Shown here: in pieces, positions 1-64,000 of the stretch
How positions within the stretch are numbered: the first letter of the stretch is position 1
How the letters are laid out: each line of letters opens with the position of its first letter
Origin: Denitrobaculum tricleocarpae
GTDB taxonomy: Bacteria; Pseudomonadota; Alphaproteobacteria; Kiloniellales; Kiloniellaceae
DNA: 64,000 bases
Reading direction: 5' to 3'
Assembly (NCBI RefSeq): GCF_007004665.1
Contig: NZ_ML660059.1
Location: forward strand, 62,001-126,000
Notes under the pieces: generated by a model
Databases searched by the model: none
What the model was told of the DNA's origin: nothing
The model's input: only the letters and a program-made list of their open reading frames with translations
Made by a program: the position numbers and the translations under genes

Positions 1-2
1 CA

Positions 3-740
3 GCCATCACTGTGGCGGTCATGCCGCTGGGCGCTATCGAGCAGCACGGCCCGCATCTGCCGGTTTCCACCGATGCCGTGATCGCGGAGGAGATGGCTAA
101 ACGCGCCTTGACGCAGTTGCCCGCCGACGTCCCCGCGCTGCTCATGCCGACGCAAGCGATCGGAAAATCGAACGAGCATCTGGCCTTCGCGGGCACCTTG
201 ACCTTGAGCGCCAAGACTCTGATCGATGTCTGGTATGAGGTCGCCGAAGGCGTGAAACGCGCCGGACTCGCGAAGATTTTATTCATCAACGCCCATGGCG
301 GCCAGCCGCAGATCATGGAAATCGTTGCCCGCGAGCTGCGGGTCAAACAGGAGATCCTGGTGGTCAGTTCCAGTTGGTGGCACATGGGCTTGCCTGAGGG
401 GCTGGTCGATGCGGAGGAAGTTCGGCATGGCATTCATGGCGGCACCATCGAAACCTCGATCATGTGCCACCTGCGCCCGGACCTGGTCAAAATGGACAAG
501 GCCGCCAACTTCGTGTCGATCCTGCCCGAAACCGAGGCGGCGAACGAACGCCTGCGCTATGTCGGCGGGGTCGGCATCGGCTGGCAGGCGCAGGATCTGC
601 ATCCGCTGGGCGTTGCAGGCGATGCGAGTAAGGCAACGCCCGAGATCGGCCGGGCCGTGGTCGAGCATGTGACCGCGGGGCTGGCGCGGCTGATCACCGA
701 AGTCTCGCTTCACCCGCTGTCCTCACTGGTTTCGCGGTAG
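3..740 (+). CDS. Creatininase-family amidohydrolase (5' end cut by the window edge)
   Basis: The visible part encodes about 245 residues of a creatininase-fold metal-dependent amidohydrolase. The frame is open back to the window edge (from base 3), so the GTG at 12 is probably internal and the true start lies outside. The motif LGAIEQHGPHLPVSTD supplies the family's Glu, His and Asp metal ligands, and NAHGG and HGGTIETS are the later conserved blocks. Family members hydrolyse cyclic or linear amides (creatinine, formamidopyrimidines, mycofactocin precursor). The next genes are an NMT1-type ABC importer and a cytosine-deaminase-like enzyme, so it probably acts on an imported N-containing compound. 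The substrate is inferred only loosely. Confidence 0.85.
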   Translation, partial: AITVAVMPLGAIEQHGPHLPVSTDAVIAEEMAKRALTQLPADVPALLMPTQAIGKSNEHLAFAGTLTLSAKTLIDVWYEVAEGVKRAGLAKILFINAHGGQPQIMEIVARELRVKQEILVVSSSWWHMGLPEGLVDAEEVRHGIHGGTIETSIMCHLRPDLVKMDKAANFVSILPETEAANERLRYVGGVGIGWQAQDLHPLGVAGDASKATPEIGRAVVEHVTAGLARLITEVSLHPLSSLVSR

Positions 741-1006
741 CGGCAAATCGCACCGCCATTGGTCCATCTGTTGTTCGAAAAACAAGCATGCTAGGCTACT
801 GGTCAAACAAAGGGCAAATGACCAAAAATTAGACTGACTTGGGGAATACCAGCCTTCAATCCGGCTTGCCTGCATAAGAATTCCAGTCAAACGCACTGGC
901 ACCGGACTTGCAGCAAGCAGCAGGTTGGACTCAACGAAAACACAGTGCAGGCGCCGGTTCCTCTCCGGCTCCACCCCCGAAAGCAAGAACAAGGGAGACC
1001 CGGGAC

Positions 1007-2074
1007 ATGCAATTGGTGAGAGATAACCTTTATGTCGCAGAAAAAAGCGTTGCAGCCTTCAAAAAAAGCCTGAAACGCGCCGCCGCCGGGACTCTCGCCG
1101 CCGGCCTTTTTGTCCTGACAAGCATCACCGCGGCAAAGGCGCTGGATGAAGTGACCTTCGGCACCAACTGGGTGGCCCAGGCAGAGCACGGCGGCTTCTA
1201 TCAGGCGGTTGCTGATGGCACCTATGAAAAGCACGGCCTGAAGGTCACCATTCTGCCGGGTGGCCCGCAGGCCAACAACCGCCTGCTTCTGCCCACGGGC
1301 AAGGTCGATTTCCTGATGGGCGGCAACATGCTGCAGGCTTTCTCGGCCGTGGAACAGGGTATTCCGACCAAGGCGATCGCGGCGGTCTTCCAGAAAGAGC
1401 CGCAGGTCATCATGACCCACCCCGGCCAGGGCCTGGACAGCTTCGAAAGTCTGAAGGACATCAAGCTTCTGATCGGCAAAGGCGGTCTCAACAGCTTTTA
1501 TCAGTGGATGATCTCGGAATACGGCTTTTCAGAAGACCAGGTGCGGCCCTACACCTATAACTCCGCGCCCTTCCTTGCCGACAAACGGCTCGGCCAGCAG
1601 GGTTATCTGACCTCCGAGCCCTTTGCGATCGAACGTGAGACCGGCGTTGAACCCAATATCTTCCTGCTCGCCGACTACGGCTTCGATACCTATTCCACCA
1701 CCATCGAGACCAGAAACGAATTGATCGAAGAAAATCCCGATCTGGTGCAACGCTTCGTCGATGCCTCGATCGAGGGCTGGTACAACTATCTCTATGGCGA
1801 CAATTCGGCGGCCAACGATCTGATCAAGACCGACAATCCGGAAATCACCGACGAACAAATCGCCTTTTCCATCGCCAAGATGAAGGAGTACGGCATCGTC
1901 GATTCCGGCGATACCGAGGCCCTGGGGATCGGCGCCATGAATGACGAACGCATGACCAGTTTCTTCAACAAGATGGTCAAGGCCAAGGTTGTCAGCGCCG
2001 ATGTCGATTACAAGCAATCCTACACGCTGGATTTCGTGAACAAGAAAGTCGGACTGGACCTGCGGCCGAAGTAA
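1007..2074 (+). CDS. ABC transporter substrate-binding protein, NMT1/THI5-like
   Basis: Periplasmic solute-binding protein of 355 residues. The ATG at 1007 is preceded by AAGGGAG at 991-997. An upstream in-frame start at 908 would add a Pro/Arg-rich stretch and is rejected. The N-terminus has Lys/Arg residues, then a hydrophobic stretch (LAAGLFVLTSITAAKA) typical of a signal peptide. The mature start FGTNWVAQAEHGGFYQA matches the NMT1/THI5 pattern seen in ThiY and other pyrimidine-type binding proteins. The ATPase and permease genes follow directly. The ligand could be a pyrimidine-like or other N-heterocyclic compound, given the deaminase-like gene downstream; this is inference. Confidence 0.88.
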   Translation: MQLVRDNLYVAEKSVAAFKKSLKRAAAGTLAAGLFVLTSITAAKALDEVTFGTNWVAQAEHGGFYQAVADGTYEKHGLKVTILPGGPQANNRLLLPTGKVDFLMGGNMLQAFSAVEQGIPTKAIAAVFQKEPQVIMTHPGQGLDSFESLKDIKLLIGKGGLNSFYQWMISEYGFSEDQVRPYTYNSAPFLADKRLGQQGYLTSEPFAIERETGVEPNIFLLADYGFDTYSTTIETRNELIEENPDLVQRFVDASIEGWYNYLYGDNSAANDLIKTDNPEITDEQIAFSIAKMKEYGIVDSGDTEALGIGAMNDERMTSFFNKMVKAKVVSADVDYKQSYTLDFVNKKVGLDLRPK

Positions 2075-2086
2075 GTGGTGGGCGTC

Positions 2087-2893
2087 ATGGCCGAGGTTAA
2101 AACAGCGCAGGGAAACGGCAATGTCGTTTCCCTGCGCCATGTCTCCAAGCGCTTCTCCAACGGCACTCTTGCCCTGCAGGACATGTCGCTCGACATCGGC
2201 AAGGGCGACTTCGTCAGCCTCCTGGGCCCCTCCGGCTGCGGGAAGTCGACGGCCCTGCGGATCATCGCGGGCCTGGGAGACACGACAGAAGGACAAGTTC
2301 ACTGGCCGGACGGCAAGCCCGAACGCGGAGACATCGGTTTCGTGTTCCAGGAACCGACCCTGATGCCGTGGGCCAATGTTTTCGAGAATGTCTGGCTGCC
2401 GCGGCGCCTGGACGGCGCCTCGAAATCGACGGTCCGCGACGAAGTCAGCGAAGCTCTGGAGATGGTTGGCCTCGGCGGCTTCGCAGCCGCCTATCCGCGC
2501 GAACTTTCAGGCGGCATGAAAATGCGCGTCTCCATTGCCCGCGCCCTGGTGACCAAGCCGAAGATTCTCCTGATGGACGAGCCCTTTGCCGCCCTGGACG
2601 AAATTACACGTTTCAAGCTCAACGACGATCTTCTGCATCTCTGGGAGGCGCACCACTGGACGGTTGTCTTTGTCACCCATAGCGTTTTTGAGTCTGTCTA
2701 CCTCTCGAACCGCATCGTGGTGATGGCAGCACGTCCGGGCCGGGTGGCCCAGCAACTCGGCAACGATGCGCCCCATCCCAGGGGAGATGGCTTCCGCACC
2801 TCCGAGGACTATGCCCACCTCTGCCGGAACGCGTCGGATGCGCTGCATGCCGCCATGGATGAACACACGACCCGAGCGGAGGTCACGGCATGA
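2087..2893 (+). CDS. ABC transporter ATP-binding protein (SsuB/TauB/ThiZ type)
   Basis: ATPase subunit of the NMT1-type importer. Walker A GPSGCGKST lies near residues 46-54, followed by the Q-loop FVFQEPTLMPW, the signature LSGGMKMRVSIARAL and Walker B LLMDEPFAALDE. I chose the ATG at 2087; GTG codons at 2075 and 2078 are also in frame but lie directly at the previous stop. The stop overlaps the start of the permease gene by 4 bases, so the two are translationally coupled. It powers uptake of the ligand captured by the product of 1007-2074. Confidence 0.92.
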   Translation: MAEVKTAQGNGNVVSLRHVSKRFSNGTLALQDMSLDIGKGDFVSLLGPSGCGKSTALRIIAGLGDTTEGQVHWPDGKPERGDIGFVFQEPTLMPWANVFENVWLPRRLDGASKSTVRDEVSEALEMVGLGGFAAAYPRELSGGMKMRVSIARALVTKPKILLMDEPFAALDEITRFKLNDDLLHLWEAHHWTVVFVTHSVFESVYLSNRIVVMAARPGRVAQQLGNDAPHPRGDGFRTSEDYAHLCRNASDALHAAMDEHTTRAEVTA

Positions 2894-3825
2894 ACGTCTC
2901 ACCGACCGACCCGGCCGGTGGTACCGGCCCCAGACCAGCCGAAGCAGCGGGCTCAAGATCAAGTAAAGCGGGGAACATGACCAGCGCCCTCGAAGAAACC
3001 GCCTTAAAGTCCGGTCCCGACTTGAGAGCCGCCGCGGAGCGCCGGGACCGCTGGCTGCGGATTATCCTTCCCGTGGTTATCCTGACGAGCGCCATTCTCG
3101 GCTGGGAAGCGCTCGTGCGGATACAGGAAATTCCGCATTACATCCTGCCGGCGCCAAGCCTGATTATGGAAACCCTGGTCAAGGACTGGGCGGTGCTCTC
3201 CGGCTCGCTGATCACGACGCTGCAAATCACCTTTGCCGCCCTGGCAGTCGCGGTCGCGGGCGGTGTCGGACTGGCGGTGCTTTTCACCCAGTCGAAATGG
3301 GTGGAAATCAGTTTCTTTCCTTTTGCTGTCATCCTGCAGGTTACGCCAATTATCGCCATCGCGCCGCTGATCCTGATCTATGTGGACAGCATCCCAGTGG
3401 CCCTGCTGATCTGTGCCTGGATCGTCGCCTTTTTTCCAATCCTCTCCAACACGACCCTGGGTCTGAATTCGGCCGATCACAATCTGCGCAATCTATTCCA
3501 GCTCTACGGCGCCTCGCGCTGGCAAACGCTCTGGCACCTGCAGCTTCCCGCCGCCATGCCCTACTTCCTGGGTGGCCTGAAGATCGCCGGCGGATTGGCC
3601 TTGATCGGTGCGATCGTCGCGGAATTCGCCGCCGGCTCGGCAGGGCGCGGCGCGGGACTGGCCTACCGCATTCTGGAATCCGGTTACCGCCTCAACATTC
3701 CACGCATGTTCGCCGCACTGCTGCTGATCTCCGTAACCGGTATTCTGATTTTTCTGACCTTCAGCCTGCTGTCCCATCTGATGCTGAGAAAGTGGCACGA
3801 AAGCGCCATAAAGCGGGAGAACTGA
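2890..3825 (+). CDS. ABC transporter permease (BPD_transp_1, SsuC/TauC type)
   Basis: Integral membrane subunit of 311 residues with about six hydrophobic segments after a roughly 55-residue polar N-terminus. The cytoplasmic loop contacting the ATPase carries FQLYGASRWQTLWHLQLPAA, a typical EAA-like motif. The start at 2890 overlaps the ATPase stop and has a GGAGG seven bases upstream. A second ATG at 2977 has a good GGGGA site of its own and would remove the unusual polar leader, so the exact start is open. It completes a substrate-binding protein, ATPase and permease importer. Confidence 0.92.
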   Translation: MNVSPTDPAGGTGPRPAEAAGSRSSKAGNMTSALEETALKSGPDLRAAAERRDRWLRIILPVVILTSAILGWEALVRIQEIPHYILPAPSLIMETLVKDWAVLSGSLITTLQITFAALAVAVAGGVGLAVLFTQSKWVEISFFPFAVILQVTPIIAIAPLILIYVDSIPVALLICAWIVAFFPILSNTTLGLNSADHNLRNLFQLYGASRWQTLWHLQLPAAMPYFLGGLKIAGGLALIGAIVAEFAAGSAGRGAGLAYRILESGYRLNIPRMFAALLLISVTGILIFLTFSLLSHLMLRKWHESAIKREN

Positions 3826-3827
3826 TC

Positions 3828-5159
3828 GTGCGCGAAAAGGCTGAACAACAGCACACCTGGATTACCAACGCAAAGCTGCCGGTCGCCCTGCTGGAGCCGG
3901 ACACGGCCCTCGACCTTCAAAGCGCCGACCCTGAAGGGCTGATCTCAGCGGATATCCGCATCGAAGGATCGCGCATCGCCGAAATCACACCCCCGGCACG
4001 CCGGCAGGGGAAAGAGCAGATCGATCAGCGCGAAGGAATGATCCTGCCCTGCTTCGTGGACATGCATACCCATATCGACAAAGGCCATATCTGGCCCCGC
4101 AAACCCAATCCGGACGGCACCTTCGATGGAGCGCTCTCCGCCGTCCTGGAGGACCGAGAGGTTAATTGGGACGCGGCGGACGTCCGCCGGCGCATGGACT
4201 TCTCGTTGCGTTGCGCTTACGCCCATGGGACTGCCGCGCTGCGCACTCATTTGGACTCCTCGGATCCGCAGCACAAGATTTCCTGGCCACTCTTTGCCGA
4301 AATGCGTGAAGAGTGGGCGGGCCGGATCGACCTGCAGGCGGCCTCGATCCTGGGGATCGATCGCTTTCTCGAAGGCTTCGGGCCGGAACTGGCGGATCAG
4401 GTTGCGGCCTGCGGCGGTATACTGGGGGCTGTCACCTTCATGATGCCGGGCCTCGACGAAGCTCTGGATATCATTTTTCAGCTGGCCGCGGATCGGGGGC
4501 TCGACCTCGACTTTCACAGTGATGAAAGCCTGGACCCGGAGTCCAGGAGCCTGCGGCATGTCGCCGAAGCCGCGATTCGCAACGATTTCCCCGGGCGTGT
4601 CGTCTGCGGCCACTGCTGCTCGATAGCCTACCAGCCACCCGAAGAGGCCGAAGCCTGCCTCGACCTCCTGCTGGAAGCCAAGATCGCGATCGTTTCCCTG
4701 CCTATGTGCAACATGTACCTGCAGGACCGTGCCGAGCAGCGCACGCCGCATGCGCGCGGTGTCACACTTTTGCGCGAAATGCGGAACTGGGGTATCCCGG
4801 TGGCCGTTGCCTCGGACAACACGCGCGACCCCTTTTATGGCTATGGTGATCTGGACGGACTGGAAGTTCTCCGCGAGGCCATACGCATCCTGCAGCTTGA
4901 TTGCCCGGTGCGCGAGTGGGTCTCGGTCATGACCCGCTGGCCCGCGGATATCATCGGCCGCCCCGACCTTGGACGTCTGGCGGTCGGGGGCCCGGCGGAT
5001 CTGCTGCTGTTCGACGGACGCAACTACTCGGAGCTGCTGTCCCGCCCGGAGAGCGGACGGCGGGTAATACGAAGCGGCCGCATCATCGACAGCAGCTTAC
5101 CGGACTACCGGGAACTGGACGATCTGATGACCGGAAAATCACTTAAGGGAGCGGCATGA
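3828..5159 (+). CDS. Cytosine deaminase-like amidohydrolase
   Basis: A 443-residue amidohydrolase-superfamily enzyme beginning at GTG 3828, two bases after the permease stop, with a purine-rich AAGCGGGAGA upstream. Metal-site motifs are FVDMHTHIDKGH, DFHSDES, the VVCGHCCS His and ASDNTRDPFYGYGDLD. The last matches the CodA pattern in which an Asp activates the zinc-bound water and the loop FYGYG follows. CodA-type enzymes deaminate cytosine, isocytosine, creatinine-like and triazine-type rings. The downstream FAD oxidase gene overlaps its stop by 4 bases. I infer ring deamination or hydrolysis of the imported compound; the actual substrate is unknown. Confidence 0.87.
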   Translation: MREKAEQQHTWITNAKLPVALLEPDTALDLQSADPEGLISADIRIEGSRIAEITPPARRQGKEQIDQREGMILPCFVDMHTHIDKGHIWPRKPNPDGTFDGALSAVLEDREVNWDAADVRRRMDFSLRCAYAHGTAALRTHLDSSDPQHKISWPLFAEMREEWAGRIDLQAASILGIDRFLEGFGPELADQVAACGGILGAVTFMMPGLDEALDIIFQLAADRGLDLDFHSDESLDPESRSLRHVAEAAIRNDFPGRVVCGHCCSIAYQPPEEAEACLDLLLEAKIAIVSLPMCNMYLQDRAEQRTPHARGVTLLREMRNWGIPVAVASDNTRDPFYGYGDLDGLEVLREAIRILQLDCPVREWVSVMTRWPADIIGRPDLGRLAVGGPADLLLFDGRNYSELLSRPESGRRVIRSGRIIDSSLPDYRELDDLMTGKSLKGAA

Positions 5160-6592
5160 GTCAGTACGAAATCTCCGCGTTGAAGCAGGAACTCACCGGT
5201 CTCGCGATGGTCGACGATCCGCGCCTCGTACGTCAGAAAAGCCGCGACTTCTTCTGGTATTCGCCGGTCCTGAAACGTCAGCTTGATCATGTTTCGGGCG
5301 ATCTGGTGGTCACGCCCCGAAACGAGGCAGAAGTCATCCGGGTCCTCAAAGCCTGTTACGCCCAAGGGGTTCCGGTGACACCGCGCGGTGCAGGCACCGG
5401 CAACTATGGCCAGGCCATGCCGTTATCCGGCGGTGTCGTCTTGAACCTCGCGGAGATGCGGGCCGTACGCGAAATCGGCGAAGGCCGCGTGGTCACCGAG
5501 CCCGGCGCGATCATTGCCAAGATCGACGAAGAGACCCGCGCCCACAGCCGCCAGGAAATGCGGATGTTTCCCTCGACCTACCGTACTGCGTCGATTGGCG
5601 GATTTATCGGCGGCGGGTCCGGCGGGGTCGGCTCCATCACCTGGGGCGGACTGCGCGACTTCGGCAATGTTCTGCGCCTGCGCATCGTCACCATGGAGGC
5701 TGAGCCGAGACAGCTGGAACTGACCGGTGAAGACCTGCACAAGGTCATGCACGCCTACGGCACCAACGGCATTATCACCGAGGTCGAGGCGCCGCTTGCC
5801 CCAGCCTATGACTGGACTGAGGTCATTGTGGGTTTCGATGATTTCATGACCGGGGCGCGCTACGCCAACGACCTCGCACGCCAGGACGGGATCCTGAAAA
5901 AGCTGATCACGCCCATCGCCGCGCCGACCCCGCACGACTATCTGAGCCGAGACCATAGCTTTGCGCGCCGCGATCAATCGGTGGTGCTGTTGATGATTGC
6001 GCCGCATGCCATGGACGCTTTTTTGACGTTCCACCAGCGCGCAACCGGGAACGCGGCTGCGGGCGGCAAAAGCGAGATCCTGTTCCGTTCGGACAAAACG
6101 ACGGAGGAAGAGCGCAAGAACCTTCCGCCGGTTTACGAACTGGCCTGGAATCACACGACCCTCTGCGCCCGCAGGGTCGAGAGAGACATCACTTATCTTC
6201 AGGTGCTCTATCCTTTCCCCGGTCAACTTGAACTGATTGAAAAGATCCACAAGCACTTCGGCGACGAGGTGCCGGCGCACCTGGAATTTGTGCGCTTTGA
6301 CGGCGACATCACATGTTTCGGCCTTCCACTGGTGCACTTCTCGGACGAGAAGCGTCTGGAAGAGATCATGACCATCCACGAGGACATGGGTGCGCCGATC
6401 TTTAATCCGCACCGCTTTACGCTCGAAGAGGGCGGTATGAAGCAAACCGACGCCGTGCAATTGGCGTTCAAGCGCGAAGCCGATCCGCGGGGCCTTCTCA
6501 ATCCCGGGAAAATGATTGCCTGGGACGACCCGGAGTTCGATTACAGCAGCCAGAAGACCTATCTCTTTCCTGGCATGCAAAGCGCTGAGTAG
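5156..6592 (+). CDS. FAD-binding oxidoreductase (FAD-linked oxidase / GlcD-like)
   Basis: A 478-residue flavoprotein of the PCMH/VAO superfamily. The FAD pyrophosphate loop is TPRGAGTGNYGQAMPLSGG (about residues 80-98), followed by SIGGFIGGGSGGVGSITWG. The C-terminal end DPRGLLNPGKMI is the usual signature of GlcD/D-lactate dehydrogenase-like oxidases. The start overlaps the amidohydrolase stop (ATGA). It probably oxidises a 2-hydroxy acid or an amine intermediate released by the upstream enzymes. No Fe-S subunit gene accompanies it, so the electron acceptor is unclear; the two flavodoxin-fold proteins downstream are candidates. Confidence 0.87.
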   Translation: MSQYEISALKQELTGLAMVDDPRLVRQKSRDFFWYSPVLKRQLDHVSGDLVVTPRNEAEVIRVLKACYAQGVPVTPRGAGTGNYGQAMPLSGGVVLNLAEMRAVREIGEGRVVTEPGAIIAKIDEETRAHSRQEMRMFPSTYRTASIGGFIGGGSGGVGSITWGGLRDFGNVLRLRIVTMEAEPRQLELTGEDLHKVMHAYGTNGIITEVEAPLAPAYDWTEVIVGFDDFMTGARYANDLARQDGILKKLITPIAAPTPHDYLSRDHSFARRDQSVVLLMIAPHAMDAFLTFHQRATGNAAAGGKSEILFRSDKTTEEERKNLPPVYELAWNHTTLCARRVERDITYLQVLYPFPGQLELIEKIHKHFGDEVPAHLEFVRFDGDITCFGLPLVHFSDEKRLEEIMTIHEDMGAPIFNPHRFTLEEGGMKQTDAVQLAFKREADPRGLLNPGKMIAWDDPEFDYSSQKTYLFPGMQSAE

Positions 6593-6600
6593 GCCGGGAA

Positions 6601-7182
6601 ATGCGCGTCCTGGTCCTTTTCGCACATCCCGTCGAAACCTCATTCCAGGCCGCCCTTCACAGCCGTGTCGTCGAAACCCTCACTTCAGGCGGGCACGAGG
6701 TGGATGATTGCGATCTCTACGCCGAAGGCTTCGACCCCCGCCTGACGCGCGCCGAGCGCCTCGCCTACCACGACCTTACGGCAGACCGCTCCCCGGTGCA
6801 GGAATACATCGACCGCCTTCAGGCGGCGCAGGCTCTGGTACTGGTCTTTCCGGTCTGGAATTTCGGTTATCCGGCGATCCTGAAAGGCTTTTTCGATCGT
6901 GTTTTCCTGCCCGGAGTCGCCTTTCGCATGGAAAACGGCAAGGTCAGGCCGTCACTGGGTAACCTCAAACGCACGGCGGCCGTCGTGACCTATGGCGGCA
7001 GCCGCATGCGGGCGTTTTTGCTTGGGGATGCGCCCCGCAAACAGGTCACCCGTGTGTTGCGGGCGCAAACATTGGGCACTCCACAGGATTATCTGGCACT
7101 CTATGACCTTAACCGCGCCAGCGCAGATAAGCGCGCCGCGTTCTTGCAGCATATTCAAGCCGTGATGGAAAATTTTAAGTGA
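6601..7182 (+). CDS. NAD(P)H-dependent oxidoreductase, flavodoxin fold (first of two)
   Basis: A 193-residue flavodoxin-like protein of the NQO1/MdaB/KefF type. It opens MRVLVLFAHPVETSFQAAL, the FMN/FAD phosphate-binding strand-loop, and contains LVFPVWNFGYPAILKGFFDRV, the conserved flavin-binding segment that also contacts the hydride donor. It is followed by a paralogue overlapping its stop (GTG at 7179), so the pair may form a heterodimer or be a recent duplication. It probably performs two-electron reduction of a quinone or quinone-like intermediate in the pathway of this operon. Confidence 0.85.
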   Translation: MRVLVLFAHPVETSFQAALHSRVVETLTSGGHEVDDCDLYAEGFDPRLTRAERLAYHDLTADRSPVQEYIDRLQAAQALVLVFPVWNFGYPAILKGFFDRVFLPGVAFRMENGKVRPSLGNLKRTAAVVTYGGSRMRAFLLGDAPRKQVTRVLRAQTLGTPQDYLALYDLNRASADKRAAFLQHIQAVMENFK

Positions 7183-7769
7183 GAATTTTACTTGTCTACA
7201 GTCACCCGGTCCCGGAGAGCTTCAACGCGGCGGTAAGGGACACGGCCGTGGAAACCCTGAACCGGGCCGGACACGATGTGAAGCTGCTCGATCTCTATGC
7301 CGCCGGCTTCGACCCGGTGATGCATATGCAGGAGCGGCGCGATTACCACACCAGGGACCTCAACGAGGACCCGGTCAAGGACCACATCGAGCTGCTGAGA
7401 TGGGCGGAGGGTTTGCTCTTCGTCTATCCGACCTGGTGGTACGGTTTGCCGGCGATGCTGAAAGGCTGGCTGGACCGGGTCTGGGTACCTCACGTTACCT
7501 TTACGATGCCCGAGGGCAATCAGCCGATCCGTCCGCTCATGACCCACATTCGCTTTCTGGGCGCGGTAACGACCTGCGGCGCACCCTGGTGGTGGAGCAA
7601 GGTCGTCGGAGAACCGGGACGCCGCACAATCCTGCGGGGTATAGGTGCGCTCTGCGCGAAGCGCTGCCGGAAGCTCTGGCTGGCGCATTACAAGATGGAC
7701 GCTTCGACAGACAGCAGCCGGAGGCTTTTTCTCGAACAGCTGCAAAGCAAGCTCAGGCGGATTCGATAA
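7179..7769 (+). CDS. NAD(P)H-dependent oxidoreductase, flavodoxin fold (second of two)
   Basis: Paralogue of the preceding gene (196 residues, GTG start overlapping the previous stop). Parallel motifs are MRILLVYSHPVPESFNAAV and LFVYPTWWYGLPAMLKGWLDRV. The insert HIRFLGAVTTCGAPWWW is specific to this copy and resembles the acceptor-binding loop of NQO-type enzymes. It is the last gene of the operon; a strong hairpin with a short T run follows at 7861-7912. The tandem arrangement with overlapping codons suggests co-translation and possibly a heteromeric enzyme. Confidence 0.85.
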   Translation: MRILLVYSHPVPESFNAAVRDTAVETLNRAGHDVKLLDLYAAGFDPVMHMQERRDYHTRDLNEDPVKDHIELLRWAEGLLFVYPTWWYGLPAMLKGWLDRVWVPHVTFTMPEGNQPIRPLMTHIRFLGAVTTCGAPWWWSKVVGEPGRRTILRGIGALCAKRCRKLWLAHYKMDASTDSSRRLFLEQLQSKLRRIR

Positions 7770-7798
7770 AAACCGCAAATCGCCGGAAGCTTAAACCG

Positions 7799-7846
7799 GA
7801 GTGCGATCGCTCCCGATTCCGTGGATCACGCGGGAGCATCGCTCTC
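7799..7846 (+). repeat. Imperfect inverted repeat downstream of the first operon
   Basis: The arms GAGTGCGATCGCTCCCG (7799-7815) and CGGGAGCATCGCTCTC (7831-7846) can pair with one bulge and one mismatch around a 15-base loop. No T run follows. It is probably an mRNA 3' stabiliser, or part of a bipartite terminator together with 7861-7912. Confidence 0.45.
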
Positions 7847-7860
7847 TCAGATCAACGCAA

Positions 7861-7912
7861 GGGGCTGGTTCTGCTTCAGACTCACTGCGATGAAGAACAA
7901 CCAGCCTCTTTT
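7861..7912 (+). terminator. Probable rho-independent terminator of the first operon
   Basis: The arms GGCTGGTT (7863-7870) and AACCAGCC (7899-7906), extended by CTTCA/TGAAG, form a hairpin followed by TCTTTT. It lies between the convergent flavodoxin-fold gene (plus strand) and the XRE gene (minus strand). Confidence 0.6.
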
Positions 7913-7917
7913 CCTGT

Positions 7918-8295
7918 TCAGCCGTCTGCCAGAGTCCGGCAAAGCTGACGCAGAGCAAGCTGATGCTTGGCGTTCTCGATCCGGGAAAAATTCCGCACGA
8001 GATCCATGTGGTGCCGCTTCGGGCCGGTCTCATCGGCTTCGATGCCCTGCTCGATGCCCTCGTAAAAGTAGCTGACCGGAACGCCCATGACGCGGGCAAT
8101 CTCGAACAGCCGACCCGCGGTCACACGGTTGGTGCCGCGCTCATACTTCTGGGCCTGCTGATAGGTCACTTTAATGCGCTGAGCCAGCATCTGCTGGGTA
8201 AAGCCAAGAGCAATACGCCGTTCGCGGATCCGGTTCGCGACATACTTGTCGACCTGCTGGTTGCTTGGCTCTGTGGCCGGTAATTCCTGATACAT
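7918..8295 (-). CDS. XRE-family helix-turn-helix regulator
   Basis: A 125-residue cytoplasmic DNA-binding protein. The HTH occupies about residues 20-75, with RIRERRIALGFTQQMLAQRI, a recognition helix YQQAQKYERGTNRV and GRLFEIARVMGVPVSYFYEG, the usual closing segment of the domain. It belongs to the common alphaproteobacterial single-domain XRE group that has a short C-terminal tail. It lies in the same direction as the degenerate receiver gene upstream of it, with an 80-base gap. Its targets are not evident. Confidence 0.88.
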   Translation of the reverse strand: MYQELPATEPSNQQVDKYVANRIRERRIALGFTQQMLAQRIKVTYQQAQKYERGTNRVTAGRLFEIARVMGVPVSYFYEGIEQGIEADETGPKRHHMDLVRNFSRIENAKHQLALRQLCRTLADG

Positions 8296-8375
8296 TTTTT
8301 TGATCCTTCTGGTCTCTCACACTCGGTTCAATTGGTCGGCCGGGCCATCGCATCGACCCGCGGTTCAACGAGGCT

Positions 8376-8840
8376 TCAACAGCCTCTAGGGTCGGCCTCG
8401 CGAGCAGCCAACCGACGGGACAGCAAAGAGCTGACATCCGCTTTGCTTATGGGTTCAACCATGACGTCAACATCCAAACCTACTTTCGCGGATGCGAGCT
8501 CACGGGCCGCACCTAGGAAAAAACTCTCCTTGCTCGACGTCAGGACAACGTGCGCACTCGAATCACGAGCATCCAGCCAGTTGACCAACTCAAACCCATC
8601 CATGCCTTGCGAAAAGAAGTCATAGACGATGACCGAAGGTGCGAAGCGCTCGTAAATCCGCAGAAACTCGCGGGTACTTGATGTCACCTCCACCTGATAG
8701 CCAAGGGCTTCGCCAACCTCGCGTGTTAGCTTTAGAAAGGAACAAGCCCCATCGAGCACCAGAAGTCTGCGGCCCAGATCACCCTTCGCCGGAGCGGCAT
8801 CACCGTCCGTTGAATTGTCTGGGTTCGAGTGTGCAAACAT
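8376..8840 (-). CDS. Atypical response-regulator receiver protein
   Basis: A 154-residue protein consisting mainly of a CheY-like receiver (about residues 22-145). The likely phospho-acceptor Asp is in SVIVYDFFSQGMDGFELV. The usual acidic pair is reduced to LDG in LLVLDGACSFL, and the conserved Lys before the final Pro is replaced by Glu in VMVEP. The switch Ser/Thr is present in LTSSK. Phosphorylation chemistry may therefore be weakened or absent. I chose the ATG at 8840, which has GGAG nine bases upstream. A TTG at 8876 would sit inside a putative operator. It is divergent from a marR-type gene. Confidence 0.72.
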   Translation of the reverse strand: MFAHSNPDNSTDGDAAPAKGDLGRRLLVLDGACSFLKLTREVGEALGYQVEVTSSTREFLRIYERFAPSVIVYDFFSQGMDGFELVNWLDARDSSAHVVLTSSKESFFLGAARELASAKVGLDVDVMVEPISKADVSSLLSRRLAAREADPRGC

Positions 8841-8860
8841 TCCAGTGGTCTCCAAGTTGT

Positions 8861-8925
8861 TTGTTGCTAATAGCAAAGATACGTTTTACGTGTGCTCGCG
8901 TCAATAGATTTGTTGCTATTAACAA
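8861..8925. promoter_or_regulatory. Paired near-palindromic boxes in the receiver/marR divergent region
   Basis: Two 16-base sites, TTGTTGCTAATAGCAA (8861-8876) and TTGTTGCTATTAACAA (8910-8925), share their first nine bases and are each near-palindromes. They lie 49 bases apart between two divergent genes. This is how MarR autoregulatory operators are usually placed. Binding is inferred. Confidence 0.5.
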
Positions 8926-8963
8926 CGATAATTAGTATGGTTTTTCTATGAGGGAAAATACCT

Positions 8964-9383
8964 ATGCTCAATCCAAGTAGGGCCGATATGGGTCTTTCGC
9001 TGCTTCTCGAGCAGACGGCGCGGTCGATATACGACAAGCGTGGACCTACTGATATTCATCCGGGTCAGTGGTCAGCCTTGCGCTATTTTGCCCGCGCCAA
9101 CAGAAAAGCACGCACGGTCGCGGGACTGGCAACATTCCTTGGGGTAACCCGTGGCCCCGCGTCGCGCGCAGCAAACAGCCTGGTCAAACAGGATTTTCTG
9201 CAGTCGGAAATCAATCCGCAGGATGGCCGCTCGCCGCTTTTCACCGTGACCGAGAAAGGCCGCGATGCTCTAAAGCATGATCCTATTATCCGGCTCGCCC
9301 GGGCGATCTCCGATCTGAAAAAGGATCAAAGGTCAGACCTCGCCGAGAGTCTGGAGCAACTCTACAGCTCATTGAACGGGTAA
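8964..9383 (+). CDS. MarR-family transcriptional regulator
   Basis: A 139-residue winged-helix protein. The DNA-binding part includes VAGLATFLGVTRGPASRAANSL (helices 3 and 4) and the wing QDGRSPLFTVTEKGRDAL. The N- and C-terminal helices (LLLEQTARSIYD and LAESLEQLYSSL) would form the dimer interface. Residues HPGQWSALRYFARANRKA match the start of family members that sense small aromatic ligands. It is divergently transcribed from the receiver gene, and two similar near-palindromes lie between them, suggesting autoregulation. Confidence 0.9.
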   Translation: MLNPSRADMGLSLLLEQTARSIYDKRGPTDIHPGQWSALRYFARANRKARTVAGLATFLGVTRGPASRAANSLVKQDFLQSEINPQDGRSPLFTVTEKGRDALKHDPIIRLARAISDLKKDQRSDLAESLEQLYSSLNG

Positions 9384-9726
9384 ACCCCCGTTTCACAGAC
9401 ATCACTGTCGCCTCCCAACAGTCTCACTCCCCGACCTGTCCAGGCGTAGAAGTTCGCACTGAAGTCCAGATTTCCTCGAATTCGGCCGGAGGTCCCGGAA
9501 CAGTCGGAACCGGGGCCGGGGCCGGCGAGCAACTTCCGTATCCCGGCACAGCCTCAAAGCAGCTCAGCGCACCTTGAGCCCGGAACAGCCGGAACACACA
9601 CCACAACAGCGGCATGGACAACGCAGTTCCCAGCACCATAAAATTGCATAGAAATGGCCCGGCAAAGAATCTTGGACAGACACTCTCGCCGACCGCGGGC
9701 TTTGCGCTGACTGTTTTGGAAGCATC
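9384..9726. other. Intergenic region, 343 bases
   Basis: GC-rich spacer upstream of the histidine kinase gene. It contains a short direct repeat, CCCGGAACAG(T/C)CGGAAC, at 9494-9511 and 9579-9596. A minus-strand reading frame at 9424-9639 (71 codons, Pro-rich) has no ribosome-binding site, so I do not call it. I see no convincing terminator or promoter. Confidence 0.4.
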
Positions 9727-12558
9727 ATGTGGAACTTCTCGCTAAGACGCCAGACAGCGGCTCGAGCGCCCGCTAACGAAGACGACCTGGCCGAGAAGCT
9801 TGCTGAACTGACAGAAGCCAACAAACAACTGCAGGCCCAATTAGAAGAGCAACGCAGAAAACAGATCCTCTTGGAGGAGAGTGAAGCCAAACTCAGCGAC
9901 CACGCACGCGCCGCATCCGACTGGATGTGGATGCAAGACGAGAATCTGCGCTTCAACTACTTTTCAGATGAATTCGCCCTCGCGAACGGGAACACGACGA
10001 GTGAGTTTCTAGGGAAAACCCGCTGGGAGATGGGTGAAGTCGACCCAAGCAACGAAGAAAAGTGGCGCGCGCATCGGGCCTGCCTCGAAGCCCGTAAAGC
10101 TTTCCGCGATTTCCGATTCAGTTGCCGCACTCAAGACGGCAGGGTGCAACACTACAAGAGCAGCGGCGTGCCCTACTTTGACCGTGCCGGAAAATTTCTC
10201 GGGTACCGCGGAACCGGGAACTGCGAAACCGACGAGGTCTTGGCGCAGCAAAAAGCAAGGCAGCTTGAGCAGAGTTACCGCGAGATCTACGAGAACGCCG
10301 CTGTCGGCATCTTCCGCGCAACTCCGGAGGGCAAGTTCCTGCAGGCCAACCCGGCCCTTTTCAAGCTCTTTAATTTTCCCGACGAAGAAGAGTTCCTGGA
10401 AGCCGTCAACACCGCGCCGGACAACCTGTTTCCTGAGCCTGTCCTTCGGATCGCCGTCAAGCGGGAGATCGACAAAAAGGGCGTGCTCGACGGCTTCGAG
10501 ACCAAGCTGCGGGACAAGACCCATGCAAAAAGTGTTTGGGTCAGCATCACCGCGAGCAAGATCTTAGACGAAAAGGGTGATGTAAAATATTTCGAAGGCA
10601 TGGTTCAGGATGTCAGCAAGCATAAGAGCGCTGAAGCAGAGCTGAAACGGCGTGAGCGCGAACTGACTCAGGCCCAGCGCATCGGCCGCAGCGGCCATTG
10701 GCGCTGGTACATCAAAGAAGGTGTTATAGAGCGTTCCGAGGAAATGTGCCGACTGCTCGGCATCTCGACCGAAAATACGCTCTCATCCAAAGAGGATGGC
10801 GACGGATTCATCCACCCGGAGGACCGGGCAGCCTTTCAGGCCCGACAAAGGCATGCCATCGACCAGGGCATCGCCTACAAAAGCGAACACCGCGTGCTGA
10901 TGCCCGACGGTGCGGTCAGATTCCACTCCTGCGAAGGCCACCCGGAACGCAATTCCGCCGGAGACATCGTCTCTATCTTTGGAATCAACCGGGACGTCAC
11001 GGAGAAAAAGGAAGCCGAAAACGCACTGCGCGAGAGCGAGCGGCAACTCAATGAAGCCCAAAGACTCGGTCATATCGGACACTGGCGCTTTTGCGCCGGG
11101 CGGAGAATGACACAGTGGTCCCACGAGCTCTGGCGAATTTTCGGCCTCGAGCCTCAAGAGAGAGAACTGACGCTCGACGAAGTCTTTTCGAAAATGCATC
11201 CGCAGGACCGAAAGGCGATGCAGGATCAAAGCCGCAATGCCTGGGCACAGCAGCAGCATTTCATGCAGGAGTATCGAATCATCCGCCCGGATGAATCGAT
11301 CAGATACGTGAAAGTCGAAGGACACCCGGAACTCGACAACAATGGCGACCTGATCGCTTATTTCGGCGTCACTCAGGATGTAACCGAACAAACGGAAGCG
11401 GATGCCGCGCTGAAAGAGAGCAATGCACGGAATCAGGCCATTGTGGAAGCTTTGGACAGGGCCAATGTCGGCCTGAGTATCGCGAACATCGAGCGCGGCA
11501 TCATTGACGTCAACTCGGCCGTCCTGAAGATTGCCGGTCTGACCAGGAAAGATCAGATGATCGGCCTTAAACTGACCGATCTGAATCAATACAGCAAAAC
11601 CGACTTTGCCGCGCTCCGGCGCGAAAACTATGATGCCATTGAAAAAGAAGGCAGTTGGGTCGGCGAATTCGATTGGCAGCGGCCGGACGGCGAAGTGCGA
11701 AGCCTCAGCGTCCGCTCAGCGCCCTTCATCGGCGATTCGATCGTGCATCTGATCGCGGATGTCACCGAGCAAAAAAGACGGGAGCGCCGCGAGGCCGAAC
11801 TGGAAGAGGGGCTGAAGCAGAGCCAGAAGATGGAAGCGCTCGGTCAAATGGCCGGCGGGATCGCACATGAAATCAACAATCTTCTTCACCCGATCATTAA
11901 TTTTACCAAGCTCACGTTGAACAAAACGACAGACGCACAGCTCAACCATTACCTCTCGCGCGCACTGGAATGCAGCCGCAAAGCTGCAGATATTGTGAAT
12001 GATGTCCTAACTTTTGCACACAAGGGCTCGGGCGAACGTACCGCGGTGAACCTGGCGGAACTGACGGCGCGCACCATGCGCTTCGCACAGGACATCACCC
12101 CTCCCGACATCAGACTGACTCTCGAAACGAATGAGGACAACGTACCTGCGGAGGTTAACGAAACCGAATTCATTCAGGTGGTACTTAATCTTGTGCAGAA
12201 TGCCAACGATGCCATGGGGGGTGCTGGAGAGGTCAAACTAAAACTGGACTGTGTTACACTGGCCCCGGGAGAAACGGAGAGATTGGAAATCGAACAAGGG
12301 CATTATGCGCGCATCACCATAAGCGACCGGGGACAGGGGATTCCCGACGATATTATGGATCATATTTTCGAGCCCTTCTTCACGACCAAGGAGGTGGGTC
12401 GCGGCACGGGTCTCGGTCTGGCCGTCGTCTATGGTATAGTCAAAGGCTGGAAAGGCGCTATTTCAGTAAACAGTGAAAAAGATGTAGGCTCTTGCTTCGA
12501 AGTTTATGTTCCTATCGTCCGCGAAGCTGCAGCAGCCCCGGAGAGTAAAGGCGTATGA
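9727..12558 (+). CDS. Soluble five-PAS sensor histidine kinase
   Basis: A 943-residue kinase without any membrane segment. It begins with a short coiled coil (about residues 18-60), then five PAS/PAC modules at roughly 60-165, 180-300, 315-430, 440-550 and 560-685. Each PAC ends with a DVTE- or DVSK-type linker. The HisKA segment follows, with MAGGIAHEINNLLHP (His near residue 715), then the HATPase domain with NLVQNANDAMGG, ISDRGQGIPDD and GRGTGLGLAVVYGIVKG. This is the HK4 class. Its stop overlaps the start of a response-regulator gene, its obvious partner. PAS3 and PAS4 share the AQR(I/L)G pattern, so they probably arose by duplication. The signal is intracellular and unknown. Confidence 0.9.
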   Translation: MWNFSLRRQTAARAPANEDDLAEKLAELTEANKQLQAQLEEQRRKQILLEESEAKLSDHARAASDWMWMQDENLRFNYFSDEFALANGNTTSEFLGKTRWEMGEVDPSNEEKWRAHRACLEARKAFRDFRFSCRTQDGRVQHYKSSGVPYFDRAGKFLGYRGTGNCETDEVLAQQKARQLEQSYREIYENAAVGIFRATPEGKFLQANPALFKLFNFPDEEEFLEAVNTAPDNLFPEPVLRIAVKREIDKKGVLDGFETKLRDKTHAKSVWVSITASKILDEKGDVKYFEGMVQDVSKHKSAEAELKRRERELTQAQRIGRSGHWRWYIKEGVIERSEEMCRLLGISTENTLSSKEDGDGFIHPEDRAAFQARQRHAIDQGIAYKSEHRVLMPDGAVRFHSCEGHPERNSAGDIVSIFGINRDVTEKKEAENALRESERQLNEAQRLGHIGHWRFCAGRRMTQWSHELWRIFGLEPQERELTLDEVFSKMHPQDRKAMQDQSRNAWAQQQHFMQEYRIIRPDESIRYVKVEGHPELDNNGDLIAYFGVTQDVTEQTEADAALKESNARNQAIVEALDRANVGLSIANIERGIIDVNSAVLKIAGLTRKDQMIGLKLTDLNQYSKTDFAALRRENYDAIEKEGSWVGEFDWQRPDGEVRSLSVRSAPFIGDSIVHLIADVTEQKRRERREAELEEGLKQSQKMEALGQMAGGIAHEINNLLHPIINFTKLTLNKTTDAQLNHYLSRALECSRKAADIVNDVLTFAHKGSGERTAVNLAELTARTMRFAQDITPPDIRLTLETNEDNVPAEVNETEFIQVVLNLVQNANDAMGGAGEVKLKLDCVTLAPGETERLEIEQGHYARITISDRGQGIPDDIMDHIFEPFFTTKEVGRGTGLGLAVVYGIVKGWKGAISVNSEKDVGSCFEVYVPIVREAAAAPESKGV

Positions 12559-12923
12559 AGAAAATACTGGTTGTAGATGATGACGAATTTGTTCGGGAAA
12601 GTATCTGCGCCGTCTTGAATGTGTCCGGCTATCAGACGCTGGAAGCCGGAAATGGCGAAGAAGGCGTCGTGCTCATCAAGGAGGAAGCCCCCGACCTCGC
12701 AATCGTCGACATCTGGATGCCGAAGGTTGACGGTCTGTCATTGCTACGTCAGGTGCGCTCGGAAAACTCCGATCTGCCCATCATTATCGTGTCCGGCGGC
12801 GGCCCCGGCGAGACACTCGAGCGTGCGACCGCCATCGCCGACGTCCACAGCGCCGACCATGTCCTCTTCAAACCCTTCGAAGACGACGAGTTGCTCGAGA
12901 TGATCGAGAAACTCCTGGCGTGA
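12555..12923 (+). CDS. Single-domain response regulator (CheY-like)
   Basis: A 122-residue receiver with the complete active site: acidic cluster VVDDDEF, phospho-acceptor in LAIVDIWMPKVDG (near residue 52), switch residue in IIIVSGGG and Lys in HVLFKPF. There is no output domain. ATGA overlap with the kinase gene means coupled translation, so it is probably the phosphoryl acceptor of that kinase and acts through protein-protein contacts or as a phosphorelay intermediate. Confidence 0.92.
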   Translation: MKKILVVDDDEFVRESICAVLNVSGYQTLEAGNGEEGVVLIKEEAPDLAIVDIWMPKVDGLSLLRQVRSENSDLPIIIVSGGGPGETLERATAIADVHSADHVLFKPFEDDELLEMIEKLLA

Positions 12924-13051
12924 ACCCAAGCCCCCGTGCGCGAAACGACCGGCCTTCATACGGCATAGCCTGGCGAAGCCCGGCCCCACGCCCGGAACGC
13001 TGACAAACCCAATGGAACAGATCCGGCCCAAGTCTTACAGTTAGATCTGAT

Positions 13052-14488
13052 CTAAGGCGCGGTGTAGCTGGTCTTCACCGTGGTATAGAACTCAACCGCA
13101 TAACGTCCCTGTTCGCGCGAACCATAGCTGGAGCCTTTGCGGCCGCCGAACGGTACGTGATAGTCCACACCGGCGGTCGGCAGGTTGACCATGACCATTC
13201 CCGCCTCGGCATTGCGCTTAAAGTGGCTGGCGTGCTTCAGAGATGAAGTTGCGATACCTGCGGAGAGTCCGAAGCTTGTGTCATTGGCCGTCGCCAGTGC
13301 TTCATCGTAGTCCTTCACCCGCAACACGGTCGCCACCGGACCGAAGATTTCCTCACGGTTGATGCGCATGTGATTGCTGGTTTCGGTGAAGAGTGCCGGC
13401 TGCAGATAGAATCCCTCAGTCTCACGGTTCAGCCGCTCGCCGCCCCAGGCCAGCTTCGCGCCCTCTTTCTGACCGACGTCGATGTAAGAGAGATCCTGGT
13501 CCAGCTGACTCTGGTCGACCACCGGACCAATATGGGTCGAAGGGTCCAGGGCATTGTCGACTTTCAAGTCCTTGAGTTTCCCGATCACCGTATCGACGAA
13601 GCTGTCATGGATGCCCTCGGTCACGATCAAGCGGGACGACGCCGTGCAGCGTTGGCCGGTCGAAAAAAAGGCGCCGTTGACGGCCGCATCAGCCGCGACG
13701 CCGACGTCCGCATCGTCCAGAACCACAAAGGGATTCTTGCCACCCATTTCCAGCTGCACCTTCTTGAGGCTCTCCGCGCACTTGGCAGCCACGTGTTTGC
13801 CCGTGGCCACAGAACCGGTGAAGCTGATGCCATCGACCTCTGGAGAAGAAAGAAGTGCTTCGCCCACCACCGATCCGCGTCCCATCACCAGATTCAGCAC
13901 GCCGGCAGGAAGACCCGCACGCACCAGAATATCCGCGACAGCCCAGGCGCAGCCCGGCACCAGATCGGCGGGCTTCAGCACGACGCAGTTCCCAAAAGCC
14001 AGCGCGGGCGCAAGCTTCCAGGCCGGAATTGCGATCGGAAAATTCCAGGGCGTAATAATGCCGATCACACCGAGAGGCTCGCGCGTGATCTCCACATCTA
14101 CGCCGGGCCGGATTGAAGCGACTTTCTCGCCTGGCGTCCGCAGCGCTTCACCGGCAAAGAACTTGAAGATCTGGCCGGCACGCATAGTTTCGCCGATGCC
14201 TTCCGCCAGGGTCTTGCCTTCTTCACGGGAGAGCAATTCACCAAGTTCGGCTTTCCGGGCGATGATTTCGTTGCCGGCGGCGTCCAGGATATCAGCGCGC
14301 TGTTGTGGCGTGGTCGCCGCCCAGGCTGGGAATGCATCGCGAGCGGCGGCGATTGCCTGTTCGGCCTGGGACGCCGAGGCCCGGGAATAATGGCCCACCA
14401 CATTGGAGAGGTCGGAGGGATTGATATTGTCGTTCGCATCGCTGCTCTCGATCCACTCTCCGCCGATGTAATTTGCCTGCACCTTCAT
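13052..14488 (-). CDS. NAD(P)-dependent aldehyde dehydrogenase
   Basis: A 478-residue ALDH-superfamily enzyme. Catalytic features are TPWNFPIAIPAWKLAPAL, the general-base Glu in LEMGGKNPFVVL, and the nucleophilic Cys in FFSTGQRCTASSR. The overall pattern (N-terminal YIGGEW, and VNLPTAGVDYHVPFGGRKGSSYGSREQG near the end) resembles alpha-ketoglutaric semialdehyde dehydrogenases, but substrate class cannot be fixed from motifs. It stands alone between the kinase/regulator pair and the sheath gene. A 15-base palindrome (TTAGATC-T-GATCTAA, 13041-13055) overlaps its stop codon. Confidence 0.88.
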   Translation of the reverse strand: MKVQANYIGGEWIESSDANDNINPSDLSNVVGHYSRASASQAEQAIAAARDAFPAWAATTPQQRADILDAAGNEIIARKAELGELLSREEGKTLAEGIGETMRAGQIFKFFAGEALRTPGEKVASIRPGVDVEITREPLGVIGIITPWNFPIAIPAWKLAPALAFGNCVVLKPADLVPGCAWAVADILVRAGLPAGVLNLVMGRGSVVGEALLSSPEVDGISFTGSVATGKHVAAKCAESLKKVQLEMGGKNPFVVLDDADVGVAADAAVNGAFFSTGQRCTASSRLIVTEGIHDSFVDTVIGKLKDLKVDNALDPSTHIGPVVDQSQLDQDLSYIDVGQKEGAKLAWGGERLNRETEGFYLQPALFTETSNHMRINREEIFGPVATVLRVKDYDEALATANDTSFGLSAGIATSSLKHASHFKRNAEAGMVMVNLPTAGVDYHVPFGGRKGSSYGSREQGRYAVEFYTTVKTSYTAP

Positions 14489-14918
14489 AACGTAACTCTC
14501 CTCTGTCCAGGTCTTTCAAAAACCGCGGCTATAACCCAGATGCGTCGCGCCACTGCGAAATACCATTCATATCAGAGGCATAGCTTCACGGCGCGTGAAA
14601 GCAGCCGGTCAAGACAGCACTCCACCCGGCTCCGGAACCGATCCGGCAGGAATTGATTAACAACTTCGGAACGACAATAGCCGACGGCCCCGCTCCAAAG
14701 CAATGCGGGCCGTCCGACAAACCAATAGAGGCCGGAAGCGATGGGTGCCCATGACTTGGGGTATTTGTGGTCTGGAGTGGAGCTGTGTAAAAGAAACGCC
14801 GGGGAACGACGACAGATCGACCGGCGTGTAGATCGGATCGGAGCAGACTGAACGAGGTGAAAAGTCGCCGTCAGCGATTTTATCTGGTTGAGATCTGCTC
14901 CAGATGCAGGAGGACTCA
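14489..14918. other. Intergenic region, 430 bases
   Basis: Spacer between the divergent aldehyde dehydrogenase and tail-sheath genes. Minus-strand frames at 14572-14952 and 14657-15058 run into the sheath gene and have no family pattern that I recognise, so they are not called. The only clear signal is the AGGAGG ribosome-binding site at 14908-14913 for the sheath gene. Confidence 0.35.
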
Positions 14919-16052
14919 ATGCTGAAACGAGCCCTAAACGCGGCGGAAACATCGATCACGGCATTTGTCGGCTCTGCGGCGCGCGGCGCGTCAGACAAAG
15001 CCGTTAAAATCGACAGTCTTGCGGAATTCTCTGAGTGCTTCGGCGAAGTGTTGGACAAATATCCCCTCAGCCATGCAGTACGGCAGTTCTTTGAGAACGG
15101 TGGCCGGAAAGCCTTCGTCGTGCGCGTCGCAAACGAGAGATTCGCTGAGCCTTCCTTGTCGATTCGCCAGCAGGGACTCTGGGCGTTGGATCAGGTGGAT
15201 GCCTTCAACCTGCTCGCCATCCCCCCTCTTGAACCGGGAAAGGATATTGATGTCCGCAGCCTGGGCACGGCATTGGCCTACTGTAAAAGCCGCCGTGCGA
15301 TCCTTTTGGTCGATCCGCGGAGTAAATGGTCAATGCCGGTATCGGTCCTGGACCCTCAGGGCGGTATCGAAAGCCTTGGCCTGCGCGACCCCAACGCAGT
15401 TCTTTACTACCCCAACATTCTCGCCGCGAGTGCTTCGAACCGGGGGAAAAGTATCGCCTGCGCCCCCTGCGGCGCGATCGCCGGACTGATCGCACGCACC
15501 GACGCCTCCAGGGGTGTCTGGAAAGCGCCGGCGGGCGTTCACGCTGGCATCCTTGGTGCTCAAGGGCTGGAGCGGAACGTGAGTACGGCCGAGAACCGCC
15601 TTTTGAATCAGGCCGGGATCAACTGCCTGCGCAGCTTCGCGAAGACCGGCATCGTCAGCTGGGGCGCGCGCACACTCGACGGCGCCGATTTCCTGGGCTC
15701 GGATTGGAAGTATTTTCCCCTCCGCCGGGTGGCGCTCATGATCGAGGAATCGCTCGAGCGTGGTCTGAACTGGGTTGTCTTCGAGCCGAACGACGAACCG
15801 CTGTGGGCCGAGATCAGCGAGGCCGTCGAAGACTTTATGTTCCAGCTTTTCCGCGAGGGGGCTTTCCAAGGCAAAACGCTGAACGACTCATTCTTCGTGC
15901 GCTGTGACGACACAACAAATACCGAAGCGGACATCGACCGCGGCGTGGTCAATTTGCAGGTCGGCTTTGCACCTTTGCGACCTGCCGAGTTCACCATTCT
16001 GAATTTCCAACTGAAAACTGCTTCCTGTTCGGACGACGATCGCGCTCGTTGA
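14919..16052 (+). CDS. Orphan phage-type tail sheath protein (contractile injection system family)
   Basis: A 377-residue protein with the family's characteristic segments: TSITAFVGSAARG, HAVRQFFENGGRKAFVVRVA, AFNLLAIPPLEPGKD, GVWKAPAGVHAGILG, SWGARTLDG, WVVFEPNDEPLWAEI and GFAPLRPAEFTI. These are found in sheath subunits of myophage tails, R-type tailocins and extracellular injection systems. The ATG at 14919 has AGGAGG six bases upstream, and a stop codon at 14889-14891 closes the frame upstream. The protein therefore begins where normal sheaths already have an N-terminal strand arm. No tube, baseplate, spike or ATPase gene lies within the window. It may be a domesticated remnant or work with genes elsewhere. 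Confidence 0.85.
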   Translation: MLKRALNAAETSITAFVGSAARGASDKAVKIDSLAEFSECFGEVLDKYPLSHAVRQFFENGGRKAFVVRVANERFAEPSLSIRQQGLWALDQVDAFNLLAIPPLEPGKDIDVRSLGTALAYCKSRRAILLVDPRSKWSMPVSVLDPQGGIESLGLRDPNAVLYYPNILAASASNRGKSIACAPCGAIAGLIARTDASRGVWKAPAGVHAGILGAQGLERNVSTAENRLLNQAGINCLRSFAKTGIVSWGARTLDGADFLGSDWKYFPLRRVALMIEESLERGLNWVVFEPNDEPLWAEISEAVEDFMFQLFREGAFQGKTLNDSFFVRCDDTTNTEADIDRGVVNLQVGFAPLRPAEFTILNFQLKTASCSDDDRAR

Positions 16053-16142
16053 CTCATGAATGCCTTTGCGCAAAGGCGGCGGACCGGCGCAAGGTCGGGA
16101 ACCGATAGTTTTGCCTTCAAGGCCGTCAAGGAGTTCTCAACC

Positions 16143-16281
16143 TAGAGCAGATCCGGTTTAGATGGAATCGCCTTCGGCGATCCGTCGTACCGGTGAATCT
16201 GCTCTAACACTATGATGTAGAGCGGGTTCACATGTTTTAGCGAAAACACAGAGTGTTTCCGTTAAAACATGACGCGCTCTA
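16143..16281 (-). repeat. 139-bp composite palindromic repeat, copy 1
   Basis: Two adjacent hairpin modules. In minus-strand reading it opens TAGAGCGCGTCATGTTTTAA. The first module has arms ending in TAAAACATGTGAACCCGCTCTA-type sequence and an inner AAACAC-TCT-GTGTTT hairpin. The second has a perfect 10-bp outer stem (TAGAGCAGAT/ATCTGCTCTA) and an inner ATCGCC-GAA-GGCGAT hairpin. By hand alignment it differs from copy 2 (36663-36801) at about nine of 139 positions. Its first TAG is the stop codon of the Na/Pi transporter gene. Confidence 0.9.
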
Positions 16282-18000
16282 AGGCTTCGGTCCGGCAACG
16301 CCGGCTCCACCGTCGATGCCGCGCTCCCGCAGCGTCTCGGCCTGTTCTTCATTGACCAGACGGGAACTGCGCAATTCGCCCCGCCGGCTCAGGATCGGGT
16401 AGGCGACCGACGTCAGGTGCGAGTTAATACGCTTAAAATCGCGGAGCATGTCGAGGTGCAGGCTGCTGGTCTCGATGCTTTCGATCATGCCCGAGCGCAG
16501 CCTCTCGAGGTGCCATTCCGTGCCCTCCAGCTCCATTTTCCGGAACTGGTCTTTGCGCGCCAGAAGCAGGCGTGCCTGCTGCGCGTCCGGCGCGATGAAG
16601 ACACTCAACGACAAGCGGACGGTCTCCATCAGCATGGAATGCACATCGGCCAGCTCCGCAAGGCCCTGGTCGGAGAAACTCAGCTTCCCTTTGATCTTTT
16701 TGGCGGCCAGTTCCATCAGGTTCTTGTCGATGATATCGCCGACATGTTCCAGGTTGGTCGTGAAGGTAATGATCTCGATGCAGCGGCGGCTCTCGTCGTC
16801 CCCCAGTTCATCCTGGGAAAGACGCATCAGATAGAGCTTCACGGCTTCGTAGAGCTGATCAATCTGCTCTTCTTGCGCTTCCACCTCTGACAACAACGCC
16901 TTGTCGTCTTCACGGAAGACCCGGATGGTCTTTGCCAGCATATCCTCGATGATATCACCCATCCGCAGGGTTTCGCGCGTCGCGCTGCTCAGAGCGAGTG
17001 AGGGCGTCTCCAGCAGGTGTTCATCCAGGTAGCGCGGCCCGCTGTCGCTCAGCTCAGCGCTCGGTTCGGGCAGGATTTTCTCCGTCAGCGCCGCGACCGG
17101 TCCGATGAGGATCAGGGACAAGACACAAAGAGCAGCGTTGAAGGCGACGTGAAACGCCACCACCTGCGCAGCAGGGCCCGGAACCAGCCGCGCGAGCTCG
17201 GGGGCCAGCCAGGGCAGCGCAATCCAGCAGGCGACAACGCCGATCAAACGGAAAATCAGATTACCCAACGGGATGCGGCGCGCCGACACCGGTTCCGCGA
17301 TCGTTGCAGTGATCGCTGGCAGCGCGGCGCCCAGATTGACACCCAGAACGATCGTCATGAGAGCTTCGAGCGGGAAAGCTCCTGCTACAGCCAGGGATGA
17401 CACCAGGAGCACGATGGCGACGCTGGAATAGGCCATCCAGGTCAGGACGACACCAACCACGACCGCCAGGAAGGGTTCGCTGGCCATGGCGTTCAGGATC
17501 AGGCCGACGATCTCACTCTCGCCGAGCGACCGCGAAGCGCCGCCCACCATATTCAGGGCAACCAGCAACATCGCAAAGCCGATCAGAATACGGCCGATAT
17601 GCTTGATACGCGGGCTGCGTTTTGCGCCGGCCACGTGAATGACGTAGCCCAGGAACGCGAAGATAGGCCAGATCACGGCAATGCCGGAAGCCACGACGAC
17701 GACCGCCGCCGCAGACCCCAGATCCGCCCCCAACATCACGGCAAGGGCAGGTGCCGTGGCGAGCGCGCCACGGCCGACGAAGGAACAAACGATCAGCGCC
17801 GTCGCGGTCGAACTTTGAATGAGCCCCGCAACAAGCGTACCGGCGCCGGCGGCAAAAACTCTGTTACTGGTGCAGGAGGCGACGATGCTCCTCAGCTCGG
17901 TTCCAAAGGCACGTGTCATGCCGGTCCGAATCATCCGGGCGCCCCAAAGCAGCAGCGCCACACCCCCCAAAATCGTCAAGAAAACTTCTGTACCGCTCAA
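16279..18000 (-). CDS. Na+/Pi cotransporter family protein with PhoU-like domain
   Basis: A 573-residue NptA/YjbB-type protein. About eight hydrophobic segments fill residues 1-310 and include the duplicated Na/Pi motif GLIQSSTATALIVCSFVG and a second repeat near VNLGAALPAITATI. A PhoU-like helical domain occupies about residues 345-545. E. coli YjbB of this family exports phosphate. It lies in the same direction as and 54 bases beyond phnY, at the end of the aminoethylphosphonate genes, so I infer that it disposes of Pi released from phosphonates. Its stop codon is the first TAG of the 139-bp repeat. Confidence 0.88.
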   Translation of the reverse strand: MSGTEVFLTILGGVALLLWGARMIRTGMTRAFGTELRSIVASCTSNRVFAAGAGTLVAGLIQSSTATALIVCSFVGRGALATAPALAVMLGADLGSAAAVVVVASGIAVIWPIFAFLGYVIHVAGAKRSPRIKHIGRILIGFAMLLVALNMVGGASRSLGESEIVGLILNAMASEPFLAVVVGVVLTWMAYSSVAIVLLVSSLAVAGAFPLEALMTIVLGVNLGAALPAITATIAEPVSARRIPLGNLIFRLIGVVACWIALPWLAPELARLVPGPAAQVVAFHVAFNAALCVLSLILIGPVAALTEKILPEPSAELSDSGPRYLDEHLLETPSLALSSATRETLRMGDIIEDMLAKTIRVFREDDKALLSEVEAQEEQIDQLYEAVKLYLMRLSQDELGDDESRRCIEIITFTTNLEHVGDIIDKNLMELAAKKIKGKLSFSDQGLAELADVHSMLMETVRLSLSVFIAPDAQQARLLLARKDQFRKMELEGTEWHLERLRSGMIESIETSSLHLDMLRDFKRINSHLTSVAYPILSRRGELRSSRLVNEEQAETLRERGIDGGAGVAGPKP

Positions 18001-18054
18001 TCCTTGTTCCTTCGTTCAGTTCTTTCCATCGCATTTTAACCGGGCCATCGCGCT

Positions 18055-19518
18055 TCAACCGGGCCAGGGCAGCGAATAGGTTTTGATATTGGAGAAGCTC
18101 TTCATGGCTTCGAGCACGCCCTCCTTATACCCTAAACCGGAATCCTTAATACCACCGAAAGGCGACATTTCGATTCGATATCCCGGCACTTCCCAGATAT
18201 TGACCGTCCCGACATTCAGGCCATTGACGAAAGCCGTGATGCGATCGAGGCGGTTTGTGCAGACTCCCGCGGAAAGACCGAAAGCCGTCGAATTGGAGAT
18301 CCGCATCACCTCCGCATCATCATTCGGCACACGCACAATCGGAACGACCGGACCGAAGGTCTCCTCCATGACCAGTTCGGAGGCGTGATCGACTTTGTCG
18401 ATGACAATCGGCGGCAGCAGAGCGCCCTGACGCCCCGGATTATAGAGTATTTCCGCGCCGGCTTCTGCAGCTTTATGAACGCGCGCCTCGAAGAGCTTCG
18501 CCGCTTCCTCATGCACGACCGTGCCCAGGTCGGTGTCCGGGTCAAAAGGATCGCCGAAAACGATCTTTCTGGCGCGCTCCTCCACCAACGGCACAAAGCG
18601 CTCCGCCACATCCTGCTGCACCAGGATCCGCTTGACCGCGGTACAGCGCTGACCCGAGTTCTTGGTTGCGCCGGCCACCGCAAGATCGGCGGCTTTGGCC
18701 AGATCATCGTCCGAAAGATCGTTCAGGATGATCAGCGGATCGTTACCCCCCAATTCCAGAACCGTCCGCCGGTAACCAGCGCGGTTCGCGATCAGCTTGC
18801 CGACGGGAACACCGCCGGTGAAGGTGATCAGCTCGATGTTGTCGTTGGTGATGAACTCATCCCCCAGATCCTCGGGCATGCCGGTTAGGACCGACAGCAT
18901 TTCCGGGGGCAAACCGGCCTCGTAAAGAATGTCAGCCAGGATCAGCGCCGTCATGGGTGTCAGATCGGTGGGCTTGCAGACGATACAGTTGTTGGTCGCA
19001 ACCGACGGTGCAATCTTATGGGAGATCATGTTCAGCGGATGATTGAAGGGTGTGATCGCGCTGATCGCCTTTAAGGGTTCGCGCATGGTGTAGATTCGCC
19101 GTGCCTTGCCCTGCGGGCTGACGTCGCAGGAGAAGATCTCGCCGTCGTCCCGGATGCAGAGCTGCGCGGTCAGAGTGTAGACGTCATAGGCGCGGCCCAC
19201 CTCGTAGAGCGAATCCTTTTTCGAGAGTCCCAGCTCCAGCGAGATCAGATCCGAGATTTCGTCCCGCCGGGACTGAATGATCTCCGCGGTGCGGAAGAGG
19301 ATCTGCTGCCGCTCGTAGCGGGTCAGTGTGGGCGTGTAGGCGCCCGCGATTTCGAAAGCTTCGCGCGCGTGGGCCGCGGTGCCCCGGGGCACGGTCCCGA
19401 TCACCTGATTGCTGTAGGGGTAACGGACCTCGATCACGCCTTCGGCGTCGACCTTGCGCCCGGCGATGCGCATCATTTCGTGGCGCGGCTTACCAGCCAT
19501 ATCTTCGGCAAGACTCAT
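18055..19518 (-). CDS. phnY: Phosphonoacetaldehyde dehydrogenase
   Basis: A 487-residue ALDH-superfamily enzyme oxidising phosphonoacetaldehyde to phosphonoacetate with NAD+. Motifs are [17 protein letters not shown], the Glu in [12 protein letters not shown], and the catalytic Cys in [12 protein letters not shown]. Assignment rests on these together with the neighbouring phnA and phnW, which complete the AEP to acetate plus Pi route. I chose the ATG at 19518. Upstream is a perfect 21-bp tandem duplication covering the translation initiation region; an in-frame GTG at 19578 would translate it as two copies of HHLGIYE. Confidence 0.9.
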
Positions 19519-19519
19519 T

Positions 19520-19561
19520 TCGTAAATTCCCAAGTGATGCTCGTAAATTCCCAAGTGATGC
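19520..19561 (-). repeat. Perfect 21-bp tandem duplication at the phnY translation start
   Basis: The unit TCGTAAATTCCCAAGTGATG plus one C occurs at 19520-19540 and again, identically, at 19541-19561. In the message each unit carries CTTGGGAATTTACGA. The downstream unit places GGGA nine bases before the phnY ATG (19516-19518). Because 21 is a multiple of three, the frame stays open. Confidence 0.95.
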
Positions 19562-19637
19562 GGCAGTTGGCCTGCCACAGTGTATCAGAGTAATCTAATT
19601 CGTCCCGGATTCAGGAAGCGGTCCTTTAGTCCCGTCG

Positions 19638-20894
19638 TTACTGGGCTGCGCTCTGAACTTCGACGATGTGGTTTAGAGCAACATCGAAAGCATCGAAGTT
19701 CCTCAGCACACGATTTGTAAGATCCCGTACGGGCCGGTTCACCATAAGCGGCACGGTTTGCTCGGAGATGCCGCCATGAGAGCGCAAGGGCACCTCCAGA
19801 TTGGAAAGATCGTGGCCCGACTGGCTGGTTCCCAGAACAACATGCCGTTTTGAGACCACGACCAAATCTCCGACCCGGTCTCGCGGCAGCTCGAAGCGGA
19901 CGCAGGCCTCCGCATTCCGGGAGACGTATTCGATACCATCGAGCGCAGAGAGTCGATCGATCAGTGCCCCGGCATCGGCAGAGCCCGGCAGATAAACCGT
20001 GGCGAAGGACCCCAGTGCCCCATGATGAACCACATAGGGATCGGTGATCGGCAGAATGACACGGGCGACAGCCGCCCCCAACCAGCCGTCCAGCAGATCC
20101 TGCAGGTAGATCACGGAAGGCGCGCCGTCGGAATCGTGCTTGGCATTCATACCATGGTCCGCGGTCAGAGACAGGATACATCCCATGGCATCGAGTTGAG
20201 CCCAGTAACCATCCATCATGGCATAGAAAGCGTTCGCGCCCGGAGTTCCGGGTGCATGCTTGTGCTGCACGTAGTCAGTGGTGGAAAGGTACATCAGATC
20301 CGGTCGGTCACGCTCCATAAGCTTGACGCCCGCGGCGAAAACAAATTCGGAAAGCGCGGCGGAATACACATCGGGAACCGGCATACCAACCATCTCGACA
20401 ACATCTGAAATGCCGTTCTCAGCCAGATTGGCCTGATCCGATTTCTCTGAGGAGAAACAGGTCGCCCCTTCGGCACCCAGGGTCAAGTCATGCCCGAGCA
20501 AACGGCGCAGTTTATCCTTCGCGGTGACGATCGCGATCTTCGCGCCCTGCTCCTGGAACGCCTTGAAGATGGTCGGCGCGCGCAGGAACTTCGGATCGTT
20601 CATCATCACTTCCTTACCACTGTCGGGATCGAGGAAGTAGTTACCCGAAATGCCGTGCACGGCAGGCGGCTGGCCGGTGACGATCGAAAGATTGTTGGGA
20701 TTGGTAAAGCTCGGCACCACGCACTTCGCCCGCAAGTCAGCGCCTTGCGCCAGCATTGTGGCGGTAAAGGGCATGACACCGTCCGCGATCGCGGCTTCGA
20801 TGTAGGCAGGTTCCGAACCATCGATGCAAACGACAACGACCGGCTGTGCCGGCCAGTCGTAGCTGCGATCGTTAACGGTGACTTTACGGTTCAT
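19638..20894 (-). CDS. phnA: Phosphonoacetate hydrolase
   Basis: A 418-residue alkaline-phosphatase-superfamily enzyme that splits phosphonoacetate into acetate and Pi. Features seen are VVCIDGSEP (first metal Asp), VVPSFTNPNNLSIVTG with the nucleophilic Thr, GISGNYFLD, YLSTTDYVQHKHAPGT (Asp and His zinc ligands), SLTADHGMNAK (Asp/His pair) and LRSHGGISEQTVPL (last His). The length is near that of known PhnA hydrolases. It sits between phnW and phnY in one direction, and the three enzymes form the complete AEP mineralisation route. Confidence 0.93.
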   Translation of the reverse strand: MNRKVTVNDRSYDWPAQPVVVVCIDGSEPAYIEAAIADGVMPFTATMLAQGADLRAKCVVPSFTNPNNLSIVTGQPPAVHGISGNYFLDPDSGKEVMMNDPKFLRAPTIFKAFQEQGAKIAIVTAKDKLRRLLGHDLTLGAEGATCFSSEKSDQANLAENGISDVVEMVGMPVPDVYSAALSEFVFAAGVKLMERDRPDLMYLSTTDYVQHKHAPGTPGANAFYAMMDGYWAQLDAMGCILSLTADHGMNAKHDSDGAPSVIYLQDLLDGWLGAAVARVILPITDPYVVHHGALGSFATVYLPGSADAGALIDRLSALDGIEYVSRNAEACVRFELPRDRVGDLVVVSKRHVVLGTSQSGHDLSNLEVPLRSHGGISEQTVPLMVNRPVRDLTNRVLRNFDAFDVALNHIVEVQSAAQ

Positions 20895-20945
20895 GCTTTC
20901 GTCCTCACTTCATCGTCCGGTACTGACCCAAAATCTATTCTGCAT

Positions 20946-22151
20946 CTACTCTGCGGCGGTGGTCTCACGTGCCGGCGCGGCGTCCCGCACGCCCATCTCG
21001 TTCAGCACGCTCCGCACAGCCTTCAGGAGGCCCCTGATATCCTCGGCCTCGATCGCGCCGATCGTGCCAATTCTAAAAGTCGGCGCGACGGTCAGTTTTC
21101 CCGGATAAACGACGAAACCGCGCGCAGCCAGAAGGTCGTAAAACCTCTCAAAACTGAAACGGGAGTCAGCCGGTTCCAGAAATGCCGTAATGATCGGTGA
21201 CTGGACGGCATCGGCAAGCAGGGTTTCAAAACCCATCTCCCGCATGCCGCGAACCAGAACACCGTGGTTGCTGGCGTAACGGCCACCGCGCCCTCCTACA
21301 CCACCTTCACCGGTATGTTCATCTATGGCCACGGCCAAAGCAGCCGCAGAGTGGGTCGGCGGCGTAAAGCGCCAACGGCCTGACTTTTCCATATAAACCC
21401 ACTGGTCGTGCAGATCGAGTGACAGTGAATGCGCGTTCCCGGCAGTCGTTGCCAGAGCCTTCCTGCGCAGGATTGCGAAGCCCATGCCGGGCACACCCTG
21501 AATACACTTATTTGCAGAGGACACCAAACCATCGCAGGGCAACGCACGGACATCAATCGGCAGCGCGGCGAAGGAACTCATCGCATCGACCAGCAATGCA
21601 CGTCCGTGACGTGCCGTGACGACGGCGATGGCATTGAGTGGATTGAGAACCCCGCTGGTGGTTTCGCAATGCACCGCGGCAACATGTGTGATCGTGCAGT
21701 CGTCGCGCAACGCCTCATCGAGCGCTGCCACGTCGTAGGCTTTCGTCTCAGGGCTGCGCAATATCGTGCAGCAGCGTCCCATGACTTCAAGGATCTTCAC
21801 GATCCGCTCGCCATAAGCGCCATTGACCAAAACCGCACAGTGGCCGCCACGCGGCACCATCGTGCCCAACATCGCTTCGACGGCGAAAGTCCCGCTGCCC
21901 TGTATGGGCACACAGACGAAATCGTCTCCGCCTCCGGCCATGGTGTTCAGACCAGTGCAGATTTCAGCGGTCAGATCGATAAAGGGCTGATCCCAGGACC
22001 CCCAGTCTCGCTGCATCGCAGCCTTTACGGACTTAGATGTGGTCAAGGGGCCTGGCGTCAGAAGGAATTCGTGATTCTCCCCGGTCCGTCCGGCGCGTTC
22101 GAGAACATTGTAATCGGCGGCCATGGCTCTGAACTTCCCTGCGTCGTACAT
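20946..22151 (-). CDS. phnW: 2-aminoethylphosphonate--pyruvate transaminase
   Basis: A 401-residue fold-type I PLP enzyme that converts 2-aminoethylphosphonate plus pyruvate to phosphonoacetaldehyde plus alanine. Diagnostic segments are FLLTPGPLTTS, VPIQGSGTFAVEAML, VDAMSSFAALPID, the PLP lysine in SSANKCIQGVPGMGFAI, and YVYPGKLT-like FVVYPGKLTVAPTFRIG near the C-terminus. It heads the minus-strand operon phnW-phnA-phnY and is divergent from a LysR regulator gene 74 bases away, which probably activates it in response to AEP. Confidence 0.94.
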   Translation of the reverse strand: MYDAGKFRAMAADYNVLERAGRTGENHEFLLTPGPLTTSKSVKAAMQRDWGSWDQPFIDLTAEICTGLNTMAGGGDDFVCVPIQGSGTFAVEAMLGTMVPRGGHCAVLVNGAYGERIVKILEVMGRCCTILRSPETKAYDVAALDEALRDDCTITHVAAVHCETTSGVLNPLNAIAVVTARHGRALLVDAMSSFAALPIDVRALPCDGLVSSANKCIQGVPGMGFAILRRKALATTAGNAHSLSLDLHDQWVYMEKSGRWRFTPPTHSAAALAVAIDEHTGEGGVGGRGGRYASNHGVLVRGMREMGFETLLADAVQSPIITAFLEPADSRFSFERFYDLLAARGFVVYPGKLTVAPTFRIGTIGAIEAEDIRGLLKAVRSVLNEMGVRDAAPARETTAAE

Positions 22152-22196
22152 GTTGCATCCACCGGCAGAGTACGCTTGATGAGTTTCATATGTAAA

Positions 22197-22211
22197 ATCG
22201 ATGTTTTCGAT
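22197..22211. promoter_or_regulatory. Candidate LysR operator between phnW and the lysR gene
   Basis: The 15-base perfect inverted repeat ATCGA-TGTTT-TCGAT contains T-N11-A (22198 to 22210), the canonical LysR box. It lies 15 bases before the regulator's ATG and 46 bases before phnW's, in the only divergent spacer of the pair. Confidence 0.6.
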
Positions 22212-22225
22212 ATATATTATATTCC

Positions 22226-23092
22226 ATGTCTATGATTTATTCTCAGATCCGCGCCTTTCATGCGGTCGCCAGTCACGGCAGCTTTACCCGCGCGGCGGCT
22301 GCGCTGAGTGTTTCTCAGCCGACTCTCTCTTCTCAGGTCAAGGCACTGGAAGCGAAGTATGAAGTCGACCTCTTCATTCCGGCGGGCCGGGGCATCGAGA
22401 TCACCCCCTTGGGCCGGCGGCTGCACGCGATTACGCAAAAACAATTCCGCCTGGAAGCCGAAGCCGAACTCCTGCTCTCCGAGACCCGCAGCCTGAAAGC
22501 CGGTTTTCTGAGGATCGGCGCGGATTCACCCTATCACGCGCTGCCCCTGGTCGCGCGATATCAAGAGCGATATCCGGGCATCGAGATTTCGATGAACTTC
22601 GGCAATTCCCGCGATACGCTGGCAGATCTGATGGCGCGGCGCATCGACGTTGCAATCATCCCGCCGCCGCCCGAAGACGACCCGCGCCTGATTTCGCAAC
22701 TGCTCATCGCCGACCGACTCGTCGCTTTTGTCCCCAAGGCGCATAAATGGGCGAAACAAAAAAGCGTAAACCTCAAACGGCTTGCCGGTACCCGGGTCAT
22801 CTTGAGAGAGGAGGGATCCACAACCCGCGCCGTATTCGAAGCCGCCGTCGCCGCCGCCGGAATGACCCTCAAAGATGTTTTCGAGATCGGCAGCCGGGAG
22901 GCCGTCCGCGCCGCCGTTGTCGAAGGGTTGGGCGTCGGTGTGGTCTCGGAGGCGGAGCTGATCCGGGGCGATAATATCCACGTCCTCCCGATTTCCGGCG
23001 CAGACCTCCGGGTTCCGGAGCATCTGGTTTGCCTGGCCGAATGCGCCCCGCAGCGCACGATCAAAGCTGTATTTGATCTGCTGGAGGATTAG
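22226..23092 (+). CDS. LysR-family regulator of aminoethylphosphonate use
   Basis: A 288-residue LysR protein. The winged HTH is at about residues 3-62 ([35 protein letters not shown]). The effector domain follows, with [15 protein letters not shown] and [15 protein letters not shown]. It is divergent from phnW and upstream of phnC, so it most likely senses AEP or a degradation intermediate and activates phnWAY. In rhizobia and marine bacteria a LysR gene commonly accompanies phnWAY. The operator candidate is at 22197-22211. Confidence 0.88.
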
Positions 23093-23182
23093 GTCGAAAC
23101 CGCCGCGGCGCTCAACCCAGAATATAAACAACGAATTAGTCCACAAATTATCCACGGCAAATTTAACAAAAAAGAAAAGTTT

Positions 23183-23200
23183 TCGTCACATCTCCGTCAG
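23183..23200 (+). promoter_or_regulatory. Candidate Pho box upstream of phnC
   Basis: TCGTCAC-ATCT-CCGTCAG is two 7-base direct repeats at exactly 11-base periodicity, 46 bases before the phnC start. The consensus PhoB half-site is CTGTCAT with 4-base spacing; the GTCA core is conserved in both halves. The match is partial, so PhoB control is only likely. Confidence 0.42.
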
Positions 23201-23246
23201 CGCTTTTCGCCACCCTCTTTCGCAGATAAACGGGGAGAGTGGGGTT

Positions 23247-24113
23247 ATGGGTTCAGCCATTAAGGTCGATGGGCTGTCGAAAACCTTTCGGAAACATCGT
23301 GCGCTGAATAATGTCTCGCTAACGGTTGATCGTGGCGAGATGGTTGCGCTGATCGGTGCATCCGGGTCGGGCAAATCGACTCTGATACGTCTGATTTCCG
23401 GACTGGAGCGCGGGGACAAAACCGGCGCCGCCAGTCAGGCGGGAAACAGTGGCCGCATTCAGGTGCTGGGTTCACCGGTCCAGGACGGCGGCCAGCTCAA
23501 CCGGAGCATCCGCAATCTGCGCGCCCGCATCGGCGTGATCTTTCAGCAATTTAACCTGGTCAACCGGCTGTCGCTCTTGACCAACGTGGTGCTGGGTGTT
23601 CTGGGCCGCATCCCGGCCTGGCGCGGTACGCTCGGTCTCTTCACCCGCGAAGAAAAAATGCTGGCCATGGAAGCCTTGCGCCGGGTCGGAATGGACCAGT
23701 ATGCCGGGCAACGCGCCTCGACGCTCTCCGGCGGCCAGCAACAGCGCGCAGCGATCGCACGTGCCCTGATGCAAGGCGCCGAAGTCCTGCTCGCCGACGA
23801 GCCTATCGCGTCGCTCGACCCCGAATCAGCCCGCCGGGTCATGGAAAATATGGCGCGCATCAACCGCGAAGACGGCATTACCATCGTCGTGTCCCTGCAT
23901 CAGGTCGCCTACGCCATGCGCTACTGCCCGCGCACAGTTGCACTGCGTGCCGGTGAAGTGGTCTATGACGGGCCCAGCGAAGCGCTGACACCAAGCTTCC
24001 TGCGTGAACTCTACGGCGCGGACAGCGAAGAACTCGTGATGGACGAAACACTCAGCGGCGCCATTCACGGGGTCGAAGCACCACAGCAAATGCCGATTGC
24101 CGCCACGGCTTAA
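23247..24113 (+). CDS. phnC: Phosphonate ABC transporter ATP-binding protein
   Basis: ATPase of the phosphonate importer, 288 residues from ATG 23247 (preceded by GGGGAGAGTGGGG). An upstream extension to 23073 would overlap the LysR gene and is rejected. It has Walker [10 protein letters not shown], the PhnC-typical insertion with [20 protein letters not shown], signature [18 protein letters not shown] and Walker [15 protein letters not shown]. It is followed by phnD, phnE and phnN on the same strand. Confidence 0.94.
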
Positions 24114-24204
24114 CGACCCGGCCGCCCGCAAGAAAATGTGGCGGCAGACGCCGGGACGAGCTCGAGAAACGACCAACAAATATCTGTCTTACAAGGAGAA
24201 ACTC

Positions 24205-25203
24205 ATGTTCGCTAAATTCGCCGGCGCCGCGACCATCGCAGCGACCGCCCTCGCCACAACTCTGGCCTTCACGGGGTCCGCCGCGGCAGAAAAGCTTGAG
24301 ACGCTCAACTTCGGCATCATCTCGACCGAGTCTTCGCAGAACCTGAAGACCGTCTGGGATCCGTTCCTGGCCGATATGGAAAAGAAACTCGGCATGAAGG
24401 TAAAAGCCTTCTTCGCGCCTGACTATGCAGGCGTCATCGAAGGCATGCGCTTCAACAAGGTCGACGTTGCATGGTTCGGCAACAAATCGGCCATGGAAGC
24501 CGTCGACCGCGCCGGCGGTGAAGTCTTCGTTCAGACCGTCGACGTCACCGGCAACCCCGGATACTGGTCGCTGCTGCTCGCTCATAAGGACAGCAAGCTC
24601 GAGAAGCTGGAAGACGTCCTGAGCTGCCAAGGCGACCTGGCTTTCGGCAACGGCGATCCGAATTCCACCTCCGGCTTCCTGGTGCCGAGCTACTACGTCT
24701 TTGCACAGAACAACGTCGACCCCAAGAACTGCTACAAGACCGTCCGCAGCGCCAATCATGAAACCAACGCGCTGGCCGTCGCCAACAAGCAGGTCGACTT
24801 CGCGACCAACAACACCGAGAGCCTGAGCCGGATCAAAGAAAACAATCCGAAGGCCTTCGAAAACCTCAAGATCATCTGGCAGTCTCCGTTGATCCCCGCA
24901 GATCCCATCGTCTATCGCACGAACCTCTCGGACGAGACCAAGGCACAGCTTAAAGCCTTCTTCCTCGGCTATGGCCGCCTGGGTACGGACGTCGAAAAGG
25001 AAAAGAAAATCCTCGCCGACCTGCAGTGGGCGCCGTTCCGCGACTCCTCCAACGCACAGCTCTACCCGATCCGTCAGCTGCAGCTATTCCGTGACAAAGT
25101 GAAGCTGCAGGGCGACGACCGGATGGACGCGAGCGAGAGAAACTCGAAGATCGCGGGCATCGAAGAGAAACTCGACACCCTGAAAATCCTGGCCAACAAC
25201 TAA
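24205..25203 (+). CDS. phnD: Phosphonate ABC transporter substrate-binding protein
   Basis: A 332-residue periplasmic protein. The start at 24205 has AAGGAG nine bases upstream and opens a clear signal peptide ([17 protein letters not shown]) with likely cleavage after SAAA. The mature part has [38 protein letters not shown] and the PhnD signature [18 protein letters not shown], whose Ser/Thr residues bind the phosphonate oxygens. A hairpin follows directly, as is common behind highly expressed binding-protein genes. Confidence 0.94.
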
Positions 25204-25224
25204 GGCCGGAATGGATAAAGCGGA

Positions 25225-25251
25225 CGGTGGCGCTCCAATCGGGCGCCACCG
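25225..25251 (+). terminator. Hairpin between phnD and phnE
   Basis: A perfect 9-bp stem, CGGTGGCGC / GCGCCACCG, with a 9-base loop (25234-25242), followed by TTTCTCTAT. It lies 21 bases after the phnD stop. It is either a partial terminator or an mRNA stabiliser that raises PhnD over PhnE. Confidence 0.6.
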
Positions 25252-25408
25252 TTTCTCTATCCGCTCTGGCTGTCGAAGCACTGGGTTGAGCACTCACAAG
25301 CACGCAAAACAAACGGCAGCGAAACCATCGCCGTTTGTGAGTCCTGAACCCCAGTGTGGTGGAACTGGTTCCACCCTACAGACCACTCTCAACTCCCGGA
25401 CCCAGACC

Positions 25409-26257
25409 ATGACAGACATCACGCAACACAATGGCCGGCAGAGCGGCCAATTCGGCACCCCCGGGGGTGAGAGCAAAAGCCTGGAACTTCCGCCACGTGA
25501 TCTGAAGCGCAGCGTAACAAGTCTGCTCGGCTGGGGACTGTTCTTCCTGGTGCTGATGTGGTCCTGGGAAGGTGCTGAGATGCGTCCGCTGGACCTCTTC
25601 ATCTATGCCGGCAACATGAGCGAATTCGCGGCCGGTTTCTTCCCGCCCGACTTCCACGAATGGCCAACCTTTCTGGAGCAGATGCTCATCACGGTCCAGA
25701 TCGCCGTCTGGGGCACTGTGCTGTCGGTCATTTGCGCGATTCCCTGCGGCGTCCTCTCCGCCGAAAACGTTGCACCCTGGTGGATCGTGCAACCCATGCG
25801 CCGCCTGATGGACGCAGCGCGCGCGATCAACGAAATGGTTTTTGCCATGCTCTTCGTCGTGGCCGTGGGCCTCGGTCCCTTTGCCGGTGTGCTTGCGCTT
25901 TGGATTCACACCACCGGCATTCTCGCCAAGCTCTTCTCGGAAGCCGTGGAAGCCATTGACCCGCGGCCCGTCGAGGGCATTCGCGCCACCGGGGCAGGAA
26001 AGGTGCAGGAAGTGATCTTCGGCGTGATCCCCCAGGTCATGCCACTTTGGATTTCTTACTCGCTCTACCGCTTTGAATCCAACGTGCGCTCGGCCACGGT
26101 ACTTGGTATTGTCGGCGCAGGCGGCATCGGAGTGGTTCTCTGGGAGTACATCCGCGGCTTCTACTACGCCGAGACCGCGGCCGTGATCATCATCATTATC
26201 GCTACGGTGACCGTGCTCGACTTAATCTCTCAACGTCTGCGCAAGATGGTTCTTTAA
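25409..26257 (+). CDS. phnE: Phosphonate ABC transporter permease
   Basis: A 282-residue membrane subunit. The ATG at 25409 was chosen because the in-frame sequence back to 25211 crosses the hairpin and does not look like a protein. The ribosome-binding site is weak (CCCGGA). Six hydrophobic segments are visible, and the ATPase-contact loop reads [20 protein letters not shown], followed by [19 protein letters not shown], both typical of PhnE. Only one phnE is present, so the permease is probably a homodimer. Confidence 0.93.
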
Positions 26258-26259
26258 TC

Positions 26260-26847
26260 TTGAGACAGAAGCCTCGCGGCACACTCGTTTTGGTGGTTGG
26301 GCCCTCTGGATCCGGCAAGGACAGTATTCTCAGCGGCGCAGAGGCCGCTCTTGGAAAGAATGATCTTTTCTTCTTTCCGCGCCGGGATATTACCCGTCCG
26401 GCCGCTTTGGGACACGAGCCCTATCACTCGCTTTCGCTGGAGGCTTTTGAAGACCGGCGCGCACGCGGCGCTTACAGCCTATCCTGGCCCGCGCACGGGC
26501 TCTGGTATGGCATACCGAGTGCCATCGAGAGCCATCTCGAGGATGGCCGCCATGTCGTGGTCAACGTCTCACGCGGTGTCATCCCGGAGGTGCGCCAGCG
26601 GCTTCAGCCGGCCCGGATTGTCTCAATCCAGGTGCCGCGCGAAACTCTGCGCGCGCGCTTGAAGGGACGGGAGCGTGAGTCCGAGAGTGATATCGAAGCG
26701 CGCCTGGAACGCGCTGCGACCTTTCACATCGACGGGCCGGATGTGGTACGGCTGCAGAACGACTCAAGCCTGGAGGCAGCAATCAACACCTTCGTTGCTC
26801 TGCTGACGAACCTCAACCCAGTAGAGGAAAACGCCCTCGCTCGATGA
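26260..26847 (+). CDS. phnN: Ribose 1,5-bisphosphate phosphokinase
   Basis: A 195-residue guanylate-kinase-like P-loop enzyme that phosphorylates ribose 1,5-bisphosphate to PRPP, the last step of the C-P lyase route. The P-loop is VVGPSGSGKDSILS at residues 12-25, and RRDITRPAALGHEPYHSLS is the family's substrate loop. The only available start is TTG at 26260, since the P-loop must follow directly and the phnE stop is 3 bases upstream. Its last 35 bases overlap the convergent 2H-phosphoesterase gene. Confidence 0.9.
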   Translation: MRQKPRGTLVLVVGPSGSGKDSILSGAEAALGKNDLFFFPRRDITRPAALGHEPYHSLSLEAFEDRRARGAYSLSWPAHGLWYGIPSAIESHLEDGRHVVVNVSRGVIPEVRQRLQPARIVSIQVPRETLRARLKGRERESESDIEARLERAATFHIDGPDVVRLQNDSSLEAAINTFVALLTNLNPVEENALAR

Positions 26848-27508
26848 AGCGCGCGCCAGATTCCGGCTGCTCGACGAGGGAAACCGCCTCAATCGTGATC
26901 GGGTTTTCAATCAGCGGCGAGACAATGGGCCTCAGGATGGACAGCAGGCGGGACTGTCCGGTCTCGTCAAGCCGGGTGCTGAGCGTCATGTGGAAACGGA
27001 ACTCCTCCATGACGTAGGGATAACCCCACTTCACCAGCAAGGCTTCCTGGCGTTCCGTCAAACCGACGCCACGGCGCAGCGCCAGTTCCTCGTCCGAGGC
27101 CGGCCGACGAAATTCATCAAGAGAGCGGACGGCGTCGGCTGCCAGAGCATCAACTTCCTCCAGCGGCTCTGACAGCCCAAGTGCGAGAAAATTACCCAGG
27201 ACCTCGAACTGCAAATTCGGCAGGAGAATACGCGGGCGCGCGGCAGCAAACTCGGCAACCGCTGTTTCCAGCTCGGCAAGCTCTTTCCCCGATGCAAGAA
27301 AAAAGGGCGGCTTCAGGGTTGCGTGAAACCCGTAGGTCCGCGGTGCGGAGGTAATGGAACGCCGGTAGTCGGGATCGATCAATCCCGACCAAGGCACCTC
27401 GTCGCCGAACACCGTCGCCCCAGGCTCATCGTTGATCCAGGCATTGGCAAAGCGCGCCAGCTCACTGGAACGGTCGGGGGTAAAGTAAACTGCGTAACGC
27501 TGGGTCAC
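26813..27508 (-). CDS. 2H phosphoesterase-like phosphonate metabolism protein (DUF1045)
   Basis: A 231-residue protein of the family named 'putative phosphonate metabolism protein' (TIGR03223/DUF1045), found at the ends of C-P lyase operons. It has both halves of a 2H active site: YGFHATLKPPFFL (His62, Thr64) and FRFHMTLSTRLDE (His173, Thr175). 2H enzymes open cyclic phosphodiesters. No phnP is in the window, and PhnP normally opens the 1,2-cyclic phosphate formed by PhnJ, so this protein is the best local candidate for that step. It is the last gene of the phnG operon. Confidence 0.85.
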   Translation of the reverse strand: MTQRYAVYFTPDRSSELARFANAWINDEPGATVFGDEVPWSGLIDPDYRRSITSAPRTYGFHATLKPPFFLASGKELAELETAVAEFAAARPRILLPNLQFEVLGNFLALGLSEPLEEVDALAADAVRSLDEFRRPASDEELALRRGVGLTERQEALLVKWGYPYVMEEFRFHMTLSTRLDETGQSRLLSILRPIVSPLIENPITIEAVSLVEQPESGARFIERGRFPLLG

Positions 27509-27509
27509 A

Positions 27510-28082
27510 TTATGTTTCTTTCAATTCAGGTCGGTCGAGCTTAAGCACGCTCTCGATATGCTCTTTGTAAGCTTCAAAACCGGGCACCACGGCAGCCACA
27601 TCCTTTGCAGCATCGTCCCAACGGCGCAACTCTACGGCGTCGGCGGCACCCGGCTGCCGGTACCAGGCCTCCGCTTCTGCTGCCGAAAAAGCACCGCCCT
27701 GCAGTTCGAGGCTTCGAACAGATGCCGGCGAAAGAATCTCAGCATACCCCGGTTCGGCTGTGACAAGATAGCGCTTCGCGGCAACGTGATGACGGATTGC
27801 CTCGGTCACCTCGTCCCTGAACCATCGGCTCAAAAAGGCCGCGCCGCAACTCTCGTGCAGCGCATCTTCGCCCCGTTCTGCAGCACCCCGTTCATCACCG
27901 TTCAAAAGGTGACCGATATCATGCAATAGCGCGGCAACGATCAGGTGAGACGGGGCTCCGGATCGCTCCGCCAGCGCCGCCGACTGCAATCCATGTTGAA
28001 GCTGGGTGACGGCCTCGGCATCGTAAAGCTGGCCACCACCGTTCTCGTAGATGTCACGCATCAGTTCAAATGGCTTTTCCAT
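27510..28082 (-). CDS. PhnZ/TmpB-like HD-domain oxygenase
   Basis: A 190-residue protein of the 'phosphonate degradation HD-domain' family. The ATG at 28082 is used; an upstream extension to 28160 would overlap phnM. Ligand-type residues are His30, His54-Asp55 (LLHDIGH), His58, His76, His99, Lys103, Ser121, Arg154 and Asp157, plus Tyr20 and Glu23. From memory these match the di-iron and substrate residues of PhnZ with near-constant spacing. PhnZ cleaves (R)-2-amino-1-hydroxyethylphosphonate to glycine and Pi using O2. The Fe/2-oxoglutarate dioxygenase that normally makes the hydroxylated substrate is not in the window. The actual substrate is unknown. Confidence 0.85.
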   Translation of the reverse strand: MEKPFELMRDIYENGGGQLYDAEAVTQLQHGLQSAALAERSGAPSHLIVAALLHDIGHLLNGDERGAAERGEDALHESCGAAFLSRWFRDEVTEAIRHHVAAKRYLVTAEPGYAEILSPASVRSLELQGGAFSAAEAEAWYRQPGAADAVELRRWDDAAKDVAAVVPGFEAYKEHIESVLKLDRPELKET

Positions 28083-28126
28083 CACGCCCTGATCTCCGAT
28101 TTCTCCGCGCTCAGCAGTTTTGGCTC

Positions 28127-29269
28127 TTAGACGACCCGGACACCTTCGCGCCAGACGCAACGGACGACCGGCATGTCCTGGTGATCACTGACCCGCACCA
28201 GATCGGCGCGCAAACCCGGCGCAATCTCGCCGCGGTCATTCAATTCCACCATACGGGCCGGGTTCTTTGTTACGATCGCCAAGGCGTTCGGAAGCGGGAG
28301 TCCCACACGCCGGTGCAGGACAAAAGCGCCGTGCAGCAAACTGATCGGCGCGTAGTCCGACGAGAGACTGTTCAGGAGGCCCTGGCTCGCCAATTCCGAT
28401 GCGGAAACATTGCCCGAATGCGAGCGTCCGCGAACCACGTTCGGCGCGCCGGCGACCGTTGCCATTCCCCGTTCGCAGGCGGCGCGCGCCGCCTCGAGCG
28501 TCGTGGGGAACTCGGAAATGGTGATGCCGAGCGAGACCGCTTCCTCGACATGATCTTCCGTGGCGTCATCGTGGCTGGCCATGGGTATGGATTGCGCGCT
28601 GCAGATCTCGGACAAGGCCTGCCGGTTCTTGTCGGCGTATTTAAAATGCTCTTCCAACTGGCTGTCGATGAAGCTCTCCAGCTCCGCATCGCTCATCTTA
28701 TATTTTCCGCCGTAGTAGATCTTGAACTGCTCCAGGTCGACGAACTGGCGCTGTCCGGGCGTGTGATCCATCAGCGAGACCAGCTTCAGCGACGGTGCAT
28801 CCTTGATGTTGTTAAAGCAATCGACAACGTTCTCGGTCGCCAGTTCACAGCGCAGGTGAATGTAGTGCTCGCTGCGCAGCAGGCCATGATCCTGGGCCTG
28901 CTCAATCCCTTCGATGGCCGCGTTGACGGTTTCCTCCATCGCGATATCAGAGGAGCGGTCCCCAATGCGAAGAGCGTCGAACACGGTCGTAATCCCGGCC
29001 GCGGCCAGAACCGAATCATGGGTAAAGAGCGCGGGAAGCATTGGCCAAACGACCCCCGGCCGAGGACAGACATGGCCTTCCAGGTTATCGGTGTGAACCT
29101 CGATCAGGCCGGGAACCAGATAGTCACCCTCCAAATCTACCGCCGAGGGGACCTGACTGTTACGCCCGTCGATATCCTTGATCATCCCGTCCTCGAGCGT
29201 CACCGACCCTTCGATGACGGCATCCGTTGTGACGATCTTGGCGTTCGTAAATATCGTTTCCGTTGTCAT
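28127..29269 (-). CDS. phnM: Ribose 1-methylphosphonate 5-triphosphate diphosphatase
   Basis: A 380-residue amidohydrolase-superfamily enzyme that removes diphosphate from alpha-D-ribose 1-methylphosphonate 5-triphosphate. The PhnM pattern is clear: LVPGLIEVHTDNLEGHVCPR (metal His residues), DHTPGQRQF, SHDDATEDHVEEAVSLG and SLSSDYAPISLLHGAF. It overlaps the phnL stop by 4 bases. It acts after PhnI/G/H/L attach the phosphonate to ATP and before PhnJ. Confidence 0.94.
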   Translation of the reverse strand: MTTETIFTNAKIVTTDAVIEGSVTLEDGMIKDIDGRNSQVPSAVDLEGDYLVPGLIEVHTDNLEGHVCPRPGVVWPMLPALFTHDSVLAAAGITTVFDALRIGDRSSDIAMEETVNAAIEGIEQAQDHGLLRSEHYIHLRCELATENVVDCFNNIKDAPSLKLVSLMDHTPGQRQFVDLEQFKIYYGGKYKMSDAELESFIDSQLEEHFKYADKNRQALSEICSAQSIPMASHDDATEDHVEEAVSLGITISEFPTTLEAARAACERGMATVAGAPNVVRGRSHSGNVSASELASQGLLNSLSSDYAPISLLHGAFVLHRRVGLPLPNALAIVTKNPARMVELNDRGEIAPGLRADLVRVSDHQDMPVVRCVWREGVRVV

Positions 29270-30051
29270 CCCGCGAGATCCTGTCTGTCGCCGCTGTTCA
29301 CTTCATCTGCTCTCATGGAGGGTCCGTCGGCCGCCGCAGGCGCTGCGACCTGGTGCTGGGCGCTACAAACCGCATCACGCACCTCCTCGTCGTGGAAGAT
29401 CCCAACGATGGCCGCGCCGCGTTCACGGGCTTCCAGAATTAAATCGATCACTGTGTGGCGGTTCTCGGCATCCAGGGACGCCGTGGGTTCATCGAGGAGC
29501 AGCACGGGATAGTCTACCACCATCGTGCGCGCGATGTTGATTCTTTGCTGCTCACCGCCGGAGAAGGTCGCCGGCGCCAGAGACCAGTGGCGTTCGGGAA
29601 TCCGCAGCCGGGTCAGCAAGGCAGCAGCCTTTTCCCGGGCAGCTTCCGGATCGGCCCCGAGCGTCACCAGGGGCTCGCAAATCAGATCGATGGCCGGAAT
29701 TCTCGGAATGACCCTCAGAAACTGGCTGACGTAACCAAGGGTCTCGCGCCGGATCGCCAGGACGTTGCGCGGCTCCGCACCCACAAGATTGATCATATGT
29801 CCCTTATGCCGGATCAGGATTGCACCGGCCTGCGGCAGGTAGTTCCCGTAGAGGCAGCGAAGAACCGTCGATTTCCCTGCCCCGGATGGCCCCATCAGTG
29901 CGACGCATTCGCCCGCCGACACTGTCAGATCGGTAGAACACAGAACATTAAGTTCGATACCACCCTGTGTGTGCAGGGTGAAGCTTTTGTGAAGATTGCG
30001 AACCTGGATCATCGGGGCCGCAGGCTCGGCGCGAGGCGTATTTTCAATCAT
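29266..30051 (-). CDS. phnL: Phosphonate C-P lyase system ABC-type protein
   Basis: A 261-residue ABC-ATPase that is part of the C-P lyase machinery and not a transporter subunit. Walker A GPSGAGKST, the PhnL-typical YVSQFLRVIPRIPA, signature FSGGEQQRINIARTM and Walker B LLLDEPTASLD are seen. The ATG at 30051 has an AAAAAGG stretch 11 bases upstream; a TTG at 30072 is a less likely start. In E. coli, PhnL is needed with PhnG, H and I to displace adenine from ATP. Confidence 0.92.
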   Translation of the reverse strand: MIENTPRAEPAAPMIQVRNLHKSFTLHTQGGIELNVLCSTDLTVSAGECVALMGPSGAGKSTVLRCLYGNYLPQAGAILIRHKGHMINLVGAEPRNVLAIRRETLGYVSQFLRVIPRIPAIDLICEPLVTLGADPEAAREKAAALLTRLRIPERHWSLAPATFSGGEQQRINIARTMVVDYPVLLLDEPTASLDAENRHTVIDLILEARERGAAIVGIFHDEEVRDAVCSAQHQVAAPAAADGPSMRADEVNSGDRQDLAG

Positions 30052-30099
30052 TTCGGCTGCCGCCTTTTTCAATCGTCATGGCTTTCGCTCCCACAGGCA

Positions 30100-30894
30100 T
30101 CACACCGGCAGGATCGATGAGACCAGCATCTGGCTGTAGGGATGCTGCGGATCGTCGAGGACCTGATCGGTCAGGCCGGTCTCGATGACCTCACCGCCCT
30201 GCATCACCATGATGCGATGGGACAGCAAACGCGCCACCGCCAGATCGTGGGTCACAAGAACGGCAGAGAGTTGGAGCTTACTCACCAGACTGCGCAGCAA
30301 ATCCAAAAGTCTTGCCTGTACGGAGACATCAAGACCACCGGTGGGTTCATCCATGAAGACGAGGCGCGGGTGGGTCACCAGATTGCGGGCTATCTGCAGA
30401 CGTTGCTGCATGCCGCCGGAGAAAGTGCCCGGCTGATGATCCACGCGTCCGGGATCCAGCTCGACCTGATCCATCCAGTTCTCTGCTGTACCGCGAATCT
30501 TGCCGTAGTTCCGTCCACCGACCGCGATCATGCGTTCCGCTATGTTGGCGCCCGCACTCACCCGCATGCGCAAACCATCGCGTGGATTCTGATGAACGAA
30601 GCCCCAGTCGGTGCGCATCAAAAACCGGCGTTCCGCCTCGCTGAGGCCATGGATATCCCGCAGGATACCGTCACGCATCAGGTACTCGATCCGGCCGTCA
30701 TCACAGGCGAGTTGAGCGGAGATACATTTCAGCAATGTCGTTTTGCCCGAGCCTGATTCTCCAACGACAGCCAGTATTTCTCCCGGCCAAAGGTCGAAAG
30801 ACACATCACGGCAGGCAGCGTTGCCACCATAACTCTTGGCCAGATTTGTAACGCGCAGCAATGGCTGATCGAGCGTTTCTTCTGTGGAACTCAT
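30100..30894 (-). CDS. phnK: Phosphonate C-P lyase system ABC-type protein
   Basis: A 264-residue ABC-ATPase resembling oligopeptide-transport ATPases (DppD type) but located in the C-P lyase operon. Walker A GESGSGKTT, VHQNPRDGLRMRVSAGANIAE, signature FSGGMQQRLQIARNL and Walker B VFMDEPTGGLDVSVQ. In E. coli PhnK binds the PhnGHIJ core at PhnJ. Its start overlaps the phnJ stop by 4 bases. Confidence 0.94.
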   Translation of the reverse strand: MSSTEETLDQPLLRVTNLAKSYGGNAACRDVSFDLWPGEILAVVGESGSGKTTLLKCISAQLACDDGRIEYLMRDGILRDIHGLSEAERRFLMRTDWGFVHQNPRDGLRMRVSAGANIAERMIAVGGRNYGKIRGTAENWMDQVELDPGRVDHQPGTFSGGMQQRLQIARNLVTHPRLVFMDEPTGGLDVSVQARLLDLLRSLVSKLQLSAVLVTHDLAVARLLSHRIMVMQGGEVIETGLTDQVLDDPQHPYSQMLVSSILPV

Positions 30895-31793
30895 TCCGCG
30901 GCCTCCCGATTGCGGGTGCAGTGATCCGTATCGGAACAGACGAACATGCGCCCACCGCGGTCATCGGTGACGACCTCATCGAGGAAGGTGTCCGTTGCGC
31001 CGCAAAGCTCGCAGGGCTGTTCCCATTGCTGGACCTCAAAGGGATGATCCTCGAAGTCCAGGCTGTAGACCGCCGTATGCGGAGGGATGGCATAGATCCG
31101 TTTTTCACGGCCCGCGCCGAAAAGCTGGAGCGCGGGCATACGGTGCATCTTCGGATTATCGAACTTGGGTGTCGGCGAAGGATCCATGATGTAGTGGCCG
31201 TTCACCTTGACCGGATAGGCGTAGGTGGTCGCGATGTGTCCGTGAGTGGCAATGTCCTCGTAAAGCTTCACATGCATGAGGCCGTATTCGCCCAGGGCAT
31301 GCATCTTGCGCGTCTCGCTCTCGCGCGGCTCCAGGAAGCGCAACGGCTCGGGGATCGGCACCTGATACACCAGGATCTGGTCTTCGCTGAGCGCTTTTTC
31401 GGGGATCCGGTGCCGCGTCTGGATAATCGATGCATCCTCGGTCCGGGTCGTGGTTTCAACGTCGGTCGTGCGCTCAAAGAACTGCCGGATACTCACAGCG
31501 TTGGTTGTGTCGTCGGCCCCCTGGTCGATGACCTTCAGAACGTCATCGGGTCCGATGATACTGGCAGTGACCTGCACGCCACCCGTGCCCCAGCCATAGG
31601 GCATGGGCATTTCACGGCTAGCGAAAGGCACCTGGTATCCCGGAATCGCCACAGCCTTGAGCATCGCGCGCCGGATCATGCGTTTGGTCTGTTCGTCCAG
31701 ATAGGCGAAGTTGTAATTGGGGTCCGGCCCGGAGCCGGCATCAATTTCAGCCGGCTCATCCGGTATTGCGGCTCGCTGTGCTGCCTGCGTCAT
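30891..31793 (-). CDS. phnJ: Ribose 1-methylphosphonate 5-phosphate C-P lyase
   Basis: The radical-SAM catalytic subunit (300 residues) that cleaves the C-P bond, releasing the alkane or alkyl moiety and ribose 1,2-cyclic phosphate 5-phosphate. The N-terminal motif YNFAYLDEQTKRMIRRAMLK and the GYQVPFASREMPMPYGWGTG block are diagnostic. The iron-sulfur cysteines are Cys261, Cys264, Cys286 and Cys292 (C-x2-C-x21-C-x5-C), the spacing found in E. coli PhnJ. The catalytic site therefore looks intact. Confidence 0.96.
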   Translation of the reverse strand: MTQAAQRAAIPDEPAEIDAGSGPDPNYNFAYLDEQTKRMIRRAMLKAVAIPGYQVPFASREMPMPYGWGTGGVQVTASIIGPDDVLKVIDQGADDTTNAVSIRQFFERTTDVETTTRTEDASIIQTRHRIPEKALSEDQILVYQVPIPEPLRFLEPRESETRKMHALGEYGLMHVKLYEDIATHGHIATTYAYPVKVNGHYIMDPSPTPKFDNPKMHRMPALQLFGAGREKRIYAIPPHTAVYSLDFEDHPFEVQQWEQPCELCGATDTFLDEVVTDDRGGRMFVCSDTDHCTRNREAAE

Positions 31794-31808
31794 GGTTTTG
31801 CTCGGCTC

Positions 31809-32951
31809 CTATTCCGCCGCTTCGACGATTTCGTCGTTCGCATTATCGGCGTCCGCGCGTGCCGCCTTGCGCCGCATCTTGCGGACCAGCTCCAGTTCGG
31901 CCTGGAAGTCTACGTAGTGCGGCAGCTTAAGATGCTCGACGAAGCCGGTGGCCTGGATGTTGTCGCTGTGCTCCATGACGAACTCCTGGTCCTGGGCCGG
32001 TCCTTCCACGGTTTCGCCCAGCGCACGCCCCTTCAGAGCGCGGTCGACCAGTGCCATTGCGATGACCTTGCGCTCACAGTGTCCGAAGCTCAGGCCGTAT
32101 CCCCGGGTAAACTGGGGCGGGGCCTCGGCCGAACCCTTAAACTGGTTGACCATCTGGCATTCGGTGAGGGTCAGCTCCCCGATCTCAATCGGGAACCCCA
32201 GATCTTCAGGCGTAAACTCCACAGCAACCTCTCCCAGCCGGATTTCTCCGGCAAAGGGATGACTGCGCCCGTAACCACGCTGGGTCGAATAGCCGAGCGC
32301 CAGCAGAAAACCCTCGTCACCACGCGCCAGGTTCTGCAGCCGGATGTCCCGCTCCACCGGGAAGCTCATAGGCTCGCGGGTCAGGTCGCCCACGTCTTCA
32401 TCGCCGTCGCCCGGCTGCTCGTCCTCGATGAGCCCTTCGTGCTTCAGGAGATCGACGACGCGTGGCATGGCCTCGTCCAGCAAGGCCTTCTCGCCGATTG
32501 AGCCGGCATCCTCATCAAGCGGGTTCCCGTCGCCGCCACCGCCTTCCGCAGCGAGCTTAAAATCGAGCAGGCGATGCGTGTAATCGAAGGTCGGCCCCAG
32601 GATCTGGCCACCGGGAATATCCTTGAAGGTCGCCGAGATCCGGCGCCGGATCCCCATGACAGCCGTATCAACCGGGCGCGAGGACCCGAAGCGCGGCAAC
32701 GTCGTCCGGTAGGCGCGGATCAGAAAGATCGCCTCGATCAAATCGCCACGGGCCTGCTTGATGGCAAGCGCGGCCAGCTTGCGGTCGTAGAGCGAGCCCT
32801 CGGTCATCACCCGATCGACCGCGAGGCTGAGCTGTTCGTCGATCTGGTCGACAGAGAGTTCGGAGACAGAGGGATCGCCCCGGCGTTCTTCCGCCAGGAG
32901 CTTGTGTGCTTCGTTGATCGCCGCTTCACCGCCTTTGACAGCAACGTACAT
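31809..32951 (-). CDS. phnI: C-P lyase core subunit, purine nucleosidase
   Basis: A 380-residue PhnI, the subunit that carries nucleosidase activity and with PhnG, H and L transfers the phosphonate onto ATP's ribose. It begins MYVAVKGGEAAINEAHKLLA, the characteristic PhnI opening. It also has SRPVDTAVMGIRRRISATFK, GGQILGPTFDYTHRLLDF and HLKLPHYVDFQAELELVRKM near the end. It lies between phnH and phnJ, the standard order. Confidence 0.96.
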   Translation of the reverse strand: MYVAVKGGEAAINEAHKLLAEERRGDPSVSELSVDQIDEQLSLAVDRVMTEGSLYDRKLAALAIKQARGDLIEAIFLIRAYRTTLPRFGSSRPVDTAVMGIRRRISATFKDIPGGQILGPTFDYTHRLLDFKLAAEGGGGDGNPLDEDAGSIGEKALLDEAMPRVVDLLKHEGLIEDEQPGDGDEDVGDLTREPMSFPVERDIRLQNLARGDEGFLLALGYSTQRGYGRSHPFAGEIRLGEVAVEFTPEDLGFPIEIGELTLTECQMVNQFKGSAEAPPQFTRGYGLSFGHCERKVIAMALVDRALKGRALGETVEGPAQDQEFVMEHSDNIQATGFVEHLKLPHYVDFQAELELVRKMRRKAARADADNANDEIVEAAE

Positions 32952-32954
32952 CGC

Positions 32955-33590
32955 TCACACCTCCACTTGCGTCGAACGGGGCAGCGCAGCAATGCGATCC
33001 TGCGCGCAGAAAATCATGTCGACACCCCGCGGAAAGCCGGCGTGATTCTCCTGCACCTGCTGCCAGAAACCCTGCGGCAGGCCCTTTGCCTGAAAGGTCT
33101 GTTTGCACTCAATTCCGGGTCCGCGCAGGATCACGCCACGGCTGTCGTCCAGGCGCTCAACCTGAATCAGCAGGGTTGCGGAACGATCGGGATATTCGTC
33201 GGTGCCGGCCGCAAAGCTGTCCAGCGGCGGAAGCTCGGCAGGGTCTGAAATGATGGCAAAGGCCGCATTGCCGATGGCCTCGACAAGCGGACAGCCACAG
33301 TGAAAACGCAGGTAGTCACCAAGCGCATGCGCCGCAGCGGCACCGGGATTCAGCCAGAGCGGCGTATCGAAATCCAGCAGGGTGAGCGCCGCAGCGGCGG
33401 TGGTCGGCCAGAGTGGGGTCGGAACATCCAGCGACAGTTCACAGGATAGGATACGTCCAGGCTGCGCCATGGCGCCAAGAAGCTTGCGATACATGGCCTG
33501 AGACTGCAGAACGGGATTATCAAAGCCTGCATTGGGTGCCCCGATGCCGTTCAGATCCAATCCTGAGGCCTCGGTGTCTGCTCCGATCAT
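32955..33590 (-). CDS. phnH: C-P lyase core subunit
   Basis: A 211-residue PhnH. Recognisable segments are GFDNPVLQSQAMYRKLLGAM, MAQPGRILS, ALTLLDFDTPLWL and RGVDMIFCAQDRIAALPRS near the C-terminus. It overlaps the phnG stop by one base. It is an essential structural member of the PhnGHIJ core, related by fold to PLP-dependent enzymes but without the cofactor lysine as far as is known. Confidence 0.95.
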   Translation of the reverse strand: MIGADTEASGLDLNGIGAPNAGFDNPVLQSQAMYRKLLGAMAQPGRILSCELSLDVPTPLWPTTAAAALTLLDFDTPLWLNPGAAAAHALGDYLRFHCGCPLVEAIGNAAFAIISDPAELPPLDSFAAGTDEYPDRSATLLIQVERLDDSRGVILRGPGIECKQTFQAKGLPQGFWQQVQENHAGFPRGVDMIFCAQDRIAALPRSTQVEV

Positions 33591-34111
33591 CAGTCTTCCC
33601 CCCTGACAAGCGTAAAGAAGTCTACCTTGGTCGCGGCTGACTTTGCCGAAGCCGCGCGCCGCCGCGCTGCAAGCCCGTCCGCGAGAGGCTTGAGGAGCGT
33701 GTCTTCCAGCGCGGAGCGCCTGGAGGAATCCTGCAGAAGAGCATCGAAAAGCGCGGCCAGCTCCGCATGACGGCGATCCCGTCCCGCCAGATAACCCTGA
33801 CCAGTAAAACCTTGGTTGCCATCACCACTCTCGGTGACGACCGCGCAGCGGGTCACGGTCATCTCGCCAAGATTGAACGCGGCGCCGGTCCCTCCGGCGC
33901 GGCCGCGCACCATGACAAGGCCGGTCTCGGGTTTTCGCAGCCAACGCCACGTGGGTTTGTCGTCCAGGCTGTCCCAGGCGCGGCTCAATTCGCCGGGGTC
34001 CGCCTTCGCGAGGATCGACATCCAGGCGCCGCGGTCGCTGTTTTGCGCGTTGGCATTGCCCGGCTCTCTCTGATCTTCGGAACTTGATGCTATATGATTT
34101 GACATATTCAT
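33590..34111 (-). CDS. phnG: C-P lyase core subunit
   Basis: A 173-residue PhnG with a polar N-terminal extension (about 27 residues, rich in Ser, Asn and Glu) before the conserved domain. Conserved parts are WMSILAKADPGELSRAWDSL, RGRAGGTGAAFNLGEMTVTR and GYLAGRDRRHAELAALFDAL. It is the first gene of the operon phnGHIJKLM-HD-2H. Its start codon lies inside the promoter of the divergent phnF gene. Confidence 0.94.
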   Translation of the reverse strand: MNMSNHIASSSEDQREPGNANAQNSDRGAWMSILAKADPGELSRAWDSLDDKPTWRWLRKPETGLVMVRGRAGGTGAAFNLGEMTVTRCAVVTESGDGNQGFTGQGYLAGRDRRHAELAALFDALLQDSSRRSALEDTLLKPLADGLAARRRAASAKSAATKVDFFTLVRGED

Positions 34112-34128
34112 CTATTCATCCATATGAT
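34099..34128 (+). promoter_or_regulatory. phnF: Sigma-70-like promoter for phnF
   Basis: TTGACA (34099-34104) and TATGAT (34123-34128) are separated by 18 bases, about 58 bases before the phnF start. The spacer overlaps the phnG start codon at 34109-34111. Two ATATGATTT(G/A)A direct repeats (from 34092 and 34122) frame it and may be regulator-binding sites. Confidence 0.5.
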
Positions 34129-34185
34129 TTAATCTAAAGTGAGGCAAAAGACCTGCGCCGTAAAGACTCAAAAAGTGAAGTTTTG

Positions 34186-34980
34186 ATGACTTCGCGTTTC
34201 GACGGCAGAGATGAGGCATTTGCTGACGGTGCGGCAAAAGACAGAAACGGCGTTGACGACATGATCGAACGGGGAACGGGTATCGCGCTGTGGCGCCAGA
34301 TCGAACAGCAGCTTGCGGAGGATGTCGCGGCGGGGGTCTATCCGGAGGGCAGCCGCCTGCCCACGGAGCCCGAACTGGCCGAACGCTTCGGGGTTAACCG
34401 GCACACACTCCGGCGCGCCGTCGCGGGCCTGGTCGAACAGGGTTTATTGCGCGTCGAGCAGGGACGGGGCACCTTCGTTCAGGAGCACGTGGTCGACTAC
34501 CTGATCGGCAAGCGCACCCGCTTTAGCGAGATCATAACCAAGCAGCACCGCAATCCCGCGGGCCGCCTGCTGCGCGCGCAGGAATTCGAGGCCGATCAGA
34601 CCGTTGCCAAGGGCCTGAAACTAAAACCGGGGACGCCCTGTATCTTGCTGGAGACCCTCAACGACGTCGACGGGCGGCCACTATCGGTTTCCTCGAACTA
34701 CTTCCCCGCCGGACGTTTTCCTGAACTGATCCCGGTCTATGCCGAGACCCGTTCGATCACAAAGGCCCTGACCCATCACGGCGCCGGAGACTATACCCGC
34801 CGCACCACCAAGGTCATGGCCCGCCTGCCCGAGGCGGAAGACGCCAAGGCCCTGAAGCAACCCGCCAGCAAACCGGTCCTGGTGGTCGAAAGCATCAATG
34901 TCGACCAGGACGGCAAGCCTGTACAGTTCTGCATCGCCCGCTTCGTCGCCGACCGTATGCAGATCGTCTTCGAGACCTAG
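34186..34980 (+). CDS. phnF: GntR/HutC-family regulator of phosphonate genes
   Basis: A 264-residue GntR protein with an N-terminal winged helix (about residues 28-90: GIALWRQIEQQLAEDVAAG, RLPTEPELAERFGVNRHTLR) and a C-terminal UTRA domain with SSNYFPAGRFPELIPV. The PhnF identity rests on its position divergent from phnG and on the segment RTRFSEIITKQHRNPAG, typical of PhnF. The ATG at 34186 has AAGTGAAG upstream. An ATG at 34261 is the alternative start. It is probably a repressor relieved by phosphonates or Pi status. Confidence 0.9.
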   Translation: MTSRFDGRDEAFADGAAKDRNGVDDMIERGTGIALWRQIEQQLAEDVAAGVYPEGSRLPTEPELAERFGVNRHTLRRAVAGLVEQGLLRVEQGRGTFVQEHVVDYLIGKRTRFSEIITKQHRNPAGRLLRAQEFEADQTVAKGLKLKPGTPCILLETLNDVDGRPLSVSSNYFPAGRFPELIPVYAETRSITKALTHHGAGDYTRRTTKVMARLPEAEDAKALKQPASKPVLVVESINVDQDGKPVQFCIARFVADRMQIVFET

Positions 34981-35157
34981 GTTGAGGGCTCACATTCCTT
35001 GATGCCTTAAAGACGAAGCCATCCCTTTCCAGAGCTACCTCCGCCCACAGGACATCACTCATTGAGAACATTCATCTATATGTTTTTAGTGAGATGCATC
35101 CGGGTTGACTGGCAGTTCAGACTCCTGTTCATTTCAAACGTCTACACATTAATTATG

Positions 35158-35169
35158 TTTGTTAACAAA
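35158..35169. promoter_or_regulatory. 12-base perfect palindrome upstream of the SGNH gene
   Basis: TTTGTTAACAAA lies in an AT-rich patch 99 bases before the SGNH hydrolase start. Its size and placement suit a regulator site, but it is short enough to be chance. Confidence 0.3.
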
Positions 35170-35267
35170 TGATATTCACTGTAAACTGAGCTCCGGTATC
35201 AGTCGTCGGCGATGGAGCCGTTGTGAAGTAACTGACCACATCGAGGGACATCTCGGGGGAGCTGAAG

Positions 35268-36665
35268 ATGGGGACAATTCCAGACGAATATATGCATCCG
35301 GAAATGATGGCGATCGGGGATTCGCTGTATCAGGGGGTGCGGTCGCTGACCATGAAGAACGGCATGATGCAGCTCTCGCCGCCGGCCCTTGCAGCCGAGG
35401 CGTTGGGCATCCGTCATAAATTCTCCTGCCCCGACCCGCAGCGGCCGATTGTGGTTGATATGGAAAAGTGGCTGCGCATGCTGCCGGATATCAGCGGCAT
35501 CAGAGAAGACCTGGGAAAGAACCTGGATTACTGGTTCGGCAGAGCGCCGGCGTCACCTTCCGGCAGACTGTTCTTCGAGAACATCTCCGTCGCCTCGGCC
35601 ACCATCGCGGATCTCTACAGTCAGACCTGGCAGACGTCCGACGATTTTCTGAAAACCCTGCCGCCGGGTGCGAAAAACAAGATCAAAAAGCTCAAACTCG
35701 GTCAGATTAAACTGAGCCCGACCATTCAGTCGCTCAACGCGCGCTTCACCCTGAACCCTTCCGGCAAAGCCGCGTTCCGGAACCTCAGCCAGGTCGGCAT
35801 GGTCGCGGCGCGCAAGCCCAAACGTCTGCTGGTCAACATTGGTAGCAACAACGGGCTTTGGGATATCGCGTTCGAATGCAACCCGAACGGACGCATGACC
35901 TTCAGAGCTGAACTGCGGCGGCTTGCAAGAGAACTCAATGCCCTGCCGCCGGAGGTCGAACACATATACTTCAACAACCTGGGGCTCCCGAGCACCGTCC
36001 CAAACCTCATGCCCGTGCCGGATATGGTCGAATGGCACGAGGCCAAGAAACCGGGCAGAGGCAAATATTACGACAAGTACGAAAACCGCTTCGGCTTCGG
36101 TTACGGCCAGATGACCGGCAATCAGCTGAAAAAACTCGATGAACACATCATGGCCGTGAACAAGGAAGCGCAGCAAATTCTTAAATCCGCGTTTGACAAC
36201 CCGGCGCGGCTGCACTTCGTCGACGTCGCAAAGCTGCTCCTCTCTTACGATTCGAAGCACCAGAAACGCACGGCCAACAACGTCGTAAAGCTGAACAACG
36301 GCAAGACCATCACCAACGTCATGATCAACGCCAGCCTCTTCGGCAACTTCCGGCGCGGCGGCACGCAGGGGCTCGACGGCATGCATGCCACGGTCGTGGG
36401 TTACGGCCTGATGGCCCAGCAGGTTCTGGACTGCATCAAGAGGGCGGAGGCGGGAGTCAATTCGAAGAAGATCGACCTGGATGCAGCTTTTGACCGGGAC
36501 AAATTGCTCAACGATATGCCCCAGATCTGGAATGCCGGCCTCTGGCTCTGGCGCGACATCCGCCGGGCGCGTGCCGACAACCGGCCTGATCCGGTCGATG
36601 GCTCGGATGACGAGGCCTTACGGGATGTCATGACCCTGGCGAGCCAGGCGGCAGGGCAAGCCTAG
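35268..36665 (+). CDS. Large SGNH/GDSL-family hydrolase
   Basis: A 465-residue protein with the four SGNH landmarks spread through an enlarged domain: block I MAIGDSLYQGVRSLT (Ser19), a Gly-containing turn, block III VNIGSNNGLWDI, and block V LDGMHATVVGYG, which provides the Asp-x-x-His pair. Ordinary SGNH esterases are 200-250 residues, so there are about 200 extra residues (roughly 70-190 and 240-330). There is no signal peptide, so it is probably cytoplasmic. The ATG at 35268 has GGGGGAG upstream. Its TAG stop is the first three bases of the 139-bp repeat copy 2. Substrate unknown. Confidence 0.72.
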   Translation: MGTIPDEYMHPEMMAIGDSLYQGVRSLTMKNGMMQLSPPALAAEALGIRHKFSCPDPQRPIVVDMEKWLRMLPDISGIREDLGKNLDYWFGRAPASPSGRLFFENISVASATIADLYSQTWQTSDDFLKTLPPGAKNKIKKLKLGQIKLSPTIQSLNARFTLNPSGKAAFRNLSQVGMVAARKPKRLLVNIGSNNGLWDIAFECNPNGRMTFRAELRRLARELNALPPEVEHIYFNNLGLPSTVPNLMPVPDMVEWHEAKKPGRGKYYDKYENRFGFGYGQMTGNQLKKLDEHIMAVNKEAQQILKSAFDNPARLHFVDVAKLLLSYDSKHQKRTANNVVKLNNGKTITNVMINASLFGNFRRGGTQGLDGMHATVVGYGLMAQQVLDCIKRAEAGVNSKKIDLDAAFDRDKLLNDMPQIWNAGLWLWRDIRRARADNRPDPVDGSDDEALRDVMTLASQAAGQA

Positions 36666-36801
36666 AGCGCGTTATGTTTTAACGGAGACACTCTGTGTTT
36701 TCGCTAAAATATGTGAACCCGCTCTAAATCGTATAGTGAGAGCAGATTCACCGGTACGACGGATCGCCGAAGGCGATTCCATCCAAACCGGATCTGCTCT
36801 A
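36663..36801 (+). repeat. 139-bp composite palindromic repeat, copy 2
   Basis: Inverted relative to copy 1 (16143-16281) and of the same length. It opens TAGAGCGCGTTATGTTTTAA at the SGNH gene's stop codon. Module B (36663-36726) is followed by a variable 11-base spacer, then module A with the GGATCGCCGAAGGCGATTCC hairpin and closing ATCTGCTCTA. Of about nine differences from copy 1, five fall in the spacer. Confidence 0.9.
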
Positions 36802-36873
36802 GCCAAACACCGACGGCACGGACCCAGTCTCAGCGTGCCATCTGGCGCGCTGGAAGCCTTGACTTGACTTCGA

Positions 36874-36888
36874 ATGTTATATCAACAT
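36874..36888. promoter_or_regulatory. Candidate GntR operator upstream of the catabolic island
   Basis: ATGTT-ATATC-AACAT is a 15-base perfect inverted repeat 77 bases before the GntR regulator start and close to two TTGACT -35-like sites (36859-36869). GntR/HutC proteins bind short palindromes near their own promoter; the link is inferred. Confidence 0.4.
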
Positions 36889-36964
36889 GTCATTAGAACA
36901 ATAAACGATTGCGCTTCAGACTCGGGCTGGCAATTGCCCGGGAGGAAACCCAGCAGGGAATGGC

Positions 36965-37858
36965 ATGCTTCAGATTGCATCACTCCGGCGGGCGCCGGAG
37001 ACGGGCAGCGGAACACCGCATGCCGGCACCACTGACTCGAACCTCTCTACGCAGCTGGGGTCTCAAGGCCTGAAGACCCCGCTCTATCACCAGATTTATC
37101 TGATCCTGAAGGGGCAGATTACAGACGGAGTCTATAGCACCGACGCACGCCTGCCCAGCGAACAGGATCTGACGGAACGCTTCGGTGTCTCGCGGATCAC
37201 AGCAAAACGAGCCATGGACGAACTGGCAGCAGAAGGTCTGGTGGTGCGGGAACGCGCCCGTGGCACAAGGGTGATTTATCAGCCGCCGTCCGCACCCATC
37301 GCGTCCTCCGTCGAGGGATTGCTGGAAAACCTGATTGCAATGGGCCTGGAGACCACGGTCAAGCTTTTGGAATTTGCCTACTTGCCCGCCCCGAACTCCG
37401 TCGCGGAAGCTCTGGAGATCGAGAGGGGCGCAGAAGTGCAGAGAGCGGTGCGGGTGCGCACCCTCGACAGTGCTCCCTTCTCCCATCTGACAACTTACGT
37501 CCCGAGCGCGCTCGGGCGTCAGTTCAGCGCGGAGGAGCTCTCGAGCCTGCCGCTGCTTTCCCTGCTGGAGCGCTGCGGCGTAAAGGTCGATTCTGCCTCG
37601 CAAACGATCTCCGCAACCCTGGCAGACCACGTGGTTGCAAAATGCCTGGGTACCGACCCGGGCGCTGCACTGATGAAGATTTCGCGGGTGGTCCGCGATC
37701 AGAACGGAATGCCGGTTGAGTTCATCACCGCGCTCTACCGTCCGGACCGCTATCAGTACCGCATGTCGCTCTCGCGGGTGCAGGGCGAGACGGAAAAGCG
37801 ATGGGCGGCCGACGACAACGCCGACAAGTCCGAGCTGCTAAAAGCCGGTGCATCCTGA
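36965..37858 (+). CDS. GntR-family (HutC subfamily, UTRA) transcriptional regulator
   Basis: A 297-residue regulator with a roughly 38-residue N-terminal tail. The winged helix follows (LPSEQDLTERFGVSRITAKR, AMDELAAEGLVVRERARGTR) and a UTRA effector domain covers about residues 115-280. The start is at 36965, with AGGGAA six bases upstream. Its stop overlaps the start of the LeuC-like gene (TGATG at 37856-37860), so it belongs to the same transcript as the catabolic island and very probably controls it. The ligand would be the pathway substrate or product. Confidence 0.9.
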   Translation: MLQIASLRRAPETGSGTPHAGTTDSNLSTQLGSQGLKTPLYHQIYLILKGQITDGVYSTDARLPSEQDLTERFGVSRITAKRAMDELAAEGLVVRERARGTRVIYQPPSAPIASSVEGLLENLIAMGLETTVKLLEFAYLPAPNSVAEALEIERGAEVQRAVRVRTLDSAPFSHLTTYVPSALGRQFSAEELSSLPLLSLLERCGVKVDSASQTISATLADHVVAKCLGTDPGAALMKISRVVRDQNGMPVEFITALYRPDRYQYRMSLSRVQGETEKRWAADDNADKSELLKAGAS

Positions 37859-39165
37859 TGTCGGATCAAGCTCTTCACGCACCTGCCCGTCAAACCCTGG
37901 CGGAAAAGATCATCGCGCGGGCTGCCGGGCACTCCAGGGTCATGGCGGGCGAGATCGTCACCTGCAACGTCGACCTGGCGATGATCCACGACAGCGGTGG
38001 ACCGCGCCGGGTGAAACCCATGCTGGAACGCCTGGGTGTGAAGGTTTGGGATCCGGCCAAAATCGTGCTGGTTTCGGACCACTATGTCCCGGCTGTCGAT
38101 GCGCAGAGCGCAGCAATCCTGAAGCTGACCCGGGATTGGGCGCGGGATCAGGAGATCGAAAAGTTTTACGACCAGCAGGGCATCTGCCACGTGGTGCTGC
38201 CTGAGCGCGGACACCTGGCCCCGGGCATGTTCGTGGTCGGTGGCGACAGTCACTCGCCAACGGGCGGCGCATACGGCGCCTACATGTTCGGCGTCGGTGC
38301 GACCGATATGGCCGGCGTCCTGGCGACCGGCAAAACCTGGATCAAGGTGCCGGAAACCATCCTGTTGCGTTGGCACGGATCACTCGGCGAGGGCGTGACG
38401 GCGAAAGACATGATGCTGAAGCTCTGCGCAACCCTGGGCATGGATGGCGGCGACTATCAGGCCATCGAATACAGTGGCGCCACACTCGCCGGGCTTTCTA
38501 TGCAGGAACGCATGACGCTGAGCAACATGGCTGCCGAACTGGGGGCGCAGACCGGACTGATCGCACCGGACGAAGTCACCGCCAGGGCCATCACAGATGC
38601 AGGGGGCGATCCAGGTGATTGGGAAAACTGGTCGGGTGATGAAGACGCGACCTATCGGGCGATCCATGACTTCGATGCGGCGGAACTGCCGCCCCAGATC
38701 GCCGCACCCCATAGCCCGGCAAACGCGGGATCGGTCGAGGATGTGGAGAAGGTCGCAGTTGATCAGTGCTACATCGGCGCCTGTACCGGCGCGAAGCTGG
38801 TCGATCTGCATGCCGCCGCGCGCGTGCTCAAAGGCCGCAAGGTGGCCAGCACCACCCGCCTGATGATCGCGCCTGCCTCGACACGGACAACCGCGGCGGC
38901 GGCATCGGATGGCTCGCTGGCCGCGCTGACGGAAGCAGGCGCGATCCTGCTGCCCTCCGGCTGTGGCGCTTGCGCGGGCTATGGCGCGGGTGTGCTGGCC
39001 GAGGGCGAAGTCTGCATGGCCTCCACCGCACGCAACTTCAAAGGCCGTATGGGATCGCGGGAGTCTCTGGTCTATCTGGGATCGCCCTTCAGCGTGGCCG
39101 CGACGGCGGTCATGGGCCATATCGCCGACCCGCGGCCTCTGCTGGCGGAAGGATCGGAGCTATGA
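37858..39165 (+). CDS. Aconitase-superfamily hydratase, large subunit (LeuC/DmdA-like)
   Basis: A 435-residue [4Fe-4S] hydro-lyase subunit. Cluster cysteines are in YIGACTGAKLVDL and PSGCGACAGYGAGVLA; AASTARNFKGRMG-type sequence (STARNFKGRMG) and VVGGDSHSPTGGAYGAYMFG are the other active-site blocks. It opens ALHAPARQTLAEKIIARAAG, the LeuC-like opening. The partner small subunit is the next gene. The subunits are separate, as in isopropylmalate isomerase and dimethylmaleate hydratase, and in contrast to aconitase. No leuA/leuB is nearby and the next enzyme is a C-C lyase, so a catabolic role (hydrating an unsaturated dicarboxylate) fits better than leucine synthesis. Confidence 0.9.
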   Translation: MSDQALHAPARQTLAEKIIARAAGHSRVMAGEIVTCNVDLAMIHDSGGPRRVKPMLERLGVKVWDPAKIVLVSDHYVPAVDAQSAAILKLTRDWARDQEIEKFYDQQGICHVVLPERGHLAPGMFVVGGDSHSPTGGAYGAYMFGVGATDMAGVLATGKTWIKVPETILLRWHGSLGEGVTAKDMMLKLCATLGMDGGDYQAIEYSGATLAGLSMQERMTLSNMAAELGAQTGLIAPDEVTARAITDAGGDPGDWENWSGDEDATYRAIHDFDAAELPPQIAAPHSPANAGSVEDVEKVAVDQCYIGACTGAKLVDLHAAARVLKGRKVASTTRLMIAPASTRTTAAAASDGSLAALTEAGAILLPSGCGACAGYGAGVLAEGEVCMASTARNFKGRMGSRESLVYLGSPFSVAATAVMGHIADPRPLLAEGSEL

Positions 39166-39665
39166 GCAGCGAACTCACCGCGGGGGGAGTCTGGAAATAT
39201 GGCGACGGGGTTGACACGGACCTGCTGGCGCCCGGCATTTACATGAAAGGCTCCATGGAAGAGCTCGCAAGCCATTGTCTCGAAGCGATCGATCCCTCTT
39301 TCGCGCGCCAGGTCAAAAGTGGCGACATTGTCGTTGCAGGCAAAAACTTCGGCATCGGCTCCAGCCGCGAACAGGCCGCCCAGGTCCTGCGGATGCTGGG
39401 AGTCACCGCCGTTATCGCGAGGTCGTTCGGAGGCATCTTCTACCGCAACGCCTTCAATCTAGGCCTCTATGCCCTGGTGTCCGACGACGTCGATCGGATC
39501 GAAAAGGATCATCGGATATCGGTCGATCCGCTCGCGGGCCGCATCCTCAACGAAACGACCGGCGAGACCCTTACCTGCGAAAAAGTTCCGGAGCACCTTG
39601 CCGCCATCGTCTCGGCGGGCGGGCTGATCCCCCATCTCGAAAAAACACTGAGGAAAACTTTATGA
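39162..39665 (+). CDS. Aconitase-superfamily hydratase, small subunit (LeuD/DmdB-like)
   Basis: A 167-residue swivel-domain subunit. It starts at ATG 39162, overlapping the large-subunit stop. The substrate-recognition loop is VAGKNFGIGSSREQAAQVLR, followed by VIARSFGGIFYRNAFNLGL, both diagnostic. The residue after the SSRE motif and the YGDGVDTD start block resemble dimethylmaleate or isopropylmalate dehydratases. Its stop overlaps the start of the lyase gene (ATGA), indicating coupled expression. Confidence 0.9.
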   Translation: MSSELTAGGVWKYGDGVDTDLLAPGIYMKGSMEELASHCLEAIDPSFARQVKSGDIVVAGKNFGIGSSREQAAQVLRMLGVTAVIARSFGGIFYRNAFNLGLYALVSDDVDRIEKDHRISVDPLAGRILNETTGETLTCEKVPEHLAAIVSAGGLIPHLEKTLRKTL

Positions 39666-40531
39666 CGCCGCAGAAACGGCTCAGGCAACAGCTCGCTGGC
39701 GACGGCATCGTAGTCGCGCCGGGAGTCTACGATGCCTTCGGCGCCATGATGGCCGAGCGCGCGGGCTTTGAGACACTCTATCTCTCCGGCGCTTCGATCT
39801 CCTACACTCAGCTAGGCAGCCCGGATATCGGCCTGACCGGCATGGACGAAGTTGCGGGCGTGGTCGGACGGATCCGAGAGCGGGTGGATCTGCCGATCGT
39901 CGTCGACGGAGATGCGGGCTTCGGCAACGCCCTGAACGTACAGCGCACGGTCCGCGTTTTCGAACGCAGCGGCGCGAGCGCCATCCAGCTGGAAGATCAG
40001 CAACTGCCCAAACGCTGCGGGCACCTGGACGGCAAGAAGCTTGTCAGCGTAGGCGAGATGAGCGGCAAGATCAAAGCCGCCACCGACAGCCGGACGGATA
40101 GCGACACGGTCATCATCGCCCGCACCGACGCTGTCACGGTGGAAGGTCTGGACGCGGCCCTGGAGCGCAGCGAGGCCTATGTCGAGGCCGGCGCGGACAT
40201 GCTTTTCGTCGAGGCGGTCAAGACCGAAGAAGACATGCGCCGGGTGATCGAGCAGTTCGCCGGGCGGCTGCCCATCATGGCCAACATGGTCGAAGGTGGC
40301 AAGACACCTGTTATGCCCGCCGCACAACTCGCCGGGATCGGCTTCAAGCTGGTGATCTTCCCCGGCGGCCTGGTCCGGGCTATCGCGAAAACCATGAGCG
40401 CCTATTTCGAAGCCCTGCACCGCGAGGGAACGACCGCATCCTTCAAGGAGAACATGCTCGATTTCACCCAGCTCAACGATCTGCTCGGCACCCAGGCGAT
40501 CCTGGACGGCAGCAAAAAGTACGAGGACTGA
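39662..40531 (+). CDS. Isocitrate lyase/PEP mutase-superfamily C-C lyase
   Basis: A 289-residue TIM-barrel enzyme. The motif DGDAGFGNALNVQRTV provides the Mg-binding Asp residues. IQLEDQQLPKRCGHLDGKKL carries the lyase-type catalytic Cys119 in the gating loop (KRCGH). PEP mutases and phosphonopyruvate hydrolases lack this Cys, so a C-C lyase such as 2-methylisocitrate, citramalate or 2,3-dimethylmalate lyase is favoured. Next to the two-subunit hydratase, the arrangement is that of dimethylmaleate hydratase plus 2,3-dimethylmalate lyase (products pyruvate and propionate). The true substrate remains to be shown. Confidence 0.9.
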   Translation: MTPQKRLRQQLAGDGIVVAPGVYDAFGAMMAERAGFETLYLSGASISYTQLGSPDIGLTGMDEVAGVVGRIRERVDLPIVVDGDAGFGNALNVQRTVRVFERSGASAIQLEDQQLPKRCGHLDGKKLVSVGEMSGKIKAATDSRTDSDTVIIARTDAVTVEGLDAALERSEAYVEAGADMLFVEAVKTEEDMRRVIEQFAGRLPIMANMVEGGKTPVMPAAQLAGIGFKLVIFPGGLVRAIAKTMSAYFEALHREGTTASFKENMLDFTQLNDLLGTQAILDGSKKYED

Positions 40532-40535
40532 ACGC

Positions 40536-42275
40536 ATGACATCGATTGATCCCGTCACGCTCTCGGTCCTGAAAGGCCGGCTGGAACAGATCGCCGACGA
40601 GATGGACGCGACCCTGTTCCGCTCGGCCTTCAATCCGATCATCGCGGAAGCCCACGATGCCAGCCACGGTCTTTACGACGCAAAGACCGGCGACACGCTG
40701 ATCCAGGGCAAGAGCGGCCTGCCGGTCTTCGTCGGCGCCATGTCCTTTGCCGTAAAGGCCGTCATCGACAAGGCCGCCGCCGCGGGCGAAGTCCCACAGG
40801 AGGGCGATGTTTACATCTTCAACGATCCCTACGACGGCGGCACCCATCTGTCGGACTTCAAGCTGGTGCGCCCCTTCTACCGGAACGGCGAGCTCTTCTG
40901 CTATCTGGCCTCGGTCGGGCACTGGCACGATGTGGGCGGTAACGTCCCCGGAAACTACAATCCCGTGGCCACCGAGTGCTTCCAGGAAGGCATGCTGATC
41001 CCGCCGGTCAAGCTCTATGACAAGGGCGAGCTGCGGCAGGACATCATCACCATCCTGCAGGCCAATTCGCGCCTGCCCGGCAGCCTTTACGGCGACCTCA
41101 ACGGGCAGCTCAATGCGCTGGATCTGGGTGTGCAGCGCCTGCACAAGCTGCTCGACGAATATGGTGAAACGCCGATTTCGGAAACCCTGGTCGAACTGCG
41201 CAAACGGGCCGCGCAGCTGATGTCCAGTTTCATCTCGGAACTGCCGGAGGGACGCTACGCTGCGGAAGACTGGCTGGACAACGACGGCATCACCGACGAG
41301 CCCCTGAAGATCGCCCTGGATATGGAGATCCGGGACGGGCGCATGACCCTGGACTTTTCCCGCAGTTCACAGGCTTGCGCCGGACCGGTCAACATCGCGC
41401 GCTCGACCACGGTTGCGTCCTGCTACGTTGCCCTGAAGCATATCTTCAAGGACGTCCCCGCGAACGCCGGTGTGCTCGATCCCATCGACTTCGTAATCCC
41501 GGACAACAGCCTGCTGAGTGTAAAGGCCCCGAAACCGGTCGGCGGTTATACGGAGACCATCCTGCGCGTCATCGACGTGATCTTCGTCGCCCTGTCACAG
41601 GCAAATCCGGCGATCACCAACGGCTGCGCCTACGGCACCATCAATGCCCTGTCGCTGGCGGGCCATCGCAAGGACGGCCGCCGCTGGGTCATGTTCTCCT
41701 TCTTCGGCGGCGGCCACGGCGGCCATCCGGACGGCGACGGCCTCAACCACGGCAATGCACCGATCTCCACGGCGACCATTCCTCCCCTGGAGATTCTGGA
41801 AGCCGCCTATCCCGTGCGCTTCACCCAATGGGCGCTGCGCCCGGACAGCGGCGGTGTCGGCGCCCATCGCGGCGGCTGCGGCGCGATCTATGAACTCGAG
41901 CTTCTGGAGGAAAAGGCGGAAGTCTTCCTCTTTGGCGAGCGCGGCAAGTTCGCCCCGCCCGGCGTGGCCGGAGGATCGGAGGGCGCGAAGAATCTTTTCA
42001 AATACCAGCAGGACGACGGCGAGCATTCGCCGCCCATGGCCTCGAAGATGGTCGGCATCAAGCTCACAAAGGGGCAACGGCTGCATCTGGAGACGCCGGG
42101 TGGCGGCGGTTATGGCCCCGCCCTGGAGCGCGACCCGAAAGAGGTCGGTGAGGACGTGCGCCTGGGTTACGTCAGCCCCGAGGCCGCGCGCGCAGACTAC
42201 GGCTGCGTCATCGACGATCAGGGCAGGCCTGACATGAATGCGACCGAAGCCTTGCGCCGGGAGAGAGTTTCGTGA
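40536..42275 (+). CDS. Hydantoinase B/oxoprolinase family protein
   Basis: A 579-residue HyuB-type subunit. Metal-site segments are FNDPYDGGTHLSDFKL and SVGHWHDVGGNVPGN, and the Gly-rich FGGGHGGHPDGDGLNHGN and SGGVGAHRGGCGA are conserved in the family. It pairs with the HyuA-type ATPase encoded next. HyuA/B complexes use ATP to hydrolyse lactam or imide rings (N-methylhydantoin, 5-oxoproline) or to carboxylate ketones (acetone carboxylase). No third acetone-carboxylase subunit gene is present, so ring hydrolysis is preferred. Confidence 0.92.
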   Translation: MTSIDPVTLSVLKGRLEQIADEMDATLFRSAFNPIIAEAHDASHGLYDAKTGDTLIQGKSGLPVFVGAMSFAVKAVIDKAAAAGEVPQEGDVYIFNDPYDGGTHLSDFKLVRPFYRNGELFCYLASVGHWHDVGGNVPGNYNPVATECFQEGMLIPPVKLYDKGELRQDIITILQANSRLPGSLYGDLNGQLNALDLGVQRLHKLLDEYGETPISETLVELRKRAAQLMSSFISELPEGRYAAEDWLDNDGITDEPLKIALDMEIRDGRMTLDFSRSSQACAGPVNIARSTTVASCYVALKHIFKDVPANAGVLDPIDFVIPDNSLLSVKAPKPVGGYTETILRVIDVIFVALSQANPAITNGCAYGTINALSLAGHRKDGRRWVMFSFFGGGHGGHPDGDGLNHGNAPISTATIPPLEILEAAYPVRFTQWALRPDSGGVGAHRGGCGAIYELELLEEKAEVFLFGERGKFAPPGVAGGSEGAKNLFKYQQDDGEHSPPMASKMVGIKLTKGQRLHLETPGGGGYGPALERDPKEVGEDVRLGYVSPEAARADYGCVIDDQGRPDMNATEALRRERVS

Positions 42276-44347
42276 GCCCTCAGGACCGCAAAACCGTCGT
42301 CGGCGTAGATGTCGGCGGAACCTACACCGATGTCTTTTTCCTGAACGAGGCGGACGGCGCCTGCGATGTGGCCAAGGTGCCCACCACACGCGGCGACCAG
42401 TCTCAGGGCATCCGCAACGGCATTCAACAACGGCTCGACCATTTGGGCGGTATCTCGACCATCGTCCATGGCACCACCGTCGGCACCAATGCGCTGCTGG
42501 AACGCAAGGGTGCGCGCTGCGGCGTGATCACGACGAAGGGCTTTCGCGACGTGCTGGAAATGCGCCGCCGCGACCGGCCGCAGACCTGGGGCCTTTGGGG
42601 CAAATTCGAACCCATCGTGCCACGGGATCTGCGGGTAGAGGTGGATGAACGGGTCCTCTCCGACGGCACGCTTCTGGAACAGGTTGATCCGAACCAGGTT
42701 CAGGCCGCCGCGCGCCTGCTGCTCGAGCGGGGCGCAGAGTCGGTTTGTGTCTTCTTCATCAATTCCTATGCAAACCAGGAAAACGAACGGGCCGCAGTGC
42801 AGGCAGTCCGGGAGATCTGGCCAAGCGAACATGTCACGGCATCCTCGGAAATCCTGCCGGAAGTGCGGGAGTTCGAACGGGCATCGACCGCGTCGCTGAA
42901 CGCCTATCTCCAGCCGCCGGTGGGTGACTACCTCGAGCGCCTCGAAGCGGGGCTTCGGGACGGCGGCTTCGGCGGGCAGGTTCTGATCGTCCAGTCGAAC
43001 GGCGGTGTCATGGCGGTGGAGACCGCCCGGCGTTTTCCGGTGCGCACGGCTCTCTCCGGCCCGGCGGCGGGCGTTATCGCCGCGGCGCATATTGCGGGCT
43101 CGGCAGGTTTTCCGAACGTCATCACCTGCGACATGGGCGGCACCAGCTTCGACGTGTCCCTGATCGCGGACGGCAAGAGCGCGCTCTTCCCGCAGACCTC
43201 CATCGATTTCGGCATGGTGATCCGCACGCCTATGATCGAGATCACCACCATCGGTGCAGGCGGCGGCTCCATCGCCTGGGTCGACCGCGGCGGCCTGCTG
43301 CAGGTTGGGCCTGAGAGCGCGGGTTCCGATCCAGGACCGGTCTGTTACGGCCTCGGCAATGACAGGCCGACCGTCACCGATGCCAACGTGGTCATGGGCC
43401 GGATCAACGCGGAACGGCCAATAGGCGGCAAGCTTGACCGGCTCGACGTCGAAGCCTCCAAGGCCGCGATCCTGAAGCATGTTGCCGAACCGCTCGGCCT
43501 TGATGTAATGAGCGCTGCGGAAGCCATTATCCGGGTGGCCAACGCCAAGATGGCGGGTGCGATCCGGCTGGTCTCGGTCGAGCGCGGACACGACCCGAAA
43601 AATTTCTCCGCCATGCCTTTCGGTGGCGGTGGCGCGCTGCACACCGGCGCTCTTATCAAGGACGTCGGGCTCAAGTCTGCCCTGGTGCCACGCTACCCCG
43701 GCGTGACCAGCGCCCTTGGCTGTGTGATCGCGGACATGCGCCACGACCGGGTGATGACGATCAGTCAGATGCTCGAAGATCTCGACGTCCCCGCCTTGGA
43801 CCGGCAGATGAGCGAGACCGCTGCCGCGGGACAAGAATTGCTAAACGCGGCAGATGTCGTATTTGAAGGGACAGAATACCTTTTTGAACTCGATATGCAC
43901 TACCTCGGGCAGACACATACGGTATCTGTTTCGCTGCCTCTCAAGTTCGAGGGCGGGACGACCGGGGTCACCGGTGAGATAATCCGGACCACCTTCGAGG
44001 ATACTTACCGTCAGACCTATGGCCGCCTGCTTGATGGAATCGCGATCCGGATCATGAACCTGCGTGTGACCGTGGTGGGCAAACGTCCGAAGTTCGATCT
44101 CTCGATCCTTGCCCCCAAAACCGATGGCAAGAGCCGGGCCAAACCGACCGGCACCCGCGAGGTCTGGGCCGATGGCACCTGGCATGAGGCGGCAACTTAC
44201 GAACGCCTGGTGCTGCCGGAGGGAACCAGGGTGCCCGGCCCGGCGATCCTGGAACAGCCGGATACGACGATCTTTATCGATCCGGACCTGGAAGGGCTGG
44301 TCGATGGCTTCGGCAATCTCGTGATCACACGAAAGGAAGAAGGCTGA
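42272..44347 (+). CDS. Hydantoinase A/oxoprolinase family protein
   Basis: A 691-residue HyuA-type ATPase subunit (ASKHA fold), GTG start overlapping the hyuB-like stop. It has GVDVGGTYTDVFFLNEA (phosphate 1), HGTTVGTNALLERKGARCG, QSNGGVMAVETARRFPVRT, LSGPAAGVIAAAHIAG, TCDMGGTSFDVSLI and GGGGALHTGALI. It phosphorylates the ring carbonyl for the HyuB subunit. The order B then A is common for this family in catabolic clusters. It is followed one base later by the isochorismatase-fold gene. Confidence 0.92.
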   Translation: MSPQDRKTVVGVDVGGTYTDVFFLNEADGACDVAKVPTTRGDQSQGIRNGIQQRLDHLGGISTIVHGTTVGTNALLERKGARCGVITTKGFRDVLEMRRRDRPQTWGLWGKFEPIVPRDLRVEVDERVLSDGTLLEQVDPNQVQAAARLLLERGAESVCVFFINSYANQENERAAVQAVREIWPSEHVTASSEILPEVREFERASTASLNAYLQPPVGDYLERLEAGLRDGGFGGQVLIVQSNGGVMAVETARRFPVRTALSGPAAGVIAAAHIAGSAGFPNVITCDMGGTSFDVSLIADGKSALFPQTSIDFGMVIRTPMIEITTIGAGGGSIAWVDRGGLLQVGPESAGSDPGPVCYGLGNDRPTVTDANVVMGRINAERPIGGKLDRLDVEASKAAILKHVAEPLGLDVMSAAEAIIRVANAKMAGAIRLVSVERGHDPKNFSAMPFGGGGALHTGALIKDVGLKSALVPRYPGVTSALGCVIADMRHDRVMTISQMLEDLDVPALDRQMSETAAAGQELLNAADVVFEGTEYLFELDMHYLGQTHTVSVSLPLKFEGGTTGVTGEIIRTTFEDTYRQTYGRLLDGIAIRIMNLRVTVVGKRPKFDLSILAPKTDGKSRAKPTGTREVWADGTWHEAATYERLVLPEGTRVPGPAILEQPDTTIFIDPDLEGLVDGFGNLVITRKEEG

Positions 44348-44348
44348 C

Positions 44349-44951
44349 ATGAGCGCCATAGAGCTTGGACAAACCGCGTTGCTGCTGGTGGATATGCAGA
44401 ACGACTTTCTGCATCCGGAAGGAGCCTACGCACGCGGCGGCGCGAAGTCGGATGCCATCGCCGCCTTGCCCGCGCGTTTGAAACCAGTCGCGGAGATGAT
44501 GCGCGAGAAGGGCGGATGGATCGTCTCGACACAGTTCACCCTGGTGCCCGGCAAGAACGGCGCCCCCTTTATCTCTCCTCATCTCAGAGAGCTGCGGCCT
44601 TTCCTGGGCAAAGGCGACTTTGCACCGGGCTCTTTCGGCCAGGCCCTGATCGACGATCTTGCGCCGGCGGATATCTCGGTCGAAAAGGTTGCCTACTCCG
44701 CCTTTTATATGAGCCGTCTCGAATGGGTGCTGGGGCGCGCGGGGATCAAACACCTGGTCTTCGCCGGGATTGTAACCAACGGCGGGGTCGCCTCCACCTT
44801 ACGTGACGCGCATGTGCGCGACTTTCATACGACGGTTCTCAGCGACGGCTGCGCAGCTTTTGACCAGAGCGTTCACGAAACGGCCATCGCCAGCATGAAG
44901 GGAATCGCAGAGATCAATAGCTGTGCCGATTTCCTGGCCAACCTGGATTAA
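44349..44951 (+). CDS. Isochorismatase-fold hydrolase with the catalytic cysteine replaced
   Basis: A 200-residue isochorismatase-like protein. The first Asp (LLVDMQNDFLHPEG) and the Lys (SVEKVAYSAFYMS) of the usual Asp-Lys-Cys triad are present. At the Cys position, where amidases of the fold read roughly TNVCVEST, this one reads IVTNGGVASTLRDAH, with Gly for Cys. Thioester chemistry as in nicotinamidase or N-carbamoylsarcosine amidase is therefore not possible, unless C848-type residues elsewhere substitute; the Cys in SDGCAAF is a conserved scaffold position. A PhzD-like hydrolysis without a Cys remains possible. Confidence 0.85.
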   Translation: MSAIELGQTALLLVDMQNDFLHPEGAYARGGAKSDAIAALPARLKPVAEMMREKGGWIVSTQFTLVPGKNGAPFISPHLRELRPFLGKGDFAPGSFGQALIDDLAPADISVEKVAYSAFYMSRLEWVLGRAGIKHLVFAGIVTNGGVASTLRDAHVRDFHTTVLSDGCAAFDQSVHETAIASMKGIAEINSCADFLANLD

Positions 44952-44957
44952 ACTGCC

Positions 44958-46394
44958 GTGACTATTCTCGCATCAGAGGGCGTCAGCTTTCCCATCACAC
45001 TCCCGATCGTGATCATCGGTTCAGGCGCCTGCGGCCTGACCGCGGCCCTCGCGGCGAAAGATGCCGGTGCCGAGGTTCTGGTGCTGGAACGCGACCCGGT
45101 GCCCTCCGGTTCCACCGCGCTGTCCTCCGGACTGATCCCCGCCGCAGGCACCCGCTTCCAGACATCCGTCAAGGTCGAAGACACACCCGCCATCTTTGCG
45201 GAGGATATCCAGGCAAAGGCAGGCGGAGATGCCGAGCAGGCGATCGTAGACTGCGTGACGGAAAATGCCGGTCCCTGCCTCGAATGGCTCGCCGACCGCC
45301 ATGACCTGGAGTGGGTGGTGCTCGATGACTTTCTCTATCCCGGCCATTCCCGCTACCGGATGCATGCGGTTCCGGAAAAGACCGGTTCAGCCCTCATCGG
45401 CCGCCTTATCACCGCAGCGCAGACTGCTGGGGTCGACATCATGACGGATGCCCTGGTCACGGCTCTCTATGCGGAGAGCAACACTGCCCGCATCTGCGGA
45501 CTGCAGATCACGCGGCCGGACGGGACGAAGGAAGACATTGGCTGTGAGGCTTTGATTCTCGCCTGCAACGGTTACGGCGGCAATGCGGAAATGATCCGGA
45601 AATACATCCCCGAAATGGCCGGTGCCGACTACTTCGGTCACGCAGGAAATCAGGGCGACGCCGTCATCTGGGGCCATGAGCTGAGCGCCGCGACGCACCA
45701 TCTCAGTGCCTGTCAGGGCCATGGGTCCGTTGCGACACCTCACGGAATTCTCATCACCTGGGCGCTGATGATGGAGGGCGGTATTCAGGTCAATCTGGCC
45801 GGTGAACGTTTTTCGAACGAGCACCAGGGTTATTCCGAACAGGCGGTGGACGTGCTGAAACAGCCTGAAGGCGTGGCCTGGAACATCTTCGACGAACGCC
45901 TGCACTATCTCGGCATGGCTTTCGAGGACTACCAGAATGCGGTGCTGCAGGATGCCGTACGCAAGGCCGACTCTCTGGAGGACCTGGCCGCAGTCACCGG
46001 ACTGCCTCTCGATGCCCTGGGTAAATCCATCGCCGAAACGGCGGGCGGTTCCACGGATCGTTTCGGCCGGAATTTCGCCGCCACGAAACCTCTTGAGCCG
46101 CCCTACCGCGCCGTCAAGGTCACCGGAACTCTCTTTCACACCCAGGGAGGCTTGCGGATCAACGACGATGCGCGCGTTCTGAATGAGGACGCATCGCCGC
46201 TGCCCAACCTCTTCGCGGGCGGTGGGGCCGCCTGCGGCGTATCGGGCCCGCGAATCAACGGTTATCTCTCGGGAAACGGCCTTTTGACTGCCGTCACCCT
46301 GGGGCGCATCGCCGGTCAACGCGCCGCTGAACTTGTCGCGGGACACAGCCTGAAGCTGGTCATGGGTGGTGGCCGTCGCTCGACGCTGGGGTAA
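44958..46394 (+). CDS. FAD-dependent oxidoreductase, fumarate reductase/tricarballylate dehydrogenase type
   Basis: A 478-residue FAD_binding_2 protein. The dinucleotide fold IVIIGSGACGLTAALAAKDAG is at residues 15-35, followed by SGSTALSSGLIPAAGTR. The substrate domain has ALILACNGYGGNAEMIRKYI and FHTQGGLRINDDARVL, where Gly-Gly-Leu-Arg matches the substrate-gripping Arg of the fumarate reductase/succinate dehydrogenase family. It ends with NLFAGGGAACGVSGPRINGY. It probably desaturates a dicarboxylate, making the substrate for the hydratase encoded upstream. GTG start at 44958. No cytochrome or Fe-S partner gene is adjacent. Confidence 0.87.
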   Translation: MTILASEGVSFPITLPIVIIGSGACGLTAALAAKDAGAEVLVLERDPVPSGSTALSSGLIPAAGTRFQTSVKVEDTPAIFAEDIQAKAGGDAEQAIVDCVTENAGPCLEWLADRHDLEWVVLDDFLYPGHSRYRMHAVPEKTGSALIGRLITAAQTAGVDIMTDALVTALYAESNTARICGLQITRPDGTKEDIGCEALILACNGYGGNAEMIRKYIPEMAGADYFGHAGNQGDAVIWGHELSAATHHLSACQGHGSVATPHGILITWALMMEGGIQVNLAGERFSNEHQGYSEQAVDVLKQPEGVAWNIFDERLHYLGMAFEDYQNAVLQDAVRKADSLEDLAAVTGLPLDALGKSIAETAGGSTDRFGRNFAATKPLEPPYRAVKVTGTLFHTQGGLRINDDARVLNEDASPLPNLFAGGGAACGVSGPRINGYLSGNGLLTAVTLGRIAGQRAAELVAGHSLKLVMGGGRRSTLG

Positions 46395-46467
46395 AACTAG
46401 GGCAAGCTTCCAATGTTACACTGGTCAGGAGGGATAGACCCTCCGGCCCTGGATCGGGAGCAAAGCT

Positions 46468-46959
46468 ATGCGACCGGGTCGTCGCTCCACGTCTCTCCTT
46501 CTGGCGACCGGTCTGCTTGCGGCCACCACAGCGTCGGTGCAGGCAGAGATGGGCGCGCAGTACCTGAACAACTACGGCAGCGGCTGGGGTGTCTGGATAC
46601 GCGGCCACAGCACTTTGAGGGAGACAGAGCAAGACTATGTTCTGGAGGTCGAGCGTATCTCGATCGAACCCAATCGCGCCTATCCGCAGAATTTCGAAAT
46701 TTCCGGCTTCAAGCTGGCCTACTACTTCAAGGATAAAGAAAGCGGGGAACCCCTGGACGAGAGTTCGGTTTCAGGAACCTCCGCGCCCTATCCCGCGAAA
46801 CTTCACCCAAGCCAGCCGCTCGTTGTGGAGAATATGACAGTCTCGGTGACGAAACCCACGCAGGCGGATTTCGCCCAAGCTTTGGTGCTCGAACTTCACG
46901 TCGTGACAGCGTCGGGAGTCTCAATCGGCGTAAAGGTCAGCGAATTGTTCGAGCCGTAA
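46468..46959 (+). CDS. Small exported protein of unknown function
   Basis: A 163-residue protein with a signal peptide (RRSTSLLLATGLLAATTASV, likely cleaved after VQA). The mature part is rich in beta-prone residues (YVLEVERISIEP, ISGFKLAYYFKD) and lacks cysteines. I recognise no family. It is preceded by GGGAGC and a small hairpin GGAGGG-ATAGA-CCCTCC (46428-46444). It is at the junction between the catabolic island and the convergent aldo/keto reductase gene, 36 bases away. It may be a periplasmic protein. Confidence 0.7.
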   Translation: MRPGRRSTSLLLATGLLAATTASVQAEMGAQYLNNYGSGWGVWIRGHSTLRETEQDYVLEVERISIEPNRAYPQNFEISGFKLAYYFKDKESGEPLDESSVSGTSAPYPAKLHPSQPLVVENMTVSVTKPTQADFAQALVLELHVVTASGVSIGVKVSELFEP

Positions 46960-46994
46960 CGCCTGACCGGACGAGGACAAAGAGGTCTTGCGCT

Positions 46995-47825
46995 TCAATC
47001 CTGGTCCCAGTCCGGCGAAAATTCGAAATCACAAATGCGGTAATTACGGCTGCGCAAGGCCGAAATCGCCGTCATCTCTTCCTGGGTCAGCGCAAAGTCG
47101 AAGATCTCGAAATTTTGTTTAATGCGCCCGGCATTACTGGAACGCGGAATGGCAACCACGCCGTCTTGCTGCACATGCCAGCGCAGGACGATCTGCGCCG
47201 GGCTCTTGCCATAGTCTTGAGCTGGCCCGGCAACCTCCGGCGACTCGAACAGTTCGGAGCCGCGCGCAAGCGGACAATAGGAAACCAGTGCCATGCCGTG
47301 TTTTTTACAGGCAGACATGACGCGGTCCTGATTCAGAAAGGGATGATACTCGACCTGATTGCAGGCCAGAGGATGCTCTGAAAGAGCCACAGCTTCTTCA
47401 ATCAGCGCCGAGGTAAAATTCGAGACCCCAATACTGCGCACCATACCCCGATCCCGCACCTCGTTCAGCGCCTTTATCGACTCAGCCAGGGCGATGGATC
47501 TAGAAGGCCAGTGGATCAGCGCCAGATCGAGATAGCCGACGCCGAGCCGTTTCAAGCTGGCCTCCACCGAGCGCTGCAGATCCCCTTCGGCAATGTCCGT
47601 CGGCCAGACTTTGCTGGTCAGGAAGACTTCATCCCGCGGCAAGCCGGAAGCCCGGACGCCGGCGCCGACAGCCTCTTCATTCTGGTACATTGCCGCCGTG
47701 TCGATGTGGCGGTAGCCAGCTGTGAGAGCACCTTCGACAAGTTCGCTCGCAGCACGATCTTTTAAGGTCCAGGTACCCAGGCCGATCGCGGGAATGTTGG
47801 CGCCGTTTGCGGATACTCTATGCAT
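46995..47825 (-). CDS. Aldo/keto reductase (2,5-diketogluconate reductase-like)
   Basis: A 276-residue AKR. The ATG at 47825 has AAGGACC upstream; an extension to 47939 is rejected. The catalytic tetrad is visible: Asp and Tyr in GYRHIDTAAMYQNEEAVGAG, Lys in VFLTSKVWP and His in LALIHWPS. The NADPH-binding C-terminal block is VAIPRSSNAGRIKQNFEIF. It resembles DkgA/B-type enzymes, which reduce alpha-keto aldehydes and keto acids with NADPH. It is divergent from the racemase gene and might share a metabolite with it, but nothing proves that. Confidence 0.9.
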   Translation of the reverse strand: MHRVSANGANIPAIGLGTWTLKDRAASELVEGALTAGYRHIDTAAMYQNEEAVGAGVRASGLPRDEVFLTSKVWPTDIAEGDLQRSVEASLKRLGVGYLDLALIHWPSRSIALAESIKALNEVRDRGMVRSIGVSNFTSALIEEAVALSEHPLACNQVEYHPFLNQDRVMSACKKHGMALVSYCPLARGSELFESPEVAGPAQDYGKSPAQIVLRWHVQQDGVVAIPRSSNAGRIKQNFEIFDFALTQEEMTAISALRSRNYRICDFEFSPDWDQD

Positions 47826-48063
47826 GGGTTTGGTCCTTGCAGGATAAGAGGTCAAGTCGAGAGAGCCTACAGAATCATAATTTAAAGGACCGCACCCGCA
47901 AGTAAACGCCTCTCTGCAATTCTCTGCCGGAGCGGTCAAGGTTGGCTGCCCGGACGCAACCAGGGTTGGTTAAGCACGACCTTGCCGAAGCCTTGACTGT
48001 ACAAGTAGAGCCCTGGCTCAGTAATCTGGTCACATTTCATACTGCGCCGGGAAAACAGAGAAA

Positions 48064-49143
48064 ATGACCGATATTCCAACCGTGACCGGACTTAAAAGCC
48101 GCGCCGTTATTGCGCCTCTCCAACGGCCCGTGCGCACGGCTGTCGGCACGCTGCCGAATGCACCGCTGGTGCTCATCGACGTGGAAACCGACCTGGGCGT
48201 GACCGGACAGGCTTATGTTTTCGGCTATACCCCGGTGACCTTGAAAGCGATTGTCGCATTCCTGTCGGAACTTGAAGAGAGCCTGATCGGGCAGAGCGTT
48301 GCACCGGTCGAGCAGGCGCGGTTCTACGAGAATCGCTTTCGGCTTTTGGGACGTCAGGGTCTGGTTGGCATGGCTCTCTCCTGTCTCGATATGGCGCTGT
48401 GGGACGCGCTGGGAAAGGCCGCCGGGTTGCCGGTGGTCAACCTGCTCGGCGGCCGGGCGCGGCCAATTCAGGCCTACGACAGCTATGGCGTTGTCGATCC
48501 GAAGGAGGACCGGGAAGACTTGGAGCGCTCGCTTGAACGCGGTTTCCGGGCAATCAAGATCAAGATCGGGGATGGCGATCTGGTGCGCGATATCGCAATG
48601 GTCTCCGGCGTGCGCGAAATCATCGGGCCCGACGTCGAGTTAATGGTCGACTTCAATCAGTCGCGCAGCGTTCCCGATGCCGTCCACAGGATCGAGGCTT
48701 TGAGCGAATATAATCTGGCATGGGTGGAAGAACCGGTCCCTGCCGAGGACTTCGTGGGCCATGCCGAGGTCCGCGCCGCCTCAACGCCGCCGATCCAAAC
48801 CGGCGAGAACTGGTGGTTCCCGCAGGATATGGCCAAGGCGATCGATGCTGGCGCCTGCGACTGCGCCATGCCGGATCTCATGAAGATCGGCGGCATTACG
48901 GCCTGGCTCCGGGCCGCGGGAATTGCCGAAGCCAACGCGATTCCGGTTTCCAGCCATCTCTTCGTGGAAGCCAGCGCCCACGTTCTGCCGGTCACACCAA
49001 CCGCGCATTATCTGGAGTTCCTCGATATAGCCGGCTCGGTGCTGCAGGAGCCAATGGAGGTGAAGGACGGCCACGTCACGGCGCGGGGTCCCGGTCTGGG
49101 AATGACCTGGGACGAAGATGCCGTCGCACGCTTCACCGCGTGA
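48064..49143 (+). CDS. Mandelate racemase-like enolase-superfamily enzyme
   Basis: A 359-residue enolase-superfamily protein. Lys165/Lys167 (AIKIKIG), Asp196 and Asn198 (VDFNQS), Glu222 (WVEEPV), Glu248 (TGENW), Asp271 (PDLMKIGG), His298 (SSHLF) and Glu318 (HYLEF) match the Pseudomonas putida mandelate racemase residues (164/166, 195, 197, 221, 247, 270, 297, 317) with a constant offset of one, as I recall that enzyme; the length is the same too. Racemisation of a 2-hydroxy acid is therefore likely. No mandelate dehydrogenase gene is adjacent. It is followed by a MmgE/PrpD gene. Confidence 0.9.
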   Translation: MTDIPTVTGLKSRAVIAPLQRPVRTAVGTLPNAPLVLIDVETDLGVTGQAYVFGYTPVTLKAIVAFLSELEESLIGQSVAPVEQARFYENRFRLLGRQGLVGMALSCLDMALWDALGKAAGLPVVNLLGGRARPIQAYDSYGVVDPKEDREDLERSLERGFRAIKIKIGDGDLVRDIAMVSGVREIIGPDVELMVDFNQSRSVPDAVHRIEALSEYNLAWVEEPVPAEDFVGHAEVRAASTPPIQTGENWWFPQDMAKAIDAGACDCAMPDLMKIGGITAWLRAAGIAEANAIPVSSHLFVEASAHVLPVTPTAHYLEFLDIAGSVLQEPMEVKDGHVTARGPGLGMTWDEDAVARFTA

Positions 49144-49258
49144 GCGCTGTGATGGTCCGATTGCGGATAAGAAAGAGTCGGCGAGGGAACCGCCTTGCTG
49201 GTGATATCAGGCTAACATCTGCTGAGATTCAGGATATCCTCGTGGCGGAGACTCTGTT

Positions 49259-50629
49259 TTGACAATCTCAAAAATCCTGGACTTTCTCCACGGCCTGTCC
49301 TTCGACGACCTGCCTTCTGACGTCAAACATCAGGCCTGGCGTTGCCTTCTCGATCTTTGCGGGGTCGCCGCGGCGGGCAGCGGCACGGAACTGTCCAGGA
49401 TCATTCGCGATCATGCCGCCAATCACTTTGGAGCGGGCAACGGATCGGCTGTCCGTATGCTTTTCGACGGCCGCCGCGTCAGTCCGGCAGGCGCGGCCCT
49501 CGCGGGAGGTATGGCCATAGACAGTGTCGATGCCCATGACGGTTATCCCGCAGCCAAAGGCCATGCGGGTGCGGCGGTCCTACCGGCCCTGCTGGCCCTG
49601 GCCGAGGGCCCGGACGAGAAAACGTGCATGGACGCGGCAGAATTCATGACGAGTTTAGTGATCGGTTACGAGCTGGCCATTCGCGCGGGCGTGACACTCC
49701 ATGCAACGGCGCCGGACTATCACACGTCCGGCGCCTGGGTGGCGGTTGCCTGCGCAGGTCTGGGTGCCCGGCGCCTGAAGCTTGACCCTGGGCGGAGCCG
49801 CCACGCCCTCGGGATTGCCGAGTATCACGGACCGCGCAGTCAAATGATGCGCTGCATCGATCACCCTACCATGCTGAAGGATGGTGCAGGCTGGGGAGCC
49901 ATGGCCGGAGTATCTGCTGCCTATCTTGCTGCCGACGGCTTCACCGGAGCGCCGGCCATCACGCTCGAATCCGGGGACGCGGCTGGTCACTGGTCAGATC
50001 TTGGAACCCGCTGGCTCATGCTGGATCAGTACTTCAAACCCTATCCCGTCTGCCGCTGGGCGCAGCCCGCTACCGAGGCAGCGCTTGATCTGCGCAAGGC
50101 CCATGGCCTCAAGGCATCCGATATCGATCATGTCGAGGTTGTCTCTTTTCATGAGGCATGCCGGTTGGCGACACGCGAACCGGTGGATACCGAAGCGGCG
50201 CAGTATTCTCTGCCCTTTCCCCTGGCTGCGGCATTGGTACATGGCGAACTCGAGCCAGCGCAGATCGATGGGGCGGCCCTTAGGGACCCCGAAACCCTGC
50301 GTCTCAGCCGCGGCATGATCCTGTCGGAAGAGGCCAGCTACAACGCCCACTTTCCGGCGGAGCGTTTCGCGCATGTAGCACTCTATCTCAAAGACAGAAG
50401 GATACTGACGTCCGAACCTTCTTGCGGACGAGGTAACGCCGAAAACCCTCTCAGCGACGCAGAGATCCGCGCAAAATTCCGGCGTTACACCGCAAGACGG
50501 CTCTCGGGCGCCGCAAGCGACGAGCTGGAGAAAGCGATCCAAGAAATCTCCACTGGCCGTGGCACGGCAACCTCTCTGCTGAAGGCAGTGACCGCACCGG
50601 CTCTCGTGGAGCAAGCTGACAGCCCTTAG
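49259..50629 (+). CDS. MmgE/PrpD family protein
   Basis: A 456-residue protein of the 2-methylcitrate dehydratase/cis-aconitate decarboxylase/iminodisuccinate epimerase family. It has an all-helical first domain with AGGMAIDSVDAHDGYPAAKGHAG (the conserved Asp and His near the active site) and HGPRSQMMRCIDHPTMLKDG. LDQYFKPYPVCRWAQPATEA is the other family block. TTG start at 49259 with GGAG nine bases upstream. It probably removes or moves protons on a dicarboxylate. It lies 115 bases after the racemase gene and may be in the same transcript. Its stop overlaps the convergent acyltransferase stop. Confidence 0.85.
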   Translation: MTISKILDFLHGLSFDDLPSDVKHQAWRCLLDLCGVAAAGSGTELSRIIRDHAANHFGAGNGSAVRMLFDGRRVSPAGAALAGGMAIDSVDAHDGYPAAKGHAGAAVLPALLALAEGPDEKTCMDAAEFMTSLVIGYELAIRAGVTLHATAPDYHTSGAWVAVACAGLGARRLKLDPGRSRHALGIAEYHGPRSQMMRCIDHPTMLKDGAGWGAMAGVSAAYLAADGFTGAPAITLESGDAAGHWSDLGTRWLMLDQYFKPYPVCRWAQPATEAALDLRKAHGLKASDIDHVEVVSFHEACRLATREPVDTEAAQYSLPFPLAAALVHGELEPAQIDGAALRDPETLRLSRGMILSEEASYNAHFPAERFAHVALYLKDRRILTSEPSCGRGNAENPLSDAEIRAKFRRYTARRLSGAASDELEKAIQEISTGRGTATSLLKAVTAPALVEQADSP

Positions 50630-51783
50630 GAAGCAGAGACGGAGCGGGACCGCATGAGGTCGAAAACACCCACGCCATCCAATGAGAAGGGCCGCTCGAC
50701 CAAAAGAAACAGGGCGGCGGAAACGGCACTGGACGCCAGAAACGCCGGTAGGAACAAAACCCAGAACCACAATGAGCTGGCATAGATCTCTGCCGGCAGC
50801 AGGATCCCCATGACCAGAAATATGAATTTCAGCGTCAAACCGTGGATCAGGTAGAAAGAATAACTCATGTTGCCGAAGTACCGGAAGTACCGGCCTGAAA
50901 AGCAACGCGACAGCCAACCGTCTTTGCAGAAGACCGCAATGCATAGAAGATAGCAGGCTCCGAACAGCAGCACCTTGCTGAGCTTGCCCGCATTGTTGAA
51001 GGTCACCACGTCGAGATAGATCGAGGCCTTGAAAGCCAAGACCGCGGCAAAGGCGGTCAGGGCACAGAGGGTTATGGAGGCGGAGCCACGGTCCCGGCTG
51101 ATCAGTTGCGAGGTCTCGAAGACCAGAATCCCGACGATGAGCATGGACGCCCGGAAATGATCCGGCGCGACGAAATACACCCCGACCCACAACAGGAACC
51201 ACATTAAAATCCGCAGCGTGCCCGGCACTTTTCTCAAACCGCAAACCGTCATGATGATCGGAATCACGAGATAGAAGAACATTTCGTAGCTGAGCGACCA
51301 GGCGACGACGATCATAGGTTCGATGTCGAATATGCCCGGCAGAAGCAGATAGTTAGCGATCAGATACCAGACCGCCTGTTCCCCGCCGGTGGGGATCTTG
51401 CTTTCGCTCGGCACCACGAAGGACAAGGCGGTGTAGATCAGCATGACCGCCAGAAAGACAGGATAAATCCGGGCAATCCGACGCTTTGCATAAGGCAGAA
51501 AGGGGCGTTCCCTGCGAATCAGCATGGCATAAATCAAGAACCCGCTGATGGCGAAAAAGATATCGACGCCGACGTTGCCGATGGAAAACAGGGTCTCACT
51601 GACATAGTAGGTGATAGATTTTTCGGGCATCCAGGGCCTGATCAGGGTCGCATAGTGCACCAGATAGACCAGAAAAGCCGCAAAACCTCGTAAACCCTCA
51701 ATCGAGTGAATCCAACCCTTGTAACTTCCCTGGAGCTCAAAAGCCGAGGCCGCCGCACGATCCAATGGTGTAAAAATACTCAT
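50626..51783 (-). CDS. Acyltransferase 3-family membrane protein
   Basis: A 385-residue integral membrane protein with about ten hydrophobic segments. The early block IHSIEGLRGFAAFLVYLVHY with an Arg and a downstream His (catalytic His in this family) and GVDIFFAISGFLIYAML are the signature of OafA/NodX-type acyltransferases. It probably O-acetylates a surface polysaccharide or another cell-envelope component. It is a single gene with no glycan cluster around it. Convergent with the PrpD gene, with overlapping stop codons at 50626-50629. Confidence 0.9.
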   Translation of the reverse strand: MSIFTPLDRAAASAFELQGSYKGWIHSIEGLRGFAAFLVYLVHYATLIRPWMPEKSITYYVSETLFSIGNVGVDIFFAISGFLIYAMLIRRERPFLPYAKRRIARIYPVFLAVMLIYTALSFVVPSESKIPTGGEQAVWYLIANYLLLPGIFDIEPMIVVAWSLSYEMFFYLVIPIIMTVCGLRKVPGTLRILMWFLLWVGVYFVAPDHFRASMLIVGILVFETSQLISRDRGSASITLCALTAFAAVLAFKASIYLDVVTFNNAGKLSKVLLFGACYLLCIAVFCKDGWLSRCFSGRYFRYFGNMSYSFYLIHGLTLKFIFLVMGILLPAEIYASSLWFWVLFLPAFLASSAVSAALFLLVERPFSLDGVGVFDLMRSRSVSAS

Positions 51784-52123
51784 TCAGGAAGTCCGCTGCA
51801 GCGAGGCCCCGTCCGTTGAACTTGCAGTCAACGAACCAAATGCATCTTAAAATTGTGCGGACCATGCCGCCAATAGAGTCAGTATGAGACGGACTTAGGT
51901 TGAGAAGTTCTAAATTTCGATAGCTGCGGTAAAAAATAATGCTTTGGCAAAGAGTTAAGATAGAGTTGCTCCTGACGTAGCAGACAACTGCAACGATAAT
52001 TTCGACCATATGGCCTGCCACGTGTCCCCTAACCGTGGTGTAGGGATCATCGCACTCTATGAAGCCATCGGACTGTGGTAACCGGACTGGACGGCCCCTG
52101 TCTTCTCCGGCATTCTCCCGGCC
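51784..52123. other. Intergenic region, 340 bases
   Basis: Divergent spacer between the acyltransferase and polA genes. A minus-strand frame at 51737-52021 overlaps the acyltransferase and is not credible. It is AT-richer in the middle (51900-52010). I could not assign promoters with confidence. Confidence 0.35.
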
Positions 52124-54931
52124 ATGAGCAACTCAATCCCCTTCAATCACATCTACCTCATCGACGGCTCCGGTTACATCTTCCGGGCTTTCTACGGGAT
52201 TCCGCCCATGACCCGGCCCGACGGTACACCTGTCAACGCGGTTTACGGCTACACCAACATGCTGATCAAGCTTTTGGCTGATCATGAGTCCGACGGATTC
52301 GCGGTGATTTTCGATGCCGGACGCGAGTCGTTCCGCAACGAATTCTATCCGCAGTACAAGGCGCAACGCCCTGACGCTCCGGAAGAACTCATCCCGCAGT
52401 TCGGTCTGATCAGAGAGGCCACCCGGGCGTTCAACCTCCCGTCGATCGAAATGAAGGGTTACGAAGCCGATGACCTGATCGCGACCTACGCACGCGAGGC
52501 CAAGGAAGCCGGTGTCAAAGTCACCATTGTCTCCTCGGACAAAGACCTGATGCAGTTGGTCGAACCGGATGTTGAACTTCTCGACCCCATGAAGAACATC
52601 GCAATCGGCGAAGAACAGGTGCTCGACAAGTTCGGTGTGAAACCTGACCGGGTCGTCGATGTTCAGGCCTTGGCAGGTGATTCCGTGGACAATGTGCCGG
52701 GTGTCCCGGGTATCGGTATCAAGACCGCCGCGCAGTTGATCAATGAGTATGGCGATCTGGAGTCGCTGCTGAACCGGGCGGAAGAAATCAAGCAGCCGAA
52801 ACGCCGGCAAAACCTGATCGAACACGCGGAATTGGCCCGCATCAGCCGGCGCCTGGTCGAACTGAAACGCGATGTCCCTGTCGACGACGATCTCTCCGGG
52901 TTCGATCGCATGGATCCTGACGGCAGTGTCTTGCGCGCCTTTTTGGAGGAAAACGGCTTCCGCTCGATCATCGCCCGGCTGGGCGAAACGCTGGGCGGCG
53001 GCAACGAAGCCGGCCAGAGCGCCGAAGCGGAAGCGGCACCCGGGGAATCCGAATACGAACTGGTGCAGACAAAAGACGCGCTGGCGCGCTGGATTGCCGA
53101 AGCGAACAAGGAAGGTATCGTCACGATCGATACCGAAACCACCGGACTGGATGCCCACAGCGCAGAGTTGGTAGGAGTCAGCCTTTCCTGCAAAGCAGGC
53201 AAGGCCTGCTACATTCCCGTCGGTCACCGCTCCACGGAAGCCGCCGCGGCGGCAGATTCCGATCAGGGCGGGCTGGATCTCGCCGGCCCCACAGATGGAT
53301 CGGACGACACGCCCAGCCAAATTCCACGGGACGAAGCAATCGCTCTGCTCAAGCCTGTGCTGGAAGATGCCGGGGTGCTCAAGGTCGGACAGAACATCAA
53401 ATACGACATGATCGTCCTGGCCCGTTACGGCATTGAAATGGCGCCCATCGACGACACGATGCTGCTTTCCTACGTCATCGAGGGGGGCCTGCACGGCCAC
53501 GGCATGGACGATCTGGCTCAGCTTCACTTCGGCCACAGCACCATTAAATTCAAAGATGTCGCAGGCAGCGGAAAGTCCCAGGTGACCTTCGACAAGGTGC
53601 CCCTGGACAAAGCCCTCGACTATGCAGCCGAGGACGCCGATATCACCGGGCGGCTGCACCGCCTGCTGAAGCCCCGCCTGGTTACCGACCGGATGACCAC
53701 AGTCTATGAAACGATCGAACGCCCCCTGGTGCCGGTTCTGGCCAGAATGGAACGTACTGGGATCAAGGTCGACCGCGACGTCCTGCGGCGGATGTCCAAT
53801 GACTTCGCTCAGCGTCTGGCGGAGCTGGAAACCCAGATCCACACACTGGCAGGCCGCAGCTTCACCATAGGCTCACCCAAGCAACTGGGTGAGATCCTGT
53901 TCGACGAAATGAGCCTGCCGGGCGGGAAAAAGGGCAAGAGCGGCGCTTATGCCACCGGTGCGGACATTCTGGAGAGCCTGGCGGCTCAGGGACACGACCT
54001 TCCGGCCCGCGTTCTCGACTGGCGGCAGTTGGCAAAGCTGAAAAGCACCTACACCGACTCGCTGCAGGAACAGATCAATCCGGAAACGGGCCGGATCCAT
54101 ACCTCCTACGCACAGGCGATCGCCTCGACAGGGCGCCTGTCCTCAAACGATCCCAACCTTCAGAATATTCCGATCCGCACGGAGGAAGGCCGCAAGATCC
54201 GCGAAGCCTTCGTGGCGGAAGAGGGCTGCAAACTGCTTTCAGTGGATTACAGTCAGATCGAGTTGCGCCTGGCCGCTGAGATCGCCGACATCGAGTCCCT
54301 GCGCCAGGCCTTCCTGGAGGGTCAGGACATCCATGCCATCACCGCCAGCCAGGTCTTCGGCGTGCCGGTGGAGGGCATGGATCCGATGATCCGGCGCCAG
54401 GCCAAAGCCATCAACTTCGGCATTATCTACGGTATCTCAGCGTTTGGCCTCGCCAATAACCTGCGAATCCCGCAAAACGAAGCCCGCAATTACATCGCCG
54501 CTTACTTCGAACGCTATCCCGGTATCAAAGCCTATATGGAGCGCGCCAAGGCGGATTGTAAAAAGCATGGTTTTGTGACGACTCTCTTCGGCCGCAAGAT
54601 CCATATTCCGGCCATCGGCGAGAAGAACCCGGCCCGCAAAAACTTCGGAGAGCGGGCCGCGATCAATGCGCCGATCCAAGGCACAGCAGCGGACGTGATC
54701 AAGCGCGCCATGATCCGGGTGCCGCGCGCGCTTGCCACTGCGGGCCTGGACGCAAAGATGCTGTTGCAAGTCCACGATGAGCTACTGTTCGAGGTGCCCG
54801 AAGCCCAGATCGAGGAAACCACCGCGGTGGTGCGTGAGGTGATGGAAAAGGCCTGCGATCCAGCGCTGAAGCTCTCGGTCCCACTGGTCGCCGACGCCGG
54901 CGTCGGCAGAAATTGGGCCGAAGCGCATTAG
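52124..54931 (+). CDS. polA: DNA polymerase I
   Basis: A 935-residue family A polymerase for Okazaki fragment processing and excision repair. The 5'-3' nuclease domain is at about residues 1-290 (FRAFYGIPPMTRPDGTPVNA, GYEADDLIATYA, SSDKDLMQL, GVPGIGIKTAAQL). The 3'-5' exonuclease domain is at about 310-515, with its metal residues kept (DTETTGLDA, NIKYDM, DYAAEDADI). The polymerase domain is at 530-935, with DYSQIELRLAAE near 707, RRQAKAINFGIIYGIS (O helix) and VHDELLFEV near 883. Full-length and proofreading-competent by motif. Confidence 0.97.
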   Translation: MSNSIPFNHIYLIDGSGYIFRAFYGIPPMTRPDGTPVNAVYGYTNMLIKLLADHESDGFAVIFDAGRESFRNEFYPQYKAQRPDAPEELIPQFGLIREATRAFNLPSIEMKGYEADDLIATYAREAKEAGVKVTIVSSDKDLMQLVEPDVELLDPMKNIAIGEEQVLDKFGVKPDRVVDVQALAGDSVDNVPGVPGIGIKTAAQLINEYGDLESLLNRAEEIKQPKRRQNLIEHAELARISRRLVELKRDVPVDDDLSGFDRMDPDGSVLRAFLEENGFRSIIARLGETLGGGNEAGQSAEAEAAPGESEYELVQTKDALARWIAEANKEGIVTIDTETTGLDAHSAELVGVSLSCKAGKACYIPVGHRSTEAAAAADSDQGGLDLAGPTDGSDDTPSQIPRDEAIALLKPVLEDAGVLKVGQNIKYDMIVLARYGIEMAPIDDTMLLSYVIEGGLHGHGMDDLAQLHFGHSTIKFKDVAGSGKSQVTFDKVPLDKALDYAAEDADITGRLHRLLKPRLVTDRMTTVYETIERPLVPVLARMERTGIKVDRDVLRRMSNDFAQRLAELETQIHTLAGRSFTIGSPKQLGEILFDEMSLPGGKKGKSGAYATGADILESLAAQGHDLPARVLDWRQLAKLKSTYTDSLQEQINPETGRIHTSYAQAIASTGRLSSNDPNLQNIPIRTEEGRKIREAFVAEEGCKLLSVDYSQIELRLAAEIADIESLRQAFLEGQDIHAITASQVFGVPVEGMDPMIRRQAKAINFGIIYGISAFGLANNLRIPQNEARNYIAAYFERYPGIKAYMERAKADCKKHGFVTTLFGRKIHIPAIGEKNPARKNFGERAAINAPIQGTAADVIKRAMIRVPRALATAGLDAKMLLQVHDELLFEVPEAQIEETTAVVREVMEKACDPALKLSVPLVADAGVGRNWAEAH

Positions 54932-54966
54932 CTTGAGATGAAATGGTCGCCGGGTCGTCCTGAAAA

Positions 54967-55006
54967 GCTTAATCCCGGAGTCGGTTAAGAAGCTCTGGGA
55001 TTAAGC
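54967..55006 (+). terminator. Strong hairpin downstream of polA
   Basis: A 14-bp stem GCTTAATCCCGGAG / CTCTGGGATTAAGC with one G-T wobble and a 12-base loop begins 35 bases after the polA stop. There is no T run, so it may act as a 3' stabiliser or a weak terminator. Confidence 0.5.
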
Positions 55007-55142
55007 CGTTCGGCTGCGCTGGCGGAGGTTATCTCAAAAGTTCTATTCGGGAGCCGGTCGGCTTGGTATCCGTGTTGCACCCATTCCAGATGAATTCAAT
55101 ATTCTGCCCAACGCGGGCGGCCAACGACCGCTATACTGAAAC

Positions 55143-55373
55143 TTAGTGGGTCGTGCTGCTGCTGAAGGTCGGATTATCGGCGTAGTAGGCGTCGTCCAAA
55201 GGCGCATAGGTCATTCCCTTGCCTGTCGCAAGGAAGGCGCGATCCTGATCCTGGATATGAATGGCGTGGAATTCCTCACGCAGGCCTTCGATCAGTCGGT
55301 CGGTTCCCTCGATCAAACGGCCGGTCCAGGCAAAGAAGGAAATGGATGAAGTTTTGGTAGCTGAAAGGTGCAT
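55143..55373 (-). CDS. Small protein of unknown function
   Basis: A 76-residue reading frame with GAGGAA ten bases before its ATG. The protein contains a short repeat (RLIEGTDRLIEG), then an acidic/aromatic tail with YAPLDDAYYADN and a Ser/Thr-rich end. No family is recognised and no signal peptide is seen. It lies between polA and the pckA terminator. The good ribosome-binding site and the composition argue for a real gene, but no homology supports it. Confidence 0.45.
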   Translation of the reverse strand: MHLSATKTSSISFFAWTGRLIEGTDRLIEGLREEFHAIHIQDQDRAFLATGKGMTYAPLDDAYYADNPTFSSSTTH

Positions 55374-55727
55374 TCTCGGGTGTTCCTCGGTACGGGTTAA
55401 ATGTCGCTGCCGACACCCACCAATTAACGCCTCAGAAATTAATGCGAGCTTAACAAACCGGCCCGAAACGTACAGGAGTTCTGCATATCACAACGATGTC
55501 ACGGCTAGACCACAATACCTCTAAAATTTCATACAAATTAGGTATTTACACGACCCTGGGTCATCGCAGGCCCGTCGTGGGTTCACCTCTTGTTCGTTAG
55601 CCTTTGCTTTTCCTTGAGAATTGCATGATCACGAATATTTAAAACAAAAAACGGCCCCCGCGAGGCGGAGGCTGTTTGAACAACTCTTTTTACCAAAGGT
55701 TGTTTTGGCAAGGCTTAATTCGGAAAA
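55374..55727. other. Intergenic region with the pckA terminator, 354 bases
   Basis: An AT-rich stretch between the small minus-strand gene and pckA. It holds the pckA terminator (55641-55676) and presumably the small gene's promoter. No other gene is evident. Confidence 0.45.
55641..55676 (-). terminator. Rho-independent terminator of pckA
   Basis: On the minus strand, a 12-bp stem (AACAGCCTCCGC / GCGGGGGCCGTT, one mismatch, GAG-type 3-base loop) is followed by TTTTTTGTTTT. It starts 52 bases after the pckA stop. Confidence 0.85.
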
Positions 55728-57335
55728 CTACGCGGCCTCGTGAATTCCTGCCGCTTTTATCCTCTCATCGACATAGGGTTCGAACTGTTTGAAGTTCGTC
55801 GCAAAGCGCTTCGTCAAGTCCCGGGCGGTCTGATCATAGGAGGATTTGTCAGCCCAGGTCAGCCGCGGGTCGAGGACATCCGAGGGCACTTCGGGGCAGT
55901 TTTGGGGGATCAGGAGACCAAAGTCGGGATGGCGGACCGTATTCACACCTGCCAGCTTCCCATCCAGGGCTGCCCGCACCATGGCGCGGGTATGTGCGAT
56001 ACTCATCCGCTGACCCGTTCCGTAGGCGCCGCCCGTCCAGCCGGTATTGACCAGCCAGCACTTGGCGCCGCTCTTCCTGATCTTGTCTCCGAGCATACCC
56101 GCATAGACCGAGGGATGCCTGGGCATGAAGGGCGCTCCAAAGCATGTCGAGAAGGTCGCTTTGGGCTCGGTGACCCCCTTCTCGGTCCCGGCGACGCGCG
56201 CCGTGTAGCCTGAAAGGAAGTGATACATGGCCTGCTCAGCGGAAAGCTCGCTGATCGGCGGCAATACACCAAAAGCGTCAGCCGTCAGCATCACGATGTT
56301 CTTGGGCTGTCCGCCCCGGCCGTTCTCGGCAACGTTGGGAATGAAGTCTATTGGATAGCTGGCGCGCGTATTCTCAGTCAGGCTGCCGTCGTCGAAATCC
56401 AGTTGCCGGCTGAGGGGATCCATCACCACGTTCTCCAGCACAGTGCCGAACCGGTGTGTCGTGGCGTAGATCTCCGGTTCAGCCTGCGCCGAGAGATTGA
56501 TCACCTTGGCATAACACCCGCCTTCAAAGTTGAAGACGCCGCCATCGGACCAGCCGTGCTCGTCATCACCAATGAGAGTGCGGTTGCCGTCGGCGGAAAT
56601 GGTTGTCTTTCCCGTCCCCGAGAGCCCGAAGAAAATCGCCGCATCACCGCCGGCACCGATGTTGGCGGAACAATGCATGGGCAGGACGTCTCGTTCCGGC
56701 AGCAGGTAGTTCAGTATGGAGAAGATCGATTTCTTGATCTCACCGGCATAGATCGTGCCACCAATGATTACGACACGCTCAGCGAAATTGACCACCACAA
56801 AGCACTCTGAATTGGTTCCGTCGGTCGCCGGGTCGGCGTGGAGATAGGGCGCATGCAGGACCGTAAAGTCGGGCACGAAATCCGCAAGTTCAGCGAGCGG
56901 CGGCTGAATGAACATGTTGCGGGCGAAAAGACTGTGCCAGGGACTCTCGCTCACCACGCGGGCGCGCAGCCGGTACTCGGGATCGGCCCCCGCGTAGACA
57001 TCCTGAACGAAGAGGTCCCGGCGTTGAAAATGGGCCTGAACCTTGCTGTAAAGGCGCACATAGTTCTCAGCCGTCATGGCCACATTGACATCACCCCACG
57101 CGATACTGCCGCTTGTCGAGGGTTCGTCTACGATAAATTTGTCCTTTGGGGAGCGCCCTGTGTGCTGGCCGGTCTGGACAACCAGCGCTCCACCCGGCGC
57201 AATCACCCCATCACCGCGCCGCACGGACATTTCGTAAAGTGCCGGCGCATCAAGGTTCCAATAAGCGGTATCGAAATTCCGGACAGCATGCCTGTCCAAG
57301 CCGTAGGTGCTGACGGCTGGGCCTGTGTTGGTCAC
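55728..57335 (-). CDS. pckA: Phosphoenolpyruvate carboxykinase (ATP)
   Basis: A 535-residue ATP-dependent PEPCK (oxaloacetate + ATP to PEP + CO2 + ADP), first committed step of gluconeogenesis. P-loop GLSGTGKTTISADG near residues 235-248, the following GDDEHGWSDGGVFNFEGGCYAK and the substrate-site PLARNMF-type FARNMFIQP are conserved. It is located beside chvI/chvG, as in rhizobia, where ChvI influences pckA; here two other genes separate them. Confidence 0.96.
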   Translation of the reverse strand: MTNTGPAVSTYGLDRHAVRNFDTAYWNLDAPALYEMSVRRGDGVIAPGGALVVQTGQHTGRSPKDKFIVDEPSTSGSIAWGDVNVAMTAENYVRLYSKVQAHFQRRDLFVQDVYAGADPEYRLRARVVSESPWHSLFARNMFIQPPLAELADFVPDFTVLHAPYLHADPATDGTNSECFVVVNFAERVVIIGGTIYAGEIKKSIFSILNYLLPERDVLPMHCSANIGAGGDAAIFFGLSGTGKTTISADGNRTLIGDDEHGWSDGGVFNFEGGCYAKVINLSAQAEPEIYATTHRFGTVLENVVMDPLSRQLDFDDGSLTENTRASYPIDFIPNVAENGRGGQPKNIVMLTADAFGVLPPISELSAEQAMYHFLSGYTARVAGTEKGVTEPKATFSTCFGAPFMPRHPSVYAGMLGDKIRKSGAKCWLVNTGWTGGAYGTGQRMSIAHTRAMVRAALDGKLAGVNTVRHPDFGLLIPQNCPEVPSDVLDPRLTWADKSSYDQTARDLTKRFATNFKQFEPYVDERIKAAGIHEAA

Positions 57336-57743
57336 GTAGTGTCTCCCTTTGCGCGGCCAAGTTATGGGCGCCCTTCATTTTCATAGACTTGCTTCGACCT
57401 TGAGCCTGAAAACGGGACGCCTTGATTTCGCACATAGAGGGGTAGCGCAGAATGAAAATAGATGCGAGTCCGGATCTTAGTTAACGAAGCAGTTTTTTCT
57501 GAATTCGACCGAACGAAAACTGTCGCTCACTTTATCTCTGAAAATAAGTAATATTTTTTAGCGTAAAATAATGAGTAACGGCAGAAATGAACCGAGAAAA
57601 ATCCCTGATTTTTCAGCGAAAACCCGTACAGACCTGAGAGCTATACTTATAACAAATCCAAAATTGGCGATAAGCGGGGTCGCACCCCGCTCAAAGTCGG
57701 AATGGAGACAACCGTATCAAAATCCGCGGACAACCAACGCAGA
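57336..57743. other. Intergenic region, 408 bases, upstream of pckA
   Basis: The stretch 57470-57670 is distinctly AT-rich against its GC-rich surroundings and presumably holds the pckA promoter. A plus-strand frame at 57571-57972 runs into the HugZ-like gene antisense and is rejected. The hairpin at 57674-57690 belongs to the HugZ-like gene. Confidence 0.4.
57674..57690 (-). terminator. Hairpin downstream of the HugZ-like gene
   Basis: A perfect 7-bp stem GCGGGGT / ACCCCGC with a 3-base loop, 54 bases past the stop codon; the minus-strand continuation is TTATCGCCAATTTTGG. Its T run is short, so the function is tentative. Confidence 0.45.
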
Positions 57744-58496
57744 TTATGAGCCGGCATCCTTCTGCCGTGCCCGCTTGGTCAAACGGACCAGCTCGACTCT
57801 GGCCCTCTCTGCATCCAAGGCCGTCTTGTCGAAGTTTGCCCGCGTGAGGAGACTGCCACGGCGCAGATCGCAGCCCTCAGGATCGACCCCGGTCAGACTC
57901 CAGGGCGCTTCTTCGCTGCCTTCGGGATGCCCCAGAATCCGTGTGGCGATCAAGGCGACCGCATCCGCGTGATCCTCGTTCATGTGCGTGACGATATCTT
58001 CCTCGGCCTCGGCAAGCGCGACGGCTGGCTGGGCATCGAAGAGGACGTCCGCAGCTTCCACCCAGTGGATCTGGCCGAAGCCCGCCACCAGATGGGCCGT
58101 CTCGACGTGAAGACGATAGAGGTTGAAGTCCTTGAAGCCGGCGTAGAGTTCCGCGCCGGGATGGCGGCGGATGAAACGTGCGAGAAGCCGTGGGTCGTGG
58201 GCGACCTCCACAGCCCCCAAAACCGAGGCACGCGGTCCTGCCAGCGGATCTCGATAGCCTGAAGTTCCGTCAAACAGCAAGGCAAGCTGCGGCTTGGCCT
58301 TGAGATTGCTGGTATGGTCCGCGAGATCGGAAAGCAGCAGCAGCGGACTTGCATCGTGATCCAGCGCGACGAGCGCCAGAGAGACGTAGGGCCGCCCGGA
58401 GCCGTCGCGCGCCAGAGCCGTCGAGAGGCTGACCTGAGCCGCGGAACGCATAAGACCCCGGATGACAGTGCCGGGTGAGGGTTCCTGTTCGGTCAT
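57744..58496 (-). CDS. HugZ-family pyridoxamine 5'-phosphate oxidase-like protein
   Basis: A 250-residue protein with an FMN-binding split barrel (about residues 12-150) and a C-terminal DUF2470 domain with VTHMNEDHADAVALIA. The N-terminal LSTALARDGSGRPYVSLALV and the following LLLLSDLADHTSNL match the HugZ/heme-utilisation group. HugZ proteins degrade or bind heme; this can not be distinguished from general FMN or F420-binding here. It is in the same direction as and 47 bases beyond the ferredoxin-NADP reductase gene, which could supply electrons. Confidence 0.88.
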   Translation of the reverse strand: MTEQEPSPGTVIRGLMRSAAQVSLSTALARDGSGRPYVSLALVALDHDASPLLLLSDLADHTSNLKAKPQLALLFDGTSGYRDPLAGPRASVLGAVEVAHDPRLLARFIRRHPGAELYAGFKDFNLYRLHVETAHLVAGFGQIHWVEAADVLFDAQPAVALAEAEEDIVTHMNEDHADAVALIATRILGHPEGSEEAPWSLTGVDPEGCDLRRGSLLTRANFDKTALDAERARVELVRLTKRARQKDAGS

Positions 58497-58543
58497 ATCT
58501 CTCTCGATTCTGCCTTGGGTTGGGAACTGATACGCGACGGCTC

Positions 58544-59563
58544 TCAGCTGACCGGCACGCCTTTGGAGGTCGAATACTCGAAATGCAGTTCACGGTCCGG
58601 ATAAACCAGTGGGTGGATGGCGTGCGCCGCCATGGCCGCCTCCGAGAAACCGGTCAGAATCAGTTTCAGTTTCCCTTTGTAGGTCGAGATATCCCCGATG
58701 GCGAAGATACCCGGATGGTTCGTCTCGCTTGACGCAGGGTCCACAAGGATATGATTTCGCTCGGCACTCAGCCCCCAATCGGCGATCGGACCGAGAGATG
58801 GCAGCAGCCCGTAAAAAGGTAAAAGAACGTCAGCCTCCAGAACCCTTTCCTCACCGTCCAGGGTCGAGACGCGCACAGCTGAAAGCTGCCCATCGCTGCC
58901 TTCAAGCCCGGAAAGCTGATAGGGCACCACCAGATCGAGCTTGTCCGTCTCCGCCAGCGCATGCAGCCGGTCCACGCTCTCCGGCGCCGCCCGGAAGCGG
59001 TCCCGGCGATGCACCACATAGACTTTTTCCGCCACTTCGGCGAGGGACAGAGCCCAATCCACGGCGGAATCCCCACCGCCGGCGACGACGACCCGCTTAC
59101 CCCGCATGTCTTCACGCCGCCGGACCATGTAGAACACCGACTTGCCCTCGTAGTCTTTCAGGCCTTCCAGCGGCGGGCGGTTTGGTCCGAAAGCGCCGGC
59201 GCCGGCCGCGATCACAACCGCCCTGGCAGCAATCCGCGTTCCCTTGCTGGTTTGCAGGAGCCACTGCCCATCCTCGCGGCGCGTCAGGCCATCGACCTGC
59301 TGATCCAGGTGAAAGACCGGATCGAAGGGCGCCGCCTGAATCTCTAACTGGTCAATCAGCTCCGCCGCATGAACACAGGGGTAGCCGGGGATGTCATAGA
59401 TCGGTTTTTCCGGATAGAGCGCCGTGCATTGACCGCCAATTCCCTCAAGAGAATCAATGACATGACAACGCATCTTGAGCATGCCGCACTCGAACACCGC
59501 AAAAAGCCCCACGGGCCCGGCGCCGATAATGGCAACATCGGTGGTTTGGATGTCCTTGGTCAT
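58544..59563 (-). CDS. Ferredoxin/flavodoxin-NADP+ reductase, thioredoxin reductase-like type
   Basis: A 339-residue NAD(P)/FAD protein. The first dinucleotide fold is VAIIGAGPVGLFAVFECGML at residues 10-29, the second VVVAGGGDSAVDWALSL near 155-171. It has GGQCTALYPEKPIYDIPGYP, where thioredoxin reductases of this fold do not have their CxxC, and HPGIFAIGDISTYKGKLKLI at the end. These are traits of the ThFNR group that transfers electrons from NADPH to ferredoxin or flavodoxin. The ATG at 59563 is used; the sequence upstream to 59812 has no protein-like features. Confidence 0.9.
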   Translation of the reverse strand: MTKDIQTTDVAIIGAGPVGLFAVFECGMLKMRCHVIDSLEGIGGQCTALYPEKPIYDIPGYPCVHAAELIDQLEIQAAPFDPVFHLDQQVDGLTRREDGQWLLQTSKGTRIAARAVVIAAGAGAFGPNRPPLEGLKDYEGKSVFYMVRRREDMRGKRVVVAGGGDSAVDWALSLAEVAEKVYVVHRRDRFRAAPESVDRLHALAETDKLDLVVPYQLSGLEGSDGQLSAVRVSTLDGEERVLEADVLLPFYGLLPSLGPIADWGLSAERNHILVDPASSETNHPGIFAIGDISTYKGKLKLILTGFSEAAMAAHAIHPLVYPDRELHFEYSTSKGVPVS

Positions 59564-59855
59564 GGCGCCATCTTTAGCGCTGCGGCGCGGCATTGGCCAT
59601 AGGGGAAAAGCATGGCGGGCAGAAATATCGGGCTGCGCGCAATCTCCCGGGTAGTCTTGCGGTAAGTACGGCGCACCCCGCCACTGCAGACCGGACCGCA
59701 GGTTAAAGCGGTCTTCACCAATGATCCCCGTTGCGCCCAAGACTTGCCCCAAAACCGCCACAGTGTGGCGATTAGTGAGAGATGAAAAGACACAGAAATG
59801 CCTCAGCCACACTCAAGTTGTTCCCCAGGGGCGAAAAACACTATAAAGAGAGACG

Positions 59856-60560
59856 ATGATGCAGCCGACAATTGCCCTGGTCGATGACGACCGCAACATT
59901 CTGACCTCGGTCTCGATCGCTCTCGAGGCCGAAGGTTTCAAGGTGCGCACCTACAACGATGGAACGGAAGCCATGCGCGGCATGTCCGCCAACCCGGTGG
60001 ATCTGGCTGTCCTGGACATCAAGATGCCGCGGATGGACGGCATGGAACTGCTGGGACGCTTGCGCCAGAATTCCAATGTGCCCGTCATCTTTCTGACCTC
60101 GAAGGACGACGAGATCGACGAAGTCCTCGGGCTTCGGATGGGGGCGGACGACTACATCACCAAGCCTTTTTCTCAACGCCTTCTGATCGAGCGGATCCGG
60201 GCTCTGTTGCGGCGCGAACGCGCCACGCAGGAAGGCGGGGAGCAGGAGGGCGTGGAACCGCCGCTGGTGCGGGGCGATCTCATGCTGGATCCGGCACGTC
60301 ATCTCTGCACCTGGAAAAGCGAACCCATCAACCTCACGGTTACCGAGTTCCTGATCCTGAAGGCCCTGGCGCAGCGTCCTGGGCATGTCAAAAACCGCGA
60401 CCAGCTGATGGACTCGGCCTATGGCGACTCCATCTATGTCGATGACCGGACGATCGACAGCCACATCAAGCGGTTACGCAAGAAATTCAAGGATGCCGAC
60501 GACGACTTCGCGCAGATCGAGACGCTCTACGGCGTGGGGTACCGGTACCGCGAGCAGTGA
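59856..60560 (+). CDS. chvI: Response regulator ChvI
   Basis: A 234-residue OmpR-type regulator: receiver (about residues 1-120, DDDRNI acidic cluster, acceptor in [13 protein letters not shown] near 54, Lys in YITKPF) and a winged-helix output ([35 protein letters not shown]). Its 3' end overlaps chvG. The ExoS/ChvG-ChvI pathway controls acid, envelope and metabolic genes in alphaproteobacteria. pckA, HPr kinase and PTS genes flank it, as in rhizobia. Confidence 0.95.
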
Positions 60561-62407
60561 CGGAACGGCGGGCCGGCAGCGCGGGAAGCCGCCGCGTCAC
60601 CATTGACAGTGACGGCGGCATGCCGCCGAAGCCGCTGGTTGCGCCGCGCCGCGCACGCGAGACTCCCGCCCGGGATACTTCTAAAGCCCGCGAAACTTCG
60701 AAACCCAAAGAGACCTCGAAGCTCCGTAACAAAGACGCCGGAGTGAAGCCGGCGGCGCCCTCGACCTTGACGGTGGCCGCGGAGGATGCAGCGGCACCCG
60801 TCACCAAACGGCGGTGGCGCCGGTCATGGCGGTCGCCCCTGACCCGGCGTATTCTGGCACTCAATTCGCTGGTCCTGCTGATCCCGGTCTTCGGCCTGCT
60901 GCACCTTACCCAGTACCAAAGCTCGCTGATTCGCTCGGAACTCGACTCCCTGCGCATTCAGGCCCGCGCCTTTTCTCTCAGCCTGGCCAACGGCGCCGTT
61001 GTGACCACTCAGGTCGGCGACGAGCAGATCGTGCCGGAGCAGGCCCGCAGCCTGATGCGGGTGCTTCTGGCCGAAACCGGCGTCAGAGCGCGCCTGTTTA
61101 CCGAAAACAAAGACATCCTGGCGGACAGCTACGTCTTGAGCGGACCCGGCGGACAGGTCCAGATGATCGAGCTGCCGCCGCCCGAGGGCGGGATACCCAT
61201 GGGCTGGCTCGGACGCCATCTGGACCGCCTGGCGAATTGGCTTCCCGGCCAGGACAACCTCGAGCTCTACTCGGAGGCCTCTGTTCAAAATGCCGACGAC
61301 TACAGTGAGGTGATGAGAGCCCTGCAGGGTGAGAGCCCTGGCATGGTGCGCCACGACCGGTCCGCACATCTTGTGCTCTCGGTCGCGGTTCCAGTCCAGC
61401 GTTACCGGCGCATTCTCGGTGCCCTGATGCTCTCGACCAGCGGCAAGAACATCGAGGCGGCGGTGCGGGACCGGCGGATCGATATTCTGATGGTCTGCGG
61501 CGTCGCGCTCGGCATGACCATCCTTATATCGCTGTTCCTGGCGGGCAATATCGCCCGCCCTCTGGTCCGGCTCGCCGAAGCCGCCGACCATGTCCGCACC
61601 GGGAAAGGCCGCCAGCACGAAATCCCCGACTTCACGTCGCGCCGGGATGAAATCGGCGAGCTGTCGGGTGCCCTGCGCGACATGACCGAGGCGCTGTGGA
61701 ACCGGCTCGACGCCATCGAGGGCTTTGCCGCCGACGTGGCCCATGAAATTAAAAACCCTCTGACATCGCTGCGCAGTGCGGTCGAGACCGTCGCGCGCAT
61801 CGAAGACCCCTCGCAGCAAAAGCGCCTCATGGCAATTATCCTGGACGATGTTCAGCGGCTGGATCGCCTGATCTCCGACATCTCGGACGCGTCGCGCCTG
61901 GATGCAGAGCTCTCCCGCGCCCACACGGAATCGGTCGACGTCGGACGCCTGCTCGACGCCCTGGTCGAGGTTCACCGCGCCACCGTTCCGGAAGACGGTC
62001 CCCGCTTCCAGGTCGAGGTCTCGGACAGTCTTCCGCTGATCGTCCAGGGAATCGAGGGACGGCTCGGACAGGTCCTGCGGAACCTGATCAGCAATGCCGT
62101 CACCTTCAGTCCGCCGGGCGGGCTGATCAGTCTGCGCGCCGAGCGGCAGGAGGAGGACATCGTTCTCTCGGTCTCGGATGAAGGGCCCGGCGTTCCTGAC
62201 GGCAAGCTGGAGGCTATTTTCAATCGCTTCTACACCGAACGGCCGAAGTCTGAAAAGTTCGGCACACATTCGGGACTCGGACTGAGTATTTCGAAGCAGA
62301 TCATCGAAGCACATGGCGGCGAGATTTTCGCGCAAAACCGCTACAACGGCTCCGGCGAGGTTGCCGGAACCCGCTTTACGATCGTCCTGCCCGCAGAGGA
62401 TGCTTAG
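60557..62407 (+). CDS. chvG: Sensor histidine kinase ChvG
   Basis: A 616-residue membrane kinase. GTG start at 60557 overlapping the chvI stop. After a long (about 90-residue) basic and Pro-rich cytoplasmic tail, the first membrane helix [18 protein letters not shown] is near 98-115. The periplasmic sensor spans about 116-300, and the second helix is near 308-330. HAMP, then HisKA with [17 protein letters not shown] (His near 395) and HATPase with [14 protein letters not shown] and [18 protein letters not shown]. The long N-terminal tail, including repeats of ETSK, is unusual for the family. Confidence 0.94.
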
Positions 62408-62410
62408 ACA

Positions 62411-62866
62411 ATGGCCGAGTCGCTGGTTCATGCCACCTGCGTGGCAGTGCCGGAAGATCGCGGTCAGGGAACCGGCATCCTGCTGCTCGGCCCTTCCGGC
62501 GCCGGTAAGTCGGACCTGGCGCTTCGGCTGATCGATCAGGGCGCGCAACTGGTCGCCGACGACCAGACCTGCCTCTCCCTCCAAGGTGAAAAGCTCTGGG
62601 CCGAAGCGCCTGCGAGCCTTGCCGGACGCATCGAGGTCAGGGGCCTGGGTATCCTTAAGATGCCTTATGTCGAGAAAATAGAACTTTCAGCCTGTTTCAA
62701 TCTCGTCGAAGCGACAAAGATCGAACGTTTGCCCGAGTTGGAAACGCGCAGTTTTCTGGGCATTTCCCTCCCGAGTCTCGATTTGTTCCCGTTCGAAGCC
62801 TCCGCAAGCCTGAAGCTGCGGCTTGCCGTGCGGGAGATGAGCGGGTTTATTATGGATCAGGATTAA
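62411..62866 (+). CDS. hprK: HPr kinase/phosphorylase, short alphaproteobacterial type
   Basis: A 151-residue kinase domain without the N-terminal domain of Firmicutes HprK. P-loop LLGPSGAGKSDLALRLIDQG at about residues 28-45, followed by ARIEVRGLGILKM-type RIEVRGLGILKMPYVEK. It phosphorylates HPr on Ser, linking carbon state to the nitrogen PTS and to regulation. It directly follows chvG (3 bases) and precedes rapZ and an EIIA gene. Confidence 0.94.
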   Translation: MAESLVHATCVAVPEDRGQGTGILLLGPSGAGKSDLALRLIDQGAQLVADDQTCLSLQGEKLWAEAPASLAGRIEVRGLGILKMPYVEKIELSACFNLVEATKIERLPELETRSFLGISLPSLDLFPFEASASLKLRLAVREMSGFIMDQD

Positions 62867-62924
62867 GAGACTCGGCGCGCAGATGCCGATCTCGTCTTTT
62901 TTCGAAAGTGTGTGACGAAATCGG

Positions 62925-63860
62925 ATGCCCCAAGAAACGCCCCGAATGTGCGTAATATTAGTCACCGGTCTTTCCGGCGCCGGGCGCTCCTCGGCGTTGC
63001 GCATCCTGGAGGACGTCGGTTTTGAAGCGATCGACAACCTGCCGCTGAATCTCCTGGAGACCATGATCGACGAGGGGGGCGCCGAGCGCAAAGTCGCGGT
63101 CGGCGTGGACATTCGCACGCGCAACTTCGCAGTGGCGCCCTTTCTCCAGCAGCTCGATACCCTTGAAAACCGGGACGATCTGGACCTGAAGCTGCTGTTT
63201 CTGGATTGCGATGCCGAAGTCCTCAGCCGGCGTTTTACCGAGACCCGCCGCCGGCATCCCCTGTCACAGGATCGGCCGCTCCACGACGGCATCATGGCCG
63301 AACGCAGGCTGGTGTTTCCCCTGCGCAAACGCGCCGACTACGTGATCGATACCTCCAGCTTGACCCTGGGGGCGCTGCGCCAACAGATGGTCGGCCAGCT
63401 CGGTTTGTCCGAAGGTTCCGGCATGGCGATTTTCGTGACGTCATTCTCTTATCGCCTGGGTTTGCCCAGGGAAGCGGATCTGGTGTTCGACGTCCGCTTT
63501 CTGACCAATCCGCACTACGTTCAGGATCTCCGGCCTCTGTCGGGCCGTGATGCCGCCGTGGTCGATTACATCGCCACTGATTCAGCCTTTGAGCCCTTCT
63601 TCGAGCAGCTGACAGCCATGCTGCGGCCTCTTCTGCCGCGCTATGAGAGCGAGGGCAAAAGCTATCTGACGATTGCGTTCGGCTGCACCGGCGGTCGGCA
63701 CCGCTCGGTCGCCCTGGCGGAACAACTGGCCGCCTGGCTGACCGACCACTGGGGAAAGGTCAGCCTGGTGCACCGGGACATCGACAGAGAGTCGCAAAGA
63801 GAACGGGCCGCGAACCCTGCTAAACCTGATCCACAGAAGACCCTGAAGGACGAACAATGA
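62925..63860 (+). CDS. rapZ: RNase adapter protein RapZ / nucleotide-binding YvcJ family
   Basis: A 311-residue P-loop protein. The N-terminal kinase-like domain opens VILVTGLSGAGRSSALRILE, with Arg in the normal Lys position of the P-loop. The family blocks ALEDVGF-type ILEDVGFEAIDNLPLNLL, FLDCDAEVLSRRFTETRRRHP and the C-terminal SFSYRLGLPREADLVFDVRF and GCTGGRHRSVALAEQL follow. The start is at 62925; an ATG at 62946 is an alternative. In E. coli it regulates GlmS through small RNAs. Here it lies within the PTS-linked cluster. Confidence 0.94.
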   Translation: MPQETPRMCVILVTGLSGAGRSSALRILEDVGFEAIDNLPLNLLETMIDEGGAERKVAVGVDIRTRNFAVAPFLQQLDTLENRDDLDLKLLFLDCDAEVLSRRFTETRRRHPLSQDRPLHDGIMAERRLVFPLRKRADYVIDTSSLTLGALRQQMVGQLGLSEGSGMAIFVTSFSYRLGLPREADLVFDVRFLTNPHYVQDLRPLSGRDAAVVDYIATDSAFEPFFEQLTAMLRPLLPRYESEGKSYLTIAFGCTGGRHRSVALAEQLAAWLTDHWGKVSLVHRDIDRESQRERAANPAKPDPQKTLKDEQ

Positions 63861-64000
63861 TCGGAATGGTTTTGGTCACACATGGGCGGCTCGCTGAAGA
63901 GTTTGCCGATGCGCTTGTGCATGTGGTCGGGCCCCAGGCAAACATCGCCTGCATCTGTATCGGGGCCGAAGACGACATGGAAAAGCGGCGCCAGGACATT
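63857..64000 (+). CDS. PTS system mannose/fructose-type EIIA component (3' end cut by the window edge)
   Basis: The first 48 residues of an EIIA-Man family protein. The motif MIGMVLVTHGRLAEEF carries the phosphorylated His9. The ATG overlaps the RapZ stop. Next to HPr kinase in alphaproteobacteria this gene (often called manX) normally belongs to a regulatory, non-transporting PTS. Confidence 0.9.
   Translation, partial: MIGMVLVTHGRLAEEFADALVHVVGPQANIACICIGAEDDMEKRRQDI

Follow-up and report, generated by a model that had tools for sequence, protein, structure and literature searches.

The nicotinate fermentation of Eubacterium barkeri includes a dimethylmaleate hydratase/2,3-dimethylmalate lyase step. 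The operon described here resembles it in combining a LeuCD-type hydratase with a subsequent ICL-superfamily lyase, but its eight genes encode neither a mutase nor a methylitaconate isomerase, its HyuAB, isochorismatase-fold, and FAD proteins would act beforehand, and its relatives carry glutarate genes. In Aspergillus nidulans, cyclic imide catabolism is described as proceeding through a cyclic imidase, HxnM, and then an amidase, HxnN (PMC9304392). Measured against that description, the predicted operon steps likewise comprise imide ring opening followed by amide hydrolysis, whereas the opener is unrelated and ATP-binding, the amide step would involve a cysteine-less isochorismatase-fold protein, and hydration and C-C cleavage would follow. 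The ATP-dependent lactamases/hydantoinases covered in PMC11033972 include caprolactamase, the oxoprolinase OplAB, and N-methylhydantoinase; as in these enzymes, both HyuA and HyuB are complete, with all Pfam domains present, but their scores of 522 and 315 bits fall far short of the 1000-bit equivalog cut-offs for CapA and CapB, and their gene context differs. The sequence-only reading of this DNA knew of no described pathway with this exact gene set, and none was found in the open-licence literature searched.

The window, i.e., the whole 64,000-nucleotide stretch of Denitrobaculum tricleocarpae DNA that was analyzed, carries the eight genes on the + strand at positions 36965-46394 (Table 1). 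A Pfam scan confirmed each family, in the order GntR-UTRA, Aconitase, Aconitase_C, PEP_mutase/ICL, Hydantoinase_B, Hydantoinase_A, Isochorismatase, and FAD_binding_2. Neighbouring genes overlap by at most 4 bases and are separated by at most 6, so the operon is likely a single transcript; the LeuC start, now placed at 37858, overlaps the GntR stop and corrects the earlier gene start. Coordinates, junctions, and Pfam matches thus bear out the packed arrangement and enzyme families proposed from the letters alone. In public records, the operon enzymes bear generic or misleading names (e.g., 3-isopropylmalate dehydratase, oxaloacetate decarboxylase, cysteine hydrolase).

Table 1. Genes of the operon, with positions in the window and supporting matches
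Feature	Position	Strand	Support
GntR/HutC-type regulator, UTRA domain	36965..37858	+	Pfam UTRA 1e-33, GntR 1.4e-17
LeuC/homoaconitase-family hydratase, large subunit	37858..39165	+	TIGR01343 481 bits (cut-off 386), TIGR02086 458 bits (cut-off 410)
LeuD/DmdB-family hydratase, small subunit	39162..39665	+	TIGR02087 171 bits (cut-off 109)
ICL/PEP-mutase superfamily C-C lyase, methylisocitrate-lyase-like	39662..40531	+	prpB ~309 bits (cut-off 354); model nearest methylisocitrate lyases
HyuB, hydantoinase/oxoprolinase B	40536..42275	+	Pfam 9.7e-162; PDB 6yra_B 1.1e-76
HyuA, ATP-binding hydantoinase/oxoprolinase A	42272..44347	+	Pfam; PDB 7hk5 N-methylhydantoinase 3.8e-120
Isochorismatase-fold protein without nucleophilic cysteine (Gly146)	44349..44951	+	Pfam 4.6e-37; alignment to RutB
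FAD_binding_2 oxidoreductase, probable desaturase	44958..46394	+	Pfam 1.9e-47; flavocytochrome c 245 bits (cut-off 285)

Conservation was counted in 48 well-covered loci out of 80 related ones, the other 32 being omitted for too short a flank. HyuB and HyuA lie beside the isochorismatase-fold gene in all 48, so the grouping of these three exceeds chance. The lyase accompanies this gene in 42 loci (none within reach in 6) and the FAD protein in 33 (none within reach in 15), while 13 loci have no recognised hydratase within reach. The co-conservation in other genomes to which the sequence-only reading had tied its proposal is therefore largely present, and sampling of 387 alphaproteobacterial genomes found the operon's marker gene in 30; the gene cluster is real and widespread in bacteria. 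Window-type LeuC alone was found in 22 of the 48 loci, MmgE alone in 9, both in 1, and neither in 16 (Fisher p 0.011, kinship not corrected). Neorhizobium, Roseomonas, and Tistrella hold both LeuCD and MmgE; MmgE could therefore substitute for LeuCD only in part, and we rejected it as a simple replacement. Likewise, MR and MmgE, encoded at 48064-50629, were discarded as members of the system, as close orthologues accompany the operon only at loci L011-L013 and L128, and MR matches elsewhere reach at most 32% identity. Some clusters also hold racemases, tautomerase-like proteins, and MmgE, which the imide reading leaves unexplained.

Membership of HyuAB in the superfamily of the acetone and acetophenone carboxylases, with HyuA matching the acetophenone carboxylase gamma subunit at E 1.4e-90, raises the alternative that HyuAB is a carboxylase rather than a hydrolase. 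We regard this as highly improbable, since hydrolases outscore the carboxylases for both subunits and other cyclic-amide hydrolases, of the PuuE or dihydropyrimidinase family, stand in for HyuAB in three variant clusters. The exchange of HyuAB for these families also supports the ring-opening step of the imide route. A cyclic imide is a likely substrate of the operon, and a lactam a possible alternative.

The protein encoded after HyuA was already read as isochorismatase-fold, which Pfam confirms, but its missing cysteine had gone unmentioned. Alignment to RutB places Gly146 at the nucleophilic cysteine position of the window protein, and this column holds 125 Gly, 1 Ala, and no Cys in 126 sequences; judged by these residues, the protein is no ordinary cysteine amidase. 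The remainder of the triad, Asp15 and Lys113, is invariant in 32 sequences. The nearest structures of this protein are biuret, triuret, and ureidoacrylate hydrolases, which point to ureides and count against the imide route. Under such an explanation, HyuAB would open a substituted hydantoin and the isochorismatase-fold protein would remove the carbamoyl group, consistent with N-methylhydantoinase (PDB 7hk5) as the nearest structure of HyuA, the allantoinase identity of PuuE in variant clusters, and the Asp/Glu/hydantoin racemases of some clusters. A cyclic ureide is nevertheless quite unlikely: it should yield an amino acid, yet the eight genes encode neither a transaminase nor a deaminase, the missing cysteine disfavours carbamoyl hydrolysis by the usual route, and hydratase and lyase would need a separate explanation. 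As for the imide route, maleic acid amides are reported to cleave via intramolecular cyclisation, faster with more substituents and mainly at acid pH (PMC8751315); because dialkylmaleamates undergo such intramolecular catalysis according to that source, a cysteine-less protein would still be compatible with it.

The hydratase small subunit passes the LeuD/DmdB family model, and the lyase matches a structure titled 2,3-dimethylmalate lyase (1.8e-48). Both observations favour the substrates first proposed for this operon, short-chain alkyl imides or diacids (dimethylmaleate, citraconate, methylethylmaleate) that would give pyruvate plus acetate, propionate, or butyrate. Methylisocitrate lyases are, however, better matches to the lyase, and the glutarate genes of relatives described below would go unexplained, so we consider this alternative unlikely. 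The KRCGH cysteine motif reported for the window lyase is present, with each of the five columns conserved at 97% or more across 94 aligned lyases. PrpB-type enzymes share the fold and KRCGH and are the nearest solved structures, but at the sites that read N-x-TEFG and YCCG, YPLS, or YPRS in three aligned PrpB chains, operon-type lyases have NMVEGG and mostly FPGG. Consistently, the lyase scores ~308 bits against the 2-methylisocitrate lyase model TIGR02317, under the equivalog cut-off of 354, and no lyase in the whole genome exceeds this cut-off (best, 308/354 bits). Judged on prpB only, a methylcitrate pathway was rejected, and the specific 2-methylisocitrate lyase accompanied by such a pathway, which would have undone the original proposal, was not found. 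The LeuD recognition loop was dropped as proof of a tricarboxylate substrate because motif-caught window-type small subunits mostly have YMK and bacterial-type LeuD also has Lys there.

Some relatives link the cluster to glutarate. Glutaryl-CoA dehydrogenase (GcdH) and a glutarate-type CoA-transferase (CaiB) lie inside the cluster in Tistrella, Jiella, and a Burkholderia plantarii plasmid; in one further genome, CaiB is within the operon. The Tistrella GcdH matches the human enzyme at E 1.5e-185, with a second copy outside the cluster in three Tistrella genomes. Matches of the relatives' GcdH are full-length and include SGYRS and YEGTHD, which we take to be functional motifs of this enzyme. 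CaiB is nearest succinate-glutarate CoA-transferase (533 bits; next family, 295), with scores under the curated cut-off. The gene order in Jiella (L066) is lyase-HyuB-HyuA-isochorismatase-GcdH-CaiB, and the B. plantarii plasmid, reached by a plasmid search with CaiB alone, carries a row of genes for LeuCD, the FAD protein, the lyase, Etf, GcdH, and CaiB. CaiB failed as a general marker: among 9 of 33 CaiB-bearing plasmid records viewed, 2 (Tistrella and B. plantarii) held the module and 7 did not. D. tricleocarpae itself encodes GcdH (77% identity) and CaiB (54%) outside the operon. Because a methylisocitrate-lyase-like enzyme would leave glutarate from a maleimide with a propionate arm, these genes argue for such a substrate rather than dimethylmaleate; of the DmdAB-like step originally envisaged, the LeuD/DmdB kinship of the small subunit stands. 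In Tistrella, HyuAB, the isochorismatase-fold protein, GcdH, CaiB, and LeuCD form one operon and the lyase belongs to another, as if glutarimide were converted directly to glutarate by HyuAB and amide hydrolysis, with hydratase, lyase, and FAD protein serving other imides. This we hold to be very unlikely, given that lyase and GcdH share one cluster in Jiella and B. plantarii and that LeuCD remains within the Tistrella operon.

The observed genes and their conservation, the absent cysteine, and the glutarate linkage in relatives lead us to infer reactions, their order, and a substrate. Our tentative proposal, to which we give somewhat less than an even chance, is that the operon degrades a substituted five-membered cyclic imide with a propionate side chain to pyruvate and glutarate. 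If the imide is in its succinimide form, the FAD protein would first desaturate it to the maleimide; HyuAB would use ATP to open the C(=O)-NH-C(=O) ring, yielding a substituted maleamate. The cysteine-less protein would then aid ammonia release, Asp and Lys serving as acid/base on a half-amide prone to self-cleavage. The hydratase would add water to the resulting triacid, the lyase would split the product into pyruvate and glutarate, and the latter would enter metabolism via the CoA-transferase and GcdH. Against the imide route count the rarity of GcdH adjacency (1/48 well-covered loci, L066), the CaiB scores under cut-off, the loci missing hydratase, lyase, or FAD protein, and the mainly acidic pH of the reported intramolecular cleavage. 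Conservation of the set and a likely cyclic imide survive from the sequence-only reading, but the dimethylmaleate-type substrate has become unlikely and the FAD protein shows no special likeness to tricarballylate dehydrogenase (TcuA): flavocytochrome c scores higher than TcuA (245 versus 160 bits, both below cut-offs). The FAD protein has Tyr at the position of Fcc3 Arg402, presumably the catalytic residue of fumarate reductase/flavocytochrome c, and GYSE is conserved in 82 sequences.

Hematinic acid itself, from oxidised tetrapyrroles, matches a maleimide with a propionate arm and is a possible though doubtful substrate. No tetrapyrrole gene adjoins the operon, which counts against the proposed route, and no such family recurred among the neighbouring ORF clusters, a selection of which was inspected by eye. 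PMC7318184 mentions reports of hematinic acid and maleimides in senescent leaves and in lake sediments; its own leaves yielded hematinic acid only, with maleimides undetected. No bacterial pathway for their catabolism was found in the open-licence literature searched. It is conceivable, if rather unlikely, that the route salvages the final breakdown products of chlorophyll, heme, and bilins: cells would import hematinic acid and dihydrohematinic imide, open the ring with HyuAB, release the nitrogen through the cysteine-less protein aided by the self-cleavage of dialkylmaleamates, and then hydrate the product and split it to pyruvate and glutarate. Betaproteobacteria, Bacillota, and haloarchaea would have convergent versions of this route. 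If true, the proposal would give a metabolic role to the operon marked in those 30 of 387 alphaproteobacterial genomes, and the cysteine-less isochorismatase fold would be an enzyme that relies on its substrate being reactive in itself.

Eight plus-strand genes at 36965-46394, overlapping at their junctions by up to 4 bases or separated by up to 6, form the operon in a host genome of 6.4 Mb; Kiloniellaceae and Pelagibius are the closest named relatives. Pfam and family profile matches bore out every family assigned by the sequence-only reading: GntR, LeuC, LeuD, the ICL-superfamily lyase (closest paralogue within the genome, 41% identity), HyuB, HyuA, the isochorismatase-fold protein and the FAD protein. 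That reading made its route depend on conservation of the set. A search with the 200-residue isochorismatase-fold protein confirmed 228 relatives and kept 80 loci, of which 48 had at least 8.5 kb before and at least 1.6 kb after the gene (the other 32 were omitted). The genes do co-occur: HyuA and HyuB in 48/48 each, the lyase in 42 and the FAD protein in 33, with 16 loci holding all six window enzyme genes (LeuC, lyase, HyuB, HyuA, isochorismatase fold, FAD). HyuA lies immediately upstream in 66 of 71 loci having at least 2.2 kb on that side. Among the 48 loci, hydratases were window-type LeuC (23), MmgE/PrpD (10) or bacterial-type LeuC (3), a recognised hydratase being absent in 13; LIV-type ABC transporters occurred in 27, TRAP parts in 7, and a GntR scored by similarity to that of the window in 23. 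The isochorismatase-fold gene was present in 30 of 387 genomes sampled across the class (E <= 1e-55); a phylum-wide sample of 397 genomes (E <= 1e-50) gave 10, one of them outside the class. Both counts include its own genome.

Around the operon, an enolase-superfamily protein and an MmgE/PrpD protein (48064-50629) adjoin it only in close relatives (L011-L013, L128). A 465-residue ORF (35268-36665) that matches no Pfam family at 1e-5 separates it from the regulator of a phosphonate region spanning 24097-34980, where the scan covered the five genes tabulated.

Phosphonate genes scanned in the window
Feature	Position	Strand
Phosphonate-binding protein	24097-25203	+
ABC ATPase	30100-30894	-
PhnI	31809-32951	-
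PhnH	32955-33590	-
GntR-UTRA regulator	34183-34980	+

From family chemistry, a methylisocitrate-lyase-like cut leaving glutarate would require a malate with CH2CH2COOH at C3, and with pyruvate as the other half, C2 would bear a methyl. The dehydrated form would be 2-methyl-cis-homoaconitate, that is, hematinic acid after ring opening. One study (PMC7318184) describes hematinic acid as a product of in vitro chlorophyll a oxidation, reports it in sweet potato leaves with maleimides undetected, and cites records of both from senescent leaves as well as lake sediments. The operon may plausibly turn a cyclic imide into pyruvate plus glutarate, a reading we hold tentatively; that hematinic acid itself is the substrate is less likely. 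A protein at 57744-58496 combines a PNPOx/CREG barrel with DUF2470, a make-up known from HugZ-like heme proteins; lying ~11 kb from the operon, it is no evidence for a tetrapyrrole reading.

HyuA is closest to N-methylhydantoinase and HyuB to 6yra. Clusters in Burkholderia plantarii and Acidiphilium carry LeuCD and FAD genes without window-type HyuAB beside them; there, two PuuE-family proteins (119-142 of 425 bits) adjoin an isochorismatase-family protein, as a dihydropyrimidinase-family protein does in Haloferax. The trait common to these ring-opening families is opening of a cyclic amide, imide or ureide ring. An imide would not require transamination afterwards, nor do the eight operon genes include a transaminase. 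PMC9304392 describes a PuuE-related cyclic imidase acting ahead of an amidase. The PuuE-family tandem pairs (L151, 14216-16056; L160, 6046-7907) follow a cysteine-type isochorismatase on two distant plasmids and share 59% and 45% pairwise identity; a separate HyuAB pair lies further along the Acidiphilium plasmid. In Peribacillus, Haloferax and Acidiphilium, LeuCD is accompanied by CaiB and an HMG-CoA-lyase-family protein, consistent with an equivalent cut on a CoA ester.

In the isochorismatase-fold protein, Gly146 aligns with the RutB cysteine. Across 126 distinct sequences (E <= 1e-20, ~80% coverage or more, identical copies dropped), this position is Gly in 125, Ala in one and Cys in none, while Cys168 (44852-44854, DGCAAF), apart from the lost nucleophile position, is invariant in all 126; a set of 32 sequences keeps Asp15 and Lys113 throughout. 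The B. plantarii, Acidiphilium and Haloferax partners retain TSGCVRAT, and a Peribacillus relative has Ser. According to PMC8751315, substituted maleic acid amides, the methyl-carboxyethyl amide among the five compared, cleave by closing a ring intramolecularly, at rates that rise with the number of substituents and in acid; a general acid may therefore suffice for the amide step. The predicted model (pLDDT 91) is closest to biuret and triuret hydrolases, a point against the imide reading. Since this fold search favours ureido hydrolases, we retain a cyclic ureide as an alternative, albeit improbable, substrate.

Compared with Fcc3, the FAD protein retains the His365 and His504 positions and has Tyr, Trp, Met and Tyr at Arg402, Glu378, Arg381 and Arg544; conservation among 82 sequences extends to the stretches holding the His, the Trp and the two Tyr residues, but not to the Met. 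A Tyr base is known from ketosteroid dehydrogenases and would suit a neutral ring substrate. The lyase model (pLDDT 92) is closest to methylisocitrate lyases. Operon lyases carry NMVEGG and, for the most part, FPGG at the sites that read N-x-TEFG and YCCG, YPLS or YPRS in aligned PrpB chains; the glycines might make space for a longer acid.

Glutarate genes occur within the operons of some relatives. Tistrella, whose module is split over two operons, has the order GntR-HyuB-HyuA-isochorismatase fold-acyl-CoA dehydrogenase-CaiB-LeuC-LeuD in one. The dehydrogenase matches human glutaryl-CoA dehydrogenase (GcdH) along its length (E 1.5e-185), and three Tistrella-genus genomes hold a second copy (74% identity) on another contig, which makes the one in the operon additional; for CaiB the nearest family is succinate-glutarate CoA-transferase, with a score below its cut-off. 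The second operon (L135, 941-14647) encodes an OYE-family protein, GntR, an ABC transporter, MmgE, lyase, a tautomerase-like protein, FAD protein, two Asp/Glu racemases and another MmgE. Jiella avicenniae (L066) shows lyase-HyuB-HyuA-isochorismatase fold-GcdH-CaiB, and one further genome (L122, L136) has CaiB flanked by the isochorismatase-fold gene on one side and LeuCD on the other, the lyase and GntR genes being divergent. Using CaiB as the only query, a search of plasmids (33 records, 9 viewed) led to B. plantarii plasmid p1, where LeuC, LeuD, FAD and lyase (58%, 49%, 48% and 55% identity to the window) are collinear with porin, EtfB, EtfA, GcdH and CaiB. Against a glutarate product count the seven of nine viewed places that lack the module and the finding of GcdH in L066 only among the 48 well-covered loci. 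We found no description of this gene set among the open-licence papers searched; the operon would constitute a new pathway variant assembled from known families.
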